Source: Cupriavidus sp.
Lineage (GTDB): Bacteria; Pseudomonadota; Gammaproteobacteria; Burkholderiales; Burkholderiaceae
DNA length: 64,000 nt
Assembly (NCBI GenBank): GCA_031180665.1
Contig: JAPSLP010000006.1
Coordinates: 124,001 to 188,000 of the forward strand
Reading direction: 5' to 3'
The notes below the pieces were generated by a model. That model saw only the letters and a program-made list of their open reading frames with translations, was not told where the DNA came from and did no database searches. The position numbers and the translations under genes were made by a program. Numbering within the stretch: position 1 is the first letter of the stretch; every line of letters begins with the position of its first letter. Positions 1 through 64,000 of the stretch are shown one piece after another.

Positions 1-470
1 CCGGTCGGGGCAGCGAATTCACGATCCGGCTGCCGGCGCTCGCCCGGCCCGAACTGGTCGCCGCCGCGCACCGCGAGGAACCGCCCGCCGTGGTGGCCGC
101 CGGCGATGCGCGCCGCGTGCTGCTGGTCGACGACAACGTCGATTCGGTGCAGGCGCTGGCCCAGCTGCTGACGGCCTACGGCCACCAGGTCGAAGTGGTC
201 TACGACCCGGTCTCCGCCCTGCGCGTCGTCGAACGCTTCGCGCCCGATGTCGCGGTGCTCGACATCGGCCTGCCGGTGATGGACGGCTACGAGCTGGTGC
301 ACCGGCTGCGCGAGGCGCTGGGCGAGCACCCGTGCCGCTTCGTCGCGCTGACCGGTTACGGGCAGGACACCGACCGGGATCGGAGCAAGGCCGCCGGCTT
401 CGGCCAGCATCTGGTCAAGCCCGTCAGCCCCGACGCGCTGCTGCGGCTGATCGAGGACACCGGGCGTTGA
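1..470 (+). CDS. Hybrid sensor histidine kinase, C-terminal part (partial)
   Basis: The open frame enters from the left edge, so only the C-terminus is seen. The first codons encode GRGSEFTIRLP, the usual end of a HATPase_c kinase domain (G2 box). After a short Ala/Pro/Glu linker comes a complete receiver domain. It shows the acidic pair in LLVDDN, the phospho-acceptor Asp in VLDIGLPVMDG, the Thr of ALTGYG and the conserved Lys of LVKPVSP. The protein is therefore the tail of a hybrid histidine kinase in which the kinase passes phosphate to its own receiver. Input domain and signal lie outside the window. It ends with TGA at 468-470 and is followed by a dispersed repeat, so it is probably the last gene of its transcript. 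Confidence 0.85.
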   Translation, partial: GRGSEFTIRLPALARPELVAAAHREEPPAVVAAGDARRVLLVDDNVDSVQALAQLLTAYGHQVEVVYDPVSALRVVERFAPDVAVLDIGLPVMDGYELVHRLREALGEHPCRFVALTGYGQDTDRDRSKAAGFGQHLVKPVSPDALLRLIEDTGR

Positions 471-503
471 CGCCCCTGCACGCTCCCGACAACATCCAGG
501 CCG

Positions 504-573
504 CCGTCGTTCCGGCGCAAGCGGGAATCCAGTGTCATTGGGAGCCGCTGGGTCCCCGCCTTCGGGGGACGAC
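504..573. repeat. Dispersed palindromic (REP-like) repeat, copy 1
   Basis: The arms are gtcgttccggcgcaagcggg and gtccccgccttcgggggacg, in inverted orientation around about 25 bp. Related copies lie at 7491-7561, 20360-20387 (half copy) and 24685-24783, all between genes. It sits between the 3' ends of the kinase and livF, where such elements often stabilise or end transcripts. Confidence 0.7.
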
Positions 574-603
574 AAGGCTCGCCGCTGACTGGAGTCCGGC
601 TTC

Positions 604-1320
604 CTAGACGGCGAGATAGTTGCGCCGCACCTCGTCGTTGGTCGCCAGTTCCGCCATGGTGCCGTGATAGCGGATATGGCCGTTCTCCAGCACGTAGGCG
701 CGATCGCTGACCAGTTCGGCGAAATGCAGGTTCTGCTCGGACAGCAGGATCGCCATGCCCTCGCGCTTGAGCGCCAGGATCATGTTGGCCATCTGCTCGA
801 CGATCACCGGCGCCACGCCTTCGGACGGCTCGTCGAGCAGCACCAGATAGGGATTGCCCATCAGCGTGCGCGACACCGTCAGCATCTGCTGCTCGCCGCC
901 GCTCATCTGGCCGCCCGGACGGTGCGGCATCTCCCCCAGATTGGGAAATAGCGAGAACAGCTTCTGCGGCGTCCATTCGACCGCATCCGGACGCGGCGGC
1001 TGCTTGCCGATCTCGAGATTCTCCATCACCGTCAGGTCGGTGAAGATGCGCCGGTCCTCGGGCACGAAACCCATGCCCATGCGGCTGATCTGGTACGGCT
1101 TGGCGCGCGCCAGGTCGCGGCCGCGGAAGCGGATGCTGCCGTGCGCACGCTCGAGCAATCCCATCAGCGCCTTCATCGTGGTCGACTTGCCGGCGCCGTT
1201 GCGGCCCATCAGCGCGACCACCTCGCCGCGCCGCACTTCCAGCCCGACATCGAACAGGATATGCGCGCGGCCATAGAAGGCGTTCAGGCCGCTCACTTCC
1301 AACAGCGTGTCGGCGTTCAT
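604..1320 (-). CDS. livF: Branched-chain amino acid-type ABC transporter, ATPase LivF
   Basis: This 238-residue ATPase has Walker A GRNGAGKST (about residues 39-47), signature MSGGEQQM and Walker B LVLLDEPSEG. Length and the LivF-typical C-terminal switch SEQNLHFAE fit the HAAT family of amino acid and amide importers. It would energise uptake through the LivHM permease on the inner membrane together with LivG. It is the last gene of a four-gene operon; its ATG overlaps the livG stop by 4 bp (ATGA), which indicates translational coupling. The substrate cannot be read from the ATPase. In this family branched-chain amino acids, urea, amides and aromatic acids are all possible. Confidence 0.9.
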   Translation of the reverse strand: MNADTLLEVSGLNAFYGRAHILFDVGLEVRRGEVVALMGRNGAGKSTTMKALMGLLERAHGSIRFRGRDLARAKPYQISRMGMGFVPEDRRIFTDLTVMENLEIGKQPPRPDAVEWTPQKLFSLFPNLGEMPHRPGGQMSGGEQQMLTVSRTLMGNPYLVLLDEPSEGVAPVIVEQMANMILALKREGMAILLSEQNLHFAELVSDRAYVLENGHIRYHGTMAELATNDEVRRNYLAV

Positions 1321-2117
1321 GCCGAGCCCTCCTGCGTCTGTACCGATCCGCGCCGGCCGGCCTGGGTTTCGAAGGTCTTGCCGGTGCCGAAATACACCTC
1401 GCGCACCTTCGGATCGTTGCGGATCGCCTCGCCATCGCCCTCGGCGATCAGCTGGCCGCGCGCCAGCACGATCATCCGGTCCGCATAGGCAAACACGACA
1501 TCCATGCTGTGCTCGGTAAACAGCACCGACAGCTGGTGCCGCACGACCAGCTGCCTGGTCAGCGCCATCAGTGCCCGGCGCTCCTCAGGCGCCATGCCGG
1601 CGGTCGGCTCGTCCATCAGCAGCAGCCGGGGGCGGTTGGCCAGCGCGATCGCGAGCTCCACGCGCTTGACGTCGCCATAGGCCAGCACGCCGCAGGCGCG
1701 CCGGGCCTGGCTTGCCATGCCGACCTGCTCGAGCAGCGCCATCGCTTCGTCGCGATGGTGCTCGCGCACCGGGCGCCACAGCTGGAACAGCTTGCGCTCG
1801 CGCGACAGGATCGCCATCTGCACGTTCTCGACCACCGTCATCGAGCCGAAGGTCGCGGCGATCTGGAAGGTCCGGCCAACGCCGAGCCGCCAGATATCGC
1901 GCGGCCGCATGCCGGCGATCTCGTGCCCGTCGAAGCGGATCGAGCCCTGGTCCGGCTTGAGCTGGCCATTCAGCATGTTGAAGCAGGTCGATTTGCCGGC
2001 GCCGTTCGGGCCGAGCAGCGCCAGCAGCTGGCCGGCGGGCAGGTCGAACGACACGTCGCTGACCGCCTTGACGCCGCCGAACGCCTTGCCCAGATGTCTG
2101 ACTTGCAGCAGCGTCAT
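1317..2117 (-). CDS. livG: Branched-chain amino acid-type ABC transporter, ATPase LivG
   Basis: The protein has 266 residues with Walker A GPNGAGKST near residue 34, the LivG-typical long insertion after the Q-loop (FQIAATFGSMTVVENVQ), a signature-like segment LAYGDVKRVELA and Walker B LLLMDEPTAGM. The C-terminal extension KVREVYFG is characteristic of LivG. The ATG overlaps the upstream livHM stop by 4 bp and its own stop overlaps livF. The signature reads AYGDVKR rather than LSGGQ, as in many LivG proteins, so LivF carries the canonical signature and LivG the divergent one. Further 5' sequence is open in the same frame, but the ATGA junction with livHM fixes the start. Confidence 0.88.
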   Translation of the reverse strand: MTLLQVRHLGKAFGGVKAVSDVSFDLPAGQLLALLGPNGAGKSTCFNMLNGQLKPDQGSIRFDGHEIAGMRPRDIWRLGVGRTFQIAATFGSMTVVENVQMAILSRERKLFQLWRPVREHHRDEAMALLEQVGMASQARRACGVLAYGDVKRVELAIALANRPRLLLMDEPTAGMAPEERRALMALTRQLVVRHQLSVLFTEHSMDVVFAYADRMIVLARGQLIAEGDGEAIRNDPKVREVYFGTGKTFETQAGRRGSVQTQEGSA

Positions 2118-4078
2118 GCCGGCTCCTTCAGCGAAGGGGATTGCCACGACGAGGAGGCGGGGACCGTTGCGCCGGCCGCCGGTTCGGTCTCGGCCGGCTC
2201 GGTCCCGCGCCCGAAACGCTTGCGCAGCGAGCCGACGATGCCCGCCGGGAACAGGATCACCAGCAGCAGCATGGTGGCGCCCAGCAGCGCTCGCCAGTAA
2301 TCGGTTTCGCGCGCGATGGTGTCCTGCAGCCAGGTGAACACCGACGCGCCGACCAGCGGCCCGGCCAGCGTCTGCACGCCGCCGAGCAGCACCATCACCA
2401 GGCCGTCGACCGAGCGGCTGACGCTGATCGCCTCGGGCGAGATGCTGCCCTTCGAGTAGGCGAACAGCACGCCCGCCATGCCGCAGAACAGGCCCGCGAT
2501 GGCAAAGGCCACCCACTGCACGCGCTTGACGTCGATGCCGATCGCCTCGGCACGCAGCGCCGAATCGCGGCCGGCGCGCATCGCGTAGCCGAACGGGGCG
2601 AACAGCACCCGGCGCAGCGCCAGCACGCACAGGCAGCACAGCCCCATGGTCAGGTAGTAGAACGCGGTCGGCGAGGACAGCCAGGCGGCCGGCCACACGC
2701 CCAGCAGGCCGTTGCTGCCGCCGGTGAAGCCGTCCCACTGGTAGATCACCGACCAGACGATCTGCGCAAAGGCCAGCGTCAGCATCGCCAGATAGGTGCC
2801 GGACAGCCGCACGCAGAACCACCCGAACACCACCGCGCCGGCGCAGGCGACCAGCGGTGCGAGCAGCAGCGTGGCCTCCATCGGCAGTTGCCATTTGGTC
2901 AGCAGCAGCGCGGCCGCATAGGCGCCCAGGCCGAAGTAGGCGGCATGGCCGAACGAATGCAGGCCGCCCGGTCCCATGATGAAGTGCAGGCTGGCGGCGA
3001 ACAGCACCGCAATCAGGATCTCGACCAGCAGCACCGTCAGATACGGATAGGACTGCGCCAGCAGCGGCACCAGCAGCAGCGCCGCGACGGTCAGCGCGCC
3101 GGCGAGCTTGACCGCCGTGCCGGGGGCGCGCAATGGCGCCTCCAGCTCGGCGCCATTGCGCGACGGCGCCTGCGGCTTGCCGAGCAGGCCCCATGGGCGT
3201 ACCACCAGGATCACCGCCATCACCAGGAATTCGACCACCAGCGTCATCCTGGTCAGCGCGATCTCGACGCCGCCGAACGACACCGTGCCGAGCGCGATGC
3301 ACAGCGCCTTGATCTCGGCGATCAGCAGCGCGGCGAGGAATGCGCCGGGAATCGAGCCCATGCCGCCGACCACCACCACCACGAAGGCGTTGCCGATGGT
3401 CTCCAGATCCAGCGCGAGGTTGGCCGGGACGCGCGGACCCTGCAGCGCGCCGGCCAGCCCGGCGAGGAAACAGCCCAGCGCAAACACGCCGGTAAACAGC
3501 CAGGCCTGGTTGATGCCGAGCGCGCCGACCATCTCGCGGTCCTGCGTCGCCGCGCGCAGCAGCGTGCCCCAGCGCGTGCGCGTCAGCAGCAGCCACAGCA
3601 GGCCGAGCACCAGCGGGCCGATCGCGATCAGCACCAGGTCGTATTGCGGGAAACGCTGGCCCAGTATTTCCACCGCGCCGCTCAGGCCCGGCGCGCGCGG
3701 GCCGAACAGGTCCTCTGGCCCCCAGACGAACAGCGCCGCATCCTTGATCACCAGCACCAGCGCGAAGGTCGCCAGCAGCTGGAACAGCTCTGGCGCCTGA
3801 TAGATGCGCCGCAGGATCACGCATTCGACCAGCGCGCCGATCGCGGCGACCACCAGCGCCGACACCAGCACGCCGGCCCAGAAGCCCGCGGCGGTCTCGC
3901 CGATGCGGCTGACCACCGTGTAGGACAGATAGATGCCCAGCATGAAGAACGAGCCGTGCGCGAAATTGACGATGCGCGTGACGCCGAAGATCAGCGACAG
4001 CCCGGCGGCCACCAGGAACATCGTCGAGGCTTCGGCCAGTCCGTTCAGCAACTGGACCAGCAAGCTTGTCAGTGTCAT
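2114..4078 (-). CDS. livHM: Fused LivH-LivM permease of an amino acid-type ABC transporter
   Basis: This 654-residue membrane protein carries two permease modules. Residues 1 to about 290 match LivH (FAHGSFFMLGIYLSY near the N-terminus, the EAA-like stretch with GALGINQAW, and AALLIAEIKAL). Residues from about 320 match LivM (HFIMGPGGLHSFGHAAYFGLG, YLAMLTLAFAQ and the EAA-like RAGRDSALRAEAIGID). LivH and LivM are separate genes in Escherichia coli; fused versions are frequent in Burkholderiales. Both halves have hydrophobic segments and an intact EAA loop, so the fusion should work as a pseudo-heterodimer. It follows the binding-protein gene by 43 bp and overlaps livG by 4 bp. Confidence 0.88.
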   Translation of the reverse strand: MTLTSLLVQLLNGLAEASTMFLVAAGLSLIFGVTRIVNFAHGSFFMLGIYLSYTVVSRIGETAAGFWAGVLVSALVVAAIGALVECVILRRIYQAPELFQLLATFALVLVIKDAALFVWGPEDLFGPRAPGLSGAVEILGQRFPQYDLVLIAIGPLVLGLLWLLLTRTRWGTLLRAATQDREMVGALGINQAWLFTGVFALGCFLAGLAGALQGPRVPANLALDLETIGNAFVVVVVGGMGSIPGAFLAALLIAEIKALCIALGTVSFGGVEIALTRMTLVVEFLVMAVILVVRPWGLLGKPQAPSRNGAELEAPLRAPGTAVKLAGALTVAALLLVPLLAQSYPYLTVLLVEILIAVLFAASLHFIMGPGGLHSFGHAAYFGLGAYAAALLLTKWQLPMEATLLLAPLVACAGAVVFGWFCVRLSGTYLAMLTLAFAQIVWSVIYQWDGFTGGSNGLLGVWPAAWLSSPTAFYYLTMGLCCLCVLALRRVLFAPFGYAMRAGRDSALRAEAIGIDVKRVQWVAFAIAGLFCGMAGVLFAYSKGSISPEAISVSRSVDGLVMVLLGGVQTLAGPLVGASVFTWLQDTIARETDYWRALLGATMLLLVILFPAGIVGSLRKRFGRGTEPAETEPAAGATVPASSSWQSPSLKEPA

Positions 4079-4121
4079 GTGTCGACTCCAGCCGGGACGC
4101 GCCGGCCTGATTGCATCGGAC

Positions 4122-5351
4122 TTATTGCGCCGGCCGCATCGCCTTGACTTCGGCGTCGCTGGGCTGGACCTTGGCGCCGTCCACGTAGACGAACGAAGTC
4201 ATCACGCCCTTGCCGTCGCGCACGCCGGTGCGGCCGACGTAGGCGCCCATGGTCGATTGATGGTCCTGCGGACGGTAGACGATCTGCCCCATCGGCGTGT
4301 CGACGCGCAGGCCGGAGAAGGCCGCCGCCAGCTTGTTGCTGTCGGTGGTGCCGGCCTTCTGCAGCCCGGCCGCGATCGACTTGACCGCGGCGTAGCCGAC
4401 CACCGAGCCGACACGCGGCGTGTCGTTGAATTTCTTGCGATAGGCCGCGACGAACTTCTTGTTCTCGGGCGTATCGATCGCGTACCACGGGTAGCCCGTG
4501 ACCACCCAGTTGTTCGGCGCCTCGCCGCGCAGCGGATCGAGGTATTCGGGTTCGCCGGTCAGCAGCGACACCACCTCGCGTCCCTCGAACAGCCCGCGCG
4601 TATTGCCCTCGCGCACGAACTTGCCGAGGTCGGCGGCGAACAGCACGTTGAAGATCGCATCGGGCTTGGCATCCGCCAGCGCCTGCACCACCGAGCCGGC
4701 GTCGACCTTGCCCAGCGGCGGCGCCTGCTCGGCGACGAATTCGACATCGGGCTGCGCCTGCTTGAGCAGCTTCTTGAAAGTGGCAACTGCCGACTGGCCG
4801 TACTCGTAATTGGGATAGACGATGGCCCAGCGCTTCTTCTTGAGCTTGGCCGCCTCGGGCACCAGCATCGCGACCTGCATATAGGTCGACGGGCGCAGCC
4901 GGTAGGTGTACTGGTTGCCGTTCTGCCAGACGATCTTGTCGGTCAGCGGCTCGGCGGCCAGGAAGAACACGCGCCGCTGCTTGGCATAGTCGGTCAGCGC
5001 CAAACCGGTATTGGACAGGAAACCACCGAACAGCAGCGCGACGCGCTCGCGCGCCACCAGTTCCTCGGCCACCCGCACGGAATCGCCGGGATTGCCGTTA
5101 TCGTCGCGCGACACCACCTCCAGCTTCTTGCCCAGCACGCCGCCGGCCGCATTGACCTCCTCGACCGCCATCTCCCAGCCGCGCTTGTACGGCTCGAGGA
5201 ACGCCGGCTGCGCCTTGTAGCTGTTGATCTCGCCGATCTTGATGGTGTTCTGCGCCAGCGCCGCGGCGCTGCCGAGCAGCGCCGACACGGTGACTGCCAT
5301 GGCGGCGGTCGCGCGGCGCAGTCGTCGTTGGGGGCGGATTCGGTTGTGCAT
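4122..5351 (-). CDS. Periplasmic substrate-binding protein of the Liv-type ABC transporter
   Basis: The 409-residue protein belongs to the Peripla_BP_6/LivK group (type I periplasmic fold). The start at 5351 is chosen because it follows a good ribosome site (AAGGAAG) and gives a Sec signal peptide ending near ALAQ/NT. The mature part begins IKIGEINSYKAQPAF and contains NAAGGVLGKKLEVVSRDD, a family hallmark. It binds the ligand in the periplasm and delivers it to LivHM. It is the first gene of the operon with livHM, livG and livF. The ligand is not identifiable; the sequence resembles amide/amino acid receptors more than classical LivJ. A 48 bp palindromic region at 5628-5675 lies about 280 bp upstream and may control the operon. 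Confidence 0.85.
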   Translation of the reverse strand: MHNRIRPQRRLRRATAAMAVTVSALLGSAAALAQNTIKIGEINSYKAQPAFLEPYKRGWEMAVEEVNAAGGVLGKKLEVVSRDDNGNPGDSVRVAEELVARERVALLFGGFLSNTGLALTDYAKQRRVFFLAAEPLTDKIVWQNGNQYTYRLRPSTYMQVAMLVPEAAKLKKKRWAIVYPNYEYGQSAVATFKKLLKQAQPDVEFVAEQAPPLGKVDAGSVVQALADAKPDAIFNVLFAADLGKFVREGNTRGLFEGREVVSLLTGEPEYLDPLRGEAPNNWVVTGYPWYAIDTPENKKFVAAYRKKFNDTPRVGSVVGYAAVKSIAAGLQKAGTTDSNKLAAAFSGLRVDTPMGQIVYRPQDHQSTMGAYVGRTGVRDGKGVMTSFVYVDGAKVQPSDAEVKAMRPAQ

Positions 5352-5627
5352 CGTTCTTCCTTTGCTGAAGCGAGTCGTTCGGATGGCGGGAATGGACGGT
5401 GGAACGGCAAGGCACCCGGCCGGCACGGCACTGGTGCGCACCGCCGGCCCGGGCGGTGCGCCGCGCACTGTTTTCATTCAGGATTCACTACATAAACTGC
5501 GACGGCCCGGTTGACGCAAGGAACGGGCCAGCGCCTGCCCATGCCAAACCGTGCAAGCATGCCACGCCGAGCGGCTGCGCGCTCGTCCGCAGCCGGTACG
5601 CCGGCCGCGGCGCGTCGGGGCATCGCC

Positions 5628-5675
5628 TTTGATGTAGTGTTTACCGAATGGACGTTCAGTATGTACTACATCAAA
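5628..5675. promoter_or_regulatory. Palindromic operator-like site upstream of the liv-type operon
   Basis: An 11-bp perfect inverted repeat (TTTGATGTAGT at 5628-5638 and ACTACATCAAA at 5665-5675) brackets 26 bp. A second imperfect dyad, ACCGAATGGACGTTCAGT, lies inside. Nested dyads of this kind are typical operators for TetR- or GntR-type repressors. No coding sequence overlaps it: the liv-type operon reads away to the left and the CYTH gene ends to the right. The rest of the 5352-5823 gap shows nothing else recognisable. The regulator is not identified. Confidence 0.5.
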
Positions 5676-5823
5676 GCGGGTGGAAATCAGGGTGTTCACG
5701 GGAATGGCACCGGGCGGGCGCGGTGCAGGGCAGGCGGGCGGCAAGGCAGGCAGCGAAGGGGACAGCGGTGGCGGGCAGCAAAGCGACGCGGAAATTCAGC
5801 CGTCTGCGAAAAGCCGGCCGGGA

Positions 5824-6339
5824 TCAGCCCCTCGCGCGCAGCAGATCCACATAGGCAGTCGGCACCAGCTGGCTGGCATCGATGCCGAGCTTGCCCAGCA
5901 ACGCATGCGCCTCGGCCACCCCGTGCTCGGCCGCTTCGCCGTCGCGCAGCACCACCTCCAGTTCGAGGAAGTCGCCCAGTCCCTCCACGCGGTCCAGATG
6001 CACGCGCGTACGGCCGACCAGGAACAGGATGCGGGCCTTGCGCACGCGCCCCGCCTCACCGTAAGCGGCAGACAGCGCGGCGCGCAGCTGGTCCGGCTCG
6101 GCGGTCGGCACGATCTGATAGTGGCTTGGCCTGGGACCGCTGCCGTCGGCGCGGCGATAGAAGATCAGCTCCCCCCGTCCCGATGGAAACGCGCGCAGCT
6201 TGAGGCGGCCGTTGCCGCAATGGAAGAAGGTGTCGTCCTGCTGCAGCAGCTCGGGACCGTGGTCGGCCAGTTCGGCCGCGAGGGGCGCCAGGGCGTCGCG
6301 ATCGTCGACGCGGGCCTTGATTTCGATATTGGTCGGCAT
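5824..6339 (-). CDS. CYTH domain protein (class IV adenylate cyclase / triphosphate tunnel fold)
   Basis: The 171-residue protein starts MPTNIEIKARVDD, the strand that carries the ExExK-type signature of CYTH proteins (here NIEIK, so the first Glu is Asn as in many members). Further charged tunnel residues are seen in GRLKLRAF, LIFYRRAD, KARILFLVGRTRVHLD and FLELEVVL. Family members bind metal and hydrolyse or cyclise triphosphates (thiamine triphosphate, ATP, inorganic triphosphate); which reaction applies here cannot be told. The ATG at 6339 fits the conserved N-terminus; an in-frame codon 14 residues upstream is less likely. The gene lies 46 bp downstream of the DsbA-fold gene and may be co-transcribed. 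Confidence 0.75.
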   Translation of the reverse strand: MPTNIEIKARVDDRDALAPLAAELADHGPELLQQDDTFFHCGNGRLKLRAFPSGRGELIFYRRADGSGPRPSHYQIVPTAEPDQLRAALSAAYGEAGRVRKARILFLVGRTRVHLDRVEGLGDFLELEVVLRDGEAAEHGVAEAHALLGKLGIDASQLVPTAYVDLLRARG

Positions 6340-6385
6340 GGGGCGACGATGGTAGCACGCTGCCCGCGCGCCCCGACCCACGCGC

Positions 6386-7006
6386 TCAGTCGTTCGCGGC
6401 CTGCTCGACGGCCAGTGCCAGCGCGTCTTCCAGCCGGTCGTTGCCCCAGAACATCTGCTCGCCGACGAAGAAGGTCGGCGCGCCGAAGACGCCCCGGTGC
6501 AGGGCCCGTTCGGTCTGCGCGCGCAGGGCCTCCTTGTTCTGCCGCAGCACCGCGGCCGACAGCAGCGCGTCGGCCGGCAGACCGAGTTCGGCCAGGGCCT
6601 CGCCGACCGCTTCCGGGTTATCGATATCGCGGTCCTGCGCGAAATTCATCTGCATGATGCGGCGGCAGTAGGCGCCGATCCAGGGTTCCTGCGCACCGAG
6701 CAGCGCCACCCGCATCGGCAGCAGCGCCCGGCGCGGGAACTGGCTCGGCTGCCGCCACGGCAAGCCGTATTTGGCGCACTGGCGGGCCGTGTCGATCATC
6801 GCGTAGGCGCCCTTGGCGCGCTGCACCACGAAGGGCGAACCCTGCCAGCTATGCGCGGCGAACACCGGGCCGAGCAGAAAGGGCTTCCACGCCAGCGCGA
6901 CGCCATGCCGGGCCGCGAGCGGCTCGATCCGCATCGCGCTCAGGTAGCTGTAATTGCTGCCGAACTCGAACCAGAACTCCAGGGTGGGCGGGGGTGCGGC
7001 GGACAT
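6386..7006 (-). CDS. DsbA-fold protein, 2-hydroxychromene-2-carboxylate isomerase family
   Basis: The 206-residue protein has the thioredoxin-like DsbA/kappa-GST fold. The N-terminal motif EFWFEFGSNYSYLSAMR replaces the CxxC of true DsbA with a Ser (SNYSY), the hallmark of HCCA isomerases and kappa-class glutathione transferases. The C-terminal GVFGAPTFFVGEQMFWGNDRL is the cis-Pro glutathione-site region of that group. Members use glutathione to isomerise 2-hydroxychromene-2-carboxylate in naphthalene-type degradation, but many have unknown substrates, and no aromatic degradation genes are nearby. The start at 7006 has a strong GAGGAG ribosome site. There is no signal peptide, so it is cytoplasmic. 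Confidence 0.78.
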   Translation of the reverse strand: MSAAPPPTLEFWFEFGSNYSYLSAMRIEPLAARHGVALAWKPFLLGPVFAAHSWQGSPFVVQRAKGAYAMIDTARQCAKYGLPWRQPSQFPRRALLPMRVALLGAQEPWIGAYCRRIMQMNFAQDRDIDNPEAVGEALAELGLPADALLSAAVLRQNKEALRAQTERALHRGVFGAPTFFVGEQMFWGNDRLEDALALAVEQAAND

Positions 7007-7109
7007 CGTGTCTCCTCGTTGCTGCAACGACGCCACGATGATCGCGCGGCGCCAAGTGCCGCTCAAGCGCGGCGTGGGCATGGCCACCATGCCGGTGCGG
7101 CATGCCGCG

Positions 7110-7153
7110 GCGCACAAGCGGTGCACAAGCGGTGCACAAGCGGTGCACAAGCG
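7110..7153. repeat. Short tandem repeat, four 11-bp units
   Basis: Four copies of (g/c)tgcacaagcg-like units run head to tail (gtgcacaagcg, first unit gcgcacaagcg). The array lies in the 288 bp between the divergent DsbA-fold gene and the small lipoprotein gene. No further feature is recognised in this gap apart from ribosome sites. Confidence 0.85.
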
Positions 7154-7294
7154 ACGCCGCAGCTGTGGCACGGCCGCCGCCCGGAGTGTCGTCCCTTTCC
7201 TACAGGCAATTCAGCCCCGGGCCGAATCGACGCCGCGGCGCGCGGGCCTAAGCTGGACCCATCAGGCGGCAACCACGCCGCTCAGGAGATCATC

Positions 7295-7480
7295 ATGTGG
7301 AAGCTGATAGCAACGCTCGTTGCGGCGGGCGCGATGACCATCTCGATGCAGGGCTGTACGTTGGGCGGCGCCGTTGCCGGCGGCGCGGTCGGCCACGAAG
7401 TCACTGACGGCAGCCCGTGGGGCACCATCGGCGGCGCCGCGGTCGGCGGCTATATCGGCCACGAGCTCGGCAAGGACTGA
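7295..7480 (+). CDS. Small glycine-zipper lipoprotein
   Basis: The 61-residue protein has a lipoprotein signal peptide (MWKLIATLVAAGAMTISMQG/C) with Cys20 as the lipidation site. It is followed by a glycine-zipper segment (LGGAVAGGAVGHEV, then GTIGGAAVGGYIGHELGKD). Such 2TM glycine-zipper lipoproteins, related to OsmB and SlyB, sit in the outer membrane or periplasm and are often stress induced; their role is poorly defined. The start has an AGGAG ribosome site at good distance. A palindromic repeat follows the stop by 11 bp. Confidence 0.78.
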   Translation: MWKLIATLVAAGAMTISMQGCTLGGAVAGGAVGHEVTDGSPWGTIGGAAVGGYIGHELGKD

Positions 7481-7490
7481 CGGGGGACTT

Positions 7491-7561
7491 CGTCATTCCC
7501 GCGAAGGCGGGATTCCGGCGTCTGCCGAAGCCGCTGCGTCCCCGCGTTCGCGGGGATGACC
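7491..7561. repeat. Dispersed palindromic (REP-like) repeat, copy 2
   Basis: The outer arms gtcattcccgcgaa and ttcgcggggatgac are exact inverted copies, with a middle containing tctgccgaagccgctgcg. It lies directly after the glycine-zipper lipoprotein stop codon and is the best-conserved member of the family in this window. Confidence 0.8.
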
Positions 7562-7633
7562 ACGTATGCCGGTCATGGCAACGCCCCGAGGCCGGCGAGC
7601 GCCTGACCTCCCGTCGGGCTCAGCCGGACCGCC

Positions 7634-7689
7634 GATCCGGACTGTCGATCCGGACTGTCGATCCGGAGTGTCGATCCGGAGTGTCGATC
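7634..7689. repeat. Short tandem repeat, four 13-bp units at the BLUF stop codon
   Basis: The units gatccggactgtc (twice) and gatccggagtgtc (twice) are followed by a partial gatc. The stop codon of the BLUF gene (7688-7690, minus strand) overlaps the final partial unit. Units three and four share one base change, which indicates stepwise duplication. Confidence 0.88.
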
Positions 7690-8131
7690 AATACCGCGGC
7701 CGTTCCGCGCTGCGCGCCACCACCGCATTGCCGGCGATCAATTCGCCCAGCAGCGCCAGCGAGGCGCGACCGCTGGTGCGGTACGGATCGAACTCCGCGC
7801 GCGGGAAGTACTTCAGCAGCGTGGCGGTATTGATGCGGCCGGTATTGACCAGCCCCATCGCCCAGCCGGCAAATTCCCGTTCGACGATTTCCTCGTAGTG
7901 CAACAGCACCACGTCCTCGTGCCGCGGGTCCTGTGCGATCCGGTGATACAGCGCTGACACCTCGGCGCGGGCGCCTTCGAGCGCCTGCAGGAACACGCCG
8001 TTGCCGTAGCACAGCACCCCGGTGATGCCTTGTGCCGGGTTGCGCTCGATGCTGGTGGCAACGATGGTATCGACCAGATCCTCGTCCGCGGGCTGGCGGG
8101 CGCGGCTCGCATAAAGCAGACGAACTAGCAT
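7688..8131 (-). CDS. BLUF-domain blue-light sensor
   Basis: The 147-residue protein is almost entirely a BLUF (sensor of blue light using FAD) domain. The key flavin-contacting residues of characterised BLUF proteins are all present: Tyr7 (LVRLLYAS), Asn31 (SIERNPAQGITG), Gln49 (FLQALEG), and Trp90/Met92 (FAGWAMGL). No output domain follows, only about 50 residues that may form the usual C-terminal helices, so it belongs to the short BLUF class that signals by protein contact. A strong AGGAGG site precedes the ATG. It lies 11 bp after the folE stop on the same strand and is very likely co-transcribed with it. This links light sensing to pteridine synthesis by gene context only. Confidence 0.9.
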   Translation of the reverse strand: MLVRLLYASRARQPADEDLVDTIVATSIERNPAQGITGVLCYGNGVFLQALEGARAEVSALYHRIAQDPRHEDVVLLHYEEIVEREFAGWAMGLVNTGRINTATLLKYFPRAEFDPYRTSGRASLALLGELIAGNAVVARSAERPRY

Positions 8132-8142
8132 GATGGCCTCCT

Positions 8143-8907
8143 TCAGCCGCGGTTCAGATTGAGCAGGGTCAGGAATTCGCGGCGCAGACTGTCGTTCTTC
8201 AGGAAGGAGCCGCGCATCACGCTGTTGGTCATCTTGGCGTCGGTATCGCGCACGCCGCGCCAGTGCATGCAGAAGTGCTCGGCCTCCATCACGATGGCCA
8301 GGCCGTCCGGATTCATCTTCTGCTGCAGCAGGTCCGCCATCTGGCTGACCGCTTCTTCCTGGATCTGCGGCCGGCACATGATCCATTCGGCCAGCCGCGC
8401 ATACTTGGACAGGCCGATCAGGTTCGAATGCTGGTTCGGCATCACGCCCACCCACAGCTTGCCGATGATCGGGCACAGATGGTGCGAACAAGCGCTGCGC
8501 ACGCGAATCGGGCCGACGATCATCAGCTCGCTGAGCTGCTCGACATTGGGGAATTCGGTCACGCTGGGCGCATGCTGATAGCGGCCGGCAAAGATTTCCT
8601 TCAGGTACATCTTGGCGACGCGGCGCGCAGTTTCCTGCGTGTTGTGATCGTTGTCGACATCGATCACCAGGCTGCGCAGCACGTCCGCCAGCCGGCTCTC
8701 GACCTCCTTGGACAACTGGTCGAGCTCGCCCGGCTCGATGAAGCGCGAGATGTTGTCGTTGGCGTGAAAGCGCTGGCGCGCGGCGACAAGCCGGGCGCGG
8801 ATGCGCTCCGACACCGGCTGCTCGATGACGTGGCCGCGCGAGTCGGCCGCGGTGGTCGCCGAGACGGCGGCCCCTTGCCGTTTCGGAGCGGAATCGCTGT
8901 TGGTCAT
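8143..8907 (-). CDS. folE: GTP cyclohydrolase I
   Basis: The enzyme opens GTP to 7,8-dihydroneopterin triphosphate, the first step of folate and pterin synthesis, in the cytosol. The zinc ligands are visible in VRSACSHHLCPIIGK (Cys and His) and EAEHFCMHWRG (second Cys). The conserved LIGLSKYARLAEW and QIQEEAVSQMADLL helices are also present. At 254 residues it has an N-terminal tail of about 45 residues beyond the bacterial core. The start at 8907 is a best guess; an in-frame ATG at 8931 would add 8 residues, and neither has a strong ribosome site. The BLUF gene follows after 11 bp. Whether this is the only folE of the organism cannot be seen. Confidence 0.88.
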   Translation of the reverse strand: MTNSDSAPKRQGAAVSATTAADSRGHVIEQPVSERIRARLVAARQRFHANDNISRFIEPGELDQLSKEVESRLADVLRSLVIDVDNDHNTQETARRVAKMYLKEIFAGRYQHAPSVTEFPNVEQLSELMIVGPIRVRSACSHHLCPIIGKLWVGVMPNQHSNLIGLSKYARLAEWIMCRPQIQEEAVSQMADLLQQKMNPDGLAIVMEAEHFCMHWRGVRDTDAKMTNSVMRGSFLKNDSLRREFLTLLNLNRG

Positions 8908-9083
8908 GCCGTTTCCCGAGTTGAAGGACATTGGCCCGACTATAGGGGGACGGCACAGTGGGGGCAAGCGCGTCCCCTGCGGCCCTTCCTGCGTAAAAAT
9001 GTGACGAGTGCTACATTAACGCCAATCGTCTTACCGCTTTCCCTCCGCTTTTCCGGTCACCGTATTCGCCCATGGAGCGCCGC

Positions 9084-10097
9084 ATGAACCCGTCCCGTTT
9101 TGCCCTGCCGCGTCGTATTCTCCCTCTCGCCCTGGCCGCCGCGATGTCGTGCGCGGCGCTGGCCAGCGCGCCGGCCCATGCGCAGGGCATGCCGGCGCAG
9201 CAGCAGAGCCAGGTGCCGGGGTATTACCGGATGATGCTCGGCCAGTTCGAGATCACGGCGCTGTATGACGGCTATATCGACATCGACCCCAAGCTGCTGC
9301 GCAACACCAGTGCACGCGAGGTGCAAACCCTGCTGGCCCGCATGTTCGTGGAGTCGACACCGGGCGTGCAGACCGCGGTCAACGGATTCCTGATCCATAC
9401 CGGCAAGAACCTGGTGCTGATCGACACCGGCGCCGGCGCCTGCTTCGGCCCCACCATGGGCAAGATCGTCGACAACATTCGCGCAGCCGGCTATGACCCG
9501 ATGCAGGTCGACACCGTGCTGCTGACTCATCTGCATGGCGACCACGCCTGCGGTCTCACTCTCGACGGCAAGCCGGTGTTTCCGACCGCGACGGTCTATG
9601 CGTCCCAGATCGACGCCGACTACTGGCTGTCTCAGGACATCGCCGACAAGGCCCCGGCCGAGGCCCAGCCGTACTTCAAGATGGCGCGCGATGCCGTCGC
9701 TCCCTATCAGGCGGGCGGGCGCTTCCGTACCTTCAAGGCCGGCGACGAACTGGTGCCGGGCATCGACGCGGTGGCCGCGTATGGCCACACCCCCGGCCAT
9801 ACCGGCTATCTGCTGCGCTCGGCAAAGAACGGCAAGGCGCAGAGCCTGCTGGTGTGGGGCGACATCGTGCACAGCCACGCGGTGCAATTCCGCCGGCCGG
9901 ACGTGGCGATCGAGTTCGACGTCGACAGCCGCGCCGCCGTGCGCACGCGCAAGCGCCTGTTCAACGACGCCGCGCGCAACAAGCTGTGGGTTGCGGGCAT
10001 GCATCTGCCCTTCCCCGGCATCGGGCACGTTCGGGCCGACGGCAACGGCTATACCTGGGTGCCGGTCGAGTTCGGGCCGATCCGCACTGACCGCTGA
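9084..10097 (+). CDS. Secreted metallo-beta-lactamase-fold hydrolase
   Basis: The 337-residue protein starts with a Sec signal peptide (Arg-rich n-region, hydrophobic core LALAAAMSCAALA, cleavage near AHAQ). The mature part has the metal-binding motif TVLLTHLHGDHACGL (HxHxDH). Further ligands are seen in GHTPGHTGYLL and VWGDIVHSHAVQF. It therefore carries two metals and hydrolyses an ester, lactone or similar bond in the periplasm. The layout resembles secreted lactonase-like members of the family, but the substrate is unknown. The start at 9084 is favoured by a GGAG site; an ATG four codons upstream is possible. The stop directly abuts a 12-bp tandem repeat shared with the convergent LysR gene. 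Confidence 0.8.
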   Translation: MNPSRFALPRRILPLALAAAMSCAALASAPAHAQGMPAQQQSQVPGYYRMMLGQFEITALYDGYIDIDPKLLRNTSAREVQTLLARMFVESTPGVQTAVNGFLIHTGKNLVLIDTGAGACFGPTMGKIVDNIRAAGYDPMQVDTVLLTHLHGDHACGLTLDGKPVFPTATVYASQIDADYWLSQDIADKAPAEAQPYFKMARDAVAPYQAGGRFRTFKAGDELVPGIDAVAAYGHTPGHTGYLLRSAKNGKAQSLLVWGDIVHSHAVQFRRPDVAIEFDVDSRAAVRTRKRLFNDAARNKLWVAGMHLPFPGIGHVRADGNGYTWVPVEFGPIRTDR

Positions 10098-10098
10098 T

Positions 10099-10134
10099 CC
10101 CGCTACCGATCGCGCTACCGATCGCGCTACCGAG
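10099..10134. repeat. Short tandem repeat, three 12-bp units between convergent stops
   Basis: Units of the form cgcgctaccgat occur three times, with the last ending in ag. The array starts 2 bp after the hydrolase stop codon. The stop codon of the convergent LysR gene (10127-10129) lies inside the array. Confidence 0.85.
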
Positions 10135-11074
10135 CGTGCTGCGGACCGCGCCGCTGATCGCGGCGCATTGCGGCATCGCACATCGCCTGCAGCCGCGCCG
10201 CCATGTCGCGGGCGGGCGCCGACGGTTCCGGCCTGACATGCAGGCTCAGCTCGACCGGCGGCACCGCGCCGATCAGCGCCGGCTCGTCCAGCACCCGATG
10301 CGCGCGCGTAACCACGCGGCGCGGCAGCAGGCTGATGCCCAGGCCGTCGGCCACCGCCGAGCTCAGGCTCGCGAGGCTGGCGCTGACAAAGCCGATGCGC
10401 CAGCGCCGGCCGCTCGCCTCCAGCGCATGCGTCATCTCGCCGCGATACAGGGCGCCACCGGGAAAGACGGCCAGCGGCACCGGCTCGCGCGCGAATGCCG
10501 GCCGCCGCCGGCTGTCGATCCAGCACAGCGGCTCGGGCCAGTTCGCCAGCCCCGCGGCGCTGCCCTCGCGCTGCTTGATCAGCGCCAGATCGAACTCGCC
10601 CTCCTGGAAGCCCTGCCATAGCTCGTGGCTCAGGCCGCTGGTGACCTCGAGCCGCACGCCGGGCCAGGCGTCGGCGAAATCGGCCAGCACCGGCGTCAGC
10701 GTCTGGGCGGCGAAGTCTTCCGGCACGCCTAGCCGGATCTCGCCCTGCACCGCGCTGTCGCGGATCAACGCGACGGCCTCGCCCGACAGCTGCAGGATCC
10801 GCCGCGCATAGCCGAGCAGACGTTCGCCCTCGGGCGTCGGCGTGACATAGCGCCCGCCACGGGCGAGCAGCACGCAGCCGCACTGCTCCTCGAGACGGCG
10901 CAACTGCTGGCTGACGGTGGACTGGGTCAGATGGACGCGTTCGGCGGCGCGGGTGAAGCTGCCGCTGTCGGCCACGGCGACGAAGCTGCGCAGCAGCTGC
11001 GGATCGAGGATGTCGTTCAAAGGTGTCGTGGACGCGGGCAACAGCGCGTTATTTGGTTTCTCACTGCAGCGCAT
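10127..11074 (-). CDS. LysR-family transcriptional regulator
   Basis: It has the LysR winged helix-turn-helix at the N-terminus (LLRSFVAVADSGSFTRAAERV followed by LTQSTVSQQLRRLEEQ) and a LysR substrate-binding domain. The start at 11074 gives 315 residues with an unusual 22-residue lead before the HTH. A TTG nearer the HTH would give the usual length of about 297, so the start is uncertain. It is divergent from the deaminase and MFS genes with about 80 bp between starts, the classic arrangement in which a LysR protein controls its neighbour. The C-terminus (PQHAR) and stop are encoded by a tandem repeat, so the tail may have shifted recently. Confidence 0.85.
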   Translation of the reverse strand: MRCSEKPNNALLPASTTPLNDILDPQLLRSFVAVADSGSFTRAAERVHLTQSTVSQQLRRLEEQCGCVLLARGGRYVTPTPEGERLLGYARRILQLSGEAVALIRDSAVQGEIRLGVPEDFAAQTLTPVLADFADAWPGVRLEVTSGLSHELWQGFQEGEFDLALIKQREGSAAGLANWPEPLCWIDSRRRPAFAREPVPLAVFPGGALYRGEMTHALEASGRRWRIGFVSASLASLSSAVADGLGISLLPRRVVTRAHRVLDEPALIGAVPPVELSLHVRPEPSAPARDMAARLQAMCDAAMRRDQRRGPQHAR

Positions 11075-11157
11075 TCCATCATTTAATTTCCCAATTGCCA
11101 AGCGCGCGCGTACAGTCTGCTCCTCTACCCGCAGGCTCTTTTTCGCGAGGCAATCCC

Positions 11158-11601
11158 ATGTCCACCCACGAATCCCTGTTGCGCGAGGCCGTGCATCTGG
11201 CGCAGGCCAACCGCGCGCGCTGCGGCCGGCCCTTCGGCGCCGTACTGGCACGCGACGGTCAGCTGATCGCCACCGGCGTCAACGGCATCGTCCAGAGCCA
11301 CGATCCGACCAGCCATGCCGAGATGGAGGCGATCCGCGCCGCCAGCCGGCGCTTGCAGAGCCCGGACCTGCGCGGCTGCGCGGTCTATGCCAGCGGCCAT
11401 CCCTGCCCGATGTGCCTGGCCGCGCTGCTGATCAGCGGCGTGCAGGAGGTCTACTACGCCTTCGACAACAACGACGCCGCGCCGTACGGCCTGTCCAGCG
11501 AGGCCACCTACCAGGCACTGCGGCTGACGCTCGATCCGCCGCCGCTGCCGCTGACCCGGCTCGATGTGGGTATCGCGGCCGATGCCGTCTATGGCCGTTG
11601 A
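11158..11601 (+). CDS. Cytidine/guanine deaminase-family protein
   Basis: The 147-residue zinc deaminase has the two signature motifs: HAEMEAI (His ligand and proton-shuttle Glu) and PCPMC (two Cys ligands). The segment FGAVLARDGQLIATGVNG and the C-terminal Asp/Asn-rich DNNDAAPYGL resemble the short bacterial guanine deaminases and the nucleoside deaminase group. The likely reaction is hydrolytic deamination of a purine base or nucleoside in the cytosol. The ATG at 11158 is preceded by a GAGG site. Divergent transcription from a LysR gene and a 5-bp gap to the following MFS gene suggest a two-gene unit in which a deaminated base or related compound is moved across the membrane. Confidence 0.85.
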   Translation: MSTHESLLREAVHLAQANRARCGRPFGAVLARDGQLIATGVNGIVQSHDPTSHAEMEAIRAASRRLQSPDLRGCAVYASGHPCPMCLAALLISGVQEVYYAFDNNDAAPYGLSSEATYQALRLTLDPPPLPLTRLDVGIAADAVYGR

Positions 11602-11606
11602 TCTCC

Positions 11607-12863
11607 ATGGCAGTTGAAGTCTCCACCGGCCGGCGCGGCATCGGCGCGCCGGGCTGGGCGCTGGCCGCGATCGTGCTGGCCGGCCTGAACCTGCGTCCCT
11701 TCCTGACCGGCATCGGCCCATTGGCGCCGGTCATCCGCAACAGCACCGGCCTGGACTACCGCGGCATGGCGTGGCTGACGCTGCTGCCGATGGTGCTGAT
11801 CGGCGTCGGCGCCTGCCTCGCCCCGGCGATGCGCCGATGGCTGGGCGAGCGTCGAGCGGTACTGCTTGCGCTGGCGCTGGTGGGCATCGGTTCGCTGTTG
11901 CGGCTCGCCTGGCCCGGCGGCACGGCGCTGATTGCGACCGCGGCACTGTGCGGCCTCGGCACGGCGGCGGCGCAGGCGGCGCTGCCCGCCATCGTCAAGC
12001 GGCAGTTTCCGGCGCGGATGGCGATGGTGATGGGTCTCTATTCGGCCGCGTTGATGGCGGGCGGCGCGCTCGGCGCGCAGCTGACCCCATGGATCGCCGG
12101 CCTGGGCGGCAGCTGGCATGCGGGGCTGGCGGTGTGGGCGCTGCCGGCATGGGCGGGGTGGCTGCTGGCGTGGCGCACGCTGCCGCGGGATGCAGCCGTC
12201 GAGCCGGCGGTCCTTGCCAACGGCGTCCCGCATGCGAAGGCCGCCGCGAGCCGCCCCACCACGATTCCGGTGCTGCGCCTGCTCGGACGCCCGCGCACCT
12301 GGCTGCTGATGGCTTCGTTCGGCGTGATGAACGGCGGCTATGCCTCGCTGATCGCGTGGCTCGCCGCCTATTACCAGGAGCGCGGCTGGAGCGGTCCGGC
12401 CTCGGGCGGCCTGATTGCAGTGATGTCGGTGGCGCAGGCCGTTGCTGCGCTGGCGCTGCCGACACTGGCGGCCCGCAGTCCCGATCGACGCGCATGGCTG
12501 GCGCTCGCGCTCGCCCTGCAGGCAATCGGCTTCGCCGGCCTGGCCGGTTGGCCGGACCTCGCGCCGCTTGCATGGGCGGTGATCGGCGGCGCCGGTCTCG
12601 GCGGCTGCTTCTCGCTCTATCTGGTGGTCGCGCTGGACCACCTGCCCCGCCCCGAGGACGCTGCCGCGCTCGGCGCATTGATGCAGGGCGGCGGCTTCCT
12701 GCTGGCCGGCTGCGCCCCGTGGCTGGCGGCGGTGCTGCACGACGCAACCGGCAGCTTCGCCGCGGCCTGGTGGTACCACCTCGCCGCGGTGGTGCTGGTG
12801 ATGCTCGCCACCACGCGCTTCGATCCGCGCCGGTATCTGGCCGCGATGCCGAGCCGGGCCTGA
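11607..12863 (+). CDS. MFS transporter, CynX/NimT-like
   Basis: The 418-residue membrane protein has about 12 hydrophobic segments. The N-terminal GLNLRPFLTGIGPLAP and the segment LPAIVKRQFPARMAMVMGLY are hallmarks of the CynX/NimT (cyanate/2-nitroimidazole) branch of the major facilitator superfamily. Its ATG is 5 bp after the deaminase stop and has no clear ribosome site of its own, so translation may be coupled. Members move small organic anions or drugs; here the gene pair suggests a nitrogen heterocycle. Direction of transport is unknown. Confidence 0.82.
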   Translation: MAVEVSTGRRGIGAPGWALAAIVLAGLNLRPFLTGIGPLAPVIRNSTGLDYRGMAWLTLLPMVLIGVGACLAPAMRRWLGERRAVLLALALVGIGSLLRLAWPGGTALIATAALCGLGTAAAQAALPAIVKRQFPARMAMVMGLYSAALMAGGALGAQLTPWIAGLGGSWHAGLAVWALPAWAGWLLAWRTLPRDAAVEPAVLANGVPHAKAAASRPTTIPVLRLLGRPRTWLLMASFGVMNGGYASLIAWLAAYYQERGWSGPASGGLIAVMSVAQAVAALALPTLAARSPDRRAWLALALALQAIGFAGLAGWPDLAPLAWAVIGGAGLGGCFSLYLVVALDHLPRPEDAAALGALMQGGGFLLAGCAPWLAAVLHDATGSFAAAWWYHLAAVVLVMLATTRFDPRRYLAAMPSRA

Positions 12864-13415
12864 TGGTCTTGCTGGGCGAAGGGGAAGGCCTTCGCCTTCG
12901 GTAGTCCGCTTCGCCGGCAGCTCAACCCTCCGCGGTGGGCACCACAGCGATGCCCTTCAGCGACCGGTCATACGGCAACCAGGAAATTCATCTTCTCGCC
13001 ATCAACCTCGTAACTTCATACATCAATGATTCCCGCTCTTGACCCAGGCGCTCGCAAGCTTTCCCATGGCGACAATTTGCGCCTTGGAAAGCAATCCGGA
13101 GGGAGAGGAATCACGATCTTGAAGAAACCAGATCTGCCGGATGAATTGCACTGCGCCGTCGTGCCGACGGCGCACATCCGATTGGGCGACGCCTTGGCAC
13201 AGATCGGTCGGGCAGTAGAACCGAGTAACGATGACTTCGCTGTATTGGAGCGCGGGCGCAGCAGTTCACCGGCACGACCCATGGATTTCGAATGACGGTC
13301 CCAGGCCGGACAATTGCGCCGCTGCCATACCCGCGTACCCGTTTCTGCGTACCGCCACCGCGACGCCGAAGCCGACCGTACCCATTTCTGCGTAGGCCGG
13401 CCCCGGTCTTTCCAA
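12864..13415. other. Low-GC intergenic stretch, possibly gene remnants
   Basis: This 552 bp stretch is clearly lower in GC than its surroundings and holds no gene I recognise. Three overlapping frames are open at 13026-13295 on both strands. One minus-strand frame of 80 codons (13026-13265) lacks a good start but has a protein-like composition with Trp, Phe, Tyr and Asp, including AVQFIRQIWFLQDRD. I could not assign it to a family. The stretch also holds two copies of an 18-bp motif. It may be the remnant of a transferred gene. Confidence 0.35.
13334..13394. repeat. Direct repeat of an 18-bp motif (two copies)
   Basis: CGTACCCGTTTCTGCGTA at 13334-13351 recurs at 13377-13394 with one change (CGTACCCATTTCTGCGTA), 43 bp apart. 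The reverse complement of the first copy occurs exactly at 46788-46805, more than 33 kb away. The motif is not part of a gene and its role is unknown. Confidence 0.7.
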
Positions 13416-14396
13416 TCAGGTCTTGATCCCCAGTTTTTCGATCAGCGCCTTGAAGGTGGCGTTGTCGCGCGCGATCACGCGCTTGAAGGCCGCTTCGTCC
13501 AGGTAGCCTTCGCCCATGTTCTGTTTGGCCATCGTTTCGCGCAGCGCCGGGTCCTGCATGGTCTTGGCGATGGCGCTGCCCAGGCGCGCCACCACTTCCG
13601 GCGGCGTGCCCTTGGGCGCGGCGATGCCGCGCCAGCCGTGGATGACCAGATCGACGTTGCGCTCCTTCAGCGTCGGCACGTTCTCCCAGCCCGCCTTGAT
13701 GCGCTGCTCCGACATCACCGCCAGCGGGCGGATCTTGCCGGCGGCCACATAGGTCGCGACTTCGACCGGCGTCACCGCCACCGCTTCGATATGTCCGCCA
13801 AGCAGATCCAGCACCGCCGGATTGGCGCCGCGGAACGGCACATGGTTCAAGCGCACGCCGGCCTTGTCCTCCAGCGCGGCGGCGGACAGATGACCGAGCG
13901 AGCCCGGGCCGGCGTTGCCCACGCGCATCGAATCGGGCTGCTTGCGCGCGGCGGCGAGGAACGCCTCGATGGTCGTGAAGGGCGAGTCGGCGCGCACCGC
14001 GATGGTGGCCGGGTCCGCGTTCAGGCGGGCCACCGGCGTCATGTCATCGGCGGTGAATTTGGCCAGGCCCAGATGCGGGATCATCGTCAGCTCGACCGTG
14101 ATCACCGCCAGCCGATAGCCGTCGGGCTTGGCACTGACCAGATCGGCCCAGCCCACCGCGCCGCTGGCGCCGGACTTGTTCAGGATCACCAGGTTCTGTG
14201 GCAGGTGCTTGCGCGCGGCCTCGGCGAAGGCGCGCGCCAGCACATCGGTGCCACCGCCGGCGGCGAACGGCACGATCAGCTCGATCGGACGCGACGGATA
14301 GGCGCCGCCCTGGGCCAGCGCGGGGCAGGCCGCGGTGGCGGACACGGCAGCGAGCGCGCGCAGCACGGCGCGGCGTTGATGAAACGGTGCATTCAT
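13416..14396 (-). CDS. Bug-family (TctC-type) solute receptor 1
   Basis: The 326-residue periplasmic binding protein has a Tat/Sec-like signal (RRAVLRALAAVSATAACPALAQ). The mature start YPSRPIELIVPFAAGGGTDVLAR is the Bug-family ligand loop. GADxxGxxG-type loops follow (NKSGASGAVGW and AKPDGYRLAV), and GNAGPGSLGHL gives the second ligand contact. Such proteins bind carboxylates or other small acids for tripartite tricarboxylate transporters. No TctA or TctB gene is nearby, so it is an orphan receptor, as is usual in Burkholderiales. It lies 68 bp downstream of a second receptor and behind the inositol genes, so it may be read from the same transcript. Confidence 0.85.
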   Translation of the reverse strand: MNAPFHQRRAVLRALAAVSATAACPALAQGGAYPSRPIELIVPFAAGGGTDVLARAFAEAARKHLPQNLVILNKSGASGAVGWADLVSAKPDGYRLAVITVELTMIPHLGLAKFTADDMTPVARLNADPATIAVRADSPFTTIEAFLAAARKQPDSMRVGNAGPGSLGHLSAAALEDKAGVRLNHVPFRGANPAVLDLLGGHIEAVAVTPVEVATYVAAGKIRPLAVMSEQRIKAGWENVPTLKERNVDLVIHGWRGIAAPKGTPPEVVARLGSAIAKTMQDPALRETMAKQNMGEGYLDEAAFKRVIARDNATFKALIEKLGIKT

Positions 14397-14464
14397 GATG
14401 AAGATTCCCGGGTACGGTAAAGACGGGGCGACGAATGAAGAAGAAGAGCCGGCGCAGGCCGCGC

Positions 14465-15472
14465 TCAATCGAGCCGGATGCCGGCGGCCTTGATCACGCC
14501 GGACCACAGCTTCTGCTCGCCGCGGGTGAAGTCGCCGAATTCCGCCGCCGACATCGGCATCGGCTGGATGCCGAGTTCCTCGAGCTTGGCGCGCGTGCCG
14601 GGATGGCGCAGCGCGGCGACCAGCTCCTGATTGAGCCGCGCGACGACCGGCTGCGGCAGCTTGGCCGGACCGACGAAGCCCTGCCACGCATAGGCCTCGA
14701 AGCCGGCCAGTTCCGGCAGGCCCGATTCCGCCATGGTCGGCACGTCGGGCAGGATCGGCAGGCGCTGCGGCGTGGCCACGGCGAGCACGCGCAGCTTGCC
14801 GCTGCGGATCATCGACAGGCTCGGCGGCAGATCGACGAACATGGTCTGCACCTGGCCGGCCATCAGGTCCTGCAGTGCCGGTGACGAGCCCTTGTAGGGC
14901 ACGTGCAGGATGTCGGTACGCGTGCGTTGCTTGAACAGTTCCAGCGCGACATGCAGCGGCGAGCCCGGGCCCGAGGACGCCGAGGAAATGCGCCCCGGCG
15001 ACTTGCGCACCAGCGCGACGAACTCTTTCATGTCTTTCGCCGGAAAGGAGGGATGCACGGCCAGCACCAGCGGCATCCGGCCCAGTCCGCCGATGAAGGT
15101 GAAGTCCTTGCCGGCGTCGTAGGTCAGGCTCGAATACATCGCCGGGTTGAAGGCCAGCGTGCCCGAGTCCGCCGTGCCGACCGTATAGCCGTCGGGCGCC
15201 GATCGCGCGATGGCGGTAGCGCCGATGATGCTGGCCGCGCCGGGGCGATTCTCGACCACCACGGGCTGGCCGAGGTCCTGGCCCATGCGCAGCGCCAGAT
15301 TGCGTGCGATCACGTCGGTGGTGCCGCCCGGTGCATAGGGCACGATCCATTTGACCGGCTGGCTGGGGAAGGTCTGCGCGCCTGCCGGCGCAGCGCAGGT
15401 CAGCGTCGCGGCCAGTGTCGTGGCGAGTGCGGCGAACGCGCGGGCAATGCCGCGAGGGATGCGGGTCTGCAT
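14465..15472 (-). CDS. Bug-family (TctC-type) solute receptor 2
   Basis: The 335-residue paralogue of the neighbouring receptor has a signal peptide ending APAGAQ/TFPSQPVKW and the Bug loop IVPYAPGGTTDVIAR. It also has NRPGAASIIGA, SAPDGYTVGTADSG and SSGPGSPLH, which make up the ligand pocket. A GGAG ribosome site precedes the ATG at 15472. Identity with receptor 1 is moderate, so this is not a recent duplication and the two probably bind different ligands. The gene follows iolB by about 118 bp on the same strand. Context suggests a link to inositol or uronate-derived acids, but this is inference. Confidence 0.85.
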   Translation of the reverse strand: MQTRIPRGIARAFAALATTLAATLTCAAPAGAQTFPSQPVKWIVPYAPGGTTDVIARNLALRMGQDLGQPVVVENRPGAASIIGATAIARSAPDGYTVGTADSGTLAFNPAMYSSLTYDAGKDFTFIGGLGRMPLVLAVHPSFPAKDMKEFVALVRKSPGRISSASSGPGSPLHVALELFKQRTRTDILHVPYKGSSPALQDLMAGQVQTMFVDLPPSLSMIRSGKLRVLAVATPQRLPILPDVPTMAESGLPELAGFEAYAWQGFVGPAKLPQPVVARLNQELVAALRHPGTRAKLEELGIQPMPMSAAEFGDFTRGEQKLWSGVIKAAGIRLD

Positions 15473-15590
15473 GGCAATGTCTCCTGTCTTGGCGGGAACT
15501 GCGGTGTTCCCTTGTCGTATGGCGAAGCGGGTGCCGCGCGGCGGCGGCGATCGAGCGGGTTCAGCGTTGGCGAAGCGTCGGCACAGCGTT

Positions 15591-16421
15591 TCAGCGTGGC
15601 GCCATCAGCCACGCGTGCGCCGGGTCGTTGCGGAAGGCCCAGCGCCGTTCGGGGCCGGCCATCGTGTTCAGGTAATAGAGGTCGTAGCCGTATGGCGCCG
15701 TGCAGGGGTGATAGCCGCGCGGCACCAGCACCGCATCGCGGTGCTCGACCGCCATCGCCTCGTCCAGACTGCGGTCGTCGGTATAGACGCGCTGGAAGGC
15801 GAAGCCTTGCGAGGGATCGAGCTGGTGGTAATAGACCTCCTCCAGCGCGGTCTCGGCCAGCGGGTCGCTCGCGTCGGCGCTGTCGTGCTTGTGCGGCGGA
15901 TAGCTGGACGAATGGCCCGCGGGCGTGATCACCTCGACCACCAGCAGCGATTCGGCGGCCTCGCTCTCGGGCAGGATGTCGCAGACATGGCGGGTATTGG
16001 CGCCCTGGCCGCGCACGCTGCGCCGCATCTGCGCGGGCTCGATCACGCGGCACGGCAGGCGGCCCTGGGCCGGCGCGGTGCTGAACGCCACCTCGGCCGC
16101 GTCGCGCGCGATGACCTGCACGTCGCCGCCCGGCGGCACATAGACGGCATACGGCGACTGCGCCTCGAAGACCGACCGGCGGCTGCCCAGCGCGCTGAAC
16201 CGCTGCGTGCCGACCATCACGTCGACCTGCCCGGACAGCACCGTGATGCACAACTCGCGCGCACCGGTGGAAAACGCCTCGGCCTCGCCGGCCCCGAGCC
16301 GGATCGCGCGAAAGCCGATATAGCGCCAGCCAGCCGACTGCGGCGTGATGTCGACGATGTTGCGGCCCGGTTGGGCCTTGACCAGCAGGCTGCCGGTGTT
16401 CCGCATCGGCCTCGTGCTCAT
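15591..16421 (-). CDS. iolB: 5-deoxy-glucuronate isomerase
   Basis: IolB converts 5-deoxy-D-glucuronate to 5-dehydro-2-deoxy-D-gluconate in myo-inositol breakdown. The 276-residue length fits the family. The double-cupin features are seen in VVEVITPAGHSSSYPPHKHD (metal His residues and Glu), LEEVYYHQLDPSQGFAFQR and VLVPRGYHPCTAPYGYDLYY, all typical of IolB. Its ATG overlaps the stop of the iolC-iolJ fusion by 4 bp, so its substrate-product partner is encoded immediately upstream. The other iol genes (iolA, D, E, G) are not in the window. Confidence 0.9.
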   Translation of the reverse strand: MSTRPMRNTGSLLVKAQPGRNIVDITPQSAGWRYIGFRAIRLGAGEAEAFSTGARELCITVLSGQVDVMVGTQRFSALGSRRSVFEAQSPYAVYVPPGGDVQVIARDAAEVAFSTAPAQGRLPCRVIEPAQMRRSVRGQGANTRHVCDILPESEAAESLLVVEVITPAGHSSSYPPHKHDSADASDPLAETALEEVYYHQLDPSQGFAFQRVYTDDRSLDEAMAVEHRDAVLVPRGYHPCTAPYGYDLYYLNTMAGPERRWAFRNDPAHAWLMAPR

Positions 16422-18385
16422 GCTGCCTCCCGTGCGGCGCTGTCCGCCGCCTGGGCGGGCCGTGTGCTGCGCCAGCCGGCGATCAGCCGGCGGAAGTTGC
16501 CGGCCACGCGCGCCCGGAAGGCATCGTCGTCGAGTTCGCGGCGCAGCCACGCGAGGCTCGCCTCGGCCCATACCGAGCGGCCGATCATGAAGCCCTTGAC
16601 CAGCGGCGAGCTGGCTTGCGCGAAGCCCTCGAGCAGCTGCTCGAGCGGCTGGTTCAGGCCGAGAATCACCGCACCGCGGCACCAGGGGTCGCGCTCCTGC
16701 ACCAGCTGGTCCAGCGCCTGCCATTGCGCGGCCGACATCGCGCCGACCTTCCACCATTCCGGCTTCAGACCGATGTCGTAGAAGTGGCGGATCGCGCGGA
16801 CCACGGCTTCGCCCCGGTCGTTCGGCGCGAGAGTGTCCTTCGGCGGAATGACCTCGAGCAGCAGCTCGTGGCCGCTGTGGCGGGTCGCTTCCCACACGGT
16901 CTGCAGGTAGTCGTCCTGCTCGGCGCGCAGCGCGGCGGGATCGTCCGGGTGATAGAACACCAGGCACTTGACGACCTGCTCGCGCGGCCAGTGCGCCAGT
17001 TCGGAGGCGAGCGAGCGCGTGCCATCGAAGCGCAGCGGCCGCGAGCCCGGCAACTCGATCGGGCGGCCGACCCACCAGCCTCGTCCGGTGGCCTGATGCA
17101 ACGCGGACTCGCCCAGCCGGCCGTCGATCAGCACGCCGATCTTGCCGCCGCAGCCCGGATCGCCTTCGACCTCGGCCACCACGTCGTTGATCAGCCGCTT
17201 GAGCCGAGGGATGTCCGCCACGTCGGCACCCGCCTCGCGCGCCAGCTCCTCGAATTGCGAGCGATGGTCGTAGGCCAGCACGTACAGCTGCGGCCAGGGC
17301 TGGCGCGGCGCCGAGACGCGATGCAGATGGGCCAGCGTCGGATCGCGGTCGGGCCGCGGATGACGATGGCCGGAGAACCAGTGCGCCAGTTCGGCGGGCG
17401 TGGGCATGGCCGGCGCACAGCCGTGCCGCGACACCACGATGGCGCCGCACGCATTGGCGATGGCCGCGGATTCGCGCCAGTCCTTGCCACGCAGCAGCCC
17501 GGCGAGCAGACCCGAAGCGAAGGCATCGCCTGCGCCCAGCACGTTGAGCACCTCGACGCGCTCGCCCAGCACCGTCAGCGCATCGTCCAGCGTCGGCGGA
17601 ATCTCGCCGGTGACGATCGAGCAGCCGAGCGGTCCGCGCTTGATCACCAGCGTGGCCTGCGTGCAGGCGCGCACCTGGCGCAGGCTGGCCATCAGGTCGC
17701 CCTCGGCGCCGCCGGCGATCAGCCATTCCTCCTCGGTGCCGATGATCAGTTCGAAGGCGCCCAGTTGTGCCTGCAGATGGCGGCTGACCTGCGCATTGCC
17801 GATGTAGCGCGTCTCGCCGTCGCCCTTGCCGGTCAGGCCCCACAGCACCGGCCGGTAGTCGATGTCCAGCACGCGCACCACGCCATGGCGCCCGGCGATC
17901 TCGAGCGCGCGCCGCGAGGCGGCCAGCACGCCGGGCGTGCTCAGATGCGTGCCGGTGATGACGAGGCTGCGGCAGCGCGCTAGGAAGCCCGCATCGATGG
18001 CCTGCGCGTCCAGCGCCATGTCGGCGCAGTTTTCACGCGCGAACAGCAGCGGGAAGGTGTCCTGGTCCTTGATGCCCAGGAGTACCATGCCGGTCAGCCG
18101 CGCGTCGTCGATCTGCACCTGGCTGACGTCGCAGCCTTCGCGGCGCAGCGTCTCGAGCAGGAAGCGTCCGTTCTGCTCGTTGCCGACGCGCGAAATCATC
18201 GCCGAGCGCAAACCGAGCCGCGCCGTGCCGAAGGCGATATTGGCCGACGAACCGCCCAGGTATTTGGCGAAGGTGCTGGCCGCCTCGAGGCTGCAGCCGA
18301 TCTGCTGCGCATAGAGGTCGACCGCCAGCCGGCCAAGGCAGGCCACATCGAAATCGCGCTGGTCGGGAAATGGGAGGGTGCGCAT
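16418..18385 (-). CDS. iolC: Fused 5-dehydro-2-deoxygluconokinase / aldolase-like (IolC-IolJ type)
   Basis: The 655-residue protein has two parts. Residues 1 to about 330 form a PfkB-family sugar kinase: FDVACLGRLAVDLY, YLGGSSANIAFGTARLG, and the C-terminal signature VLNVLGAGDAFASGLLAG with the catalytic Asp. From about residue 350 follows a DUF2090 domain (LYVLAYDHRSQFEEL, KCLVFYHPDD, LLLEVIPPKD, VKGFMIGRSVWA), which in such fusions is assigned 5-dehydro-2-deoxyphosphogluconate aldolase activity. Together they would phosphorylate the IolB product and split it to malonate semialdehyde and dihydroxyacetone phosphate. The start at 18385 (MRTLPFPDQ) matches the kinase N-terminus. Regulation is probably by the divergent RpiR gene. 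Confidence 0.9.
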   Translation of the reverse strand: MRTLPFPDQRDFDVACLGRLAVDLYAQQIGCSLEAASTFAKYLGGSSANIAFGTARLGLRSAMISRVGNEQNGRFLLETLRREGCDVSQVQIDDARLTGMVLLGIKDQDTFPLLFARENCADMALDAQAIDAGFLARCRSLVITGTHLSTPGVLAASRRALEIAGRHGVVRVLDIDYRPVLWGLTGKGDGETRYIGNAQVSRHLQAQLGAFELIIGTEEEWLIAGGAEGDLMASLRQVRACTQATLVIKRGPLGCSIVTGEIPPTLDDALTVLGERVEVLNVLGAGDAFASGLLAGLLRGKDWRESAAIANACGAIVVSRHGCAPAMPTPAELAHWFSGHRHPRPDRDPTLAHLHRVSAPRQPWPQLYVLAYDHRSQFEELAREAGADVADIPRLKRLINDVVAEVEGDPGCGGKIGVLIDGRLGESALHQATGRGWWVGRPIELPGSRPLRFDGTRSLASELAHWPREQVVKCLVFYHPDDPAALRAEQDDYLQTVWEATRHSGHELLLEVIPPKDTLAPNDRGEAVVRAIRHFYDIGLKPEWWKVGAMSAAQWQALDQLVQERDPWCRGAVILGLNQPLEQLLEGFAQASSPLVKGFMIGRSVWAEASLAWLRRELDDDAFRARVAGNFRRLIAGWRSTRPAQAADSAAREAA

Positions 18386-18616
18386 GAAGGCTGTCTCTGT
18401 CTTGCTGTCTTGTGTTGTGTCCGCTGTCCCGGGTCGGGGCCGGGCTGGTGGCTTGACCCACCAGATGGAAGCTGGAAGCGATGATAGCGCGAGAATAGAA
18501 AATTTGTTCTTTTTTTTGTTGTGTGAGAAAATAAATTCCAATTCAATGCCTTCCTCTCCACATGGGGGCCGCATGACGCGGCCGCCGGCGAGGCGGTGCG
18601 GCGACACCAGTTACCG
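18386..18616. promoter_or_regulatory. Divergent promoter region with AT-rich dyad, iolC / rpiR
   Basis: The divergent inositol and RpiR genes are separated by 231 bp with a sharp AT-rich tract at 18490-18545. It contains an imperfect 19-bp dyad (AGAATAGAAAATTTGTTCT, 18492-18510) and a related half-symmetric site GAGAAAATAAATTCC (18525-18539). Both have the GAA...TTC form that RpiR-type IolR repressors are known to prefer. They are the best candidates for the RpiR operator. I cannot place the -35/-10 elements with confidence. Confidence 0.45.
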
Positions 18617-19474
18617 ATGAGCGAATCCCTTCCCTACGCAGACGCCGAGCAATTCCTGGCCGCCGTGCGCGCCGGCTTTCCGCAACTGAGCAAGCAACTG
18701 AAGGCGATCGCCCAGTACGTCGAGGCCCATCGCGAACAGCTGGTGCTCGACGGCGTCAACGAGTCGGCCCGCCATTGCGGCGTGCAGCCCTCGGCCATGG
18801 TCCGCTTCGCCAAGCATTTCGGGCTGTCGGGTTATTCGCAGATGCAGGCGCTGTTCCGCGCGGCCGCGGCGCGGCAGCTGGCGCCGAATCGCGACTATCG
18901 CGACCGGCTGCGCGCGCTGATCGGCAGCAAGGGCGGCCCGCTCGCGCCGGCGGACATCGCGCACGAGGTCATCGCGGGCAGCCTCGACAGCCTCGAGGCC
19001 CTGCAGCGCGAAGTCGATGGCGCGCGCTTCGGCGAAGCGGTCGAGCTGCTGGTCGAGGCGCCGTCGATCTGGCTGGTGGCCTCGCGGCGCGCGTTCCCGG
19101 TCGGCGCCTACCTGGCCTACGCGCTGCAGCACACCAGCAAGCCGATCCAGTGGCTCAATGGCCTTGGGCACATGCAGCAGGGCCAGCTGCGCGCCATGCA
19201 GCCAGGCGACGTGATGATCGCGGTCTCGTTCGCGCCCTATGCCGAGGAAACGCTGGCCTGCGTCAGGACCGCAGCCGCGCAGGGCGCGCGCATCGTCGCG
19301 CTGAGCGACAGCGCGCTCGGCCCGCTGGCCGAGCACGCCAGCGTGCTGCTGCAGGTCCAGGATGGCGCGACCTTCGGCTTCCGCTCGCTGACCAGCACGC
19401 TGTGCCTGGCGCAATCGCTGTTCCTGGCGCTCGCCTACCGGCTCGAGATCGAGTACACCGGCACGGCGCACTGA
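18617..19474 (+). CDS. RpiR-family transcriptional regulator
   Basis: The 285-residue regulator has an N-terminal RpiR-type HTH (LKAIAQYVEAHREQLVLDGVN, then VQPSAMVRFAKHFGLSGYSQ) and a C-terminal SIS sugar-phosphate-binding domain (IWLVASRRAFPVGAYLAY, GDVMIAVSFAPYAEETL, VALSDSALGPLA). The ligand is expected to be a phosphorylated intermediate of the inositol pathway, as for IolR of proteobacteria. Divergence from iolC with a dyad-bearing gap supports direct control of the iolC-iolB unit. The ATG at 18617 has no strong ribosome site but matches the family's N-terminus. Confidence 0.85.
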   Translation: MSESLPYADAEQFLAAVRAGFPQLSKQLKAIAQYVEAHREQLVLDGVNESARHCGVQPSAMVRFAKHFGLSGYSQMQALFRAAAARQLAPNRDYRDRLRALIGSKGGPLAPADIAHEVIAGSLDSLEALQREVDGARFGEAVELLVEAPSIWLVASRRAFPVGAYLAYALQHTSKPIQWLNGLGHMQQGQLRAMQPGDVMIAVSFAPYAEETLACVRTAAAQGARIVALSDSALGPLAEHASVLLQVQDGATFGFRSLTSTLCLAQSLFLALAYRLEIEYTGTAH

Positions 19475-19499
19475 CGCGTCCACGGCCGGTTTGCTGGCC

Positions 19500-19547
19500 G
19501 ATCCGCAGACCAGTCTGCAGACCAGTGCGCAGACCGATCCGCAGGCA
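19500..19547. repeat. Short tandem repeat, four degenerate 12-bp units
   Basis: The units gatccgcagacc, agtctgcagacc, agtgcgcagacc and gatccgcaggca run head to tail, starting 25 bp after the rpiR stop. The 19548-19810 stretch after it shows no gene; it is the leader of the small lipoprotein gene. Confidence 0.8.
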
Positions 19548-19810
19548 CGGCATGCCGCCGTCCTGCCGGCATCCATTTCCGATGTAACGCCGCATTACGC
19601 GCGCGCAATGCACCGCGTCGCTTGCACACCCTTTCATCCCGGCGAAAAAGCCTTGCCGTGCAACGAGATACGCCGCTCGACGCCGTCGATCGGCGCGGCC
19701 GGCGCCAGCCCATGGCGCTGTGAGAGAGCCTTACAAGTGCAACGGCCGCCGCCGCATGCGCACCGCTACATTGCAGCCATGTTCAACGCGCCCTGCCAAG
19801 GAGCTCAAGG

Positions 19811-19939
19811 ATGAAACGAACCAAACGAACGCTGTCCATGCTGGTGCTGCTGTCCGCCACCGCCGCCCTGCTGTCCGCCTGCATCGTCGTCCCGCATGGA
19901 CACGGACACGGACATCACCATCGTCATCACCGTTATTGA
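19811..19939 (+). CDS. Very small histidine-rich lipoprotein (42 residues)
   Basis: This short gene starts with ATG at 19811, 7 bp after an AAGGAG ribosome site. The signal peptide is MKRTKRTLSMLVLLSATAAL followed by lipobox LSAC, with Cys24 as the lipidation residue. The mature peptide would be only 19 residues and contains 8 histidines (HGHGHGHHHRHHRY at the end). A basic n-region, hydrophobic core, perfect lipobox and good ribosome site make it very likely real. The His cluster suggests metal binding (Zn, Ni, Cu or Co) at the outer membrane surface or in the periplasm; this is inference. The YXWGXW gene follows after 82 bp on the same strand. Confidence 0.72.
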   Translation: MKRTKRTLSMLVLLSATAALLSACIVVPHGHGHGHHHRHHRY

Positions 19940-20021
19940 TATGGAAGGCAATGCGTTCGCGCCGATGGCCCGAATCGCAACGGAGCAACACCAGGCTTGT
20001 TACCTGAAGCAGGAGTACCGC

Positions 20022-20351
20022 ATGACCCGCCCTCTGATTCTCGCGCTCGCCACCCTCGCCGCCGGCTCGGCCTTCGGCTTCGTCGCGCCGGCCCAGGCGC
20101 ACGACGGCCCACGCTACGATCGCGACCACGGCTACCGCCGCCTTGCGCCGCCACCTCCGCGCTACGAAGCGCCACGAGCCGCACGCCGCGGACAGGTGTG
20201 GGTGCCGGGCTACTGGCGCGCGGCCGGTCCGCGCTATGTGTGGCAACCGGGCCATTGGGAACGCGCGCGCCCCGGCTACCGCTATGTGCCCGAGCGCTGG
20301 GTGCGCGGGCCGCATGGGTGGGTGATGCGGCCGGGGCACTGGGTGCGGTGA
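20022..20351 (+). CDS. YXWGXW repeat-containing secreted protein
   Basis: The 109-residue protein has a Sec signal peptide (MTRPLILALATLAAGSAFGF, cleavage near AQAH). A basic, Tyr/Pro/Arg-rich mature part follows, with the repeated motif W-x-P-G-x-W: VWVPGYW, VWQPGHWE and VMRPGHW. These are the YXWGXW repeats, common in betaproteobacterial envelope proteins of unknown role. The start at 20022 is set by an AGGAG site directly upstream. It ends 110 bp before a strong terminator and probably shares that terminator with the small lipoprotein gene. Confidence 0.75.
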   Translation: MTRPLILALATLAAGSAFGFVAPAQAHDGPRYDRDHGYRRLAPPPPRYEAPRAARRGQVWVPGYWRAAGPRYVWQPGHWERARPGYRYVPERWVRGPHGWVMRPGHWVR

Positions 20352-20359
20352 ATCCCGCC

Positions 20360-20387
20360 ACCGTCCCTGCGAAGGCGGGGATCCAGG
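20360..20387. repeat. Half copy of the dispersed palindromic repeat
   Basis: The sequence ccgtccctgcgaaggcggggatccagg matches the left arm of the element at 7491-7561; the right arm is missing. Confidence 0.55.
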
Positions 20388-20461
20388 CACGTTGAGCCAC
20401 TGGCCGCCCGCTTTCGCCCCGGCGCCAGAACCGCCTACATCCGCTCACGTCACCTCACCGA

Positions 20462-20487
20462 GGGCCGGCCATTGCGCCGGCCCTTTT
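20462..20487 (+). terminator. Rho-independent terminator
   Basis: An 8-bp perfect GC stem (gggccggc / gccggccc) with a 6-base loop is followed by TTTT. It ends the small envelope genes and insulates the start of the polysaccharide locus at manC. Confidence 0.8.
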
Positions 20488-20634
20488 GTCATCGCTGCGT
20501 CACCTGCGGCGCCGATCGGTGACCGTCGACCTCTGTTGCCTAGCAAACATTGCTGCGGCACAGCGGTCGATACACTTGCCTGACGGTTTCACCCAATCGC
20601 ATCGGCACGCACGCAGCGGCCGATTGGAGGTGTC

Positions 20635-22059
20635 ATGGCAAGCGAGAATCGAATCGTACCGGTGGTGCTGTGCGGCGGCACTGGTTCGAGGTTATGGCCG
20701 CTGTCGCGCGACGGCCATCCGAAGCAGTTCCTGCGCCTGCTCGGCGAACATACCTTGCTGCAGGACACGCTGCTGCGCGTGCGCGGCATCGATGGCGTCG
20801 GCGCGCCGATCCTGGTCAGCAATGAAGCGCATCGCTTCGTCGTCGCCGAACAGGCGCGCGAGATCGGTTGCGAACCGGCGGCGATCCTGCTCGAGCCGCA
20901 TGCGCGCAACACCGCGCCGGCGGCCGCGGTCGCGGCGATCAAGGCGCAGGCCGGCGGCGACGACCCGATCCTGCTGGTGCTGCCGTCGGACCATCTGGTA
21001 CGCGACCACGCCGCCTTCGCGCGCTCGGTCGCCGCGGCCAGCGCGGGCGCCGCCGCCGGTGCGGTGGCAACGCTCGGCGTGGTGCCGACCTTTCCGGCCA
21101 CCGGCTACGGCTACATCAAGGCGGTCACGACCAACGACACCGGGCTGATGGCGGTCAAGCGCTTCGTCGAGAAGCCCTCGCTGGAGCAGGCGACCGATTT
21201 CCTCGGCGAAGGCAATTGCTATTGGAACAGCGGCATGTTCCTGTTCCGTGCGTCGGTCTATCTGGCTGCGCTGCGGCAGTTCGCGCCCGACATCCTGCGT
21301 GCCGCCGAACAGGCGGTGGCGCGCGGCAAATCCGATCTGGACTTCTGCCGGCTCGATGCCGATGCCTTCGGCGCGTGCCCTTCCGATTCGATCGACTACG
21401 CGGTGATGGAGCACCTGCGCGACGCGCGCATGGCGCCGCTGGCCGCGGACTGGAGCGATATCGGCTCGTGGGACGCGGTATGGAAGGCGGCGGACAAGAC
21501 CGAGGGCAACAACGCGGCGATCGGCAATGTGATCACGCACGGGGCGCGCGACTGCCTGGTCCACGCCTCGCACCGGATGGTGGCGGTGGCCGGGCTCGAC
21601 AGCGTGATCGTGGTGGAGACGCCCGACGTCGTGCTGGTGGTCCACAAGGACCATGCGCAGGACGTCAAGCAACTGGTCGAATCGCTGCGCGCGCAGGGAC
21701 GTTCCGAGGCGACGCAGCACCGCCAGATCTACCGCCCATGGGGCTCGTACGACTGCGTCGACCACGGCCAGCGCTATCAGGTCAAGCGCATCAGCGTCAA
21801 ACCCGGCGCCAAGCTGTCGCTGCAGAAGCACCACCACCGTGCCGAGCACTGGGTGGTGGTGTCGGGCACCGCGCGCGTGCGCCGCGGCGACGTCGAATTC
21901 CTGCTGACCGAGGATCAGTCCACCTATATCCCGATCGGCGAGACCCACAGTCTAGAAAATCCCGGACGAATCCCGCTCGAATTGATCGAGATCCAGTCCG
22001 GCTCGTACCTTGGCGAAGACGACATCATCAGGATGGCAGATATTTATGGGCGCACTTGA
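20635..22059 (+). CDS. manC: Mannose-1-phosphate guanylyltransferase / mannose-6-phosphate isomerase
   Basis: The 474-residue enzyme is of the type II PMI class, which makes GDP-mannose. The N-terminal nucleotidyltransferase shows [23 protein letters not shown] (GTP binding and catalysis) and [10 protein letters not shown], a known GMP motif. The C-terminal cupin ([28 protein letters not shown]) is the isomerase part with its metal His residues. It supplies GDP-mannose directly and GDP-fucose through Gmd and Fcl for exopolysaccharide. A GGAGG site precedes the ATG. It opens the polysaccharide locus and overlaps gmd by 14 bp. Confidence 0.93.
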
Positions 22060-23272
22060 CCTCCAACCGCTTGGCCCGCTGGCGGCCGGCGATCTCGAAC
22101 TCCAGCCGCGGCAGCACGACGAGGCGGCGGCCGGCGGCGGGGCACGCCGCAAGCGTGCGCTGATCACCGGCATCACGGGCCAGGACGGCGCGTATCTGTG
22201 CGAACTGCTGCTTGCCAAAGGCTACGAGGTCCATGGCATCAAGCGGCGCAGCTCGCTGTTCAATACGGAGCGGATCGATCATCTGTACCAGGATCCGCAG
22301 GCGCCCGACCGCCGCCTGATCCTGCACCACGGCGACATGACCGATACCGCGAGCATGGTGCGCGTGGTACAGCAATCGCAGCCGGACGAGATCTACAACC
22401 TGGCCGCGCAAAGCCATGTGCAGGTATCGTTCGAAGAGCCGGAATACACCGCGAACACCGATGCGCTCGGTACGCTGCGGCTGCTCGAGGCCATCCGCAT
22501 CCTCGGCCTGGAAAAGACCACGCGCTTCTACCAGGCCTCGACCTCCGAGCTGTACGGCCTGGTGCAGGAGATTCCGCAGAAGGAAACCACGCCGTTCTAT
22601 CCGCGCAGCCCGTATGCGGCCGCCAAGCTCTACGCGTACTGGATCACGGTGAACTACCGCGAGGCGTACGGCATGTACGCCTGCAACGGCATCCTGTTCA
22701 ACCACGAGAGCCCGCTGCGCGGCGAGACCTTCGTGACGCGCAAGATCACGCGCGCCATCGCGCGGATCGCGCTCGGCCTCCAGGACACGCTGCATCTGGG
22801 CAACCTGTCGTCGCTGCGGGACTGGGGCCATGCGCGCGACTACGTGCAGATGCAATGGATGATGCTGCAGCAGGAGCAGGCCGAGGACTTCGTCATCGCC
22901 ACCGGCGAGCAGCACAGCGTGCGCGAGTTCGTGCAGCGCGCCGCCGCCGAGCTCGGCATCACGGTGCGCTTCGAGGGCAGCGGCGTGGACGAGATCGGCG
23001 TGATCGCCGCGATCGACAACAGCCGCCAGCAGCTGGCGCCCGGGCGCAAGGTCGGCGACGTGATCGTGCGGGTCGATCCGCGCTACTTCCGCCCCACCGA
23101 GGTCGACACGCTGCTGGGCGATCCGACCCGGGCGCGCGAGCGCCTGGGCTGGTCGCCCACCACCAGCTTCGACGAGCTGGTGCGCGAGATGATCGGCGCC
23201 GACTACGCGGCGGCGCGGCGCGATGCGCTGTGCAAGCTGGCGGGCTTCCGCGCCTACGATCATCACGAATGA
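22046..23272 (+). CDS. gmd: GDP-mannose 4,6-dehydratase
   Basis: This SDR enzyme turns GDP-mannose into GDP-4-keto-6-deoxymannose. The NADP site is [14 protein letters not shown] and the catalytic set lies in STSELYG and [10 protein letters not shown] (YxxxK). Typical Gmd blocks follow: [19 protein letters not shown] and [10 protein letters not shown]. At 408 residues it has about 36 extra residues before the core, owing to a start inside the end of manC (ATG at 22046 with an AGGATGG site). The extension is Gln/Leu-rich with no known role, and an internal start is possible. With fcl at 27848 it gives GDP-L-fucose. Confidence 0.92.
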
Positions 23273-23361
23273 TGCGATGGACGCAGGCTTGAACGCATAA
23301 GCGCATGGCATGACGGCCCGGGCCTGCCGCGGCAGCCGGGCCGCAAACGGAAGAGGCGAGC

Positions 23362-24666
23362 GTGGAGCGGATATTGCGCGGAATCGGCGCGAACGCGCTG
23401 GGCCAGGCGGTCACCATCGTGACCCAGCTGCTCAGCGTGCCGATGTTCCTGGCGGCATGGGGTCCGGAGCGCTATGGCACCTGGCTGATGGTGATCGCGG
23501 TGCCGGTCTATCTGGGGCTGGCCGACCTGGGCTTCACCGGCGTGGCGGTCAACCGCATCAATATGAGCATCGCGGCCGGCAACCAGCGCGCCGCGGTGGT
23601 GTGCTACCAGTCGGCACTGGCGCTGCTGCTGGCGATCGGCGCGCTGCTGGCGGGCGTCGCGATGCTGCTGGGCGCGGCCTTCGGCAATGCGATCCAGGGC
23701 TGGACCGGCCTGGCCGGCGGCGCCGCGGTGCTGGCGATGCTGATGATCGCGATCCAGGTCTCGACCTATATGCTGGCGCTGCTGTCGCACGGCGTGTTCT
23801 GGAGCGCGGGTCGCTACGCCGAGGCCACCATGTGGTTCAACCTGTTCCGCCTGCTCGAGTTCGGCGCGCTGGCGGCCGGCGTGCTGCTGTTCGACGGCGG
23901 CTTCCTGCTGCTGCTGACGCTGCTGGCGTTCGTCCGCGTGCTGCTGGTGATCGTGATGTATCGCCGCATGATGGCCTTCGCCTCCTGGGCGCGCGTCGGC
24001 GTGTCGGCCTTCTCGCGCGCCGAGGTGCGCGAGATGCTGATGCCGGCGCTGGCGCTCAATGCCTTCCCGATCGGCAATGCCCTCAATATGCAAGGCATGG
24101 TGCTGTGCGCCGGCTTCGTCTTCGGGCCGGCCTTCGTGGCGTACTTCAGCGCGATGCGCACCCTCTCGCGAATCCCCTACCAGCTCGGTCAGCTGATCAG
24201 CCAGGCGCTGTCGCCCGAGATCGGCCGGCTCTACGGCCAGCGCAACGCCACCGCACTGCGCGCCCTGTTCCGCCACGCGCTGACCGCGTCGGTGGGCCTG
24301 GCCAGCGCGTGCGGCGTTTTCCTGTACATCGCCGGCGAATGGATCTGCCAGCTATGGACGCACGGCAAGATCGCGCCGATCCATCCGGACTACAGCTGGC
24401 TGCTGGCTGCCGCGGTGGTCAATTCGCTGTGGCACACGGCATCGGTGATGGTGACCTCGACCAACAACCATGCGCGGTTGTCGCTGGTGTACCTGGCCAG
24501 CAATGCCGCCGGCCTGCTGATCGCGGTCGTCGGCGGCAAGCTGTTCGGGCAAGCGGCGGTGTCGTTCGGCGTGCTGGCCACCGAGCTGCTGATCCTGCTG
24601 GTGCTGCTGCCGCAGATCCACGGATTCGCGCGGCACGGGTTGGCAGGGGCGTTGGTGAAGTCCTGA
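23362..24666 (+). CDS. Polysaccharide repeat-unit flippase, Wzx type
   Basis: The 434-residue protein has about 12 to 14 hydrophobic segments of the MATE/MVF flippase fold. The N-terminal NALGQAVTIVTQLLSVPMFLA and ERYGTWLMVIAVPVYLGLADLG are typical of Wzx/RfbX proteins. It would move the undecaprenyl-linked repeat unit across the inner membrane. The start is GTG at 23362 with a good GGAAGAGGCG ribosome site. It lies 89 bp after gmd and is followed by a palindromic repeat. The polymerase partner is at 26265-27536 on the other strand. Confidence 0.85.
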   Translation: MERILRGIGANALGQAVTIVTQLLSVPMFLAAWGPERYGTWLMVIAVPVYLGLADLGFTGVAVNRINMSIAAGNQRAAVVCYQSALALLLAIGALLAGVAMLLGAAFGNAIQGWTGLAGGAAVLAMLMIAIQVSTYMLALLSHGVFWSAGRYAEATMWFNLFRLLEFGALAAGVLLFDGGFLLLLTLLAFVRVLLVIVMYRRMMAFASWARVGVSAFSRAEVREMLMPALALNAFPIGNALNMQGMVLCAGFVFGPAFVAYFSAMRTLSRIPYQLGQLISQALSPEIGRLYGQRNATALRALFRHALTASVGLASACGVFLYIAGEWICQLWTHGKIAPIHPDYSWLLAAAVVNSLWHTASVMVTSTNNHARLSLVYLASNAAGLLIAVVGGKLFGQAAVSFGVLATELLILLVLLPQIHGFARHGLAGALVKS

Positions 24667-24684
24667 AAGGCCGGTCGTCAACTG

Positions 24685-24783
24685 CGTCATTCCCGCGCAT
24701 GCGGGAATCCAGCGTCTTTGGACGCCACTGGGCTGAACACCACTGGGTGAACACCACGGGTCCCCGCATGCGCGGGGACGACG
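24685..24783. repeat. Dispersed palindromic (REP-like) repeat, copy 4
   Basis: The arms cgtcattcccgcgcatgcgg and tccccgcatgcgcggggacg are inverted around a centre that holds a short direct repeat (ctgaacaccactgggtgaacaccac). It separates the convergent flippase and acyltransferase genes and could act as a bidirectional terminator or mRNA stabiliser. Confidence 0.8.
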
Positions 24784-24793
24784 AGCCGGATAT

Positions 24794-25468
24794 TCAGACG
24801 ATATAGCCTTCCTCGCGGCGGAAATACGCCAGGTCCTCGGGCAACTCCTGCACCGCCTTCGCCGGGCAGCCACCGTACAGCATATGGGGCGCCGCCATGC
24901 TACGGTTGAGCACCGCGCCGGCGGCCAGCACGCTGTAGTCGGGCAGTGCCGCGCCGGGCAGCAGGATCGAGCCGGTGCCGACGAAGCAGTAGGCACCGAT
25001 CGTCACGGGCGCGCAGCGCTGGCGCGATTCGCGGATCGACACGCTGTGCGTCAGGATCTGGCTGCGATAGCCCGCCACCGTCGAATAGGCGCCGACGGTG
25101 ATGGTGTCGGTGCAATCGAGGATATGGCGCGAGGTGATCGCGGCGTGCCGGCCGATCACCAACGCCGGATCGCGGTCGGCGGCATCGCGAAAGTGCGGCG
25201 AATCGGTCAGCCCTTGCGGGAATCCCGACACCCAGTTCAGGCTGCCGAGGATCGCATGCTCGCCCAGGCTGAGCCGGCGGATGCCCTTGACCAGCGTCAG
25301 GTGGGCGATGTGCGAGTGCGGGCCCATCTCGAGCTCGTCGCACAGCACCAGCGACCAGCCGATGCGTGCGCTCGGATCGATGCGCGCGCCGCAGAAGCGG
25401 TTCAGCAACCGCCGCCGCAGCGGCCACGGCAGGCCGATCGAGACGGCCGCCAGCACTTTCCGGATCAT
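24794..25468 (-). CDS. Left-handed beta-helix acyltransferase (hexapeptide repeat)
   Basis: The 224-residue protein is made of hexapeptide repeats (ARIDPSARIGWSLV, HAILGSLNWV, VTIGAYCFVGTGSILLPGAAL) that form a left-handed beta-helix, as in the WcaF/LacA acetyltransferases. It probably O-acetylates a sugar of the repeat unit using acetyl-CoA in the cytosol. Its ATG overlaps the stop of the upstream glycosyltransferase (ATGA), and it is the last gene of the wzy-GT2-acyltransferase operon. The catalytic His cannot be assigned with certainty. Confidence 0.78.
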   Translation of the reverse strand: MIRKVLAAVSIGLPWPLRRRLLNRFCGARIDPSARIGWSLVLCDELEMGPHSHIAHLTLVKGIRRLSLGEHAILGSLNWVSGFPQGLTDSPHFRDAADRDPALVIGRHAAITSRHILDCTDTITVGAYSTVAGYRSQILTHSVSIRESRQRCAPVTIGAYCFVGTGSILLPGAALPDYSVLAAGAVLNRSMAAPHMLYGGCPAKAVQELPEDLAYFRREEGYIV

Positions 25469-26268
25469 GACTGCCTCCCGAATACGGGGCCGCGGACCAC
25501 GCGTTCATAGGTCGCGCGCGGATTGGCCAGATGCTTGGTCACGCGAAACCAGGCCGACGCCAGATCGTCGTAGGCGCGGCGATCGCGCCCCAGAATCTTG
25601 CGGAACATGCGCTGCTCGAACTGCCGGTGCGCCTCGGCCATCCTGGCCGAGCCGGTGATCGATTCGGCGTAGACGCGGTAGCAGCTCAGAAAATCGGGCA
25701 CATTGCGGAAGGTCGCCCCCGCCAGCGCCATGTCGACCACCAGCTCACCGTCCCAGTTCGAGCGGTTCTCGACATTGAAGCCGCCGACCTGACGATAGGT
25801 CTCGGCCCGAAAGAACGTCGACGGCTGGATCGCGATGCTGGCGCCATAGGCGGCGCGGCGCAGGCCGAAGCGGTCCGAGTACACGCGCCGCACCAGCGCA
25901 CCCTCGCCGTCGATCACGTAGCCGTTGCCGCAGATCACGTCGGATGACGGATAGCGGCGGAAATACGCGGCCACCTTGGCAAACGCCTCGGGCAGGAACA
26001 GGTCGTCCGAGTTCAGGTAGCAGAAGATCTCGCCGGTCGCCGCCGCGAAACCCTTGTTCAGCCCGTCGGCGGGGCCGTCGTCCGGCTCGAGGATGCAGCG
26101 GTCGATCGAGCGGGCATGGCGCGCGATGATGTCGCGGCTGCCATCGGTCGAACCCGGGTCCACCACGATGTATTCGAGCTCGCAACCGCGCTGGCCCGTG
26201 ACCGAGCGGATCGCCTGTTCCAGGTACCGGGCCTGGTTGAACGAGACGGTGACCACGCTGAATTTCAT
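25465..26268 (-). CDS. Glycosyltransferase family 2
   Basis: The 267-residue GT-A enzyme starts MKFSVVTVSFNQARYLEQAI, the GT2 N-terminus. The nucleotide-sugar region is YIVVDPGSTDGS, and the DxD-like metal site is CYLNSDDLFLPEA. QVGGFNVENRSNWDGELVVDMAL holds the acceptor-side catalytic acid. It resembles colanic-acid WcaA/WcaE-type transferases and would add one sugar to the lipid-linked repeat. It is coupled on both sides by 4-bp overlaps (polymerase upstream, acyltransferase downstream). Donor and linkage are unknown. Confidence 0.86.
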   Translation of the reverse strand: MKFSVVTVSFNQARYLEQAIRSVTGQRGCELEYIVVDPGSTDGSRDIIARHARSIDRCILEPDDGPADGLNKGFAAATGEIFCYLNSDDLFLPEAFAKVAAYFRRYPSSDVICGNGYVIDGEGALVRRVYSDRFGLRRAAYGASIAIQPSTFFRAETYRQVGGFNVENRSNWDGELVVDMALAGATFRNVPDFLSCYRVYAESITGSARMAEAHRQFEQRMFRKILGRDRRAYDDLASAWFRVTKHLANPRATYERVVRGPVFGRQS

Positions 26269-27536
26269 CGCACGCTCCGTAGCTGGCGATAGCGGGAGGC
26301 ATGGTGCCAGGCGAACAGCATGCCGAGGAATATCGCGGACTCCCAGCGGTGGTCCGCCGAGAACGGCGAGAAGAACACGTCCCAGACGAACTGCGCCGTG
26401 CCGACATAGAAGAAGATCGGCATCGCCGGCATATTGCGCACGAACAACCACAGCGTACGCGCCAGCATGCAGACCCAGTAGAGGCCGCCGACGATGCCGC
26501 TCCAGATCAGCGCGCCCATCAGGAACGAGTGGGCCGGAATCAGCGTGTCGTCGGTGACGACGATCTTGTCGTCGAGCGCCGCGCCCATCTGGTACACCAT
26601 CACGCTGTAGGCGTCCTGGTAGCCGTTGTGGTCGACCGCCCACGATCCATGGCCGAGCAGCGGCGCATCGAGGAAGGCGCGCATCGAGACCAGGATTTCC
26701 GAGCGCCCGCCGAACAGGATGCCCAGGTCGCTGGTGGCCTGCACCGTGTATTTGTGCGCCGCTTCGGGCGTCAGGAAGCCGAATTCGCCGGCGTGCGCGA
26801 AGATCATCGAGAACAGCGCGTTGAGCGCGGCGATCACCAGCACCAGCACACCGAACAGCAGCGGAATGCCGCCGCGCGTATAGGTCAGGCTGCGCACCCA
26901 GGCCACCACCGACGTGCGGCGCATCAGGTAGATCGCCAGCGCGAGCAGCGGCAGGCCCGCCGCGCTGCGGAAGTCGAACACCACGGACACCGTGCAATAG
27001 GCGAGGATGCACAGCGCGATGCGCAGCGCGCCGGCACGCGCCATCGACAGATAGCACAGCAGCAGCATCAGCACCGGCATCGCGTAGCCCCATTTCCAGG
27101 GGTTGTACAGCATCTGCTCCGTGGGCGCGCGGCCGATGCTGACGATCTCGCTGAGCGCGGCGCCGATCAGGAAATACCAGATCCGCTTCGAGCTGCCCTG
27201 GCCGAAATGCGTGCCGATGGCGAACACCGTCAGGAAGAACACGCCCGGCGCCAGCACGCCCTTGATCGACGAATTCAGCGGCGTACCATTGGACAGGTCC
27301 GACAGCGCCTGCGCGAAGGCCCACACCAGCGTCAGGCCCAGGAAGGACGCATAGGTGCGCTCGATCCGCAAGGTGGAGAGCACGGCCAGCGCGTAGGCGG
27401 CGGCGACGAATTCGCCGATATACACCTCGCCGATCACGTTGACCTTGATCGCGCACAGTGCGCCCAGCCCCAGGTACAGCAGCATGGCCGAGTGGCTGGT
27501 GCGGGCGCCGATCGGCAGGGTCGAGGTGGTTTGCAT
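26265..27536 (-). CDS. Exopolysaccharide polymerase, Wzy-like membrane protein
   Basis: The 423-residue protein has around ten hydrophobic segments and a large extracytoplasmic loop between about residues 250 and 330 (HKYTVQATSDLGILFGGRSE, GHGSWAVDHNGYQDAYS), then AHSFLMGALIWSGIVGGLYW. Topology, the GRxE segment and the HSFLM motif fit Wzy/O-antigen ligase-type proteins, which are poorly conserved. It would polymerise repeat units in the periplasm after flipping by Wzx. The ATG at 27536 has an AAGGCGG site. It is first in an operon with GT2 and acyltransferase and divergent from fcl. Confidence 0.75.
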   Translation of the reverse strand: MQTTSTLPIGARTSHSAMLLYLGLGALCAIKVNVIGEVYIGEFVAAAYALAVLSTLRIERTYASFLGLTLVWAFAQALSDLSNGTPLNSSIKGVLAPGVFFLTVFAIGTHFGQGSSKRIWYFLIGAALSEIVSIGRAPTEQMLYNPWKWGYAMPVLMLLLCYLSMARAGALRIALCILAYCTVSVVFDFRSAAGLPLLALAIYLMRRTSVVAWVRSLTYTRGGIPLLFGVLVLVIAALNALFSMIFAHAGEFGFLTPEAAHKYTVQATSDLGILFGGRSEILVSMRAFLDAPLLGHGSWAVDHNGYQDAYSVMVYQMGAALDDKIVVTDDTLIPAHSFLMGALIWSGIVGGLYWVCMLARTLWLFVRNMPAMPIFFYVGTAQFVWDVFFSPFSADHRWESAIFLGMLFAWHHASRYRQLRSVR

Positions 27537-27847
27537 GGTCTGGCCGCCTTCTGAGTCGGTGAGCGGATATGCCGTGCGGGACCGGGGCGGACCGGGGAAC
27601 CCGGCGCCGCGAAGCCATGGGCCCGCATGGCCGCACGATGCCGGGGGGTAAGCATGTTTTCCGTTCGATGGCGCACACCGGTTCGACCGGCCGTGCGCGA
27701 ATGTGCGCTAGCCCACAGTCGTCCCAGGCATCGCACGCTAGAGTCCGTCCAGTGCACGCCCTTCCGGGTGCAGCCTGGCATGCCCGATCATCGCCCGATC
27801 GCCACGCCGGTGGCCCACTTCGCGGATCCACAGTCAGTGTCACAACC
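27537..27847. other. Divergent promoter region between wzy-like gene and fcl
   Basis: These 311 bp separate the wzy operon (minus) and the fcl-wcaI-like unit (plus) and must carry both promoters. A less GC-rich patch with taagcatgttttccgttcg lies at about 27650-27672. I see no clear -35/-10 pair or strong palindrome and no credible gene. Confidence 0.4.
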
Positions 27848-28849
27848 ATGAATCAGCCTCCACAACGTATCTTCGTTGCCGGTCATCGCGGCATGGTCGG
27901 CGGCGCCATCGTGCGCACGCTCGGCGCGCGTCCCGACATCACCGTCATCACCCGCACGCATGCCGAACTGGACCTGTGCGACCAGGCCAAGGTACGCGCC
28001 TTCTTCGCCGAGCAGCACATCGACCAGGTCTATCTGGCGGCCGCGCGCGTCGGCGGCATCCATGCCAACAACACCTATCCGGCCGAATTCATCCAGCAGA
28101 ACCTGATGATCGCGGCCAATGTCGTGCACGAGTCGTGGCGCTCGGGCGTCAAGCGCCTGCTGTTTCTCGGTTCGAGCTGCATCTATCCTGCCTTCGCCAC
28201 GCAGCCGATCGACGAGGCGGCACTGCTGACCGGCGCGCTGGAGCCGACCAACGCGCCGTATGCCATCGCCAAGATCGCCGGCATCAAGCTGTGCGAGAGC
28301 TACAACCGGCAATACGGCACCGACTTCCGCTGCGCGATGCCGACCAATCTGTACGGCCCTGGCGACAACTACCATCCCGAGAACAGCCACGTGATACCGG
28401 GCCTGCTGCGGCGCTTCCACGAGGCCCGGCAGAACGGCGCCAGCGAGGTGGTGGTGTGGGGCACCGGCACGCCGCTGCGCGAATTCCTCTACGCAGACGA
28501 TCTCGGCCAGGCCTGCGTGCACCTGATGGCGCTGCCCCAGCAGCAATATCGCGACCACGCCGGCGCCCCGGGCTTCTTCAATGTCGGCAGCCCCGACGAG
28601 GTCAGCATCCGCGTGCTGGCCGAGCTGATCGCCGACACCGTGGGCTTCCGTGGCGCGATCCGCTTCGACACCAGCAAACCCGACGGCACGCCGCGCAAAC
28701 GGCTCAATTCGCACAGGATCGAGGCGACCGGCTGGAAGCCGACCGTGTCGCTGGTCGACGGCCTGCGGCTTGCCTATCAGGACGCGCTGCAAAGCGGCCG
28801 CCTGGAAAGCCCGCCGCGGCGGCAGCCGCGGCTGGTGGCGCTGCGCTGA
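27848..28849 (+). CDS. fcl: GDP-L-fucose synthase
   Basis: This 333-residue SDR epimerase/reductase converts GDP-4-keto-6-deoxymannose to GDP-L-fucose, following Gmd. The NADP motif is [15 protein letters not shown]. The catalytic Ser lies in FLGSSCIYP and the Tyr/Lys pair in [14 protein letters not shown]. Fcl-specific blocks are [21 protein letters not shown] and [16 protein letters not shown]. The ATG at 27848 matches the family's usual start. It is divergent from the polymerase operon and 19 bp upstream of a WcaI-like glycosyltransferase, so a fucosyl or fucose-adjacent linkage may be made by that neighbour. Confidence 0.93.
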
Positions 28850-28868
28850 GCCCGCGCAGGTCGCGCCG

Positions 28869-30131
28869 ATGAAGATCCTCCTGTACTGCCTGAACTACGC
28901 TCCCGAGCTGACCGGCATCGGCAAGTACACCGGCGAGCAGGCACGCTGGTTCGCCGCGCGCGGCCACGAGGTGCGCGTCGTCACGGCGCCGCCCTACTAT
29001 CCCGCCTGGCGTGTCGGCGACGGTTACCGCGCCTGGCAATACCGGCGCGAGCAACACGACGGCGTGCGGGTATGGCGCGCGCCGATCTGGGTGCCGCGCC
29101 GGCCGTCGGGCCTCAAGCGCGTGCTGCATCTGGCCAGCTTCGCGCTCAGCAGCCTGCCCTGCCTGCTGGCGCAATGGCGCTGGCGTCCGGACGTGGTGAT
29201 GGTGGTCGAGCCGCCGCTGCTGTGCAGCCCGGCCGCGCTGCTGCTCGGCCGCTGGACCGGCGCGAAGACCTGGCTGCATGTACAGGACTACGAGGTCGAT
29301 GCCGCCTTCGCGCTGGGCCTGCTCAAGCAGCCGCTGCTGCGCAAGCTCGCCCTTGCGCTCGAACGCCATGCGATGGCGGGCTTCGACCGCGTGTCGACGA
29401 TATCCGAGGCGATGCTGCGGCTGGCGCGCGACAAGGGCGCACCGCAGGCACGCTCGCAGCTGATTCCGAACTGGGTCGATCTGCGCGCAATCCGGCCCGG
29501 CCGCGGCAGCCTCTATCGCCGTCGGCTCGGCATTCCGGCCGATGCCACGGTGGCGCTGTACTCCGGCAACATGGGCAACAAGCAAGGACTGGAGGTGTTG
29601 GCCGAGGCGGCGCGCCAGCTGCGCGACCGGTCCGACATCTGGTTCGTGCTGTGCGGCGACGGCGCGGGCCGCGCCGCGCTCGAGCAGGCCTGTGCCGGGC
29701 TGCCGCAGGTCCGCTTCCTGCCGCTGCAGCCGGCCTCGCGCTTTCCCGCGCTGCTGGCGGCTGCCGATCTGCATCTGCTGCCGCAGCGCGCCGATGCCGC
29801 GGACCTGGTGCTGCCGTCCAAGCTGGCCGGCATGCTGGCCAGCGGCCGGCCGGTGGTGGCCACCGCGCATCCGGGCACCGAACTGGCCCGGCTGGCGGCG
29901 CGCTGTGGCCGCGTGGTGGCACCCGGCGACGGCCTCGCGCTGGCGGCGGCGATCGATGGGCTGGCCGCCGACCCGGCGACGCGGGACACGCTCGGCGCGG
30001 CGGGCCGGGCCTGGGCGGAGCGGCATCTGGACCGCGACGCGGTACTCGGCCGCTGGGAAGCCGAGATGCAGGCCCTGTGCGGCGAGCACGGGGCGGTCAG
30101 CGTGCCGGCTGCCAGCGTCGGCACGGAGTAG
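28869..30131 (+). CDS. WcaI-like glycosyltransferase (GT4)
   Basis: The 420-residue GT-B enzyme begins MKILLYCLNYAPELTGIGKY, the signature of the WcaI/WbuB group found in colanic acid clusters. The C-terminal donor domain shows ALYSGNMGNKQGLE and DLVLPSKLAGMLASGRPVVA, the GT4 EX7E-like region (with DLVLPSK in place of the first Glu). It would transfer a sugar (fucose in the E. coli counterpart) to the lipid-linked intermediate. It lies 19 bp after fcl on the same strand. A degenerate 12-bp tandem repeat begins 20 bp after its stop. Confidence 0.86.
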   Translation: MKILLYCLNYAPELTGIGKYTGEQARWFAARGHEVRVVTAPPYYPAWRVGDGYRAWQYRREQHDGVRVWRAPIWVPRRPSGLKRVLHLASFALSSLPCLLAQWRWRPDVVMVVEPPLLCSPAALLLGRWTGAKTWLHVQDYEVDAAFALGLLKQPLLRKLALALERHAMAGFDRVSTISEAMLRLARDKGAPQARSQLIPNWVDLRAIRPGRGSLYRRRLGIPADATVALYSGNMGNKQGLEVLAEAARQLRDRSDIWFVLCGDGAGRAALEQACAGLPQVRFLPLQPASRFPALLAAADLHLLPQRADAADLVLPSKLAGMLASGRPVVATAHPGTELARLAARCGRVVAPGDGLALAAAIDGLAADPATRDTLGAAGRAWAERHLDRDAVLGRWEAEMQALCGEHGAVSVPAASVGTE

Positions 30132-30151
30132 CGGGCGGGCTGCTCGGTAGC

Positions 30152-30206
30152 GGACTGCCTTCCGGGCAGCGGATAGCCTTCAGAATCGCCTTCCGGATCG
30201 CCTTAG
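30152..30206. repeat. Interrupted 12-bp tandem repeat between convergent stops
   Basis: The units ggactgccttcc, ggatagccttca, gaatcgccttcc and ggatcgccttag share a 12-bp period; one 7-bp spacer interrupts them. The stop codon of the convergent Gly/Ala-rich gene (30203-30205) lies in the last unit. Confidence 0.7.
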
Positions 30207-30904
30207 CGGTCGCTGCCACTGGTCACACCGCCTCCGCCCGTGCCGCGATCGGACGTGCCGCTGCCCCTGGTCGCGCCGGAGGGCGTGCTGGCCTTGCCGC
30301 CGCCGGCGCTGGCGCGGCTGCTGCCCTGCGTCGAGTCCGATGCGCCGCCGGCACGGCGCGAGCCGCTCGCCGGCTTGCCGCTGGTCGCGTCGCCGCCGCT
30401 GTTGGCTGCCGTATTGCCCGCGGCGTTGCCTGTGCCGCCGCCGGGCGCCGCCTTCGCGCTGCCGGGCGGCTGACGTCCGCCGGACGGCGAACCGGTCGTG
30501 GGGCTGCCGCCATGCTCGACATCGCCCGCGCGGGATTGGCGGGAATCGCCGGCGCCGCCTTGCGCGCCGCCCTGAGCAGCGCCCTGAGCAGCACCCTGAG
30601 CGGCACCCGCAGCACCACCCTGAGCGCCGCCTTGCGCGCTCGCCTGCCCGCCCTGCCCCGGACCGACCGCGCCGCGCGCACCGCCGCTGACAGGACCGCT
30701 GGCTCCGCCCGCCGTGCCAGCCCCGGCGCCGGTCCCCGACGATGTCGTGCCCGTCGCGGTGGTGCCCTGCGCGCTGGCGTCATCGCTCATCCCGGTCGAG
30801 CCGCCCTTGCCGCTGCCGCCGCTCGAGCGGCCCTGCGCCATCCCGAGCTGACTGGCCAGTGCGAGGCACGACGCGGCCACCACCAGCAGATCTCGTGGTT
30901 TCAT
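30203..30904 (-). CDS. Secreted low-complexity Gly/Ala/Ser-rich protein
   Basis: The 233-residue protein has a Sec signal peptide (MKPRDLLVVAASCLALASQL, cleavage near GMAQ/G). The mature part is almost only Gly, Ala, Ser, Thr, Gln and Arg. Residues around 90-118 hold a GAAQ/GGAQ repeat (AAQGAAQGAAQGGAQGGAG). No domain is recognised. A strong AGGAGA ribosome site supports expression, so it is unlikely to be a frame artefact of GC-rich DNA. Disordered Gly/Ala-rich secreted proteins in polysaccharide loci could act as matrix or cell-surface components; this is inference. A second protein of this style is encoded at 44228-44770. Confidence 0.62.
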   Translation of the reverse strand: MKPRDLLVVAASCLALASQLGMAQGRSSGGSGKGGSTGMSDDASAQGTTATGTTSSGTGAGAGTAGGASGPVSGGARGAVGPGQGGQASAQGGAQGGAAGAAQGAAQGAAQGGAQGGAGDSRQSRAGDVEHGGSPTTGSPSGGRQPPGSAKAAPGGGTGNAAGNTAANSGGDATSGKPASGSRRAGGASDSTQGSSRASAGGGKASTPSGATRGSGTSDRGTGGGGVTSGSDR

Positions 30905-31085
30905 GCTGTCTCTCCTGATTGTCGACGTGGTGATCTACCCGCTCCCCTCGCAAGCTGCATGCCGGTATATGCGGGCCATCGGCGACATGCGGCCCCTGCG
31001 CCGTCGCGCAGTGCTTGCACAATTTGCTCCACGGGCTTGCATATTTGGGGACCGCGCGGCGGCCCGGCGGCACCTCCCCGCGCCA

Positions 31086-31958
31086 TCACGGCGCAGTGGC
31101 GAACGCACGCGCCGGCACGCGCGCCGAGCGCCGCGACAGCCGTTCGAACTCGACCACGTCGTGGCCGCAGCAGACCGTCATATGGCCGTCGCGGCGTTCC
31201 TTGAGCTCGCGCAGATGCCGTTGCGTCGCCAGCCGCGCTTCGCGATCCTTTTCCATCATCCATTGATAGAAGCGCAGACCGGGCGTGCAGTACGGCCGCA
31301 CCGGGTCGAGCTCGCCATGATGGAAGTAGGCGTCGCCGGCCTGCAGCAGCCACTCGCCCTGCGCCTGCACCGCGACGCCCGCATGCCCGAAGGTGTGGCC
31401 AGGCAAGGCGACCATCGCGATCTCTGGCGGCAGGCCGTCGAGCGTGCGGACGCGGTCGAAGCCGTACCAGCGCTCGCCGGCGTCGGGCGCGTAGGTACGC
31501 CAGCGCTCCTGCGTCGACCACTGCTGGGGGCGAAAGCGCTGGCGGTCCAGCCAGGTGCGTTGCAGCCGCGCATAGTCGCGTTCGGCCGCCATCAGGTGGA
31601 CGGTGGCCCAGGGGAAATCGTCCAGTCCGCCGGCGTGGTCGAAATCCAGGTGCGTCAGCACGATGTGCCGTACGTCGCGCGGATCGAAGCCGAGCGCCTC
31701 CACCTGCCGGTAAGCCGTCATCTCGTCGCGGAAATCGGGCCGCAGCAGGGTCAGGAAGAAGCCGCTCAGACGCGAGCGCGGGTCCTGCACGTCGCGCCGG
31801 CCCATGCCGGTATCGACCAGCACCAGGCACTGCGGCAGCTCGACGAGCAGGCAGTGGCAGGCGAGCTCGCCGCGCTCGAGGATCGAACGGGAACGTCCGT
31901 CCATCAGGCGGCCGCCCAGCGGACAGGTCGAGATGCAGTTCAGATGATGGATCCGCAT
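31086..31958 (-). CDS. Metallo-beta-lactamase-fold hydrolase (lactonase-like)
   Basis: The 290-residue cytoplasmic protein has the metal motif HIVLTHLDFDHAGGL. The second His of the usual HxHxDH is Asp (HLDFDH), a variant seen in a subgroup of lactonase-like proteins. Other ligands are in VALPGHTFGHAGVAV, LLQAGDAYFHHGEL and TVCCGHDVVEFERL. The start MRIHHLNCISTCPLGG at 31958 is preceded by a GGAGGG site. It resembles N-acyl-homoserine lactonase-type enzymes but may act on another ester or sulfate. It stands alone, divergent from the WcaF-like gene. Confidence 0.78.
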   Translation of the reverse strand: MRIHHLNCISTCPLGGRLMDGRSRSILERGELACHCLLVELPQCLVLVDTGMGRRDVQDPRSRLSGFFLTLLRPDFRDEMTAYRQVEALGFDPRDVRHIVLTHLDFDHAGGLDDFPWATVHLMAAERDYARLQRTWLDRQRFRPQQWSTQERWRTYAPDAGERWYGFDRVRTLDGLPPEIAMVALPGHTFGHAGVAVQAQGEWLLQAGDAYFHHGELDPVRPYCTPGLRFYQWMMEKDREARLATQRHLRELKERRDGHMTVCCGHDVVEFERLSRRSARVPARAFATAP

Positions 31959-32111
31959 GAATGCCCTCCTGCAGGAACCACCCCCCGTGCAAGTCCCATT
32001 CCAGGCCATCCGGCATGCACGGCGCCAGGGTCTGTGACCGGCCGCACCGACCGGCGACCTGTGCCGGCTCACCATCGTCGCGTGCGCGCCGCGCGCTTAC
32101 CGGGACAGCCG

Positions 32112-32669
32112 ATGCTGATTACGCAAGACGATCCGACCATGGGCCCCTCGTTCTCGCTGGGGAACCGCGTGCAGCGCCAGATCTGGAACTGGGTCTGGCT
32201 GTTCCTGTTCCGTCCCAGCCCGCGGCCGGCGCACGCCTGGCGCGCCGCGCTGCTGCGGCTGTTCGGCGCGCAGCTCGGGCGCCATGTGCATGTCTACCCC
32301 GGCGTCCGCATCTGGGCGCCGTGGAATCTGCGCATCGGCAGCAATGCCGGCGTGGCCGACGGCGTCACGCTGTACAACATCGAGCGCATCGACATCGGCG
32401 AATACTGCGTGGTGTCGCAAGGCTCGCATCTGTGCACCGGCTCGCATGACTACAACAGCCCGAACTTCCAGCTGATCGCCTCGCCGATCACGCTGGGGCC
32501 GCGGGTGTGGATCTGTGCGGAGAGCTTCGTCTCGCCCGGGGTGTCGGTGCCCGAAGGTGCGGTAGTGGCGCCGCGCTCGGTGATCACCAAGTCGCTGCCG
32601 ACGCCCTGGACCGTCTACGCCGGCACGCCGGCACGGCCGATCGGCAAGCGCAAACCGCAGGGACGCTGA
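32112..32669 (+). CDS. WcaF-like polysaccharide O-acetyltransferase
   Basis: The 185-residue protein begins with SLGNRVQRQIWNWVWLFLFRPSPRP, the N-terminal segment typical of putative colanic-acid acetyltransferases of the WcaF/VatD group. Hexapeptide repeats follow (LRIGSNAGVADGVTLYNI, DIGEYCVVSQGSHLCTGSHD). The catalytic His is probably in CTGSHDYNSPNF. The C-terminus PAWTVYAGTPARPIGKR-like segment (TPWTVYAGTPARPIGKRK) is the usual end. It would acetylate a sugar of the repeat unit with acetyl-CoA. It is the second acyltransferase of the locus, so the polymer probably carries more than one acyl group. Confidence 0.85.
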   Translation: MLITQDDPTMGPSFSLGNRVQRQIWNWVWLFLFRPSPRPAHAWRAALLRLFGAQLGRHVHVYPGVRIWAPWNLRIGSNAGVADGVTLYNIERIDIGEYCVVSQGSHLCTGSHDYNSPNFQLIASPITLGPRVWICAESFVSPGVSVPEGAVVAPRSVITKSLPTPWTVYAGTPARPIGKRKPQGR

Positions 32670-32696
32670 TCCGCTGCGCGCAGCGCGACGCTGCGC

Positions 32697-33863
32697 TCAG
32701 GCTTGCAACTCCATCACGATCTGCTGGTAGGTCTCGGCGAAGCGGCGACGACGCCGTGCCAGGTCGTCCCCGGCATGACGAGCCTGCTCGGCATCGCGTT
32801 CGGGCGAGGTCGGACGCCGGAGCGCCTGCGCCATGGCGTCGGCCAGCGCCGGCGCGTCGTCCGGCGCGAAAAACACGCCACGTGGCGGCGCCTGTTCGCG
32901 ATGGACCTCGATATCGGACAGCAGGATCGGCTTGTTCAGCGATTTCGCCTCCTCCACCGAGGTGCTCCATCCTTCGAAGCGCGACGGATTGATCAGGGCG
33001 GCCGCGCCACGCATCAAGCCGGCCAGATCGCCGTGGGGCACCACGCCGAGGAAGCGGAAATTTCCCTGCAGGCCAGCCTCCTCGACGCTGCCAACCAGGC
33101 GCTGGCCATAGCCGGGCTGCCGGTGATCCACGGTCTGGCCGGTCGACAGCACCAATGCTTCGATGCCGCGCTGCTTCAGGATGCGCAACGCCTGGACCAC
33201 AACGCCGTGGTTCTTGTGCTGCCACAGCTGGTTCGGCAAATGGAAGTAGGGGCCACGGAAGCCATAGCGGCGTTCCAGTTCGGACACCGGCGGGGCCGGT
33301 GCCAGCGGATCGATGTTGGCCACGAACTGCAGCACGCGGGCGCGATGCGCCTGCGCCGGAAAGCGGCGCTGCAGGTCGCGGCACGCGGCGTGGCTGCTGA
33401 CCAGCACCCGCGCCGAACCCTGGCACAAGGACGCGAACAGGCGCTCGCGCATCGCGATCTCGTCGGCTGAAAACAGCTCGGGCAGATGCAGGTGCTGAAA
33501 ATCCGGGATCCATCCCAGCGTCGGCAAGCCGGCGCGCGGGCCGAGCGGGTTGTGGTGCGACAGCACCGCGATTGCCTTGCGCGCCAGATAGCGCGCCAGC
33601 ATCAAGTCCGTGCCGCTCGCCGCCTGGCATGCCTTGCGCAGGCACCACCACGGATGGCGGCGATCGAGCAGTGCCGTGCGATGAACCGGCAGCGGCGGCA
33701 TGCCGTCGAGCAGGTACGCCGGCGTGCGCTCGCCGGTCAGGATCACCGGATCGATGGTGCGTCCGGGCAGCGTGTACAAGGCCCACAGCAGGTTGCGAAA
33801 GTAGCTGATGCCACCGAGCCAGCCGCGATCCTGGAAGGCGAAGACGAAACCGACCCTAGTCAT
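32697..33863 (-). CDS. Glycosyltransferase family 4
   Basis: The 388-residue GT-B enzyme starts MTRVGFVFAFQDRGWLGGIS with the N-terminal acceptor domain. The C-terminal GT4 domain shows YFHLPNQLWQHKNHGVVVQAL, FLGVVPHGDLAGLMRGAAAL and the EX7E donor motif in NPSRFEGWSTSVEEAKSLNK (two Glu seven residues apart, which act in nucleotide-sugar binding). It adds one sugar to the lipid-linked repeat. Its ATG overlaps the upstream epimerase stop by 8 bp, so the two are one operon. Donor sugar is unknown. Confidence 0.87.
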   Translation of the reverse strand: MTRVGFVFAFQDRGWLGGISYFRNLLWALYTLPGRTIDPVILTGERTPAYLLDGMPPLPVHRTALLDRRHPWWCLRKACQAASGTDLMLARYLARKAIAVLSHHNPLGPRAGLPTLGWIPDFQHLHLPELFSADEIAMRERLFASLCQGSARVLVSSHAACRDLQRRFPAQAHRARVLQFVANIDPLAPAPPVSELERRYGFRGPYFHLPNQLWQHKNHGVVVQALRILKQRGIEALVLSTGQTVDHRQPGYGQRLVGSVEEAGLQGNFRFLGVVPHGDLAGLMRGAAALINPSRFEGWSTSVEEAKSLNKPILLSDIEVHREQAPPRGVFFAPDDAPALADAMAQALRRPTSPERDAEQARHAGDDLARRRRRFAETYQQIVMELQA

Positions 33864-34776
33864 CGCGCACCGCCTCGAACCATTGCGCAAAGCGCTGCAC
33901 GCCTTTTTCCAACGGGATTTGCGGGGTCCAGCCGGTGGTCAGCGTATGGCCGATGTCGGCGCACTGATCGCAAGGGTCGCCGTCGCGGGCGTCCAGCGAA
34001 AAACGCGGATGACGCGAGGGCGCCAGCTCCCGATACAGCAGCGTCAGCGCCTGCCTGACCGTGGTGGTGGTGCCGCTGGCGCCGTTGTAGATCGGGCACG
34101 CCGGCGACGCATGCGGCGACACCGCGGCCACCAGCCGCGCCGCATCCTCGGCATGGAGCCAGTCGCGGCACTCCTCGCCCGTGCCGCCAAAGAGATCGTC
34201 GCGCTGGCCGATCTTGCGGCATGCGTCCCACAGCAATTGCTTGCGCTGGCCCTCGCCGTAGATCGAGAAGAAGCGCACCACCGCCACCGACACGCCGAAA
34301 TGCGCGCCATACGAAGCACACAATTGCTCGCCCATCAGCTTGTGCGCGCCATAGGGCGAGGCCGGCCGCAGCCGCACCGTGCTGCCTTCGCTGGCCGGGC
34401 AATGCGCGGCGTTGCCATAGACGGCGGCGCTCGATGGATAGACCACCGGCGTGCGCGGGCAATGTCGTCGGACGTATTCCAGCACGGCGGCGGTACTGTC
34501 GACGGTGCGGGTGTGGTCGCCAAAGGGGTCGCGCAGCGACGCCCCCACCGAGCCGCCGCCGGCGCAGTGCACCAGCAGATCGGGCTCGATCTCCAGCCGC
34601 TCCAGGCTCTCGAGGACGACATGGGCACGGTGCCAGACCATGCGTCCCTCGTGGGCGCAGCCCGGGTTGCCGTGGCCAAGACCGACCACGCGCCAACCCG
34701 CGGCCAGATAGTGCTCCGCGACGTAGCCGCCGAAGAAGCCTCTCGCCCCGGTAACCAGCACCGTCTTCTGAGTCAT
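33856..34776 (-). CDS. NAD-dependent epimerase/dehydratase (extended SDR)
   Basis: The 306-residue enzyme has the Rossmann motif VLVTGARGFFGGYVAEHY. The catalytic triad is visible in YPSSAAVYG (Ser) and SPYGAHKLMGEQL (YxxxK, Tyr and Lys). It resembles UDP-sugar 4-epimerases, but the nucleotide-sugar pocket (NGASGTTTTVRQAL) does not point to one substrate. It probably makes a sugar donor for the adjacent GT4, with which it overlaps by 8 bp. The start MTQKTVLVTG at 34776 is standard. A palindromic operator-like site lies 28 bp upstream. Confidence 0.85.
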   Translation of the reverse strand: MTQKTVLVTGARGFFGGYVAEHYLAAGWRVVGLGHGNPGCAHEGRMVWHRAHVVLESLERLEIEPDLLVHCAGGGSVGASLRDPFGDHTRTVDSTAAVLEYVRRHCPRTPVVYPSSAAVYGNAAHCPASEGSTVRLRPASPYGAHKLMGEQLCASYGAHFGVSVAVVRFFSIYGEGQRKQLLWDACRKIGQRDDLFGGTGEECRDWLHAEDAARLVAAVSPHASPACPIYNGASGTTTTVRQALTLLYRELAPSRHPRFSLDARDGDPCDQCADIGHTLTTGWTPQIPLEKGVQRFAQWFEAVRDD

Positions 34777-34803
34777 CGTGTATTGCCTGCAACGCGTTGC
34801 CCC

Positions 34804-34819
34804 AACCAAACGTTCGGTT
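34804..34819. promoter_or_regulatory. 16-bp near-palindrome upstream of the epimerase operon
   Basis: AACCAAACGTTCGGTT is a near-perfect dyad (one mismatched pair) of the AACCGAACGTT type bound by many TetR-family repressors. It lies 28 bp before the epimerase ATG, a position that would block transcription. The regulator is unknown. Confidence 0.4.
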
Positions 34820-34881
34820 GTGCAGACAACATAGCCACTAGTACCGCATGACACTGTTGCCTTGGCCTCATAAGGCGGGGC

Positions 34882-34986
34882 ATGGCTTCGATTTCCCTGC
34901 CGCCAGAGCCGATGGCCGTTGCGCAGCGTTTCCGCGCAGAACTTGCCGAAGCGGGGATACGCGGCTGCGCAGCGCGCGGGATCTAG
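34882..34986 (+). CDS. Possible small protein (34 residues)
   Basis: A short frame starts at ATG 34882 after an AAGGCGGGG ribosome-like site and encodes a basic, Ala/Arg-rich peptide containing MAVAQRFRAELAEAGIRG. It lies in a 277-bp gap between two minus-strand operons. There is no homology I can name; it could be a true small protein or chance. The rest of the gap holds only the operator-like site at 34804. Confidence 0.25.
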   Translation: MASISLPPEPMAVAQRFRAELAEAGIRGCAARGI

Positions 34987-35053
34987 CTGGCCGATCCCGA
35001 CCAGGCGGGGGATCGGCGGCCTCGTAAGTTCCAGCGATGGCGGCGCAAGCCGG

Positions 35054-36001
35054 CTACAGGGGTAACTGCATCGCCCGTCGCCGCTGCTCCTGTACCTTCA
35101 GCACCACCATGTATTCGTAGATCGATACCAGCACGCAGTAATGAAATCCGGCCTTCCCGTCGATGAAGCCGAACTTCAACAGGTACAGGTACAGAAAGCG
35201 CGCCACCGGCCGCATCGGCAGGCGGAACGACAGCTCCTTCAGCGCTCGCCGGCGCGCCGGCGGATCGGAGGCCAACAGCGAGGAAAAGCGGAACTTGTCC
35301 TCGTCCAGACTGCGGATGGTCTCCAGCGCCTCCCCCATCGAATATTTGTTGTGCTTGTCGAACCAGGCGTCGAAGCCCTTGTTGAAGCTGTAGTGCAGGA
35401 AATGATGGCGCAGGAAGCCGACCGACCCGTCGACCACCGGCGCCGGATTGACCAGCCGCTCCCAGCGGACCTTGTCCGGCTGGAAGAAGCGCAGTACCCA
35501 GATCGGATAGCCGCCGGCGAAGCGGATCCATTTGCCGAGAAAGTAGTTCTTATAGCGGACGCGGTAGGCGACATGCGCCGACGTGCCATCGCCCGGCACC
35601 TCGTCGGCGATCCCGCGCAGTTCGGCCGCCAGCTCCGGGCTGACCACCTCGTCCGCATCGGAGTAGTAGACCCACCTGTGCTTGAAGTCGATGTTCTCGT
35701 TGGCCCAGTTCTGATGGGCCGACCAGTTGTCGAACTTGCGCTGGAAGACGCGCGCGCCGTGGCGCCGCGCGATCTCCAGCGTCTGGTCGGTGCTGTACGA
35801 GTCGAGCACGACGACGTCGTCGGACCACGACACGGACTCCAGGCATCGCGCGAGGTTCTTCTCCTCGTTCAGCGTCAGGATCAGCACCGAGACCTTGGCG
35901 GTCTTGCACGGCACGGCATGCGTGCCGTCGGTGGCGGCCTGCGGCGTGTCGGCGCGCGCCACCGGCTGCGCGGGCAAGGTACGGGCCAGCGGCGCGGTCA
36001 T
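35054..36001 (-). CDS. Glycosyltransferase family 2, WaaE/KdtX-like
   Basis: The 315-residue GT-A enzyme has a non-conserved lead of about 35 residues and then VSVLILTLNEEKNLARCLES, VVVLDSYSTDQTLEIARRHG and the metal site VYYSDADEVVSPEL. The pattern WSAHQNWANENIDFKHRW is typical of WaaE-type glucosyltransferases. The C-terminus has two amphipathic or membrane-near segments (FLYLYLLKFGFIDGKAGF). It would add glucose or a similar sugar at the membrane. Its ATG overlaps the deacetylase stop by 4 bp and it ends the GT4-deacetylase-GT2 operon. Confidence 0.86.
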   Translation of the reverse strand: MTAPLARTLPAQPVARADTPQAATDGTHAVPCKTAKVSVLILTLNEEKNLARCLESVSWSDDVVVLDSYSTDQTLEIARRHGARVFQRKFDNWSAHQNWANENIDFKHRWVYYSDADEVVSPELAAELRGIADEVPGDGTSAHVAYRVRYKNYFLGKWIRFAGGYPIWVLRFFQPDKVRWERLVNPAPVVDGSVGFLRHHFLHYSFNKGFDAWFDKHNKYSMGEALETIRSLDEDKFRFSSLLASDPPARRRALKELSFRLPMRPVARFLYLYLLKFGFIDGKAGFHYCVLVSIYEYMVVLKVQEQRRRAMQLPL

Positions 36002-36759
36002 TGGCCGTACCTCCGCAGCGCGATGCCGGCGCGCTGCAGCGCCGTGCGCAGCTCGGCGGCACTGACCAGCGGTTCGGTTTCGCAACGCCGCCACGGCTCG
36101 GCGTAACCGGGATGGACCGAGATCTCGGTGATGCCCTCGCGCAGCAGTTCCGGCAGCCGCGCGGCCCAGTCGGTGTTGTCCTGGTTGATGGCGCCGTAGT
36201 AATGGGTATGGCGCAGCCCGTTGAAGTAGCGCTGGCAATAATTGTTCATCACCGCCTGGCGCGGATTGGCGGTGAAATAGAAGTTCTGCGGCCGCCGTAC
36301 CCATTCGAGGCCGGCGCGTTCGAGTTCGGTGCGCAATGCGCTGATCACGATCGGGAACTTGTGCAGATGGCCATGGCTGTCGACATGGGTCACGTTGACG
36401 CCGTTGTCGCGCAGCTCTTCGAGCTGGACGCGAAACTCGCGCGCGATATCTTCCTCCGACAGCATCCAGGCCAGCGCGCGCACGCGTTGGCGGTGGCTGG
36501 CGCGAAAGCGCCCGTCGCGCGTGCACAGCGACGAGGGCCGGCCGGCATGCGGCAGATGGCCGTCCACCATGTTGAAATGCAGGCCGAACGAGAAGCGCCC
36601 GCGGTTGCGGCGGGCGTAGTCGTAAGCCTGATGCGACGCCGGCCGGCCGGTCATGATGGTGGCGCTGGTCAGCAGCCCGGCCTCGAAGCAGGCAATGGTG
36701 GCGTCGCAGGTATCGGCATCCCAGCCGAAATCGTCGGCATTGAGGATCAGTTCTCGCAT
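35998..36759 (-). CDS. ChbG/HpnK-type (YdjC) carbohydrate deacetylase
   Basis: The 253-residue protein has the YdjC metal site LILNADDFGWDADTCDATI (two Asp) and THVDSHGHLHKFP (His residues). ITEISVHPGY carries a further metal or substrate ligand. ChbG removes an acetyl group from chito-oligosaccharides and HpnK acts on an acetylated hopanoid sugar. Here it sits between two glycosyltransferases and probably deacetylates an N-acetylated sugar of the repeat unit, giving a free amino group. The start at 36759 is set by GGGAG; a TTG six codons upstream is possible. It is 21 bp after the GT4 stop. Confidence 0.85.
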   Translation of the reverse strand: MRELILNADDFGWDADTCDATIACFEAGLLTSATIMTGRPASHQAYDYARRNRGRFSFGLHFNMVDGHLPHAGRPSSLCTRDGRFRASHRQRVRALAWMLSEEDIAREFRVQLEELRDNGVNVTHVDSHGHLHKFPIVISALRTELERAGLEWVRRPQNFYFTANPRQAVMNNYCQRYFNGLRHTHYYGAINQDNTDWAARLPELLREGITEISVHPGYAEPWRRCETEPLVSAAELRTALQRAGIALRRYGQ

Positions 36760-36780
36760 CTGAAGTCTCCCGGTCAACCG

Positions 36781-37986
36781 CTAAGGGGCCGCATGCGAAA
36801 GCGCCGGTCCCGAATCGCGGTCGGCCGGCGGCGCGCCATCGGCGCGGCCCTGAATGATGTCGAGCAGGCGTTGTCCCACCTGCCTGCTCTGGAAGCGACG
36901 CGCGAACGAGGCCGGCGCGGCGGCGCGCATGCGCGCGCGCGTGGCCGCGTCGGCGGCCAGCCATTCGCGCAGCCCCTGTTCGGTGCCCTCGACCGTGTCG
37001 GTGCGCACGATGCCCGCGCCGTCGGCCTCGATCTCGCGCCAGATATTGACCTTGTCGGAGATCAGCACCGGCACGCCGCAACCGAGCGCCTCGACCACGG
37101 CCACGCCGAAGTTCTCCTGGTGCGACGGCAGGCAGAACACTTCGGCGGCATGGAAGGCGCCCCACTTCTGCGGACCGGACAGCATGCCGGTCCATACCAC
37201 GCGCGGGGCGATGCCGACCCGTTCGGCCAGCATCTCCAGTTCCTCGCACAGCGTCGGCGTGCCCGGCCCTGCGATCACCAGCTGCAGGTCCGGATCGACG
37301 TTGGCCACGCGGGCGAAGGCCTCGATCAGCAGATCGCAGCCCTTCTTCTCGTGGATCCGTCCGAAGAACAGCACGATGCGCTTGCCCACGGTCTGCGGAA
37401 AGGCGGCGTGGAAGGCCGCGCGCAGCGTGCCATCGTCGGCGGGCGGCTGCGCGGTGCCATAGGAGGCAATGCGTTCGGTGCAGCGGTACCCGGGAAACGA
37501 CAGGCGAGCGCGCCGGCGCTCTTCGTCGCAGGTGAACAGCACCGCGGTGGCATGACGCAGCGCGCGGCGCTCGAACAACAGCCAGTACACCAGCTTCTTC
37601 AGATGCTTGAGCGGGTAGCGGGCCTTGAACCACGGATCCAGCATGCCGTGGGTGAACACGTAATACGGCACCTTGCCGCGCAGGACCCGCAGCGCCGCCA
37701 GGCTGTGGAACTGCCAGAGACCCTCGATGATGACCGCGTCGTAGCGCGCGCCGTGCTCCCGCAACCAGGGCAGCAGGCGCGGGTTGTAGGTGTAGATGCC
37801 CTTGGACGGCCCCAGCGCGATCACGTTGAGCTCGCTCTCGCGTACCCAGGGCGCATCCGGATCGTCGCCACACACGACATCGACATGCACGCCACGTTCG
37901 ACCAGCGGCATGCGCAACTGGCGCAGGCCTTCGATCGGGCCGCCGCCGGCCGGGTTGATTGTCGCGATGATGTGAAGAAGCTTCAT
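36781..37986 (-). CDS. Glycosyltransferase family 4
   Basis: The 401-residue GT-B enzyme begins MKLLHIIATINPAGGGPIEG. The donor domain shows VLFFGRIHEKKGCDLLIEAF and the EX7E region LPSHQENFGVAVVEALGCGV (two Glu seven apart). PSKGIYTYNPRLLPWL is typical of transferases in WcaC/WbaZ-like capsule loci. It is first in a three-gene operon with the YdjC-type deacetylase and the GT2. Its 5' region is a long (845 bp) gap that holds twin palindromes and may be a control region for both this operon and the LuxR gene. Confidence 0.88.
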   Translation of the reverse strand: MKLLHIIATINPAGGGPIEGLRQLRMPLVERGVHVDVVCGDDPDAPWVRESELNVIALGPSKGIYTYNPRLLPWLREHGARYDAVIIEGLWQFHSLAALRVLRGKVPYYVFTHGMLDPWFKARYPLKHLKKLVYWLLFERRALRHATAVLFTCDEERRRARLSFPGYRCTERIASYGTAQPPADDGTLRAAFHAAFPQTVGKRIVLFFGRIHEKKGCDLLIEAFARVANVDPDLQLVIAGPGTPTLCEELEMLAERVGIAPRVVWTGMLSGPQKWGAFHAAEVFCLPSHQENFGVAVVEALGCGVPVLISDKVNIWREIEADGAGIVRTDTVEGTEQGLREWLAADAATRARMRAAAPASFARRFQSRQVGQRLLDIIQGRADGAPPADRDSGPALSHAAP

Positions 37987-38831
37987 GGCCCTGACCGTAT
38001 CGGCATGCAGCAAGATGGGATGGCGCAGCACGGCGAACATGCCGCGCCAAGACGCGCCGTGCTGGCGGGCGGCGCTCCGTGCCACAAAGCGTAGGCAGCG
38101 CGATGGGCAAGCTCTGTTCGTTGGCGCACCCAATGGAGGGCCGCGGCGCGGCGCGCGGACGGCCTCGGCCCGTCCCGATGGGCGCCGATCGGAGGGTGGA
38201 AGGAGGGGGAAGGCAGGGTGGAGGGAAGGACGAAGTGCCCTGCCTTGCGGCCATCATCCTGATGGTGGAGAACCCACTCATCCATTTGGCGGGCCTCCCC
38301 TTTGCGGGGCCCCGTCCGAGTGCGTCGCGCCATTCACGGTGGGATGTGGGGCCGCTGTTTCAGCGCTGTATCGGCGGGCCGCGCCGGGCTTGGCCTACTG
38401 CGATGGCGACGGCATCGGCGATGACACGAGTTTCAATGCTGAAACATTATCGAATGAGCGTTGTTTCATTATTGAAACTCTAATGAGCGCATTTATTCTC
38501 ACCCATTTGGGGAGGCGGGAAACGCTTATGGATCAAGGGTTACCGGATTATGAAAAGTGGGGGTAATCCCATCCTTCCAGGCCCCCGGGAGGTGACTTGA
38601 TTTCGACTGACTCAACCCATAAGATGCCCTAAACGGATTAAAGATAAATGTTTTGGGGTGGGAATCAGGGTCGGCTATCGGGGCCGGCGCACCACAGTGG
38701 CCTGGTGATGCCGAGACCGACAGACGGGGGAAGGCCTGAGCCGCTTCGCCGGGAAGTTGCCAGCGATGAGGCAATTGCATTCACCAGTGTATTTACCTGT
38801 TTTCCACCCACAGATACGGGGGAAAAAGAAC
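37987..38831. other. Long divergent control region between GT operon and luxR-like gene
   Basis: This gap of 845 bp has no credible gene. GC falls from 38400 onward. It holds two perfect 16-bp palindromes (38430-38445 and 38463-38478). A pyrimidine/purine-rich stem (gggggtaatcccatccttccaggccccc, about 38563-38590) and an AT-rich stretch (38635-38655) lie further on. The luxR-like ATG is preceded by ggggg-aaaaag and the sequence tattta at 38788. I could not define promoters. Confidence 0.5.
38430..38478. promoter_or_regulatory. Twin palindromes GTTTCA-N4-TGAAAC, 33 bp apart
   Basis: GTTTCAATGCTGAAAC (38430-38445) and GTTTCATTATTGAAAC (38463-38478) have identical 6-bp arms and different 4-bp centres. 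Their centres are 33 bp apart, about three helical turns, so both would face the same side of the DNA. This is the form of a cooperative activator or repressor site. No other copy was noticed in the window. Confidence 0.6.
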
Positions 38832-39767
38832 ATGAATGCACTGTTGATTGAAAGCCATCCCTTGCTCCGGCTGGGCCTGCACCAGATGCTGGAGCGCATC
38901 GAGGGAATCGATCAGGTCATCGCGATCGATCCCGCCGATGTCTCTCTTCTCGACGGCACCGACGGCGATACCGACCTGATGGTGTTCGGCATGCCGCAGG
39001 ATGTCGACGCCGGTTGGCAACTGTTGACCCAGGTCCGCCGCGTGCTCAATGCCCAGCGCGTGCTGCTGCTCTCCGATATGGTCCCATTGCAGGTTCCGGC
39101 CGCCGCCATGGCGCAGGGCGTCTGCGGCTGCCTGCCGAAGTCCGCCTCGCTCGCCGTGCTGGAAGCGGCCATCCGGCTGGCGATGGTGGGCGGCTATTTC
39201 GTGCGCGGCAACGGTGCCGCCGGCACGCTGTCATCCTCGCTGCCAGGTGCCGGCTATGGCGGTCCGGTGGTCGCGCCGGCCTCGCTCGGCGGGCGAGCGG
39301 CGATCGCCGGTACCGCCACCGTGGCGCCGCATCCGGCGATGCCGGCGTCCTCGCGCAGCGGCATCGTGCCGCCGCACGCCGCCGCCGCCGCGCCGCGTCC
39401 CGTACCGGTGGACACCGGCAGCGCGGAAGCGACCTACTACGACGAAGCCGAAATGCTGCAGATCACGCCGCGGCAGTACGAGGTGCTGGTGCTGCTGGCG
39501 CGCGGCCATCCGATCAAGACCGTCAGCCGCATGCTCAATATCTCGGTGGCCACGGTCAAGAGCCACGCCTGCACGCTGTACCAGCGGCTGAAAGTACGCA
39601 ACAAGGGCGAGGCCGTCTACACCGCGCTGCAACGCGGAGCCAAGCTCGAATGGGTCAACGGCGACGGCGCGGCGCCGGTGGCGTCGGTCACGCGGATGCC
39701 GCGTCCGGCGAACGAACGCGCGGAGATTACCGAACTGCCGCTGCAGGCCGGAGGCGGCATGCGCTGA
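38832..39767 (+). CDS. LuxR-type regulator with degenerate receiver domain (A)
   Basis: The 311-residue protein has a receiver-like domain (1-118), an Ala/Pro/Gly-rich linker (125-205) and a LuxR HTH (211-270: ITPRQYEVLVLLARGHPIKT, SVATVKSHACTLYQRLKVRN). The receiver keeps the fold and Lys103 (CLPKSAS). The acidic pair is reduced to Glu-Ser (LLIESHPLLRLG), and the phospho-acceptor position in DLMVFGMPQ has no Asp, so normal phosphorylation is unlikely. The HTH is nearly identical to that of the regulator at 60236. It precedes wza-wzb-wzc, from which a strong terminator separates it. It probably controls the polysaccharide locus. Confidence 0.86.
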   Translation: MNALLIESHPLLRLGLHQMLERIEGIDQVIAIDPADVSLLDGTDGDTDLMVFGMPQDVDAGWQLLTQVRRVLNAQRVLLLSDMVPLQVPAAAMAQGVCGCLPKSASLAVLEAAIRLAMVGGYFVRGNGAAGTLSSSLPGAGYGGPVVAPASLGGRAAIAGTATVAPHPAMPASSRSGIVPPHAAAAAPRPVPVDTGSAEATYYDEAEMLQITPRQYEVLVLLARGHPIKTVSRMLNISVATVKSHACTLYQRLKVRNKGEAVYTALQRGAKLEWVNGDGAAPVASVTRMPRPANERAEITELPLQAGGGMR

Positions 39768-39792
39768 CGCTGGGCGGGGGTTCGAACGAAGG

Positions 39793-39820
39793 CGGGCCGG
39801 ATTCTCCGGCCCGTTTTTTT
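39793..39820 (+). terminator. Rho-independent terminator after luxR-like gene A
   Basis: A perfect 8-bp stem (cgggccgg / ccggcccg), a 5-base loop and seven T residues. It ends the regulator transcript and implies that wza has its own promoter in 39821-40057. Confidence 0.88.
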
Positions 39821-39861
39821 CGCCATGCGCACGCCTGTGCGAGTTTGAACGCTGGCCGCCT

Positions 39862-39879
39862 TCTCCCGCCTGCGGGAGA
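39862..39879. repeat. Short palindrome tctcccgc-ct-gcgggaga
   Basis: An 8-bp perfect inverted repeat followed by ggggttgg lies in the wza leader. Elements of this form are widely repeated in beta- and gammaproteobacterial genomes; no second copy is seen here. Confidence 0.4.
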
Positions 39880-40057
39880 GGGGTTGGAGGATAGGGCAAA
39901 CGCGCGCGGCAGCCCCTTGCTGTGCCCTCCCGATCCACACCGCATCAAATGTGTGACAACGCACCGATACCCAGTGCCTCGGCGGACACGATGGCAGCAT
40001 CCGGGGGACATGGCCGTTCGCGTGTCCATGTGCAAGTCGCAGTGGGGGGAGGTTGCC

Positions 40058-41239
40058 ATGAAAGCATTGGAACAGCATCAGCAACGCGGTCCACGCAGTG
40101 TGCGCCGCGGTCGGGGATTGGCGGGACTGGCCGCCGCCGGGGCGGTGGGAGCAGCGGCGCTGCTGGCCGGCTGCGCCAGTTCGCCAGGCATGTACTTCGA
40201 CAAGCAGGCGCCGGTCTCCGCGATCGGCCCCGATGCGGTGCCCAAGATCACGCCGATCACGATGGACCTGGTGCGCGAACTGCGCAACAACTCGCGGCGC
40301 GACAACGAGAACGTCGAGGAACTGTTCGCCGCGCCGCAGCCGTATCGGGTCGGCCCGGGCGACATCATCTCGGTGGTGGTATGGGACCACCCCGAGCTGG
40401 TCTTCCCGACCCAGACCTACAGCATCGGCCAGGCCTACGAGTTGCCCAGCACCGGCGGCAGCCCCAACGTACCCGGCTATGTGGTCAGCCCGCACGGCGA
40501 CATCCAGTTCCCCTATGCCGGCGTGATGAAGGTTGGCGGCAAGACCGCCAATGAGGTGCGCGACCTGATCGCCAAGGCGCTCTCGCGCGTGGTGCGCGAT
40601 CCGCAGATGACGGTGCGCGTGCTCGCCTTCCGCAGCCAGCGCGTCTATGTCGACGGCGAGGTCAAGACGCCCGGCATGCTGCCGATCGACGACGCGCCGA
40701 TGACGCTGGTCGAGGCGCTGAACCGCGCCGGCGGCGTGCTGACGCAGACCGGCGACAGCAGCCGCATCCGCGTCACGCGCGGCGAACGCAGTTGGTACAT
40801 CAACATGCCGGCGCTGCTTGCCAAGGGTGTCGATCCATCGCGCATCCTGCTGCGCAACGGCGACATCGTGCGCGTCGAACAGCGCGAGGACAGCAAGGTA
40901 TTCGTGACCGGCGAAGTGCTGCGGCCCACCGCGCTGCTGATGCGCAACGGGCGCATGACGCTGAACGAGGCGCTCGGCGATGCCGGCGGCGTGAATCCGA
41001 GCTCGGCCAGCGCCGACCAGATCTACGTCATCCGCAAGACCACCGCCGGAGAAGAACCGAAGGTGTTCCACCTCGACGGCAGTTCCCCGGTGGCCCTGGC
41101 CATCGCGGAAGGATTCGAGCTCGAGCCGAAGGACGTCGTCTACGTCGATGCGCGTGAACTGGTGCGCTGGAGCCGCGTCATCAACCTGCTGATCCCGTCG
41201 ACCCAGCCGGTGATCGGCACGGCCGGCGTGGTCCGATAG
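40058..41239 (+). CDS. wza: Outer-membrane polysaccharide export lipoprotein
   Basis: The 393-residue Wza homologue has a lipoprotein signal (hydrophobic run ending LLAGC, Cys39). The polysaccharide-export (PES) domain follows: YRVGPGDIISVVVWDHPEL, YVVSPHGDIQFPYAGVMKV. Two SLBB domains come next (RVYVDGEVKTPGMLPIDD and KVFVTGEVLRPTALLMRNG). The C-terminal amphipathic helix needed for the outer-membrane barrel may be VRWSRVINLLIPSTQPVI. It forms the octameric exit channel for the polymer together with Wzc. A very strong GGGGGAGG site precedes the ATG. It is first in the wza-wzb-wzc operon. Confidence 0.92.
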   Translation: MKALEQHQQRGPRSVRRGRGLAGLAAAGAVGAAALLAGCASSPGMYFDKQAPVSAIGPDAVPKITPITMDLVRELRNNSRRDNENVEELFAAPQPYRVGPGDIISVVVWDHPELVFPTQTYSIGQAYELPSTGGSPNVPGYVVSPHGDIQFPYAGVMKVGGKTANEVRDLIAKALSRVVRDPQMTVRVLAFRSQRVYVDGEVKTPGMLPIDDAPMTLVEALNRAGGVLTQTGDSSRIRVTRGERSWYINMPALLAKGVDPSRILLRNGDIVRVEQREDSKVFVTGEVLRPTALLMRNGRMTLNEALGDAGGVNPSSASADQIYVIRKTTAGEEPKVFHLDGSSPVALAIAEGFELEPKDVVYVDARELVRWSRVINLLIPSTQPVIGTAGVVR

Positions 41240-41248
41240 GCGGGCGCG

Positions 41249-41713
41249 ATGATCCGAACCATATTGGTGGTCTGCATCGGCAATACCTGTCGCAGTCCGA
41301 TGGCGGAAGCCCTGCTGCGGCAGGCGCTGCCAACGTGCGAGGTGGCCTCCGCCGGACTGGCTCCGCCGGTCGGCGCGGCGGCGCATCCGTGTGCGATCGC
41401 GCTGATGGCCACCGAAGGGCTGGAACTGCGCGGGCATCGCGCCCGCCTCGTCGATGCGCAACTGGTGGACTGGGCCGATCTGGTGCTGGTGATGGACCTC
41501 GAGCAGCGCGACGAGGTCGAGCGCCGGTTTCCGGACGCACGCGGCCGCGTCTATCGCATCTGCGAGTTCATCGCGGCCGATGTGCCCGATCCCTTCGGCG
41601 GCTCGCACAGCATGTTCGCCATCGCACTCGGCTTGATCAAGACGGGCATCGAATCCTGGTCGGTACGCATACGAGCCATTGCGCCGGCCGAATGTCACGG
41701 GGAGGCATCATGA
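41249..41713 (+). CDS. wzb: Low-molecular-weight protein-tyrosine phosphatase
   Basis: The 154-residue enzyme has the P-loop VVCIGNTCRSPMAEALLR, with nucleophile Cys9 and Arg15, and the general acid in VPDPFGGS (DPF). It removes phosphate from the Tyr tail of the neighbouring BY-kinase and so controls polymer length and export. It starts 9 bp after the wza stop. Its own stop overlaps the wzc ATG by 4 bp. Confidence 0.92.
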   Translation: MIRTILVVCIGNTCRSPMAEALLRQALPTCEVASAGLAPPVGAAAHPCAIALMATEGLELRGHRARLVDAQLVDWADLVLVMDLEQRDEVERRFPDARGRVYRICEFIAADVPDPFGGSHSMFAIALGLIKTGIESWSVRIRAIAPAECHGEAS

Positions 41714-43953
41714 ACAGCAATAACATCCGGAGCACCCACTCCGAGCGCGCGGACGAGCGCGATGGCATGGTCGATCTGACATCCTGGTTCGACGTGCTGG
41801 CGCGATACCGGTGGACCTTTCTGACGGTGGCCGGCCTGGTCATCGCGCTCGGTGCGATCTATGCGCTGATCTCGCGGCCGGTCTATCGCGCCGACATCAT
41901 GGTGCAGGTGGAGGAGAGCACCAACACCACCGCGGCGACCAACCGCGTGGCCGCGCAGATCTCGCCGGTGATCGAGGTCAAGTCGGCGGCCTCCGCCGAG
42001 ATCGAACTGCTGCAGTCGCGCATGGTGGTCGGGCGCGCGGTCGACAACCTGATGCTGAACATCGAGGCGTCGCCACGCTACTTCCCGATCGTGGGCCGCG
42101 CGATCGCACAGCGCAACAGCGAGCTGTCGCAGCCGGGCCTGTTCGGCTGGGGCGGCTTCGCCTGGGGCAGCGAATCGATCGCCGTCAGCGAGCTGACGGT
42201 GCCGGCCGAGATGGACGAGCGCAAGATCACCGTGACCGCGCTGGGCAAGGGCGAGTACCGCGTCGCCTTCGCCAGCGATCCGGCCCGTGCCAACGGCAAG
42301 GTCGGCGAGCCGCTGACGGTCAAGACCGCCTACGGCCCGGTGAACCTGACGATCAGCAAGCTCGACGGGCGTCCCGGCACGCAGTTCGAACTGCGCCATC
42401 TGCCGCGCCTGGCAGCGATCGCCCGCCTGCAGCAGCAGCTTCATATCATGGAGCGCGGCAAGCAGAGCGGCGTGATCGGCGTCACGCTCGAAGGCGATTC
42501 GCCGCAGTTGACCGCGGCGATCCTCAACGAGATCGGCATGGAGTACGTCGAGCAGAACGTGCGCCGCAAGGCCGCGGAAGCGGAGAAGTCGCTCGAGTTC
42601 CTGCAGGGCCAGATGCCGCAGCTGCGCCAGCAGGTCGAGGCCGCCGAGACGCGCTATAACGCGATGCGCAACCAGCGCGGCACGGTGGACCTGAGCGAGG
42701 AATCGAAGCTGATCCTGGCGCAGTCGGTACAGATCCAGACCCGCTTGCAGGAACTGAAGCAGAAGCGGCAGGAACTGGCGATGCGCTTCGTCGGCGACCA
42801 CCCCAGCATCACCGCGATCGACAGGCAGATCGACAGCCTGACCGCGCAGCTGAACGGCGTCACCGGCCGCATCCAGCGCCTGCCCGATGTCGAGCAGAAC
42901 GTGCTGCGGCTGATGCGCGACGTCAAGGTCAACACCGAGCTCTATCAGGCCCTGCTCAACGACGTGCAGCAGCTCAAGCTGATGAAGGCGAGCAAGGTCG
43001 GCACCGCGCGCCTGGTCGATCCGGCCAACGTGCCGCTCAAGCCGGTGCGGCCGAATCGCCCGCTGATCGTCGCGGTGGCGGTGGGCCTGGGCGTGCTGGC
43101 CGGCCTGCTGATGGTGGTGGTGCGCCGCTCGCTCGATGGCGGGCTGACCGATGCCGACGAGATCGAGCAGCAAACCGGCCTGACCGTCTACGCCACGATC
43201 CCGCTGAGCCAGCAGCAGACCCGCAAGTTCGGTGGCGCCAAGCCGCTGCCCGGCCTGCTCGCGCTGCAGGAGCCCGAGGACCCGGCGATGGAGAGTCTGC
43301 GCAGCTTCCGCACCGCGCTGCAGTTCGCGCTGGTCGGCAGCCGCAATCGCATCGTGGTGATCACGGGCCCCGCCCCGGGCGTGGGCAAGTCCTTCATCGC
43401 CGCCAACTTCGCCGCGATCCTGGGCGCCGGCGGCAAGCGCGTCGCGCTCGTCGACGCCGACCTGCGCCGCGGCGGACTGAACCACCGCTTCGGCTCGCGC
43501 CGCTCGCCGGGCCTGAGCGACGTGCTGCTCGGCACGCCGCTGGACAAGGTGGTGCAGCGCCAGGTCGCGCCGGGGCTGGACTTCATCCCGACCGGAACGC
43601 AGGCGCCGCAGCCGGCCGACATGCTGAACAGCCCGGGCATGGAGGCGCTGATCGATGAGCTGAAGTCGCGCTACGACGTGGTGCTGATCGACTCGCCCCC
43701 GGTGCTGGCGGCTGCCGATGCCGGCATCCTGGCCAGCAGGGCGGGCGCGGTGTTCCTGGTGGCGCGCGCCGATGTCACCACCGCCAGCGAGCTGCAGGCC
43801 ACCGACAAGGCGATCCGCCATGCCGGAGGCGACGTCAAGGGCGTGCTGTTCAACGGCCTGCACGTCGAGGGGCGCTGGTACCGCTCGCACTACCACTTCG
43901 GCAAGTATCGCTATATGAACCAGTACGGCGCGATCAAGGCCAAGCGGGCCTGA
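41710..43953 (+). CDS. wzc: Tyrosine-protein kinase / chain-length regulator
   Basis: The 747-residue BY-kinase has an N-terminal Wzz domain between membrane helices (about 36-52 and 451-470) with coiled-coil stretches in the periplasm (about 285-400). The cytoplasmic kinase shows Walker A GPAPGVGKS (553-561), Walker A' VALVDADLR (578-586) and Walker B VVLIDSPP (657-664). The C-terminal Tyr cluster consists of Tyr724, 728, 733, 735 and 739, the autophosphorylation tail that Wzb dephosphorylates. It regulates chain length and export by cycling between phosphorylated and free forms. A GGGGAGG site lies just before its ATG. A hairpin terminator follows. Confidence 0.93.
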   Translation: MNSNNIRSTHSERADERDGMVDLTSWFDVLARYRWTFLTVAGLVIALGAIYALISRPVYRADIMVQVEESTNTTAATNRVAAQISPVIEVKSAASAEIELLQSRMVVGRAVDNLMLNIEASPRYFPIVGRAIAQRNSELSQPGLFGWGGFAWGSESIAVSELTVPAEMDERKITVTALGKGEYRVAFASDPARANGKVGEPLTVKTAYGPVNLTISKLDGRPGTQFELRHLPRLAAIARLQQQLHIMERGKQSGVIGVTLEGDSPQLTAAILNEIGMEYVEQNVRRKAAEAEKSLEFLQGQMPQLRQQVEAAETRYNAMRNQRGTVDLSEESKLILAQSVQIQTRLQELKQKRQELAMRFVGDHPSITAIDRQIDSLTAQLNGVTGRIQRLPDVEQNVLRLMRDVKVNTELYQALLNDVQQLKLMKASKVGTARLVDPANVPLKPVRPNRPLIVAVAVGLGVLAGLLMVVVRRSLDGGLTDADEIEQQTGLTVYATIPLSQQQTRKFGGAKPLPGLLALQEPEDPAMESLRSFRTALQFALVGSRNRIVVITGPAPGVGKSFIAANFAAILGAGGKRVALVDADLRRGGLNHRFGSRRSPGLSDVLLGTPLDKVVQRQVAPGLDFIPTGTQAPQPADMLNSPGMEALIDELKSRYDVVLIDSPPVLAAADAGILASRAGAVFLVARADVTTASELQATDKAIRHAGGDVKGVLFNGLHVEGRWYRSHYHFGKYRYMNQYGAIKAKRA

Positions 43954-43986
43954 TCCGCGCGGCCTCCCACCCTACCGCCGTATCAA

Positions 43987-44020
43987 CGCCGATCCCCGCC
44001 GCGCGCGGGGATCGGCGCTT
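43987..44020 (+). terminator. Terminator-like hairpin after wzc
   Basis: A perfect 13-bp stem (cgccgatccccgc / gcggggatcggcg) with a 5-base loop is followed by a weak T tract (cttt). It probably ends the wza-wzb-wzc transcript. The rest of the 44021-44227 gap shows no gene. Confidence 0.6.
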
Positions 44021-44227
44021 TGTAGGACAGCGGTGGCGCGCCGCGTAGGAACGCGCTGTCGGTCTTTCGGCCATTTGTAAGGAGTTGTTGGAAGGCGGAA
44101 ACGGCGACCCGCGCTTGCCATCAAAAATCGAGCGGGTGGCACCATCCTTCGATCGCGTGCCGCCACCGTCGTCCCCGCGGCCCATCGGCCGCGGGCTTCG
44201 TTCGATAACAACTCCACGAGGTCCGAT

Positions 44228-44770
44228 ATGTCCAGAAACCTGACTGTGCGCACCCGAACCGCCCTGGCGGCGCTGGCTGCGGGTCTGATCGGCGCGACCG
44301 CCTTTGCGCAGGCGCCGATGGCGCCCTCGACCGGCACCGGTGCCGGCACCAGTGTTGGCGCCGGCGGTACCGGTGTTGGTGCCGGCGCTGGCGCAGGTGC
44401 CGGCGCGGGTGCCGGCGCAGGTGCCGGTGTTGGCGCAGGTGCTGGCGCCACTGCCGGTGCCGGCACGATGGCGCCTGCCGGTGCCGCCTCGACCATGCCG
44501 ACCACCGGCCCCGCTCCGGGCAGCGTTCCGGCCGGCATGGTCGCCGTTCCTTACGGGCCGGGCGTCTATCAGCTCCAGCCGAAGCTGGATCCGCTGGTCG
44601 AACGGCGCGTGGCACGCGCCGAGGCACGCGGCGAGTACCGCGAGCGCAAGTCCGAAGCGCGGCAGGAATACAGGCAGGAAGTGAAGGCCGCCAAGCAGGA
44701 GCGCAAGGCGGAGATGCGCGAGGCCAACGAGGAGGCCAAGCGTGAACTGACCGCCCCGCCGGCGCGCTGA
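44228..44770 (+). CDS. Secreted protein with Gly-Ala repeat and charged helical tail
   Basis: The 180-residue protein has a Sec signal (hydrophobic TALAALAAGLIGATAFA, cleavage near FAQA). Residues about 37-80 are a Gly-Ala repeat (GAGAGAGAGAGAGAG-type) encoded by imperfect ggtgccggcgctggc-like DNA units. A PYGPGVYQLQPKLDPLVERR segment follows, then a strongly charged, probably helical tail rich in Glu, Arg and Lys (QEVKAAKQERKAEMREANEE). No domain is known. A GAGG site precedes the ATG. Its place between wzc and the hydrolase suggests a surface or matrix role, by context only. Confidence 0.65.
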   Translation: MSRNLTVRTRTALAALAAGLIGATAFAQAPMAPSTGTGAGTSVGAGGTGVGAGAGAGAGAGAGAGAGVGAGAGATAGAGTMAPAGAASTMPTTGPAPGSVPAGMVAVPYGPGVYQLQPKLDPLVERRVARAEARGEYRERKSEARQEYRQEVKAAKQERKAEMREANEEAKRELTAPPAR

Positions 44771-44842
44771 TACGTCGTGGGCCGCCCCCGGGCACTGGAC
44801 GAGCCGCCAGGCCGGTCCAGGCTCGCGAGGCGGCCCGCGCGG

Positions 44843-46693
44843 TCAGCGTAGTGACTGGCGCAATGCCCGGGAGGCGGCCGGCGACGCTGCTGTTGGCAAC
44901 GCTGTCGGCCCACTTGCCGGTGCAACTTGGGATGCCGCTTCCACAGGCGAATCGAACGCCGCCAGATGTCGCATCAGGCAAGCCGCGAATTGCGCGCGGC
45001 TCTCGGTGAGAAACAGCGAATGGTCCAGCCGCGGCAGCACATGGACCCGAATGCCGCTCAGCGGGGCCAGTGCCTCCAGATGCCGGCCGAAGCGAGCCCG
45101 CGCTTCCAGCAGACCGATATCCCCCGCCCCATAGAGCAGATCGACGCGCACGCCGCGGCGTTGCAGGCTGTGCATCGCCTCGCGCGCGTAGGCATCGAGG
45201 TCGTCCGCGCCTCGCGTCGAGCCGGCACCGGCGCGGCTCGACCATAGCCGCCGCGCCAGCGCCGCGGCATGCGGCCACGGATCGATCTCGCCGCGCAGAA
45301 GCCGCAACCATTGCGCCGGGTTGCGCGCCGCGGCCAGATAGACCCGCGTCGATTGCAGCTGCGCATCGGCGTCGCCACCGCCCCGATCACTGTCGTCGTG
45401 CTGGCTGTCCCAGCGGAATTTGAGCAGATTGGCGAGCACCAGCCCATCGATCGGCGCCCCGGCCAGCGCGGCCTGCAGCGCGAGGAAGCCGCCCGAGCAA
45501 ACCCCGGCCACCACCACGCGCCGATAGCCGCGCGCCCTGAGCCACGCCGCGGCGGCCGCGACATCGCGCGACGGCTGCTCCCCATAGAGCGCCGCGATCC
45601 GCATCGTGCGCGCGGCCTGCGGGCTGTCGCCGAGCGCGGAGACGTCGAGCCGCAATGCCGCCACGCCGGCATGGGCGAGCTGGCGGGACAGCGTGACGAA
45701 CAGCCGGCAGTCGCCGACATGGTGGTTGCCGCCCGTGTTCGGAAACAGCACCGCGGTGGCCGTCGCGTCGCCACCATCGTCGCTCGTGCACAGCACGCCG
45801 AACTGACGGCCGCCATCGAGCCACACGGGCTGCTCCACCGTCCCCTGGACCCGCAGCACGGCATCGGCCGACACGGGGGACGACCGCTCGCCACGGCGCG
45901 CGACCGACGCAGTCGGTCCCAGCCATTGCGCGATCTGCTGCCACGCCTGCTCGGGCACGCTGCTGTTCTCGGCCGAGCGCATCATGGCGGGATACTCGTC
46001 GAAATCGAACCGCGTCACCTGCGCGCCCTGCGCCCGATAGCGACCGGCCAGCGCAGCGACCGGCGAACCGGCGCCGGGCCACGCATCGAGCAGCAGCATG
46101 CGCGGCGCGGGACAGGTGGCCCGGCGTTCGAGCCGCAGGCTCTCGAGCAAGGCCACGGCATCGGACGGCAGCCGATAGCCCAGCACCTCGCAGGCGCCGT
46201 CGCGCGGCGGCGCCACCGGAATATCGGGGATCGCGTTATTGCACCAGCTGCCCTGCAGTGCGCGCAGCTCGCGCAGATAGGTGCGGCCCGTGACAGGCGG
46301 GGCCAGCAGGATCAGTCCATCGGGACGCCGGCCCTCGTCGACCGCCATCGCCTCGGCGGCCAGCACGGCGAGCGTCGCGCCCAGCCGCAGACCGCACAGC
46401 ACCACGCGCTCGACCCCGGTATGCGCGCGCAGCGTCTGCGCGGCGCGCACGATGCTGTGCGTACAGGCGTTCAGACGATCGGGACCGTCCTCGGCCCCGG
46501 CGGAATCGCCGCAGCCGGGATAGTCGAAGCGCAGCACCGGCATGCCGGCGCTGGCGAGGTCCGCGGCCAGATGCCGCCACGCGCGATGCGACCACATCGC
46601 TTCATGGCCCCACGGCGCGCACAGCACCACGCCGGTTGCGCCAGGGCCGGCATGCAGCCAGCCGACGCAGTGGTCGAACGCCACTCGCTTCAT
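44843..46693 (-). CDS. Double alpha/beta-hydrolase, exosortase-associated hydrolase-like
   Basis: The 616-residue protein has two alpha/beta-hydrolase modules. Module 1 (about 1-265) has oxyanion-type CAPWGHEAMWSHRAWR, FDYPGCGDSAG and an elbow GLRLG (101-105) with Arg instead of the nucleophilic Ser. Module 2 (about 275-590) has PNTGGNHHVGDCRLFVTL, LDVSALGDS and elbow GVCSG (397-401) with Cys399 at the nucleophile position. From memory these match the two separate exosortase A-associated hydrolases (type 2 and type 1), here fused; no exosortase is seen. The ATG at 46693 has a GGGGGAAG site. The gene is the last of the minus-strand unit after the second BY-kinase-like gene. Confidence 0.75.
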   Translation of the reverse strand: MKRVAFDHCVGWLHAGPGATGVVLCAPWGHEAMWSHRAWRHLAADLASAGMPVLRFDYPGCGDSAGAEDGPDRLNACTHSIVRAAQTLRAHTGVERVVLCGLRLGATLAVLAAEAMAVDEGRRPDGLILLAPPVTGRTYLRELRALQGSWCNNAIPDIPVAPPRDGACEVLGYRLPSDAVALLESLRLERRATCPAPRMLLLDAWPGAGSPVAALAGRYRAQGAQVTRFDFDEYPAMMRSAENSSVPEQAWQQIAQWLGPTASVARRGERSSPVSADAVLRVQGTVEQPVWLDGGRQFGVLCTSDDGGDATATAVLFPNTGGNHHVGDCRLFVTLSRQLAHAGVAALRLDVSALGDSPQAARTMRIAALYGEQPSRDVAAAAAWLRARGYRRVVVAGVCSGGFLALQAALAGAPIDGLVLANLLKFRWDSQHDDSDRGGGDADAQLQSTRVYLAAARNPAQWLRLLRGEIDPWPHAAALARRLWSSRAGAGSTRGADDLDAYAREAMHSLQRRGVRVDLLYGAGDIGLLEARARFGRHLEALAPLSGIRVHVLPRLDHSLFLTESRAQFAACLMRHLAAFDSPVEAASQVAPASGPTALPTAASPAASRALRQSLR

Positions 46694-46787
46694 CGTCTTC
46701 CCCCGGATACCGGGAAGGCGCGCGGGCAAGAGCCCGCGCCAGCCTTCCCGAAACCTTCTCACTACCTCTGCAATACTGCCTCTCGCT

Positions 46788-46805
46788 TACGCAGAAACGG
46801 GTACG
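46788..46805 (+). repeat. Third copy of the 18-bp motif TACGCAGAAACGGGTACG
   Basis: Identical in reverse orientation to 13334-13351. It lies 9 bp past the 3' end of the second BY-kinase-like gene. Confidence 0.65.
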
Positions 46806-46814
46806 CTGCCCGCT

Positions 46815-49190
46815 TCAAGCCTTGCCCGCGGCGGCTGCCACCGGACGTTCGAGGGCACGGGTCGCCGGTGTTGCGGGCGGCAGCGGCATGCCCAGATACG
46901 GATTGATGGTGGCGAACTCGGCGCGGTTGCTGCGACGCTGGGCCACGCCATTGATGATGCCGCCCGCGATGCGCGCATCGGCGCGCGAGAGCCGCTTGAG
47001 CGTGTCGTCGACCTGGCCGGGCAGCGTCACGTCGGCACGCATGACCAGCAGCGTCGAGCCGGCCAGGCTGGCGATCAGCATCGCGTCCGCGACCGACAGC
47101 ACCGGCGGCGTATCGACGATCACCAGGTCGAAACGCTCCTTGCACTGCTGCAGCGCGTCCTTCAACGTCGGCAGCATCAGCAGCTCCGACGGATTGACCG
47201 GCGTCGCACCGGCGCCAAGGATGCACAGGCCCGCGACCACGGTCGGCTGCACCGCCGCGCCGACCGGGATGCGGCCGGCCAGCACATCCGACAGTCCTGG
47301 TTCCGCGGACTGGCCGAACCACGTCGCGACCTTGCCGCGCCGCAAGTCGGCGTCGATCAGCAGCACGCGTTGTCCGGCCTCGGCGAACAGCACCGCGAGA
47401 TTGACTGCGGCGAAGGTCTTGCCAGCACCGGGCGCGGGACTGGTGATCGCCAGCACGCCATCGGGGGCGCTGCGCAGGCCGAAGTACAGGGAGGCCCGCA
47501 CGCTGCGCAACCCTTCGACCGCCAACGCATGGGGCGAGCGCCGCGCCAGCAGGAAGCGGTCGTGCAGCCCGTTACCGTTGCGCGCGCCGGCCTGCGGATC
47601 GCCCCCTTGCGCCTCGGCCAGCGCGGTGCCCGGGGCGGGCGCGGCCAGGCGTTGCCGCGCGGCGTCCGCCAGCCCCATCGCGGCCATCGCCCCGAAGCGC
47701 CGCTCGAGTTCGGCCTGGCGCTCCAGCTCCGCCTGCTCGTCGCTGAAGGCCACATCGCCCAGCATCGGCAGGCCCAGGCGCGCCTCCGCCTCGTTGGCAT
47801 CGGCGACCACCGGCTTGACACGCCGGCGCAGCATCACGCCACCGATCGCCAGCGCCAGCGCTGCCGCGCCGCCTGCCACCGCGGCCGGCCAGGGGCCGAC
47901 ACCGACGGGCACGGTCGAGGCCGCGGCCGCATCGACGATGCGCACCGCGCTGCTGCGGTCAGCCTGCACCAGCGACAGCTGTTCGATCTTGCGGCGCAGG
48001 GTCATGTACATGTCTTCGGCCACCTTGACGTCGCGCGTCAGCGCCACCGATTCGCGCTCGGACAGCGACAGGTTCTGCATGCGCTCGTCGAGTTCGCGCC
48101 GCTCGCGGATCAGCTGCTGGATCTGGCTGTCGACGGTCTTGACCTCGTTGGCATCGGTGGTGAAGCGCTGCAGCAGCTTGGTACGCTCGAGCCGCAGCGC
48201 GGCGATCTGGCGCTGATACTCCATGCTGCCTTGCAGATACGACTGCGCGTCCTGTGTCGGCTGGATCGAGCCGGAGCGGGAACGGTAGCGGGTCAGCGCC
48301 GCCTCCGCGCGTTCGAGCTCGGCCTGCACGCGCGGCAGCTCCGCCGCGAGGAAGGCCAGCGATTCGGCGGCGTCGCCGCGCCGCGCGCTGGTTTGTCCGC
48401 GGATATAGCCCTCGGCAATGCCATTGACGAGATCGGCGGCCTGCTTGCGATCGCCGCTCTGCCACGACAGCCGCACCGTGCCGCCGGGCATTTCGCTGAC
48501 CTTGAGTTGGCTGGCGATGGCATCGACGGTCGCGACCGGATCGCTGCGCATCAGCGTGAAGCGCGTGCCCGGCCGCGCGTCGATGCGCGAGATCAGGACC
48601 TCGACGCCATCGACCGCGGCCGACTCGCCGACGCGGCCTTCGAGCAGGGTACGGCTGCCATCGCTCAGGCGGAACGCGCCGCCGCTGAGCACCTCCAGCG
48701 TCAGCGGCTTGTTCAGCAGCCGCTCGGGCACCGCGAGCGTATCGAGCGCGATGCGCTCGCCGCCCCACGCGTAGCCCATGCCCGGCGGCCAGGGGCCGCG
48801 CACGTGCCCCGGTTCCGACAGGCGCGCGGCCAGCGCACCGACCAGCGGCGCGCGTACGGGCTCGGCAGTGATGCCCAGCCTGAGCTGCTCGATCACCGGC
48901 GCGGCCACCGCACGGCTCTTCAGAATGCTGGCGTCGAAGCCGGCCCCCGGCGTGGATGCCGCGCCCGGCGCGCCGCTGACGGCAACGTCAGGCTGGGCGA
49001 CCTGGATCAGCGCCGCGGCTTCGTAGCGCGGCGGCACCGTCAACGCCGCCAGCCCGGCCACGGCCGCGCCGGCCAGCGTCGCACCGACCAGCAGGCCGGC
49101 GCGATCCTGCAGCGCGCGCGCATAGCCGGCCGGCCGCTGCGGCACCACATTGGGAGCCGGCATTGTTCCGGCGAATGACAACCTGTCCAC
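46815..49190 (-). CDS. Second BY-kinase-like chain-length protein without Tyr tail
   Basis: The 791-residue protein has the Wzz/BY-kinase layout: first helix near 33-51, periplasmic coiled coil (about 265-410), second helix near 434-452. The cytoplasmic ATPase shows Walker A SPAPGAGKT (584-592), A' LIDADLRRG (611-619) and B VIVDTPPVL (690-698). The tail lacks the Tyr cluster of Wzc (only Tyr765), so it may not autophosphorylate there. The start is taken as GTG at 49190 because it follows a GGAG site at good distance; an earlier GTG at 49208 is possible. It is 27 bp after the Crp/Fnr gene on the same strand. Confidence 0.85.
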   Translation of the reverse strand: MDRLSFAGTMPAPNVVPQRPAGYARALQDRAGLLVGATLAGAAVAGLAALTVPPRYEAAALIQVAQPDVAVSGAPGAASTPGAGFDASILKSRAVAAPVIEQLRLGITAEPVRAPLVGALAARLSEPGHVRGPWPPGMGYAWGGERIALDTLAVPERLLNKPLTLEVLSGGAFRLSDGSRTLLEGRVGESAAVDGVEVLISRIDARPGTRFTLMRSDPVATVDAIASQLKVSEMPGGTVRLSWQSGDRKQAADLVNGIAEGYIRGQTSARRGDAAESLAFLAAELPRVQAELERAEAALTRYRSRSGSIQPTQDAQSYLQGSMEYQRQIAALRLERTKLLQRFTTDANEVKTVDSQIQQLIRERRELDERMQNLSLSERESVALTRDVKVAEDMYMTLRRKIEQLSLVQADRSSAVRIVDAAAASTVPVGVGPWPAAVAGGAAALALAIGGVMLRRRVKPVVADANEAEARLGLPMLGDVAFSDEQAELERQAELERRFGAMAAMGLADAARQRLAAPAPGTALAEAQGGDPQAGARNGNGLHDRFLLARRSPHALAVEGLRSVRASLYFGLRSAPDGVLAITSPAPGAGKTFAAVNLAVLFAEAGQRVLLIDADLRRGKVATWFGQSAEPGLSDVLAGRIPVGAAVQPTVVAGLCILGAGATPVNPSELLMLPTLKDALQQCKERFDLVIVDTPPVLSVADAMLIASLAGSTLLVMRADVTLPGQVDDTLKRLSRADARIAGGIINGVAQRRSNRAEFATINPYLGMPLPPATPATRALERPVAAAAGKA

Positions 49191-49217
49191 GGCAATCTCC
49201 TGACGCACTGGCGCAGT

Positions 49218-49940
49218 TCACGCTTCGGCGAGGGCCGGCAGCAGCCGGTCGAATTCGCGCTTGACGAGCTTGTAGCATTCGCACGAATGCGCTTCGAGCC
49301 CATGACGATCGAGCACCGTGATATGGCCGCGGCTGTGGTGGATCAGGCCGAGGTCCTCCAGCTTGCCGGCGGCTTCGGTCACGCCTTCGCGGCGCACGCC
49401 GAGCATATTGGCGATGACCTGCTGCGTGATCACCAGCTCGTTGGTCGCCATGCGATCGAGGGCGAGCAGCAGCCAGCGGCACAGCTGCTTGTTCAGCGAA
49501 TGATGGCGATTGCAGACCGCGGTCTGCGCGATCTGCGTGAGCACCGCCTGCACGTACAGCAGCGTGGCGCGCTGGATCGTCGGCGAGCGCATGAACTCCT
49601 GGCGCAGCGTGCCCGCCGAGAGCCGATAGGCGAAGCCGGGCGTGCGGACCTCGACGCGGCACGGCATGGTGTCGCCACCGGTCAGCACAGGGATGCCGAC
49701 CAGACCCTCGTTGCCGATCGCGGCGATCTCGGCGGTCGCGCCGTTCTCCAGCAGCGACAGCATCGACACGATGGCCGTGGTGGGAAAGTACACATGGTGG
49801 ATGCGTTGACCCGAGTCGGTGAGCAGTTGCCCCGCCCGCATCCGTACCAGCTCCAGGTGCCCCGACAGCGTTTCCCATTCCTTGCGCGGCAACGAGGCCA
49901 GCAGGTGGTTGACGTGCAAATCCGAACGTTGACCGATCAT
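49218..49940 (-). CDS. Crp/Fnr-family transcriptional regulator
   Basis: The 240-residue protein has an N-terminal cyclic-nucleotide-binding beta-roll (ELVRMRAGQLLTDSGQRIHH, VGIPVLTGGD) and a C-terminal Crp-type winged HTH (LVITQQVIANMLGVRREGVT). The nucleotide pocket lacks the clear Glu/Arg/Thr set of cAMP-binding Crp, and there is no Fnr-like N-terminal Cys cluster. The ligand is open; related regulators in Burkholderiales and Xanthomonas respond to c-di-GMP. A strong AGGGAGA site precedes the ATG. Its place at the head of the BY-kinase/hydrolase unit suggests control of polysaccharide or envelope genes. Confidence 0.86.
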   Translation of the reverse strand: MIGQRSDLHVNHLLASLPRKEWETLSGHLELVRMRAGQLLTDSGQRIHHVYFPTTAIVSMLSLLENGATAEIAAIGNEGLVGIPVLTGGDTMPCRVEVRTPGFAYRLSAGTLRQEFMRSPTIQRATLLYVQAVLTQIAQTAVCNRHHSLNKQLCRWLLLALDRMATNELVITQQVIANMLGVRREGVTEAAGKLEDLGLIHHSRGHITVLDRHGLEAHSCECYKLVKREFDRLLPALAEA

Positions 49941-50246
49941 TTCTGTTCTCCCTTCTTGTCCTTTTTGTTGCTGTTTTCCCCCGCCTCGCACCCGATGCCC
50001 GTCGACGACGTCCGTCACAACCACGAGACAGCGACGCTGACCGTGACGGCGACGCGGTGCGGCTTGCGTGCTTCCATTAAGTTCCATCTGTGGGACGCCC
50101 AACAGTAGCCGCACGGCTGAAACCTGCTCATCCTTCGGTAGGTGGGAATGGGGAGGGAGCCGCGTTACAGCAGTGCAACCATTTGGCGCGACGCATCGGC
50201 AATGCGTCAGCCGGTTGCGATGGGCATTGGCCTGCGGGTCGATGTG
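49941..50246. other. Promoter region of the crp-like gene with long inverted repeat
   Basis: The 306 bp between the GH2 stop and the crp-like start contain an inverted repeat CCGTCAC (50012-50018) / GTGACGG (50043-50049) and a pyrimidine tract next to the ATG. No gene is recognised. The GH2 operon must end here, but no clear terminator is visible. Confidence 0.4.
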
Positions 50247-52835
50247 CTACGCGCTGTAGCCCAGTGGTCCAGGCGCGTTCAGCGCGCGAATCTCCCCCAT
50301 CGGGATGGCGGCGCTCGCCAGACGGTTTAGGCCTTCTTCGCTGCGCCCCTCGCCGCGCCCTTCGCCACCACGCGCACCAACGTCGGCACGCAGCAGCACA
50401 CGGTGGCTTGCGCCCGGTGCGAGATGGAAGTAATCGCTTGCCGGTTGCAGGTTTGCATCGTCGATCTGCACCCAGCGTGCGAAACGGCGCGCCGACACCG
50501 TCAGCCACCACTGGCCTTCGATGTGCTGGAGCTGCGCATGCAGCTCCGGGGGCGCGAGCGCCGCGGCGCTGCGATCCGGTAGATAGAACGCCTCGCTGAC
50601 GACCGTGCCGCCCCCATCGAGCCACGCGGCGTGCACCACGTCATGCAGGCGTGGGCCGAAGCGGTAGGCATAGGCAAAGTCGAAGAACTCGTCGGCCAGT
50701 TCGGCGCCGCCGATGCATCGGACCGAGCGCGGCGCCAGCGTGAATTCGCGCGACACGTCGAGCAGCGGCATCAGTCCGTCGCGCAGACATCGCAGGCGCA
50801 GGCGCATCGGCTGCGCGACAGCGGTCTCGTTGATCAGGTGCACATGCACGCCGTTCAGGCCTTCGTCGGTGAGCAGCACCTGCAGCGGTTGCCACACCTG
50901 GCGCAGCGCATGCCATGCGGACTTGGGCCGGCGCAGCGCATCGACGATGCCCCAACCGGCGCCCGGTACCAGGTCCTGCCATTGCCACACCAGCCCTCCG
51001 GCGCAGCACGAGCCGGCGCGGCGCCATTCGGCAAAGACCTCGCTCATCAGCTCGGCGACCACCGCGCGCGCGCAGTGCAGATAGCGCGCCGGGTCCTCCC
51101 TGCGCAGGCGCGCGGGATCGACTGCATAGAGCGATTGGAGGTAGAAGTCGCGCACGTCTTCGAAGTCCCAGCATGCGCCGGCATCGCGCGGCACCGTGCG
51201 CTTCCAGCGTGGGTCGTGCACCGGCGCGACGCCCGCCATCGCCTCACGCAGCGTGCGCTCGCATGGCACGTTGGCGAAGGCCAGGCATTCGGCGGCAAAG
51301 CGCACGCGCGCACGCCGCGCATCGTCGAGCGGCCGCTGGTAGGCGCCGACGCCGTAGTAGTGGCTGACGCCGCGATCGGGCTGGAACGGCCACGCGCCGC
51401 CGCTCGGCGAATTGCGCACGTAAGGCGCGGAAACGCCGTGCGCGGCGATGCAGTCGGGAATCACCGTGTCGAACAGCGGCTGGCGCCACGCCTGGCGGGC
51501 AGCGCCCAGCATCGCCGCCTGCTGCTCCGCTTCGCTGCCGCCGCACAGCACGGCCACGCTCGGATGGTGGGCATGGGTGGCGAGCCATTGGCGCACCTCG
51601 CGGCGTGCGTCGTCGAGCAGCGCGGCGCCGGAATCGGTCCCCGGCTCGACGGAATAGTCGAAGTTGGCGAACAGGAAGTCCTGCCAGACCAGCAGGCCCA
51701 TCGCATCGCAGGCCGCGTGAAACGCCTCGCCCTGGTAGCACGTCACGCCGCTGATGCGGATCATGTTCATGTTGGCCTCGCGCGCCTGCGCGAGCCATGC
51801 CGCGCAGGCCTGCGCATCGGGCGCGTGGCCGTGCAGGTCCAGGCTGGCCACGCAAGCGCCGCGGCAGAAGACCGGTACGCCATTGACGCGCACGACGAAC
51901 CCGCCATCGCTCTGGTCCAGATCGATGTGCCGGAAGCCGACCCGCGCGCAGGGCAGCGTCTGGGCGCCGGCGCGCAGCGTGACGTCGTAGAGCGCCGGCT
52001 CGCCGTGCGTGTGCGGCCACCATTTGCGCACGCGCGGCACCCTGACGCTGCCATGCCATACCGGGCCGTGCTCGCGGTCTTGCCGGCATGCCAACGCGGC
52101 CTCGTGGCCGTCGACCGCCACCGTCAACGCGCCTTCCACGAGGGGAGCGACGCCGCGCACCTGCACCGACACGACGCCGTCGTCGCCGTCCAGGCGTGCC
52201 ATCGTTTCGCAGCGCGCCGCGTCGAGCGGACGCGCGGGCGCCGGCAACAGGTCGATCTCGCGCCATGGTCCCACGGCGTGCACCGGCGGACACCAGCCCG
52301 GCATATGGCCGAGCAGCGTGGTGCGCACGTGCCGCAGCGATGGCGGCGACACCAGCCGCGGCTTCCAGCGCACCGGGCCGCGCCGGCCACGCAGCGCGCG
52401 CTCGAGCGAGCGGAAGCACAGCGACAGCGTGTGGGTGCCAGACAGCGTCAGCGCGACCTCGTGTTCCGCGAACATCGAGCGGCTCTCGAGCACGCGCGTG
52501 TGGTCGAGCCACACCTCGCAGATCGTGGCCAGTCCGCGCAGCCGCAGGCAATGTGCGCCCTCGCCGGAGATCGGCACGCGATACCAGTAATCGCGCCGAT
52601 GCAGCGGCGGCGGCGCCTCGGCGCACCAGCGGCCGGCCGCCTGCAGCGCCTGCGCGACCGTGCCCGGAACCGGTGCCGGCAACCAGTCGCCCGCGGCCGG
52701 CAAGTCGAGCGGCGTGGCAATGGCATCGGCCTCGGTCTCCAGCATGCGCCACGGACCGGTCAGCGGCTGGCGCGCCAGCGGCCGGCCCAACGGCATGGCC
52801 GGCGCCATGCGCTGGCACACATCGGGCGCGGTCAT
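50247..52835 (-). CDS. GH2 glycoside hydrolase, beta-mannosidase-like
   Basis: The 862-residue protein has the GH2 order: jelly-roll domain (about 1-200), Ig-like domain, TIM barrel (about 320-600) and C-terminal beta domains. The barrel motifs are present: MNMIRISGVTCYQGEAFHAACD, LVWQDFLFANFDY and AVLCGGSEAEQQ with the probable acid/base Glu. RFAAECLAFANVP holds the nucleophile Glu (compare RFxSEYGxQ in beta-mannosidases). It has no signal peptide, so it is cytosolic. It closes the carrier-protein operon, 16 bp after DUF1839. Known family members cleave terminal beta-mannose; here trimming of a lipid-linked or intracellular saccharide is an inference. The start at 52835 is probable but not certain. 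Confidence 0.8.
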   Translation of the reverse strand: MTAPDVCQRMAPAMPLGRPLARQPLTGPWRMLETEADAIATPLDLPAAGDWLPAPVPGTVAQALQAAGRWCAEAPPPLHRRDYWYRVPISGEGAHCLRLRGLATICEVWLDHTRVLESRSMFAEHEVALTLSGTHTLSLCFRSLERALRGRRGPVRWKPRLVSPPSLRHVRTTLLGHMPGWCPPVHAVGPWREIDLLPAPARPLDAARCETMARLDGDDGVVSVQVRGVAPLVEGALTVAVDGHEAALACRQDREHGPVWHGSVRVPRVRKWWPHTHGEPALYDVTLRAGAQTLPCARVGFRHIDLDQSDGGFVVRVNGVPVFCRGACVASLDLHGHAPDAQACAAWLAQAREANMNMIRISGVTCYQGEAFHAACDAMGLLVWQDFLFANFDYSVEPGTDSGAALLDDARREVRQWLATHAHHPSVAVLCGGSEAEQQAAMLGAARQAWRQPLFDTVIPDCIAAHGVSAPYVRNSPSGGAWPFQPDRGVSHYYGVGAYQRPLDDARRARVRFAAECLAFANVPCERTLREAMAGVAPVHDPRWKRTVPRDAGACWDFEDVRDFYLQSLYAVDPARLRREDPARYLHCARAVVAELMSEVFAEWRRAGSCCAGGLVWQWQDLVPGAGWGIVDALRRPKSAWHALRQVWQPLQVLLTDEGLNGVHVHLINETAVAQPMRLRLRCLRDGLMPLLDVSREFTLAPRSVRCIGGAELADEFFDFAYAYRFGPRLHDVVHAAWLDGGGTVVSEAFYLPDRSAAALAPPELHAQLQHIEGQWWLTVSARRFARWVQIDDANLQPASDYFHLAPGASHRVLLRADVGARGGEGRGEGRSEEGLNRLASAAIPMGEIRALNAPGPLGYSA

Positions 52836-52851
52836 CGCCGCGCCCGCGGCG

Positions 52852-53844
52852 TCAGGGCTCCCCCTCGCCCACATAGGCGGCAAGCGCCGGCACCGCGGCC
52901 TCGTAGCAGGCTTCCATCTGATCGAGGCAATCCTGGCAGGCGTCGGGCCGGCGTCCGAGGATCGAGCGGATCAGCCGGAACTGCATCACCATCGCCTCCG
53001 ACGCCAGCCGCTGGCAGGCGGTGGCGATCGCCGCCGGCAATGGCTGTCCCTGCAGGCTTAGCCAGCGCAGGTACTTGCCGAGCAGCTCGAAGTTGGCGCC
53101 CAGTTGGCGCAGCACGTTGAAGGCGTACGGATGGAAAGCCGGTTCGCCGCGCACCGCCAGCTCGTCCAGATGTTGCGGAAACACCTGCCGGTACGCGGCG
53201 ATCGGATTCTGCCGCGGGCGCCGCGCCAGATGCCGCCGCAACAGCGCCAGCGAGGCGCGCAGCAGCATCGGCCCGGACAGCGGCGGAAAGCGCCGCCGCA
53301 CGACCTCGGCGTACGGAAACAGCAGATTGGGATCGGCCTGCAGGTCCGGCAGCAGCCGGAACAGGCCGGCATAGTCGTCGCCGCGCGCGACGTGGTAGCC
53401 GTCGTTGTGGTAGTAGCCGACCCCGCGTGCCTCGGGCATCAGCACGTCGATGCCGATGGTGGTCTTGGTGTGCTGGCGCCGGTACGACGTGGCGCGATTG
53501 TCGGGCAGGTAGTAGCCGTCGACCTCGAGCAGCACCACGTGGCCGCGCGCGGTCTGCGTCGCGACATGGCGCTCCATCGCGTCGTAGAGCGAGAGCTCGT
53601 GCACCACCACGCCATAGAGCCGTTCCAGATCGTCGACCGGGTATTTGAAGAAAGTGAACTGGTCGCCGTCGAAGTCCTGCGCGACGGTAAACGGCAGCGC
53701 CGCCAGCGGATCGAGCTGCCAGCCGTGCAGCAGCTCGATCCACAGGTCGACATAGCAGTTGGTCTGTGGCCAGACCGCCTGCTCGGTATGCAGGACATGC
53801 GAGGCATGCACGGCGTGCGCCAGCCGCCCGGTGCCGTCATACAT
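52852..53844 (-). CDS. DUF1839 protein of the amino acid:carrier-protein operon
   Basis: The 330-residue protein matches DUF1839, a family of unknown function that I recall next to amino acid:[carrier protein] ligases. The N-terminal half has conserved blocks NCYVDLWIELLHGWQLDP, DGDQFTFFKYPVDDLERLYG and VVLLEVDGYYLPDN, the last with an HTKTTIG segment nearby. The family has been suggested to act as a transferase of the carrier-bound group, but no activity is proven. It has no signal peptide or membrane segment. Its ATG overlaps the ligase stop by 8 bp. It is a good candidate for the enzyme that takes the aminoacyl group off the carrier. Confidence 0.78.
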   Translation of the reverse strand: MYDGTGRLAHAVHASHVLHTEQAVWPQTNCYVDLWIELLHGWQLDPLAALPFTVAQDFDGDQFTFFKYPVDDLERLYGVVVHELSLYDAMERHVATQTARGHVVLLEVDGYYLPDNRATSYRRQHTKTTIGIDVLMPEARGVGYYHNDGYHVARGDDYAGLFRLLPDLQADPNLLFPYAEVVRRRFPPLSGPMLLRASLALLRRHLARRPRQNPIAAYRQVFPQHLDELAVRGEPAFHPYAFNVLRQLGANFELLGKYLRWLSLQGQPLPAAIATACQRLASEAMVMQFRLIRSILGRRPDACQDCLDQMEACYEAAVPALAAYVGEGEP

Positions 53845-54850
53845 GGCGCAGTCCCAGCAGCTCGCGCACCTGGCCCGGCCAGCGCGCCAGCGCGAAACCA
53901 TGGTGGCGCAGCAGCGCCAGGATCAGCCGGTCGATGCCGAAGCCGACGCAACCGGTGTGGGCACGCGCGCCGTCGGCGGTGCGCAGCGGCCAGACTTCGG
54001 CGAAGTGGTCCTTGTGGTAGTTGAAGCTCATGCAGGCGGTGGGCGGGGCGTCGTCGTGGATCGGAATCAGCAGTTCGAACTTCAGTTTCTGCTCGCGCTG
54101 GCCATCGGCGACGATCTTGCCGCCGCGGCCGAAGAACGGGTCGTTTGCCAGATCGAGCTGCCAGGGCAGGTCCAGCTGCTGCGCCAGCGCACTGCCCCGC
54201 TCGATCCACTGCGTGCGGAAGGCGACGATCTGCTCGGCGGTGCCCAGCCGCACGTACTCGCGCATGCGGAACAGCTGCATGCGGGCCGGGTCGACCGATG
54301 GCTCATGGCGGAAGCAGTACGAGAGCACGTCGACCACGCGCCCCTGCGGCGGCAGCGGTCCGCGTGCGGCCATCACCGGATAGATCGGATAGCAGGCGGC
54401 GGGCGTCAGCACCACGCGCGTGGGCCGCTGCTGGTCCGCCCATTCCTCGCCGGCATCGAGGCGCGCCAGCAGGCGATGATGATCGCGATCGCTGCCGCAG
54501 AAGCTGTGCACGGTGCCGGCCAGCTGCGGAAAGCTCTTCAGGTATTCGCTGGCTTCGAAGTCCTGCCGCGCCATCGCCGGCGGAAAGCGGATCACCTCGG
54601 CCTGCTGGTCGGCGCCGAGCGCACCGATGGCGGCGTTCAGGCCGTCGGCAATGGCCTCGAAGTCGGCGCTGCGTCCATACAGACCGTCGACGCCGGTCGG
54701 AATCAGCAAGCCGGCCTCGATCAACGCCTGGCGAAAGCGCCGCTGCGCCGCCAGCGCGGCCTGCTCCGGTGGGCGGACCAGGCGCTGCGGCGGCGCCGCG
54801 GTGTCGGCAGGCTCGACGGCGCCACTGTGGTGGCCGCTCTGGTAGTCCAT
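53837..54850 (-). CDS. Amino acid:[carrier protein] ligase (seryl-tRNA synthetase-like)
   Basis: The 337-residue protein is a class II aminoacyl-tRNA synthetase core without the tRNA-binding arm of SerRS. Motif 2 is CFRHEPS (Arg181-Glu183) and motif 3 is GFGIDRL (303-309). Cys153 (AACYPIYP), Glu183 and Cys273 (TACMSFNYHKDH) match the Cys-Glu-Cys zinc site of the characterised Bradyrhizobium enzymes, which attach glycine or alanine to a carrier protein rather than to tRNA (Mocibob, Weygand-Durasevic and co-workers). The carrier is encoded two genes upstream. A strong GAGGAG site precedes the ATG at 54850. Confidence 0.9.
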   Translation of the reverse strand: MDYQSGHHSGAVEPADTAAPPQRLVRPPEQAALAAQRRFRQALIEAGLLIPTGVDGLYGRSADFEAIADGLNAAIGALGADQQAEVIRFPPAMARQDFEASEYLKSFPQLAGTVHSFCGSDRDHHRLLARLDAGEEWADQQRPTRVVLTPAACYPIYPVMAARGPLPPQGRVVDVLSYCFRHEPSVDPARMQLFRMREYVRLGTAEQIVAFRTQWIERGSALAQQLDLPWQLDLANDPFFGRGGKIVADGQREQKLKFELLIPIHDDAPPTACMSFNYHKDHFAEVWPLRTADGARAHTGCVGFGIDRLILALLRHHGFALARWPGQVRELLGLRHV

Positions 54851-54861
54851 GCCGATTCTCC

Positions 54862-56097
54862 TCAATGCGAACGTTCCGCCAGCAGCAGGCTGGCGGTATT
54901 GGTCAGGATGCGGTCGTTGCTGATCATCAGCGGCGCGGACCACAGATCGCGCAGATGACGGCCGACGCTGAACGGCGTGCCCTGCTTGTAGCCGGCCATG
55001 CCGCAGATCAGCAGCGCGGTCTGTACGGCTTCGAGGGCCAGCGTCGACACGCTGGTTTTCAGGCCGTTCATTTCCGCGGCGAAGGCAAAATCCGCGGAGA
55101 CGGAACGGCCGGGCGTGTGGTCGCGGTAGTGCGCGAGCGCCATCTGCACGCGCGCCTGCATCGTGTCGATCGTCGCCGCCGCCTCCGCCAGCCGCGTGGC
55201 CGAGGGCGGCAGCGTGCCGGGCCGCGAGCGCGCCTGGCCCTGGAAGAAGGCCTTTGCCCGCTGCACCGCGTCGGCGGCGATGCCGGTCCACAGCGCGCTC
55301 CACAGGATGTGCGACACCGGCGTCATGGTCGCGTCGGCGATCTCGCCGAACGGCACCGGCACGATCTGCTCGCAGGCCCCGCGCGCCTCCAGCCGGAAGC
55401 CGTTGCTGCAGGTGCCGCGCATGCCCAGCGTGTCCCAGCCGCTCGTGCACTGCAGCGTGCAATCGCTGCCCGGCACGCAGACCAGCACCTGGTCGGACTG
55501 CGGCGCCTCCGCATGACGGCGCGCGGTGGCGAGAATCACGTCGGCCTGCGCGCCGTACGAAATGGTCGGCGCCATCTTGACCAGATGAAAGCGCCCGCCG
55601 TCCGTGGCCACCGCGCAGCCGCTGGTGCGCAGCGCGCCGCCGATCGACTGTTCCGACGTCGCCGAAGCCAGCAGCAACTGCTCTCCGGCGATGCGTGCGA
55701 GCAGGCGCTCGTGCCAGATGCTGCCGCGCGCATGCGCGACCAGGCAGGCAACCTGGATCTGGTGCATCGCGTAGATCATGCCGGTGGCCGCGCACGCGCC
55801 GGCGAGCGCGCGACAGATCGCCGCGACGGTATCGAGCGATGCGCCGCCGCCGCCGAGTTCGGCCGGCACCATCGCACCGAGCAGGCCGCGCTCGCGCAAC
55901 GCGGCGAAGGCCGCTTCGGGGAACGCCGCCTCGCGATCGACACGATCGGCCTGCGCCGCGGCGAGCGGCACCACCTCGCGGGCGGCGGCCAGCGCGTCCT
56001 GCGGTGGATCGCCTTGGACCGGCGGATCGCCCTGCCCCGGCTCGGCACCGGCATCGTGCGGGCAGGGCTGCACCGCATGCGCCGCGAACGCGTTCAT
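54862..56097 (-). CDS. Acyl-CoA dehydrogenase-like flavoprotein of the carrier-protein operon
   Basis: The 411-residue protein has the acyl-CoA dehydrogenase fold. It shows the N-terminal helical domain (FPEAAFAALRERGLLGAMVP, ELGGGGASLDTV), the FAD-binding middle domain (LASATSEQSIGGALRTSG) and the C-terminal helical domain (ALLICGMAGYKQGTPFSVGR, HLRDLWSAPLMISNDRI). The catalytic Glu at the usual place is not obvious. Homologues in non-ribosomal pathways oxidise carrier-bound aminoacyl groups (as in prolyl to pyrrolyl), so the substrate may be the aminoacyl-carrier rather than a CoA ester. Its ATG overlaps the carrier-protein stop by 4 bp and the ligase follows after 11 bp in the reverse direction of reading. 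Confidence 0.82.
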   Translation of the reverse strand: MNAFAAHAVQPCPHDAGAEPGQGDPPVQGDPPQDALAAAREVVPLAAAQADRVDREAAFPEAAFAALRERGLLGAMVPAELGGGGASLDTVAAICRALAGACAATGMIYAMHQIQVACLVAHARGSIWHERLLARIAGEQLLLASATSEQSIGGALRTSGCAVATDGGRFHLVKMAPTISYGAQADVILATARRHAEAPQSDQVLVCVPGSDCTLQCTSGWDTLGMRGTCSNGFRLEARGACEQIVPVPFGEIADATMTPVSHILWSALWTGIAADAVQRAKAFFQGQARSRPGTLPPSATRLAEAAATIDTMQARVQMALAHYRDHTPGRSVSADFAFAAEMNGLKTSVSTLALEAVQTALLICGMAGYKQGTPFSVGRHLRDLWSAPLMISNDRILTNTASLLLAERSH

Positions 56098-56345
56098 GCC
56101 GCCTCCTGCTGCTGGCGCAGATACACGATCGCGTCTTCCAGCGACTGGATGCTGCGAAACAGCTGGCGCGTCAGCATCCGGTCGGGAATTTCGATATCGA
56201 AGGCATTCTCGATGGCCAGCATCACGTGCACCGTGGCGAGCGACGACAGACCGGCTTCGTAGAGGTCGGCGTGATCGTCCAGCGTGTCCGCTGGCACCTC
56301 GAGCCGCCCCACCTGCGCCAGGATCGTGCGTATGGTGGCTTTCAT
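56094..56345 (-). CDS. Carrier protein (acyl/aminoacyl carrier)
   Basis: The 83-residue protein is a four-helix carrier protein. The phosphopantetheine site is YEAGLSSLATVHVMLAIE, with Ser35 before Leu as in DSL motifs, but Ser34 replaces the Asp. This form is known for carriers served by amino acid:[carrier protein] ligases. A GGAGGAG site lies 4 bp before the ATG. It is first in the five-gene operon carrier-dehydrogenase-ligase-DUF1839-GH2. It needs a phosphopantetheinyl transferase, which is not in the window. The 107 bp before it hold a hairpin (gtgcg / cgcac). Confidence 0.88.
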   Translation of the reverse strand: MKATIRTILAQVGRLEVPADTLDDHADLYEAGLSSLATVHVMLAIENAFDIEIPDRMLTRQLFRSIQSLEDAIVYLRQQQEAA

Positions 56346-56452
56346 GGTCTCCTCCCCCTGGGGTCTTGGTATGCCCCATTTGGCTCGACCGTACCCTCCG
56401 GCACCGTGCGCTTGCCAACGCACGTTCGCCACAGCCGTGGGCCGGAACCCTT

Positions 56453-57865
56453 TCAGAATGCGCTCTTGCCGGTCCAGCCATGCAGCGCGGTGCGCGCGAT
56501 GATCCGCAGGTCCAGCTGGAAGGACCAGTTGCGGATGTAGTAGATATCGAACTCGATGCGCGCACGCATCTTCTCGACCGTGTCGGTCTGACCGCGCAGG
56601 CCGTTGATCTGCGCCCAGCCGGTGATGCCGGGCTTGACGCGATGGCGCAGCATGTAGCGGTCGATCAGCTCCTTGTACATCTCGTTGTGTTCGAGCGCAT
56701 GCGGGCGAGGGCCGACCACCGACATCTCGCCGCGCAGCACGTTGAAGAACTGCGGCAGTTCGTCCAGGCTGGTACGGCGCAGGAAGGCGCCGATGCGCGT
56801 CACACGCGGGTCGTTGCGCACCGCCTGCGTGACGCCACGGTCCTGGTGGACCACCATGGTGCGGAACTTGAAGACATCGAAGGGCTTGCCGTCGATGCCC
56901 AGGCGCTTCTGCCGGAACAGCACCGGGCCCGGCGAGGACAGCTTGACGCCGATCGCGATGGCGACCAGCAGCGGCGACATGCCCAGTAGCGCCACGGCCG
57001 CGAAGACGCGATCGAAGCTGGCCTTCAGCAGGCCCGTGATGCGCGAATCGGGCGGGCTGTTCAGGTCGATCACCGGCAAGCCGAGGAATTCGCTGAAGCG
57101 GTGGCCCAGCAGTTCGACCGACATGATGTCGGGCACCCAGCGGATGTCGACCAGGTCGTTGCGGAACTGGTAGACCACGTCGCACAGATCGCGGCAGGCC
57201 GCCATCGGCAGCGTCAGCCAGATCTCGCGCACGTCCTGACTGCGCACGAAGCGCGTGACCTCGCTCATCTCGCGCAGGATCGGCACGCCGGTGGGCAGCG
57301 CGTCGTCGTCGTGGTCGCAGTAGACGCCGACCACGTGATAGCCGGCCTCGCGGATGCGTTGCACGCGCCGGTACATCTCATTGCCGAGCGGCCCGTAGCC
57401 GAAGATCAGCACGCGCTTGGCGTTGATGCCCTGCTGCCGTACGTTGCCCAGCAGCTGGTACAGCACCAGCCGCGATCCGATCAGCGCCAGCGAGACGGTG
57501 CCGAACCAGGTGGTCGACCACAGCCGCGATACTGCGCCGATCTGATGCATCAGGTAGGCCAGTACCAGGCCGCTGACTGCCACCAGGCTCCATGCCGCCA
57601 GCGTGCGCAGGCCGAGGGCGGCGCGGCTGCGGCCGCGCCACGATTCATACAGTCCGCAGGCGGGAAACACGATCAGCGTCGCGACCGCACAGAACGCGGT
57701 CAGGAAGCCATGTATCGGCGCCGCCGATGCCAGACCGCCCTCGGGAAACCAGAATTCGCCGACCAGGATGCCGCAGATGCCCACCGTCAATGCATCCGAG
57801 ACCCGATACAGCAGTTGCAGCGCTGTCTGCCGCTCGACGACCGCTTGCGCGCTTGCCGTTGCCAT
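56453..57865 (-). CDS. Undecaprenyl-phosphate sugar-1-phosphate transferase, WcaJ-like
   Basis: The 470-residue protein starts the repeat unit by moving a sugar-1-phosphate (usually glucose-1-P from UDP-glucose) to undecaprenyl phosphate. It has four N-terminal helices, a CoA-binding-like domain (RVLIFGYGPLGNEMYRRV, GYHVVGVYCDHD) and the C-terminal bacterial sugar transferase domain with membrane re-entrant helix. The motifs are VLFRQKRLGIDGKPFDVFKF, RRTSLDELPQF and VVGPRPHALEHN. The start MATASAQAVVERQ at 57865 has a GGGGAGAGG site. It lies in front of the carrier-protein operon on the same strand. Confidence 0.92.
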   Translation of the reverse strand: MATASAQAVVERQTALQLLYRVSDALTVGICGILVGEFWFPEGGLASAAPIHGFLTAFCAVATLIVFPACGLYESWRGRSRAALGLRTLAAWSLVAVSGLVLAYLMHQIGAVSRLWSTTWFGTVSLALIGSRLVLYQLLGNVRQQGINAKRVLIFGYGPLGNEMYRRVQRIREAGYHVVGVYCDHDDDALPTGVPILREMSEVTRFVRSQDVREIWLTLPMAACRDLCDVVYQFRNDLVDIRWVPDIMSVELLGHRFSEFLGLPVIDLNSPPDSRITGLLKASFDRVFAAVALLGMSPLLVAIAIGVKLSSPGPVLFRQKRLGIDGKPFDVFKFRTMVVHQDRGVTQAVRNDPRVTRIGAFLRRTSLDELPQFFNVLRGEMSVVGPRPHALEHNEMYKELIDRYMLRHRVKPGITGWAQINGLRGQTDTVEKMRARIEFDIYYIRNWSFQLDLRIIARTALHGWTGKSAF

Positions 57866-58000
57866 GACCCTCTCCCCTTGCTGCCCTGTCGATGCCGTGT
57901 GTCGGCATATCGCGAACATCGTCGCGCCGGGGTCGGCGTGGGGTCTGTTGGGTCCCCCACACAGGTGGGGGCTGCGGCGGGTAGCCGTGGTCTGTTCCGG

Positions 58001-58056
58001 CGTTGGTCTTCAGTCGTTGGCTTCCAGTCGTTGGCTTCCAGTCGTTGGTCTTCAGT
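58001..58056. repeat. Short tandem repeat, four 14-bp units at the PAP2 stop codon
   Basis: The units cgttggtcttcagt, cgttggcttccagt (twice) and cgttggtcttcagt are arranged in mirror order of variants. The stop codon of the PAP2 gene (58052-58054) lies in the last unit. The remaining 57866-58000 gap shows nothing else. Confidence 0.88.
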
Positions 58057-58792
58057 TGCGCACGACGGGCATCGTATCGATGGGCCGTGGCGGCGTGCGC
58101 AGCGGCGATCGTGCACAGGGCGCGCACGAAGACGTGCGCGGCGACGATGGCCCGATCGTCGCCGCTTCGCGCCGCTGCCAGTCCTCGCGTTGAAACGGTC
58201 GCGCCCGTCCGGACAGGTACAGCGCGATCTGTTCGATCCATTGCTCCGTCGGGGCATGCGCGCCCGATGCCGGCACGCCCAGCAGCAAGGCGCCGAGCAA
58301 CAGCAACGGCGGTGAGCGCGGCGAACGTCGCCGCCGCGGCGTGGTGGCCAGCAGATAGCCGCCGCTGACGGCAAAACCCAGCATCAGTCCGCCAACCACT
58401 TCGCTGAGCGAATGCGCACCCAGTGGCAAACGCGAATAGCCCACGAGCAGTGCGAGCGATGCACCGAGCCATGCGCCAAGCGTTGCCGCGCTCCAACCGA
58501 GGCGCTGCCGACGTCCCGGCGCGAGCCGGTGCATCAGTACCGGCAGCACGCTTGCCGCCATCATGCTGTGGCCGGAAAAGCCGGTGAAGTCCAGCGCCGG
58601 CACGCCGACGCCCCAGCCGATGAAGGCCAGCTTCGATGCAAGCGTCAGTCCCGCAGCAGCGGCGAACGCCAGGCACCAGTCGCGCGCCGCGCGCCATTCG
58701 CCGCGATGGCACAGCGACAGCAGCAACAGCGCGGCGCACGGCAGCAGCAGCGCGGTGTCGCCGAAGCGCGAGATCAGATGCCAGTGCCACAT
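58052..58792 (-). CDS. PAP2-family membrane phosphatase
   Basis: The 246-residue membrane protein has about five hydrophobic segments. The phosphatase motifs are degenerate but visible: SKLAFIGWG (Lys), the central GFSGHSMMAA (SGH, catalytic His) and GYSRLPLGAHSLSEVVGG (SR, His, with Glu for the usual Asp). It may dephosphorylate undecaprenyl pyrophosphate or another lipid pyrophosphate released during polymerisation. That would recycle the carrier lipid for the WcaJ-like transferase next to it. The last 60 residues are hydrophilic and of low conservation. Confidence 0.8.
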   Translation of the reverse strand: MWHWHLISRFGDTALLLPCAALLLLSLCHRGEWRAARDWCLAFAAAAGLTLASKLAFIGWGVGVPALDFTGFSGHSMMAASVLPVLMHRLAPGRRQRLGWSAATLGAWLGASLALLVGYSRLPLGAHSLSEVVGGLMLGFAVSGGYLLATTPRRRRSPRSPPLLLLGALLLGVPASGAHAPTEQWIEQIALYLSGRARPFQREDWQRREAATIGPSSPRTSSCAPCARSPLRTPPRPIDTMPVVRN

Positions 58793-58882
58793 GGTGTCCG
58801 ATGCCCCGCGCTGCCGTTGTGCCGCCGTGGGCTTTTGGTCCTTTTGGTTGATGGAAGTCGCAAGATCGATTGGATATCGTCA

Positions 58883-58959
58883 GTCTTGTGGTGGGCCAGG
58901 CGGAATCGGCCTGCCACTTTGGAGCCCGCATGGTCCCCCGGTCTGCGGGCTTCTTTTTT
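58883..58959 (+). ncRNA. Candidate small RNA with Rho-independent terminator
   Basis: A plus-strand segment between two minus-strand genes holds two consecutive hairpins. The first, at 58891-58917, pairs GTGG/CCAC and CAGGC/GCCTG around GGAATCG. The second, at 58924-58950, has stem gcccgc/gcgggc and is followed by ttctttttt. No plus-strand gene lies upstream, so the terminator needs its own transcript. A TTGATG at 58848 followed 17 bp later by tggata is a weak promoter candidate and would give a transcript of about 75 nt. No known family is recognised. Confidence 0.42.
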
Positions 58960-59000
58960 CCCCTTCCCAGGTTGCGGTCGTCGCCGACGGCCGCAACCCC

Positions 59001-59056
59001 AAAAAAAAAAAGGACCCCGGCGTGCCGTCTGTCGAGCGGCGGCTCCGCCGTGGTCC
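59001..59056 (-). terminator. Probable terminator of the minus-strand gene at 59202
   Basis: Reading leftwards, an outer stem ggacc (59052-59056) / ggtcc (59012-59016) encloses an inner ggcgg/ccgcc hairpin. It is followed by eleven T residues (the A run at 59001-59011). Confidence 0.5.
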
Positions 59057-59201
59057 GCAGATCCGGCCGGGCGATTGCCGCGGCCGAGACGCGCGTGTAC
59101 GCATGTCGTTCGATTCGTCACCGACATGCGGCTCCCCCGAGCACGCGCCTTATTTCCCCCCTTCGTTTCGTTCGCCCCGGCCGTTCGCCTGGCTTCGGTG
59201 G

Positions 59202-59510
59202 TTACCAATCGCCCCGCCGCGGCGTCTTCATGTCGCCGTCATCGTCCGCGCACGTGCCGGGCGCCACCGACAGGAACGACGTCGCCAGCCCCGCGGCGAT
59301 GCGCCGCCGTGCCTCGCGCTCGCCGGCTTCGCGGGCCGCGATCACCGCGGCATCCTCGCTGCAGAACGCCCGGCCATGCAGTTCGCCTCGATGGATCAGC
59401 GGGCCATCGCAAGCGGACGCCAGCCGGATCTCATAACAACATGCCCATTTGTTGCGGCCCTCGGGCACGGCAAAGCCGCGCACGATCAGGACCGCCGGTC
59501 CTCCATTCAT
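59202..59510 (-). CDS. Hypothetical protein, about 102 residues
   Basis: The 102-residue cytoplasmic protein has no recognised family. It contains FAVPEGRNKWACCYEIRLAS, then LIHRGELHGRAFCSEDAAVI and an Ala/Arg/Glu-rich helix (AAREAGEREARRRIAAGLAT). Three Cys residues are present but no CxxC. A GGAG-type site precedes the ATG. It follows the receiver-like gene by 99 bp on the same strand and may be in its operon; a T-rich terminator follows downstream. Confidence 0.6.
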   Translation of the reverse strand: MNGGPAVLIVRGFAVPEGRNKWACCYEIRLASACDGPLIHRGELHGRAFCSEDAAVIAAREAGEREARRRIAAGLATSFLSVAPGTCADDDGDMKTPRRGDW

Positions 59511-59609
59511 ATGACCCCCCGCTCCTGCCGGCGGCGGACCTTCTGATCCCGGGTCCGGCTGCGCCAGCAGCGTAGTGCCAGCATAGGCCGCATCGCCGGT
59601 GGAAGACCA

Positions 59610-60077
59610 TCAGCCGCTTGCCGTAGAACCAGGGCGCAGAAAGTTGGAGGTCGCAGCAGCAGCGGGCGCCATCAACCCGGCCATGCTGGCGCGTGGAAAG
59701 CATTGGCCGCCGGCGCTGACCAGCGCCACTGCGGCGGAAACCAGGTCGGGCGAGGCCGGTGCCAGCAGGCAGCCGCCCGCACCGAGCCGGGCGGCGCGCT
59801 GCGTCAGTTCGGTGGCGCCTGGGCGGGCGATCAGCAGCCATCGGCGCGGCGCGATGCGCTGGCACAAGGCCTCGATCAGCGCGCCGGCATCCGCCTCGCT
59901 GCTGCTGCAATCGAGCAGCGCGAAATCGACGGGCTGTCTGGGCAATTGGGTCGACGACCCGTGCAGCAGCCATTCCGGCGACTGCAAGGTCAACGGGCAG
60001 GAGGCCTGACGCTTGCCGAGGTAGCGCGACAGCGCGCGCAGCATGATCGCGTTGTTGGCCAGAAGAAGGGTCGTCAT
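59610..60077 (-). CDS. Stand-alone degenerate receiver-like protein
   Basis: The 155-residue protein resembles the N-terminal part of the two LuxR-type regulators at 38832 and 60236 and has no HTH. Shared traits are the start MTTLLLANNAIMLRALSRYL, the VDFALLDCSSSEAD segment, RRWLLIARPGATELTQRAAR and the terminal helix AAVALVSAGGQCFPRASMA (compare AAIRLVLAGGECFPALV). The acidic pair is lost (ANNA), although an Asp remains in LLDCS. It may be a dimerisation or titration partner of the LuxR-type proteins. The start at 60077 is chosen by this similarity; an ATG at 60128 is possible. Confidence 0.68.
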   Translation of the reverse strand: MTTLLLANNAIMLRALSRYLGKRQASCPLTLQSPEWLLHGSSTQLPRQPVDFALLDCSSSEADAGALIEALCQRIAPRRWLLIARPGATELTQRAARLGAGGCLLAPASPDLVSAAVALVSAGGQCFPRASMAGLMAPAAAATSNFLRPGSTASG

Positions 60078-60235
60078 CGACTCGGGGGAGCTCAGGGGGG
60101 CGAGGTGACTGCCGGCGTGCATGTCCATAAGCCTAGCAAGCCGCCTCCCGGGCCGCCTCGACCATTGGAATGAAGTCCCTCAGCCGAAAGGATGAGTTCG
60201 CGCCAGCACATGCCCCGTCACGGCCGTGGCGCGGC

Positions 60236-61093
60236 TCACGCCGCCTGGCAGACCGCGGGCAATCGCAAGCCTTCCGCATGCAGCGGCACCGCGCCGAGCG
60301 CCGAGGGTCCCGGCCAGTTCAGCTTGGCACCGCGCCGCAGCGCTTCGTAGACGGCCTCGCCCTTGTTGCGCACATGCAGGCGGTGGTACAGCGTGCAGGC
60401 GTGGGTCTTGGCAGTGGCCACCGAGATATTGAGCACGCGGCTGACCGTCTTGATCGGATAGCCGCGCGCCAGCAACGCCAGCACCTCGTATTGCCGCTCG
60501 GTGATATTGAGCAGGTGCGAGCCGAACGACGGTGTCTCGATATCGGGCTGGATCAGCGGGGCACTCCGGACGGCGATGTCGGCGGACCGGCCGGGCGCGG
60601 CGCGCGTCGACTCGATGGGTTCGTCGGGCCGGGTGGTGGCCCCGTCCGTGTCACCGGCTGCGTGCATGCCGCGCAGGTCGGTCCGCTGCGCCGGCTCGAC
60701 GTGAACCAGCGCGGGAAAGCATTCGCCGCCGGCCAGCACCAGGCGGATGGCGGCGTCGAGCACCTCGGCGCAGCAGTTCTTCGACAGCAGGCCCGCCACC
60801 ATCGGCGGCACGGACTCCTGCGCCATCGCGCCGGGCAGGCCATCGGCCAACACCAGCACGCGCTGCGGCGCCAGATAGCGGCACAGGTCTTCCATCGCAC
60901 GCCAGGTGCCGCTGCCATCGTCGCTCCAGCCGTAGATCAGCAGGTCGGCGTCGCGCAGGCGGGCGTCATCGGCCGACGGCAGCGCGGCCGGTTCGACATC
61001 GATGACCTGGACGGGGAGCTCGGATTGCGCCAGTAGCTGGCGCAGGCCCAATCGCAGTAAGGGATGAGGCTCGATCAACAGAATGGTGGCCAT
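60236..61093 (-). CDS. LuxR-type regulator with degenerate receiver domain (B)
   Basis: The 285-residue protein has a receiver-like domain (1-125), a linker (130-195) and a LuxR HTH (197-256: ITERQYEVLALLARGYPIKT, SVATAKTHACTLYHRLHVRN). The HTH matches that of regulator A almost residue for residue, so the two should bind the same or similar sites. The receiver keeps one acidic residue (LLIEPHPLLRLG) and lacks the acceptor Asp (DLLIYGWSDD); Lys105 is retained (LLSKNCC). It lies 158 bp upstream of the receiver-only gene on the same strand and closes the polysaccharide locus on the right. Confidence 0.86.
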   Translation of the reverse strand: MATILLIEPHPLLRLGLRQLLAQSELPVQVIDVEPAALPSADDARLRDADLLIYGWSDDGSGTWRAMEDLCRYLAPQRVLVLADGLPGAMAQESVPPMVAGLLSKNCCAEVLDAAIRLVLAGGECFPALVHVEPAQRTDLRGMHAAGDTDGATTRPDEPIESTRAAPGRSADIAVRSAPLIQPDIETPSFGSHLLNITERQYEVLALLARGYPIKTVSRVLNISVATAKTHACTLYHRLHVRNKGEAVYEALRRGAKLNWPGPSALGAVPLHAEGLRLPAVCQAA

Positions 61094-61638
61094 GCCGCTC
61101 TCGTTCTTGTTGCGTCACGTGCGCCGCGACGGTCGCCCGTGTGATCGGAAGTGCGGCGCTATGTTGCGCCTGCCCCTCCCTACGATCCATCCCGCTTCAG
61201 CTCGGCGCGGCGTTCAGCGCGGCCGTCCCTTCCCGTCAAGCGTGATGCAATCGCCCCGTTCGCGTGTTTTGCACGCTTTCGATCCCTCTAAAGACAGACT
61301 TAACTTTCACTTATTCTGCGGTCCAGCATATGCACGCCAAAACAGGAAAGCAAGGCTCGCCAGATGATGGGTAAGTCGCTTTTGTGCGAATGCGTACGCA
61401 GCGCAAGGCCAGAGGCGGGCTAAGGATTTTCCCTTACGTCAATCCCAATGCGGCCGCGTTCTCAGGGTTCGAACCGAGGGAGGCGGACTATTTGGCGCCA
61501 TGCGGCCGGCGCGGGCAAGCGCACCGGTTGTTGTGCCCGGAAAATAATTTACATTACACTTCGGGTAGCAATTTGGGCAGGTTGCGCTACTCCTCTGCTC
61601 AAAGTCGTTATCAATCAATCACTTAGAGCCGATTGCCG
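61094..61638. other. Intergenic region between luxR-like gene B and recombinase-like gene
   Basis: These 545 bp contain no gene I can support. GC drops towards the right, with an AT-rich tract at about 61543-61560 (ggaaaataatttacattac) and 61610-61625. The promoter of the recombinase-like gene is expected here. I see no clear iterons, DnaA boxes or parS-like palindromes. Confidence 0.4.
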
Positions 61639-63345
61639 ATGTCTGTGCGGGACGACACGCTGGACCCCTCGAAACTGACCCGGACCGAGTTCGCCGTGGT
61701 GCGGGCGTATGCCCAGGGTATGGCAGCCGTCGATATCGCCAATCGCTACCTGCTGGACCCGGACGAGGAGGAGGCGCTGACCGAGCATCAGGCGGTGCAG
61801 CGCATCCTGCGGCTGCGCGACCGGCTGGTGCAGTTCGCGCTGCAGAACAACCGCCCCGATATCGCGGCGATGTTCGACTCGCTCAAGGGCCGTTCCAATG
61901 TCGCGATGGACCGGCGTGTCGACGCACTGTCGTCGCTGGAGCGGTTGTCTCCCGGGCGGCCGGCGCTGGACCACGCAGTGTCGTTGTGGTTCGGGCCCAG
62001 CCTGTCGCGCCGCCTCGCGGCGGGCGGGATCGGCAGCATCGGCGAGCTGGTGGAGCGGGTCAACCGGCGCGGCGCGGCTTGGTGGCGCGGGGTGCCTCGC
62101 CTGGGCGCCAAGTCCGCGGACGTGGTCCGGCATTGGCTCGAGCGGCAGCGCGAAACGCTGCGGACCAGCGACGGCGGACAGGTGCTGGGGCCTCAGGTGG
62201 GCGCGCTCGTGGCGCCGTCGCAGCGCCCGCCGATGTCGCCGGCACCGCTCGACGACCGATTGGTCGACCCTGTTCCGCTCGAATTTATGCTTTATTCGCC
62301 ACTTCAGAGGGATTGGCATGCTGCCCTCGGCGAAGACCTGCAGTTGGTACGCGAATGGCTGGAGGACAAGCGGCCCGGCTCCCATACCTGGGCCAGCTAT
62401 CGGCGGGAGGCGGAGCGCCTGCTGCTTTGGGCAGCGCGACGGCGACAGCCCTTGCGTGCGATGACGGCGAAGGATCTGAGGGCGTACTGGGACTTCCTCG
62501 CCGATCCGCAGCCCGCGGCGTTCTGGCAGGGGCCCGCCGGTCCGCGCGACCGCAGGCCATGGCGACCGTTCGAAGGCGGGCTGCGGGACAGCTCCCGCCA
62601 GGCGGCCATGCGGGTGATACGGGCGCTGTTTGGCTGGCTGCTGCAGCGCGCCGTGTTGTCGCATCACCCCTTCGACGGCTTCACGATACCGATTGCCGCG
62701 GCGCGCTTGCGAGGCGAACAGGGCGACGCTCGGTCAGACCATCATGCGGGCCATCAGGCCGAGGCGCCGGCAGACGATCGCGGCATCGCGGGCAGCGCCG
62801 GCAACAGTGTGACCGCGTTTCGCCGCTGGCTCGATGGCGCGAATGGCACGCCGATATGGCGCACCGCCAATGCCGCAGCCTATCTGATCGGCGATTGTGG
62901 GATGCGGATCGGTGACGCGGTGTTGGCGACCGGCGGCCATCTTCGGTTGGGCGAAGGCGGGCGCTGTCTGCTTCGCCCTCGATCTGGCCCCGATGGATCT
63001 GGAATCGTCATGCCGGCCGTTGAACGCTGCCAGGTCGAGATGCAACTGGCCACGCTCAGCGAGCAGGCGTGGAGTGCGCTCTCCCGGCACTGGGCGGACC
63101 GTGGCTTGTCGGCGGACGGGCTACCGCAGGCGGCACCGTTGCTGGCTCCGCTGATGTTGCCGCCGACCTCGCGGGGGCGGGCCAAGCGCGCCAGTCTGCC
63201 GCTTGCCGGTTATTCCCCCAGCGGGCTGGACCGGCTGTTGCGGGCGGCGTGGCGGGATTTCGTCGCCTTGCCCGCGCATGCGGATCATCGCGCCCTGCGC
63301 TTCACGCCGCGCATGTTGGCACGGGCACAAGCCGGGGAGCCGTAA
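61639..63345 (+). CDS. Tyrosine-recombinase-like protein, catalytic site degenerate
   Basis: The 568-residue protein has an N-terminal helical region (1-180) of the kind found in DUF3701-type phage integrases. A core-binding SAM-like domain follows (about 232-345: WLEDKRPGSHTWASYRREAE) and then a catalytic-type domain. Box I is recognisable (YLIGDCGMRIGDAVL, Arg423). Box II reads HRALRFTPRML (551-560), with Arg where the His is expected, and the protein stops 14 residues later, before the usual nucleophile Tyr. It may be inactive as a recombinase or work in partition. Start ATG at 61639 has no clear ribosome site; TTG at 61633 is possible. It faces the ParB gene. Confidence 0.75.
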   Translation: MSVRDDTLDPSKLTRTEFAVVRAYAQGMAAVDIANRYLLDPDEEEALTEHQAVQRILRLRDRLVQFALQNNRPDIAAMFDSLKGRSNVAMDRRVDALSSLERLSPGRPALDHAVSLWFGPSLSRRLAAGGIGSIGELVERVNRRGAAWWRGVPRLGAKSADVVRHWLERQRETLRTSDGGQVLGPQVGALVAPSQRPPMSPAPLDDRLVDPVPLEFMLYSPLQRDWHAALGEDLQLVREWLEDKRPGSHTWASYRREAERLLLWAARRRQPLRAMTAKDLRAYWDFLADPQPAAFWQGPAGPRDRRPWRPFEGGLRDSSRQAAMRVIRALFGWLLQRAVLSHHPFDGFTIPIAAARLRGEQGDARSDHHAGHQAEAPADDRGIAGSAGNSVTAFRRWLDGANGTPIWRTANAAAYLIGDCGMRIGDAVLATGGHLRLGEGGRCLLRPRSGPDGSGIVMPAVERCQVEMQLATLSEQAWSALSRHWADRGLSADGLPQAAPLLAPLMLPPTSRGRAKRASLPLAGYSPSGLDRLLRAAWRDFVALPAHADHRALRFTPRMLARAQAGEP

Positions 63346-63406
63346 TCGCTTGCTTCGCGCGCCGGTCGACTTTCGCGACCGCGAACGCGCAGCCATTGGC
63401 GGGTTG

Positions 63407-64000
63407 CTACAGCAGGGATTTATCCAGGCCGAAGCGCGCCTTCAGAGCCTCCAGCAGCGCTTCGCGCGCATCGCGATCGGCCAGTTGGACATCCAGCACG
63501 ACGCGGCCGGAGTCCCATTCCTTGATCGTCCCCAGCAACTCGCCCCCACTCGTTCGAATCTTGTACTGGCGGCTGATTTCCTTGACCTTGCGCGCCTTGC
63601 CTTCCTGCGCCGACTTGCGGATCGCCTCCACTTCGCGGCTGGACAGGCCATCGTTCATGATGCGCATCGCCAGTTCGCGCGTACGCTCCTCGCCGGCCAG
63701 CTTGTAATACAGCGTCAGTTCGTAGCCGGTCGCGATGCCGATCGCGCTGGGACGCTCCCGCATCACCATCAGCACCGACTCCGGCAGTTTCAGCAGCGCC
63801 AGGGTCTTGTTGACGGTGCCGGCCGACATACCGGTCAGTTCGCAAATATCTTCTTCCTTGGCAACCTTGCCCTCGTCGAGCAACTGGCGCCAGGCGATGG
63901 CATTGTCCAGGGCCGATTGGTCCGAACGCTGCTCGTTCAGCAGGAAGGACAGGCGGTAGAAGTCGAGGTCGCTAAGGTCGCTCTCGACGAAGCACTCCAT
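63407..64000 (-). CDS. parB: ParB/RepB-type partition protein (5' end beyond window)
   Basis: The 198 visible residues are the middle and C-terminal part of a ParB-family protein; the gene runs off the right edge and its N-terminal CTPase/ParB box is not seen. The visible part holds the ParB HTH (VAKEEDICELTGMSAGTVNK, LALLKLPESVLMVMRE) and the following helices (LTLYYKLAGEERTRELAMRI). The C-terminal dimerisation or accessory part includes KVKEISRQYKIRTSGGELLG. It would bind parS sites and segregate a replicon with a ParA partner expected further right. The family variant resembles those of plasmids and secondary chromosomes. Confidence 0.8.
   Translation of the reverse strand: MECFVESDLSDLDFYRLSFLLNEQRSDQSALDNAIAWRQLLDEGKVAKEEDICELTGMSAGTVNKTLALLKLPESVLMVMRERPSAIGIATGYELTLYYKLAGEERTRELAMRIMNDGLSSREVEAIRKSAQEGKARKVKEISRQYKIRTSGGELLGTIKEWDSGRVVLDVQLADRDAREALLEALKARFGLDKSLL

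What the first reader, a model, noticed from the sequence alone, without database searches (positions are those of the whole stretch)
50247..56345. Aminoacyl carrier-protein operon inside an exopolysaccharide locus
Five coupled genes encode a carrier protein, an acyl-CoA dehydrogenase-like flavoprotein, an amino acid:[carrier protein] ligase, DUF1839 and a GH2 beta-mannosidase-like enzyme. Seen: tight overlaps (4, 11, 8 and 16 bp), class II synthetase motifs with the Cys153-Glu183-Cys273 zinc set, and a carrier Ser35. Known: such ligases charge carriers with Gly or Ala, but the downstream use is unsolved. Inferred: the aminoacyl thioester is oxidised or transferred (by DUF1839) to a sugar or lipid-linked saccharide, decorating the polymer. 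The joint placement with a WcaJ-like gene and a GH2 enzyme makes this a candidate undescribed modification pathway.
Basis: partly seen in the sequence, partly recalled or inferred. Interest (0 to 1): 0.87.

Follow-up and report, generated by a model that had tools for sequence, protein, structure and literature searches.

The report
Aminoacyl carrier-protein to amino-sugar transfer cassette
A conserved bacterial gene set encodes a relative of tRNA-charging enzymes, a carrier protein and a protein (DUF1839) whose predicted fold matches an enzyme that joins an amino acid to an amino sugar, so it likely tags a cell-surface sugar with an amino acid; that general idea was proposed in 2010, and the predicted DUF1839 mechanism and a sixth linked gene now make it testable.

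Summary
In detail: five minus-strand genes at 50247-56345 (carrier protein, acyl-CoA-dehydrogenase-fold flavoprotein, amino acid:[carrier protein] ligase, DUF1839, GH2) behind WcaJ in a Cupriavidus exopolysaccharide locus. Two junctions overlap (4, 8 bp), two are gaps (11, 16 bp).

The idea is not new: a 2010 note in proof already predicted ligation of an amino acid to a cell-surface amino sugar by the DUF1839 gene.

Against decoration of the polymer: some plasmids carry the cassette without polysaccharide genes, and no component shows a signal peptide. The hydrolase is missing in 3 of 22 ligase-bearing genomes of a second set. Acceptor, amino acid and oxidation step are untested.

The parts
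56094..56345 (-). aminoacyl carrier protein, 83 aa, phosphopantetheine Ser35 (PRK07081)
   Evidence: Ser35 in 102 of 103 rows
54862..56097 (-). acyl-CoA-dehydrogenase-fold flavoprotein, 411 aa; no Glu at the short/medium-chain catalytic position
53837..54850 (-). amino acid:[carrier protein] ligase, 337 aa, class II synthetase relative (PRK07080); zinc ligands C153, E183, C273
52852..53844 (-). DUF1839 (PF08893), 330 aa; predicted CcbD-like carrier-protein-dependent aminoacyltransferase; C30, H125, T128, H146
50247..52835 (-). GH2 beta-mannosidase-like enzyme, 862 aa, both catalytic Glu present (E435, E516); no signal peptide seen
44843..46693 (-). fused double alpha/beta-hydrolase (resembles exosortase-A hydrolases 2 and 1), proposed sixth component
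56453..57919 (-). WcaJ-type undecaprenyl-phosphate glucose phosphotransferase, same strand, 107 bp upstream of the carrier gene
   Evidence: TIGR03023 above cut-off
49218..50036 (-). Crp-type regulator, next to the operon in the Cupriavidus loci and most named Paraburkholderia loci
46815..49208 (-). Wzc-type tyrosine kinase / chain-length protein (second of two in the window)

Best explanation
This is a six-gene cassette that is predicted to load a small amino acid onto a dedicated carrier protein and then, likely through the active-site cysteine of DUF1839, to pass the aminoacyl group to the amino group of an amino sugar, probably on a cytoplasmic precursor of a surface glycan. Shown by sequence: the ligase and carrier belong to biochemically known families; each of 89 DUF1839 loci with a ligase keeps a copy with the residues proposed for DUF1839; and in a 398-genome sample the full-length hydrolase goes with DUF1839. 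Shown by structure prediction: DUF1839 has the fold of CcbD, an AziU2/U3 chain and CtaG. Inferred by analogy with CcbD: a ping-pong reaction in which the carrier thioester acylates Cys30 and the amine of the sugar then attacks, giving an amide. Inferred: the flavoprotein oxidises the amino acid while it is carrier-bound, because it stays beside the ligase even in loci without DUF1839. Inferred: GH2 and the double hydrolase trim the sugar or proof-read the thioester in the cytoplasm. The amino acid (a review lists Ala, Gly and Ser for the ligase family; PMC9437257, passages) and the sugar are not determined here.
Against: No detectable sequence similarity of DUF1839 to CcbD, AziU2/U3 or CtaG, and a shared fold does not prove activity; CtaG belongs to the closthioamide pathway, not to sugars (recalled). 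The published C(T/S)H residue order differs from CcbD's Cys-His-Glu, and I had no coordinates to check it. Phyllobacterium p_3 and Caballeronia SL2Y3 p1 carry the five genes without glycan-assembly genes in the listed flank, and R. leguminosarum pRL7 a damaged set (these gene tables are incomplete). In 5 of 11 unnamed loci of other families I saw no glycosyltransferase, Wzx or Wzz, though only some of their genes were annotated one by one. The hydrolase is absent from 3 of 22 ligase-bearing genomes of the chosen set (G011, G026, G032). DUF1839 with intact residues persists in 7 of 15 ligase-less loci. Among 21 window proteins scanned no aminotransferase or other dedicated amino-sugar gene was seen; the YdjC deacetylase there is not linked to the cassette in the other genera searched.
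Confidence: 0.5

Rival explanations
1. The product is a small soluble aminoacyl-glycoside (signal, siderophore-like or antibiotic-like metabolite), and the polysaccharide neighbours of Burkholderiaceae are incidental. The cassette alone makes it from common sugar metabolites.
For: Plasmid cassettes with no polysaccharide genes in the listed flank; no signal peptide in any of the six proteins by hydropathy; the closest folds CcbD, AziU2/U3 and CtaG all belong to small-molecule pathways (CcbD, the others recalled).
Against: WcaJ, Wza or Wzc next to 63 of 68 named ligase-bearing loci; hydrolase fused to a Wzx-type domain in L066; no exporter gene recurs in most of the 33 loci clustered (an ABC-type cluster is in 5).
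Confidence: 0.25
2. DUF1839 hydrolyses or moves the aminoacyl group between carriers (thioesterase or carrier-to-carrier transfer) rather than onto a sugar.
Against: CcbD, the top match, uses an amino sugar; GH2 follows DUF1839 in 85 of 89 loci; one carrier gene in the operon.
Confidence: 0.13
3. The ligase feeds a non-ribosomal peptide, as first proposed for the ligase family in 2010.
Against: No condensation or adenylation domain among the 21 window proteins scanned; DUF1839 and GH2 are the constant partners.
Confidence: 0.04
4. The operon is a decaying relic in this lineage and does nothing now.
For: Close relative C. gilardii USM5 has lost flavoprotein, ligase, GH2 and hydrolase, with short remnants of ligase and GH2 left. 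Of 18 genomes searched, 14 have no ligase; the other 4 are 2 picked as positive controls, L128 (ligase in place) and L148 (ligase on another contig).
Against: In the window all six genes are open with catalytic residues intact; single-copy DUF1839 with ligase evolves at median dN/dS 0.13.
Confidence: 0.08

Closest known systems
Agrobacterium Atu2571-Atu2574 type cluster (2010 prediction, PMC2922099)
   Same: Carrier, redox enzyme, ligase, conserved ORF and glycosidase in liposaccharide neighbourhoods; predicted amide ligation of an amino acid to an amino sugar
   Different: The section read gives no fold or catalytic model for the conserved ORF and no hydrolase partner; here both are added, with residue, copy-number and co-loss evidence
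CcbD / LmbD lincosamide condensation enzymes
   Different: No sequence similarity; the ligase here is a class II synthetase relative, not an adenylation domain; the setting is often a surface-glycan locus
Bradyrhizobium Bll0957 aa:CP ligase
   Same: E 1e-91 and the same zinc residues in the alignment
   Different: The 12 close ligases of the sample without DUF1839, some of which I take to be Bradyrhizobium-like, have the flavoprotein but no DUF1839, GH2 or full-length hydrolase
Vibrio AlmEFG lipid A glycylation and Gram-positive DltABCD (recalled)
   Same: Carrier-bound small amino acid moved to an envelope component
   Different: Ligases of another fold, membrane or lipid acyltransferases, ester rather than amide (all recalled)
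BtrH acyltransferase of butirosin (PMC10318531, passage)
   Same: Papain-like acyl transfer from a carrier protein to an aminoglycoside
   Different: Not among the PDB matches listed; no sequence test made

Membership tests
amino acid:[carrier protein] ligase (PRK07080) | score above the curated family cut-off | tested here: met
   518 bits against 357
amino acid:[carrier protein] ligase (PRK07080) | zinc ligands Cys-Glu-Cys of the solved ligase | tested here: met
   same residues in the alignment to 4h2w (that they bind zinc there is recalled); C153 and E183 112 of 112 rows, C273 107 of 112
amino acid:[carrier protein] ligase (PRK07080) | charges the carrier with a small amino acid | not testable with these tools
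   needs an assay
CcbD-type carrier-dependent condensation enzyme | whole-length fold | tested here: met
CcbD-type carrier-dependent condensation enzyme | cysteine kept where the pathway is intact | tested here: met
   89 of 89 DUF1839 loci with a ligase have a copy with the full residue set
CcbD-type carrier-dependent condensation enzyme | Cys-His-acid triad in that order | tested here: inconclusive
   no coordinates were available to me; PMC10318531 describes C(T/S)H with switched places
CcbD-type carrier-dependent condensation enzyme | amide formation with an amino sugar | not testable with these tools
   needs an assay
acyl-CoA dehydrogenase (enzyme) | fold | tested here: met
acyl-CoA dehydrogenase (enzyme) | catalytic Glu at the short/medium-chain position | tested here: not met
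   Ile392 in 109 of 110 rows; position set by alignment and a recalled motif. Other positions used by some members (recalled) show His263 by eye. Filed only as a flavoprotein of this fold
GH2 glycosidase | Pfam domains and both catalytic Glu | tested here: met
   PF22666 and PF17753 above cut-off; E435 and E516 in 95 of 101 rows, the six exceptions being the degenerate GH2 of L065, L156 and L159, each listed twice
exosortase-A hydrolases 1 and 2 (TIGR03100/TIGR03101) | score above the curated cut-offs | tested here: not met
   98.8 of 168 and 79.0 of 203 bits; a fused relative, not an equivalog
exopolysaccharide-locus operon | constant polysaccharide neighbours | tested here: inconclusive
   63 of 68 named ligase-bearing Burkholderiaceae loci yes; three of five plasmid loci viewed no

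The most novel reading that the evidence does not exclude
DUF1839 is a branch of the CcbD-type condensation enzymes that works in envelope glycan assembly: an amino acid activated by a synthetase relative is oxidised on its carrier and amide-linked to an amino sugar, with the double hydrolase as a near-constant partner. In most two-copy loci the ligase-linked DUF1839 has given up its cysteine and acts as a non-catalytic subunit of a heterodimer with the intact copy.
Probability: 0.3. Interest if true: 0.8.

Novelty: new variant of a known kind. Interest (0 to 1): 0.62.

Why it matters
[quoted passage not shown] A concrete acceptor enzyme (DUF1839, CcbD-like), a defined six-protein set and natural loss variants turn that question into an in vitro assay and a short series of deletions. 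If true, it shows a synthetase relative feeding sugar aminoacylation in Cupriavidus, Paraburkholderia, Rhizobium and Azospirillum, among others, and gives a possible new tool for making aminoacyl amino sugars.

Tried and rejected

YdjC deacetylase (window 35998-36759) as the source of a free amine: it lies within 20 kb of DUF1839 on the same contig in 9 of the 30 same-genus genomes searched and in 0 of 13 others (distances against worked out by eye). Rejected as a cassette member.

Deleted genes in relatives as assembly artefacts: remnants of LIG, ACAD and GH2 in several gaps argue for real decay, though draft contigs may add error. Among loci L046-L175 a run of N was found in one only, L060.

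Sequence link of DUF1839 to CcbD, CtaG or AziU2/U3: none at E up to 10. BtrH was not among the structure rows shown; no conclusion. Promoter- and terminator-like sites were no more than shuffles explain. NRPS origin: no supporting domain seen.

Species counts are not phylogenetically independent, and no tree was made; the Cys-less copies may be few events. In one search, 9 unnamed loci with the same last 300 residues as a named locus were dropped before counting. In one search only named loci were used, and 40 of the 52 single copies. score at most 3 to 5 candidates per genome. 'Full-length' hydrolase is my cut (E at most 5.9e-45, query from residue 20 or earlier to 561 or later); the next match is E 4e-25. 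In the 22-to-14 count G029 and G455 are probably one genome. L155 was not held and so not searched. Five of 59 plasmid records were viewed, and the gene tables there are incomplete.

Full report
OBSERVATION. Five minus-strand genes lie at 50247-56345: carrier protein (56094-56345), acyl-CoA-dehydrogenase-fold flavoprotein (54862-56097), amino acid:[carrier protein] ligase (53837-54850), DUF1839 (52852-53844) and a GH2 enzyme (50247-52835). Junctions are a 4 bp overlap, an 11 bp gap, an 8 bp overlap and a 16 bp gap. WcaJ (56453-57919) is just upstream on the same strand; a Crp-type regulator, a Wzc and a double hydrolase follow downstream on the same strand. The closest named DUF1839 are those of Cupriavidus cauae (99%) and C. 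gilardii (96%).

FAMILIES. The ligase passes the curated model PRK07080 (518 bits, cut-off 357) and matches solved ligases of the Bradyrhizobium Bll0957 type at E 4e-94. The carrier passes PRK07081 and matches Atu2571. Zinc ligands and carrier serine are conserved. The GH2 has both catalytic glutamates, each in 95 of 101 rows compared, and is closest to solved beta-mannosidases.

PRIOR ART. A note in proof of PMC2922099 (2010; this section read in full) already describes carrier, redox enzyme, conserved ORF (Atu2574), glycosidase and liposaccharide neighbours, and predicts ligation of an amino acid to an amino group of a surface sugar by that ORF. PMC10318531 (2023; passages) places DUF1839 in the papain-like superfamily with a C(T/S)H site and suggests a glycan role; a word search of its main text found no CcbD or LmbD. 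It was the only paper found with the word DUF1839. A search for six Agrobacterium and Bradyrhizobium locus tags found three papers: that one from 2010 and two that only list a gene (passages). A further search on aminoacyl carrier proteins with exopolysaccharide terms listed three papers, none on this system by title and abstract. A 2022 review calls the role of these ligases unknown (PMC9437257, passages). The 2010 PNAS paper on the ligase is not held.

CONSERVATION AND ORDER. In a sample of 398 genomes of the phylum, DUF1839 occurs in 16. The ligase occurs in 44, of which 28 are close relatives (E at most 1.4e-85). All 16 DUF1839 genomes have a close ligase; 12 close ligases have no DUF1839. 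In those 12 loci the flavoprotein still sits beside the ligase (12 of 12) and a carrier gene was called in 8, but no GH2 was found. So carrier, ligase and flavoprotein form a core, and DUF1839 with GH2 is an output module (inference). Of 104 distinct DUF1839 loci, 89 have a ligase in the stretch; 87 of these have all five genes and 85 have the exact order.

NATURAL EXPERIMENTS. Every DUF1839 locus with a ligase (89 of 89) has a copy with Cys30, His125, Thr/Ser128 and His146; only 7 of 15 without ligase do. Of 22 two-copy loci (Cupriavidus, two records named Ralstonia and one unclassified Burkholderiaceae), 21 have exactly one such copy and one (L087) has two. In 19 of the 22 one copy, the one beside the ligase, has Arg or Gln for Cys30. 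These Cys-less copies evolve under purifying selection (median pairwise dN/dS 0.17 over 105 pairs of 15 named copies; Cys-bearing copies of two-copy loci 0.24; single copies 0.13). CcbD is reported to take acceptor-binding residues from its neighbouring subunit, so a heterodimer is plausible but untested. L064 has lost DUF1839 Cys, carrier Ser, ligase and GH2 together. Remnants in the gaps show real decay. Of 18 genomes searched for the ligase, 14 have none; the other four are two positive controls, L128 with its ligase in place and L148 with one on another contig beside a hydrolase.

SIXTH GENE. The fused double alpha/beta-hydrolase at 44843-46693 resembles exosortase-A hydrolases 2 and 1 but scores below their cut-offs. 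Full length, it occurs in all 16 DUF1839 genomes and in 1 of the 382 others (Fisher 1e-27, not corrected for kinship). It is on the same contig within 21 kb of DUF1839 in 14 of the 16. None of the 12 genomes with a close ligase but no DUF1839 has it full length. In a chosen set of 36 genomes it is present in 19 of 22 with ligase and 2 of 14 without (Fisher 3e-5); the three exceptions with ligase are G011, G026 and G032. On plasmids it directly follows GH2 in Azospirillum and Mycetohabitans, lies beside it on the other strand in Phyllobacterium, and is not seen near it in Caballeronia SL2Y3 or R. leguminosarum pRL7. In L066 it is fused to a Wzx-type domain (L068 has a gene of the same size and cluster).

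GLYCAN CONTEXT. Of 68 named ligase-bearing loci (Burkholderiaceae), 63 have a WcaJ, Wza or Wzc match within the flank. Of 11 unnamed loci of other families, 6 show glycosyltransferase, Wzx or Wzz genes among those annotated or clustered. Of five plasmid loci viewed, Azospirillum has a GT9 and a sulfotransferase upstream and Mycetohabitans an acyltransferase and a lipid A aminoarabinosyltransferase-like gene, while Phyllobacterium, Caballeronia SL2Y3 and R. leguminosarum pRL7 list none; the pRL7 copy is damaged, with a split flavoprotein gene and a short piece of GH2. No component has an N-terminal hydrophobic segment by simple hydropathy, so the chemistry is likely cytoplasmic, on a precursor or a small glycoside, not on exported polymer.

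FLAVOPROTEIN. It has the acyl-CoA dehydrogenase fold, but the short/medium-chain catalytic Glu position is Ile392 in 109 of 110 rows, and His263 is invariant in 110. Dehydrogenases, the carrier-bound cysteine dehydrogenase ColB1, nitrososynthase KijD3 and DszC tie in fold comparison. What it does to the aminoacyl group stays open.

VERDICT. This is a real, conserved cassette. Its general purpose was predicted in 2010. The new points are the CcbD-type mechanism for DUF1839, the hydrolase partner and the residue and loss patterns; all functional steps are still inferred.

Noticed in passing
L066, L068, L072: In these loci (Rhizobium-type by the best hits of L068) the operon lies beside genes that look like elongation factor P, a class II lysyl-type synthetase and a radical SAM protein (EF-P modification set), a second synthetase-relative system next door, perhaps by chance.
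   Followed up: no
L047 and L048: In two Cupriavidus the carrier-flavoprotein-ligase-GH2 genes lie on the far side of Wzc, one DUF1839 copy stays by the Crp gene and a second copy follows in reverse; both genomes lack the full-length hydrolase.
   Followed up: partly
L082 9400-11800: C. gilardii USM5, close to the window, keeps carrier and DUF1839 but has only short remnants of ligase and GH2.
   Followed up: yes
window 41710-43953 and 46815-49208: Two different Wzc-type genes lie in one locus on opposite strands, with the double hydrolase gene between them.
   Followed up: no
window 35998-36759: A YdjC-type deacetylase is within 20 kb of DUF1839 in 9 of 30 same-genus genomes and could free an amine on the same polymer.
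   Followed up: partly
genome G376: The one genome of the 398 with full-length double hydrolase but no DUF1839; possibly a relic of a lost cassette.
   Followed up: no
L170, L171: Two loci with ligase but no DUF1839 carry, between them, an alpha/beta-hydrolase (Abhydrolase_3), an AMP-binding enzyme and a short-chain dehydrogenase near the ligase, with a Wzz-type gene in L171.
   Followed up: partly
PMC10888616 table: Bradyrhizobium bll0957 (ligase) and neighbouring acd (bll0958) are listed together with fold change 3.0 each in a phaR mutant, a hint that ligase and flavoprotein are regulated together.
   Followed up: no
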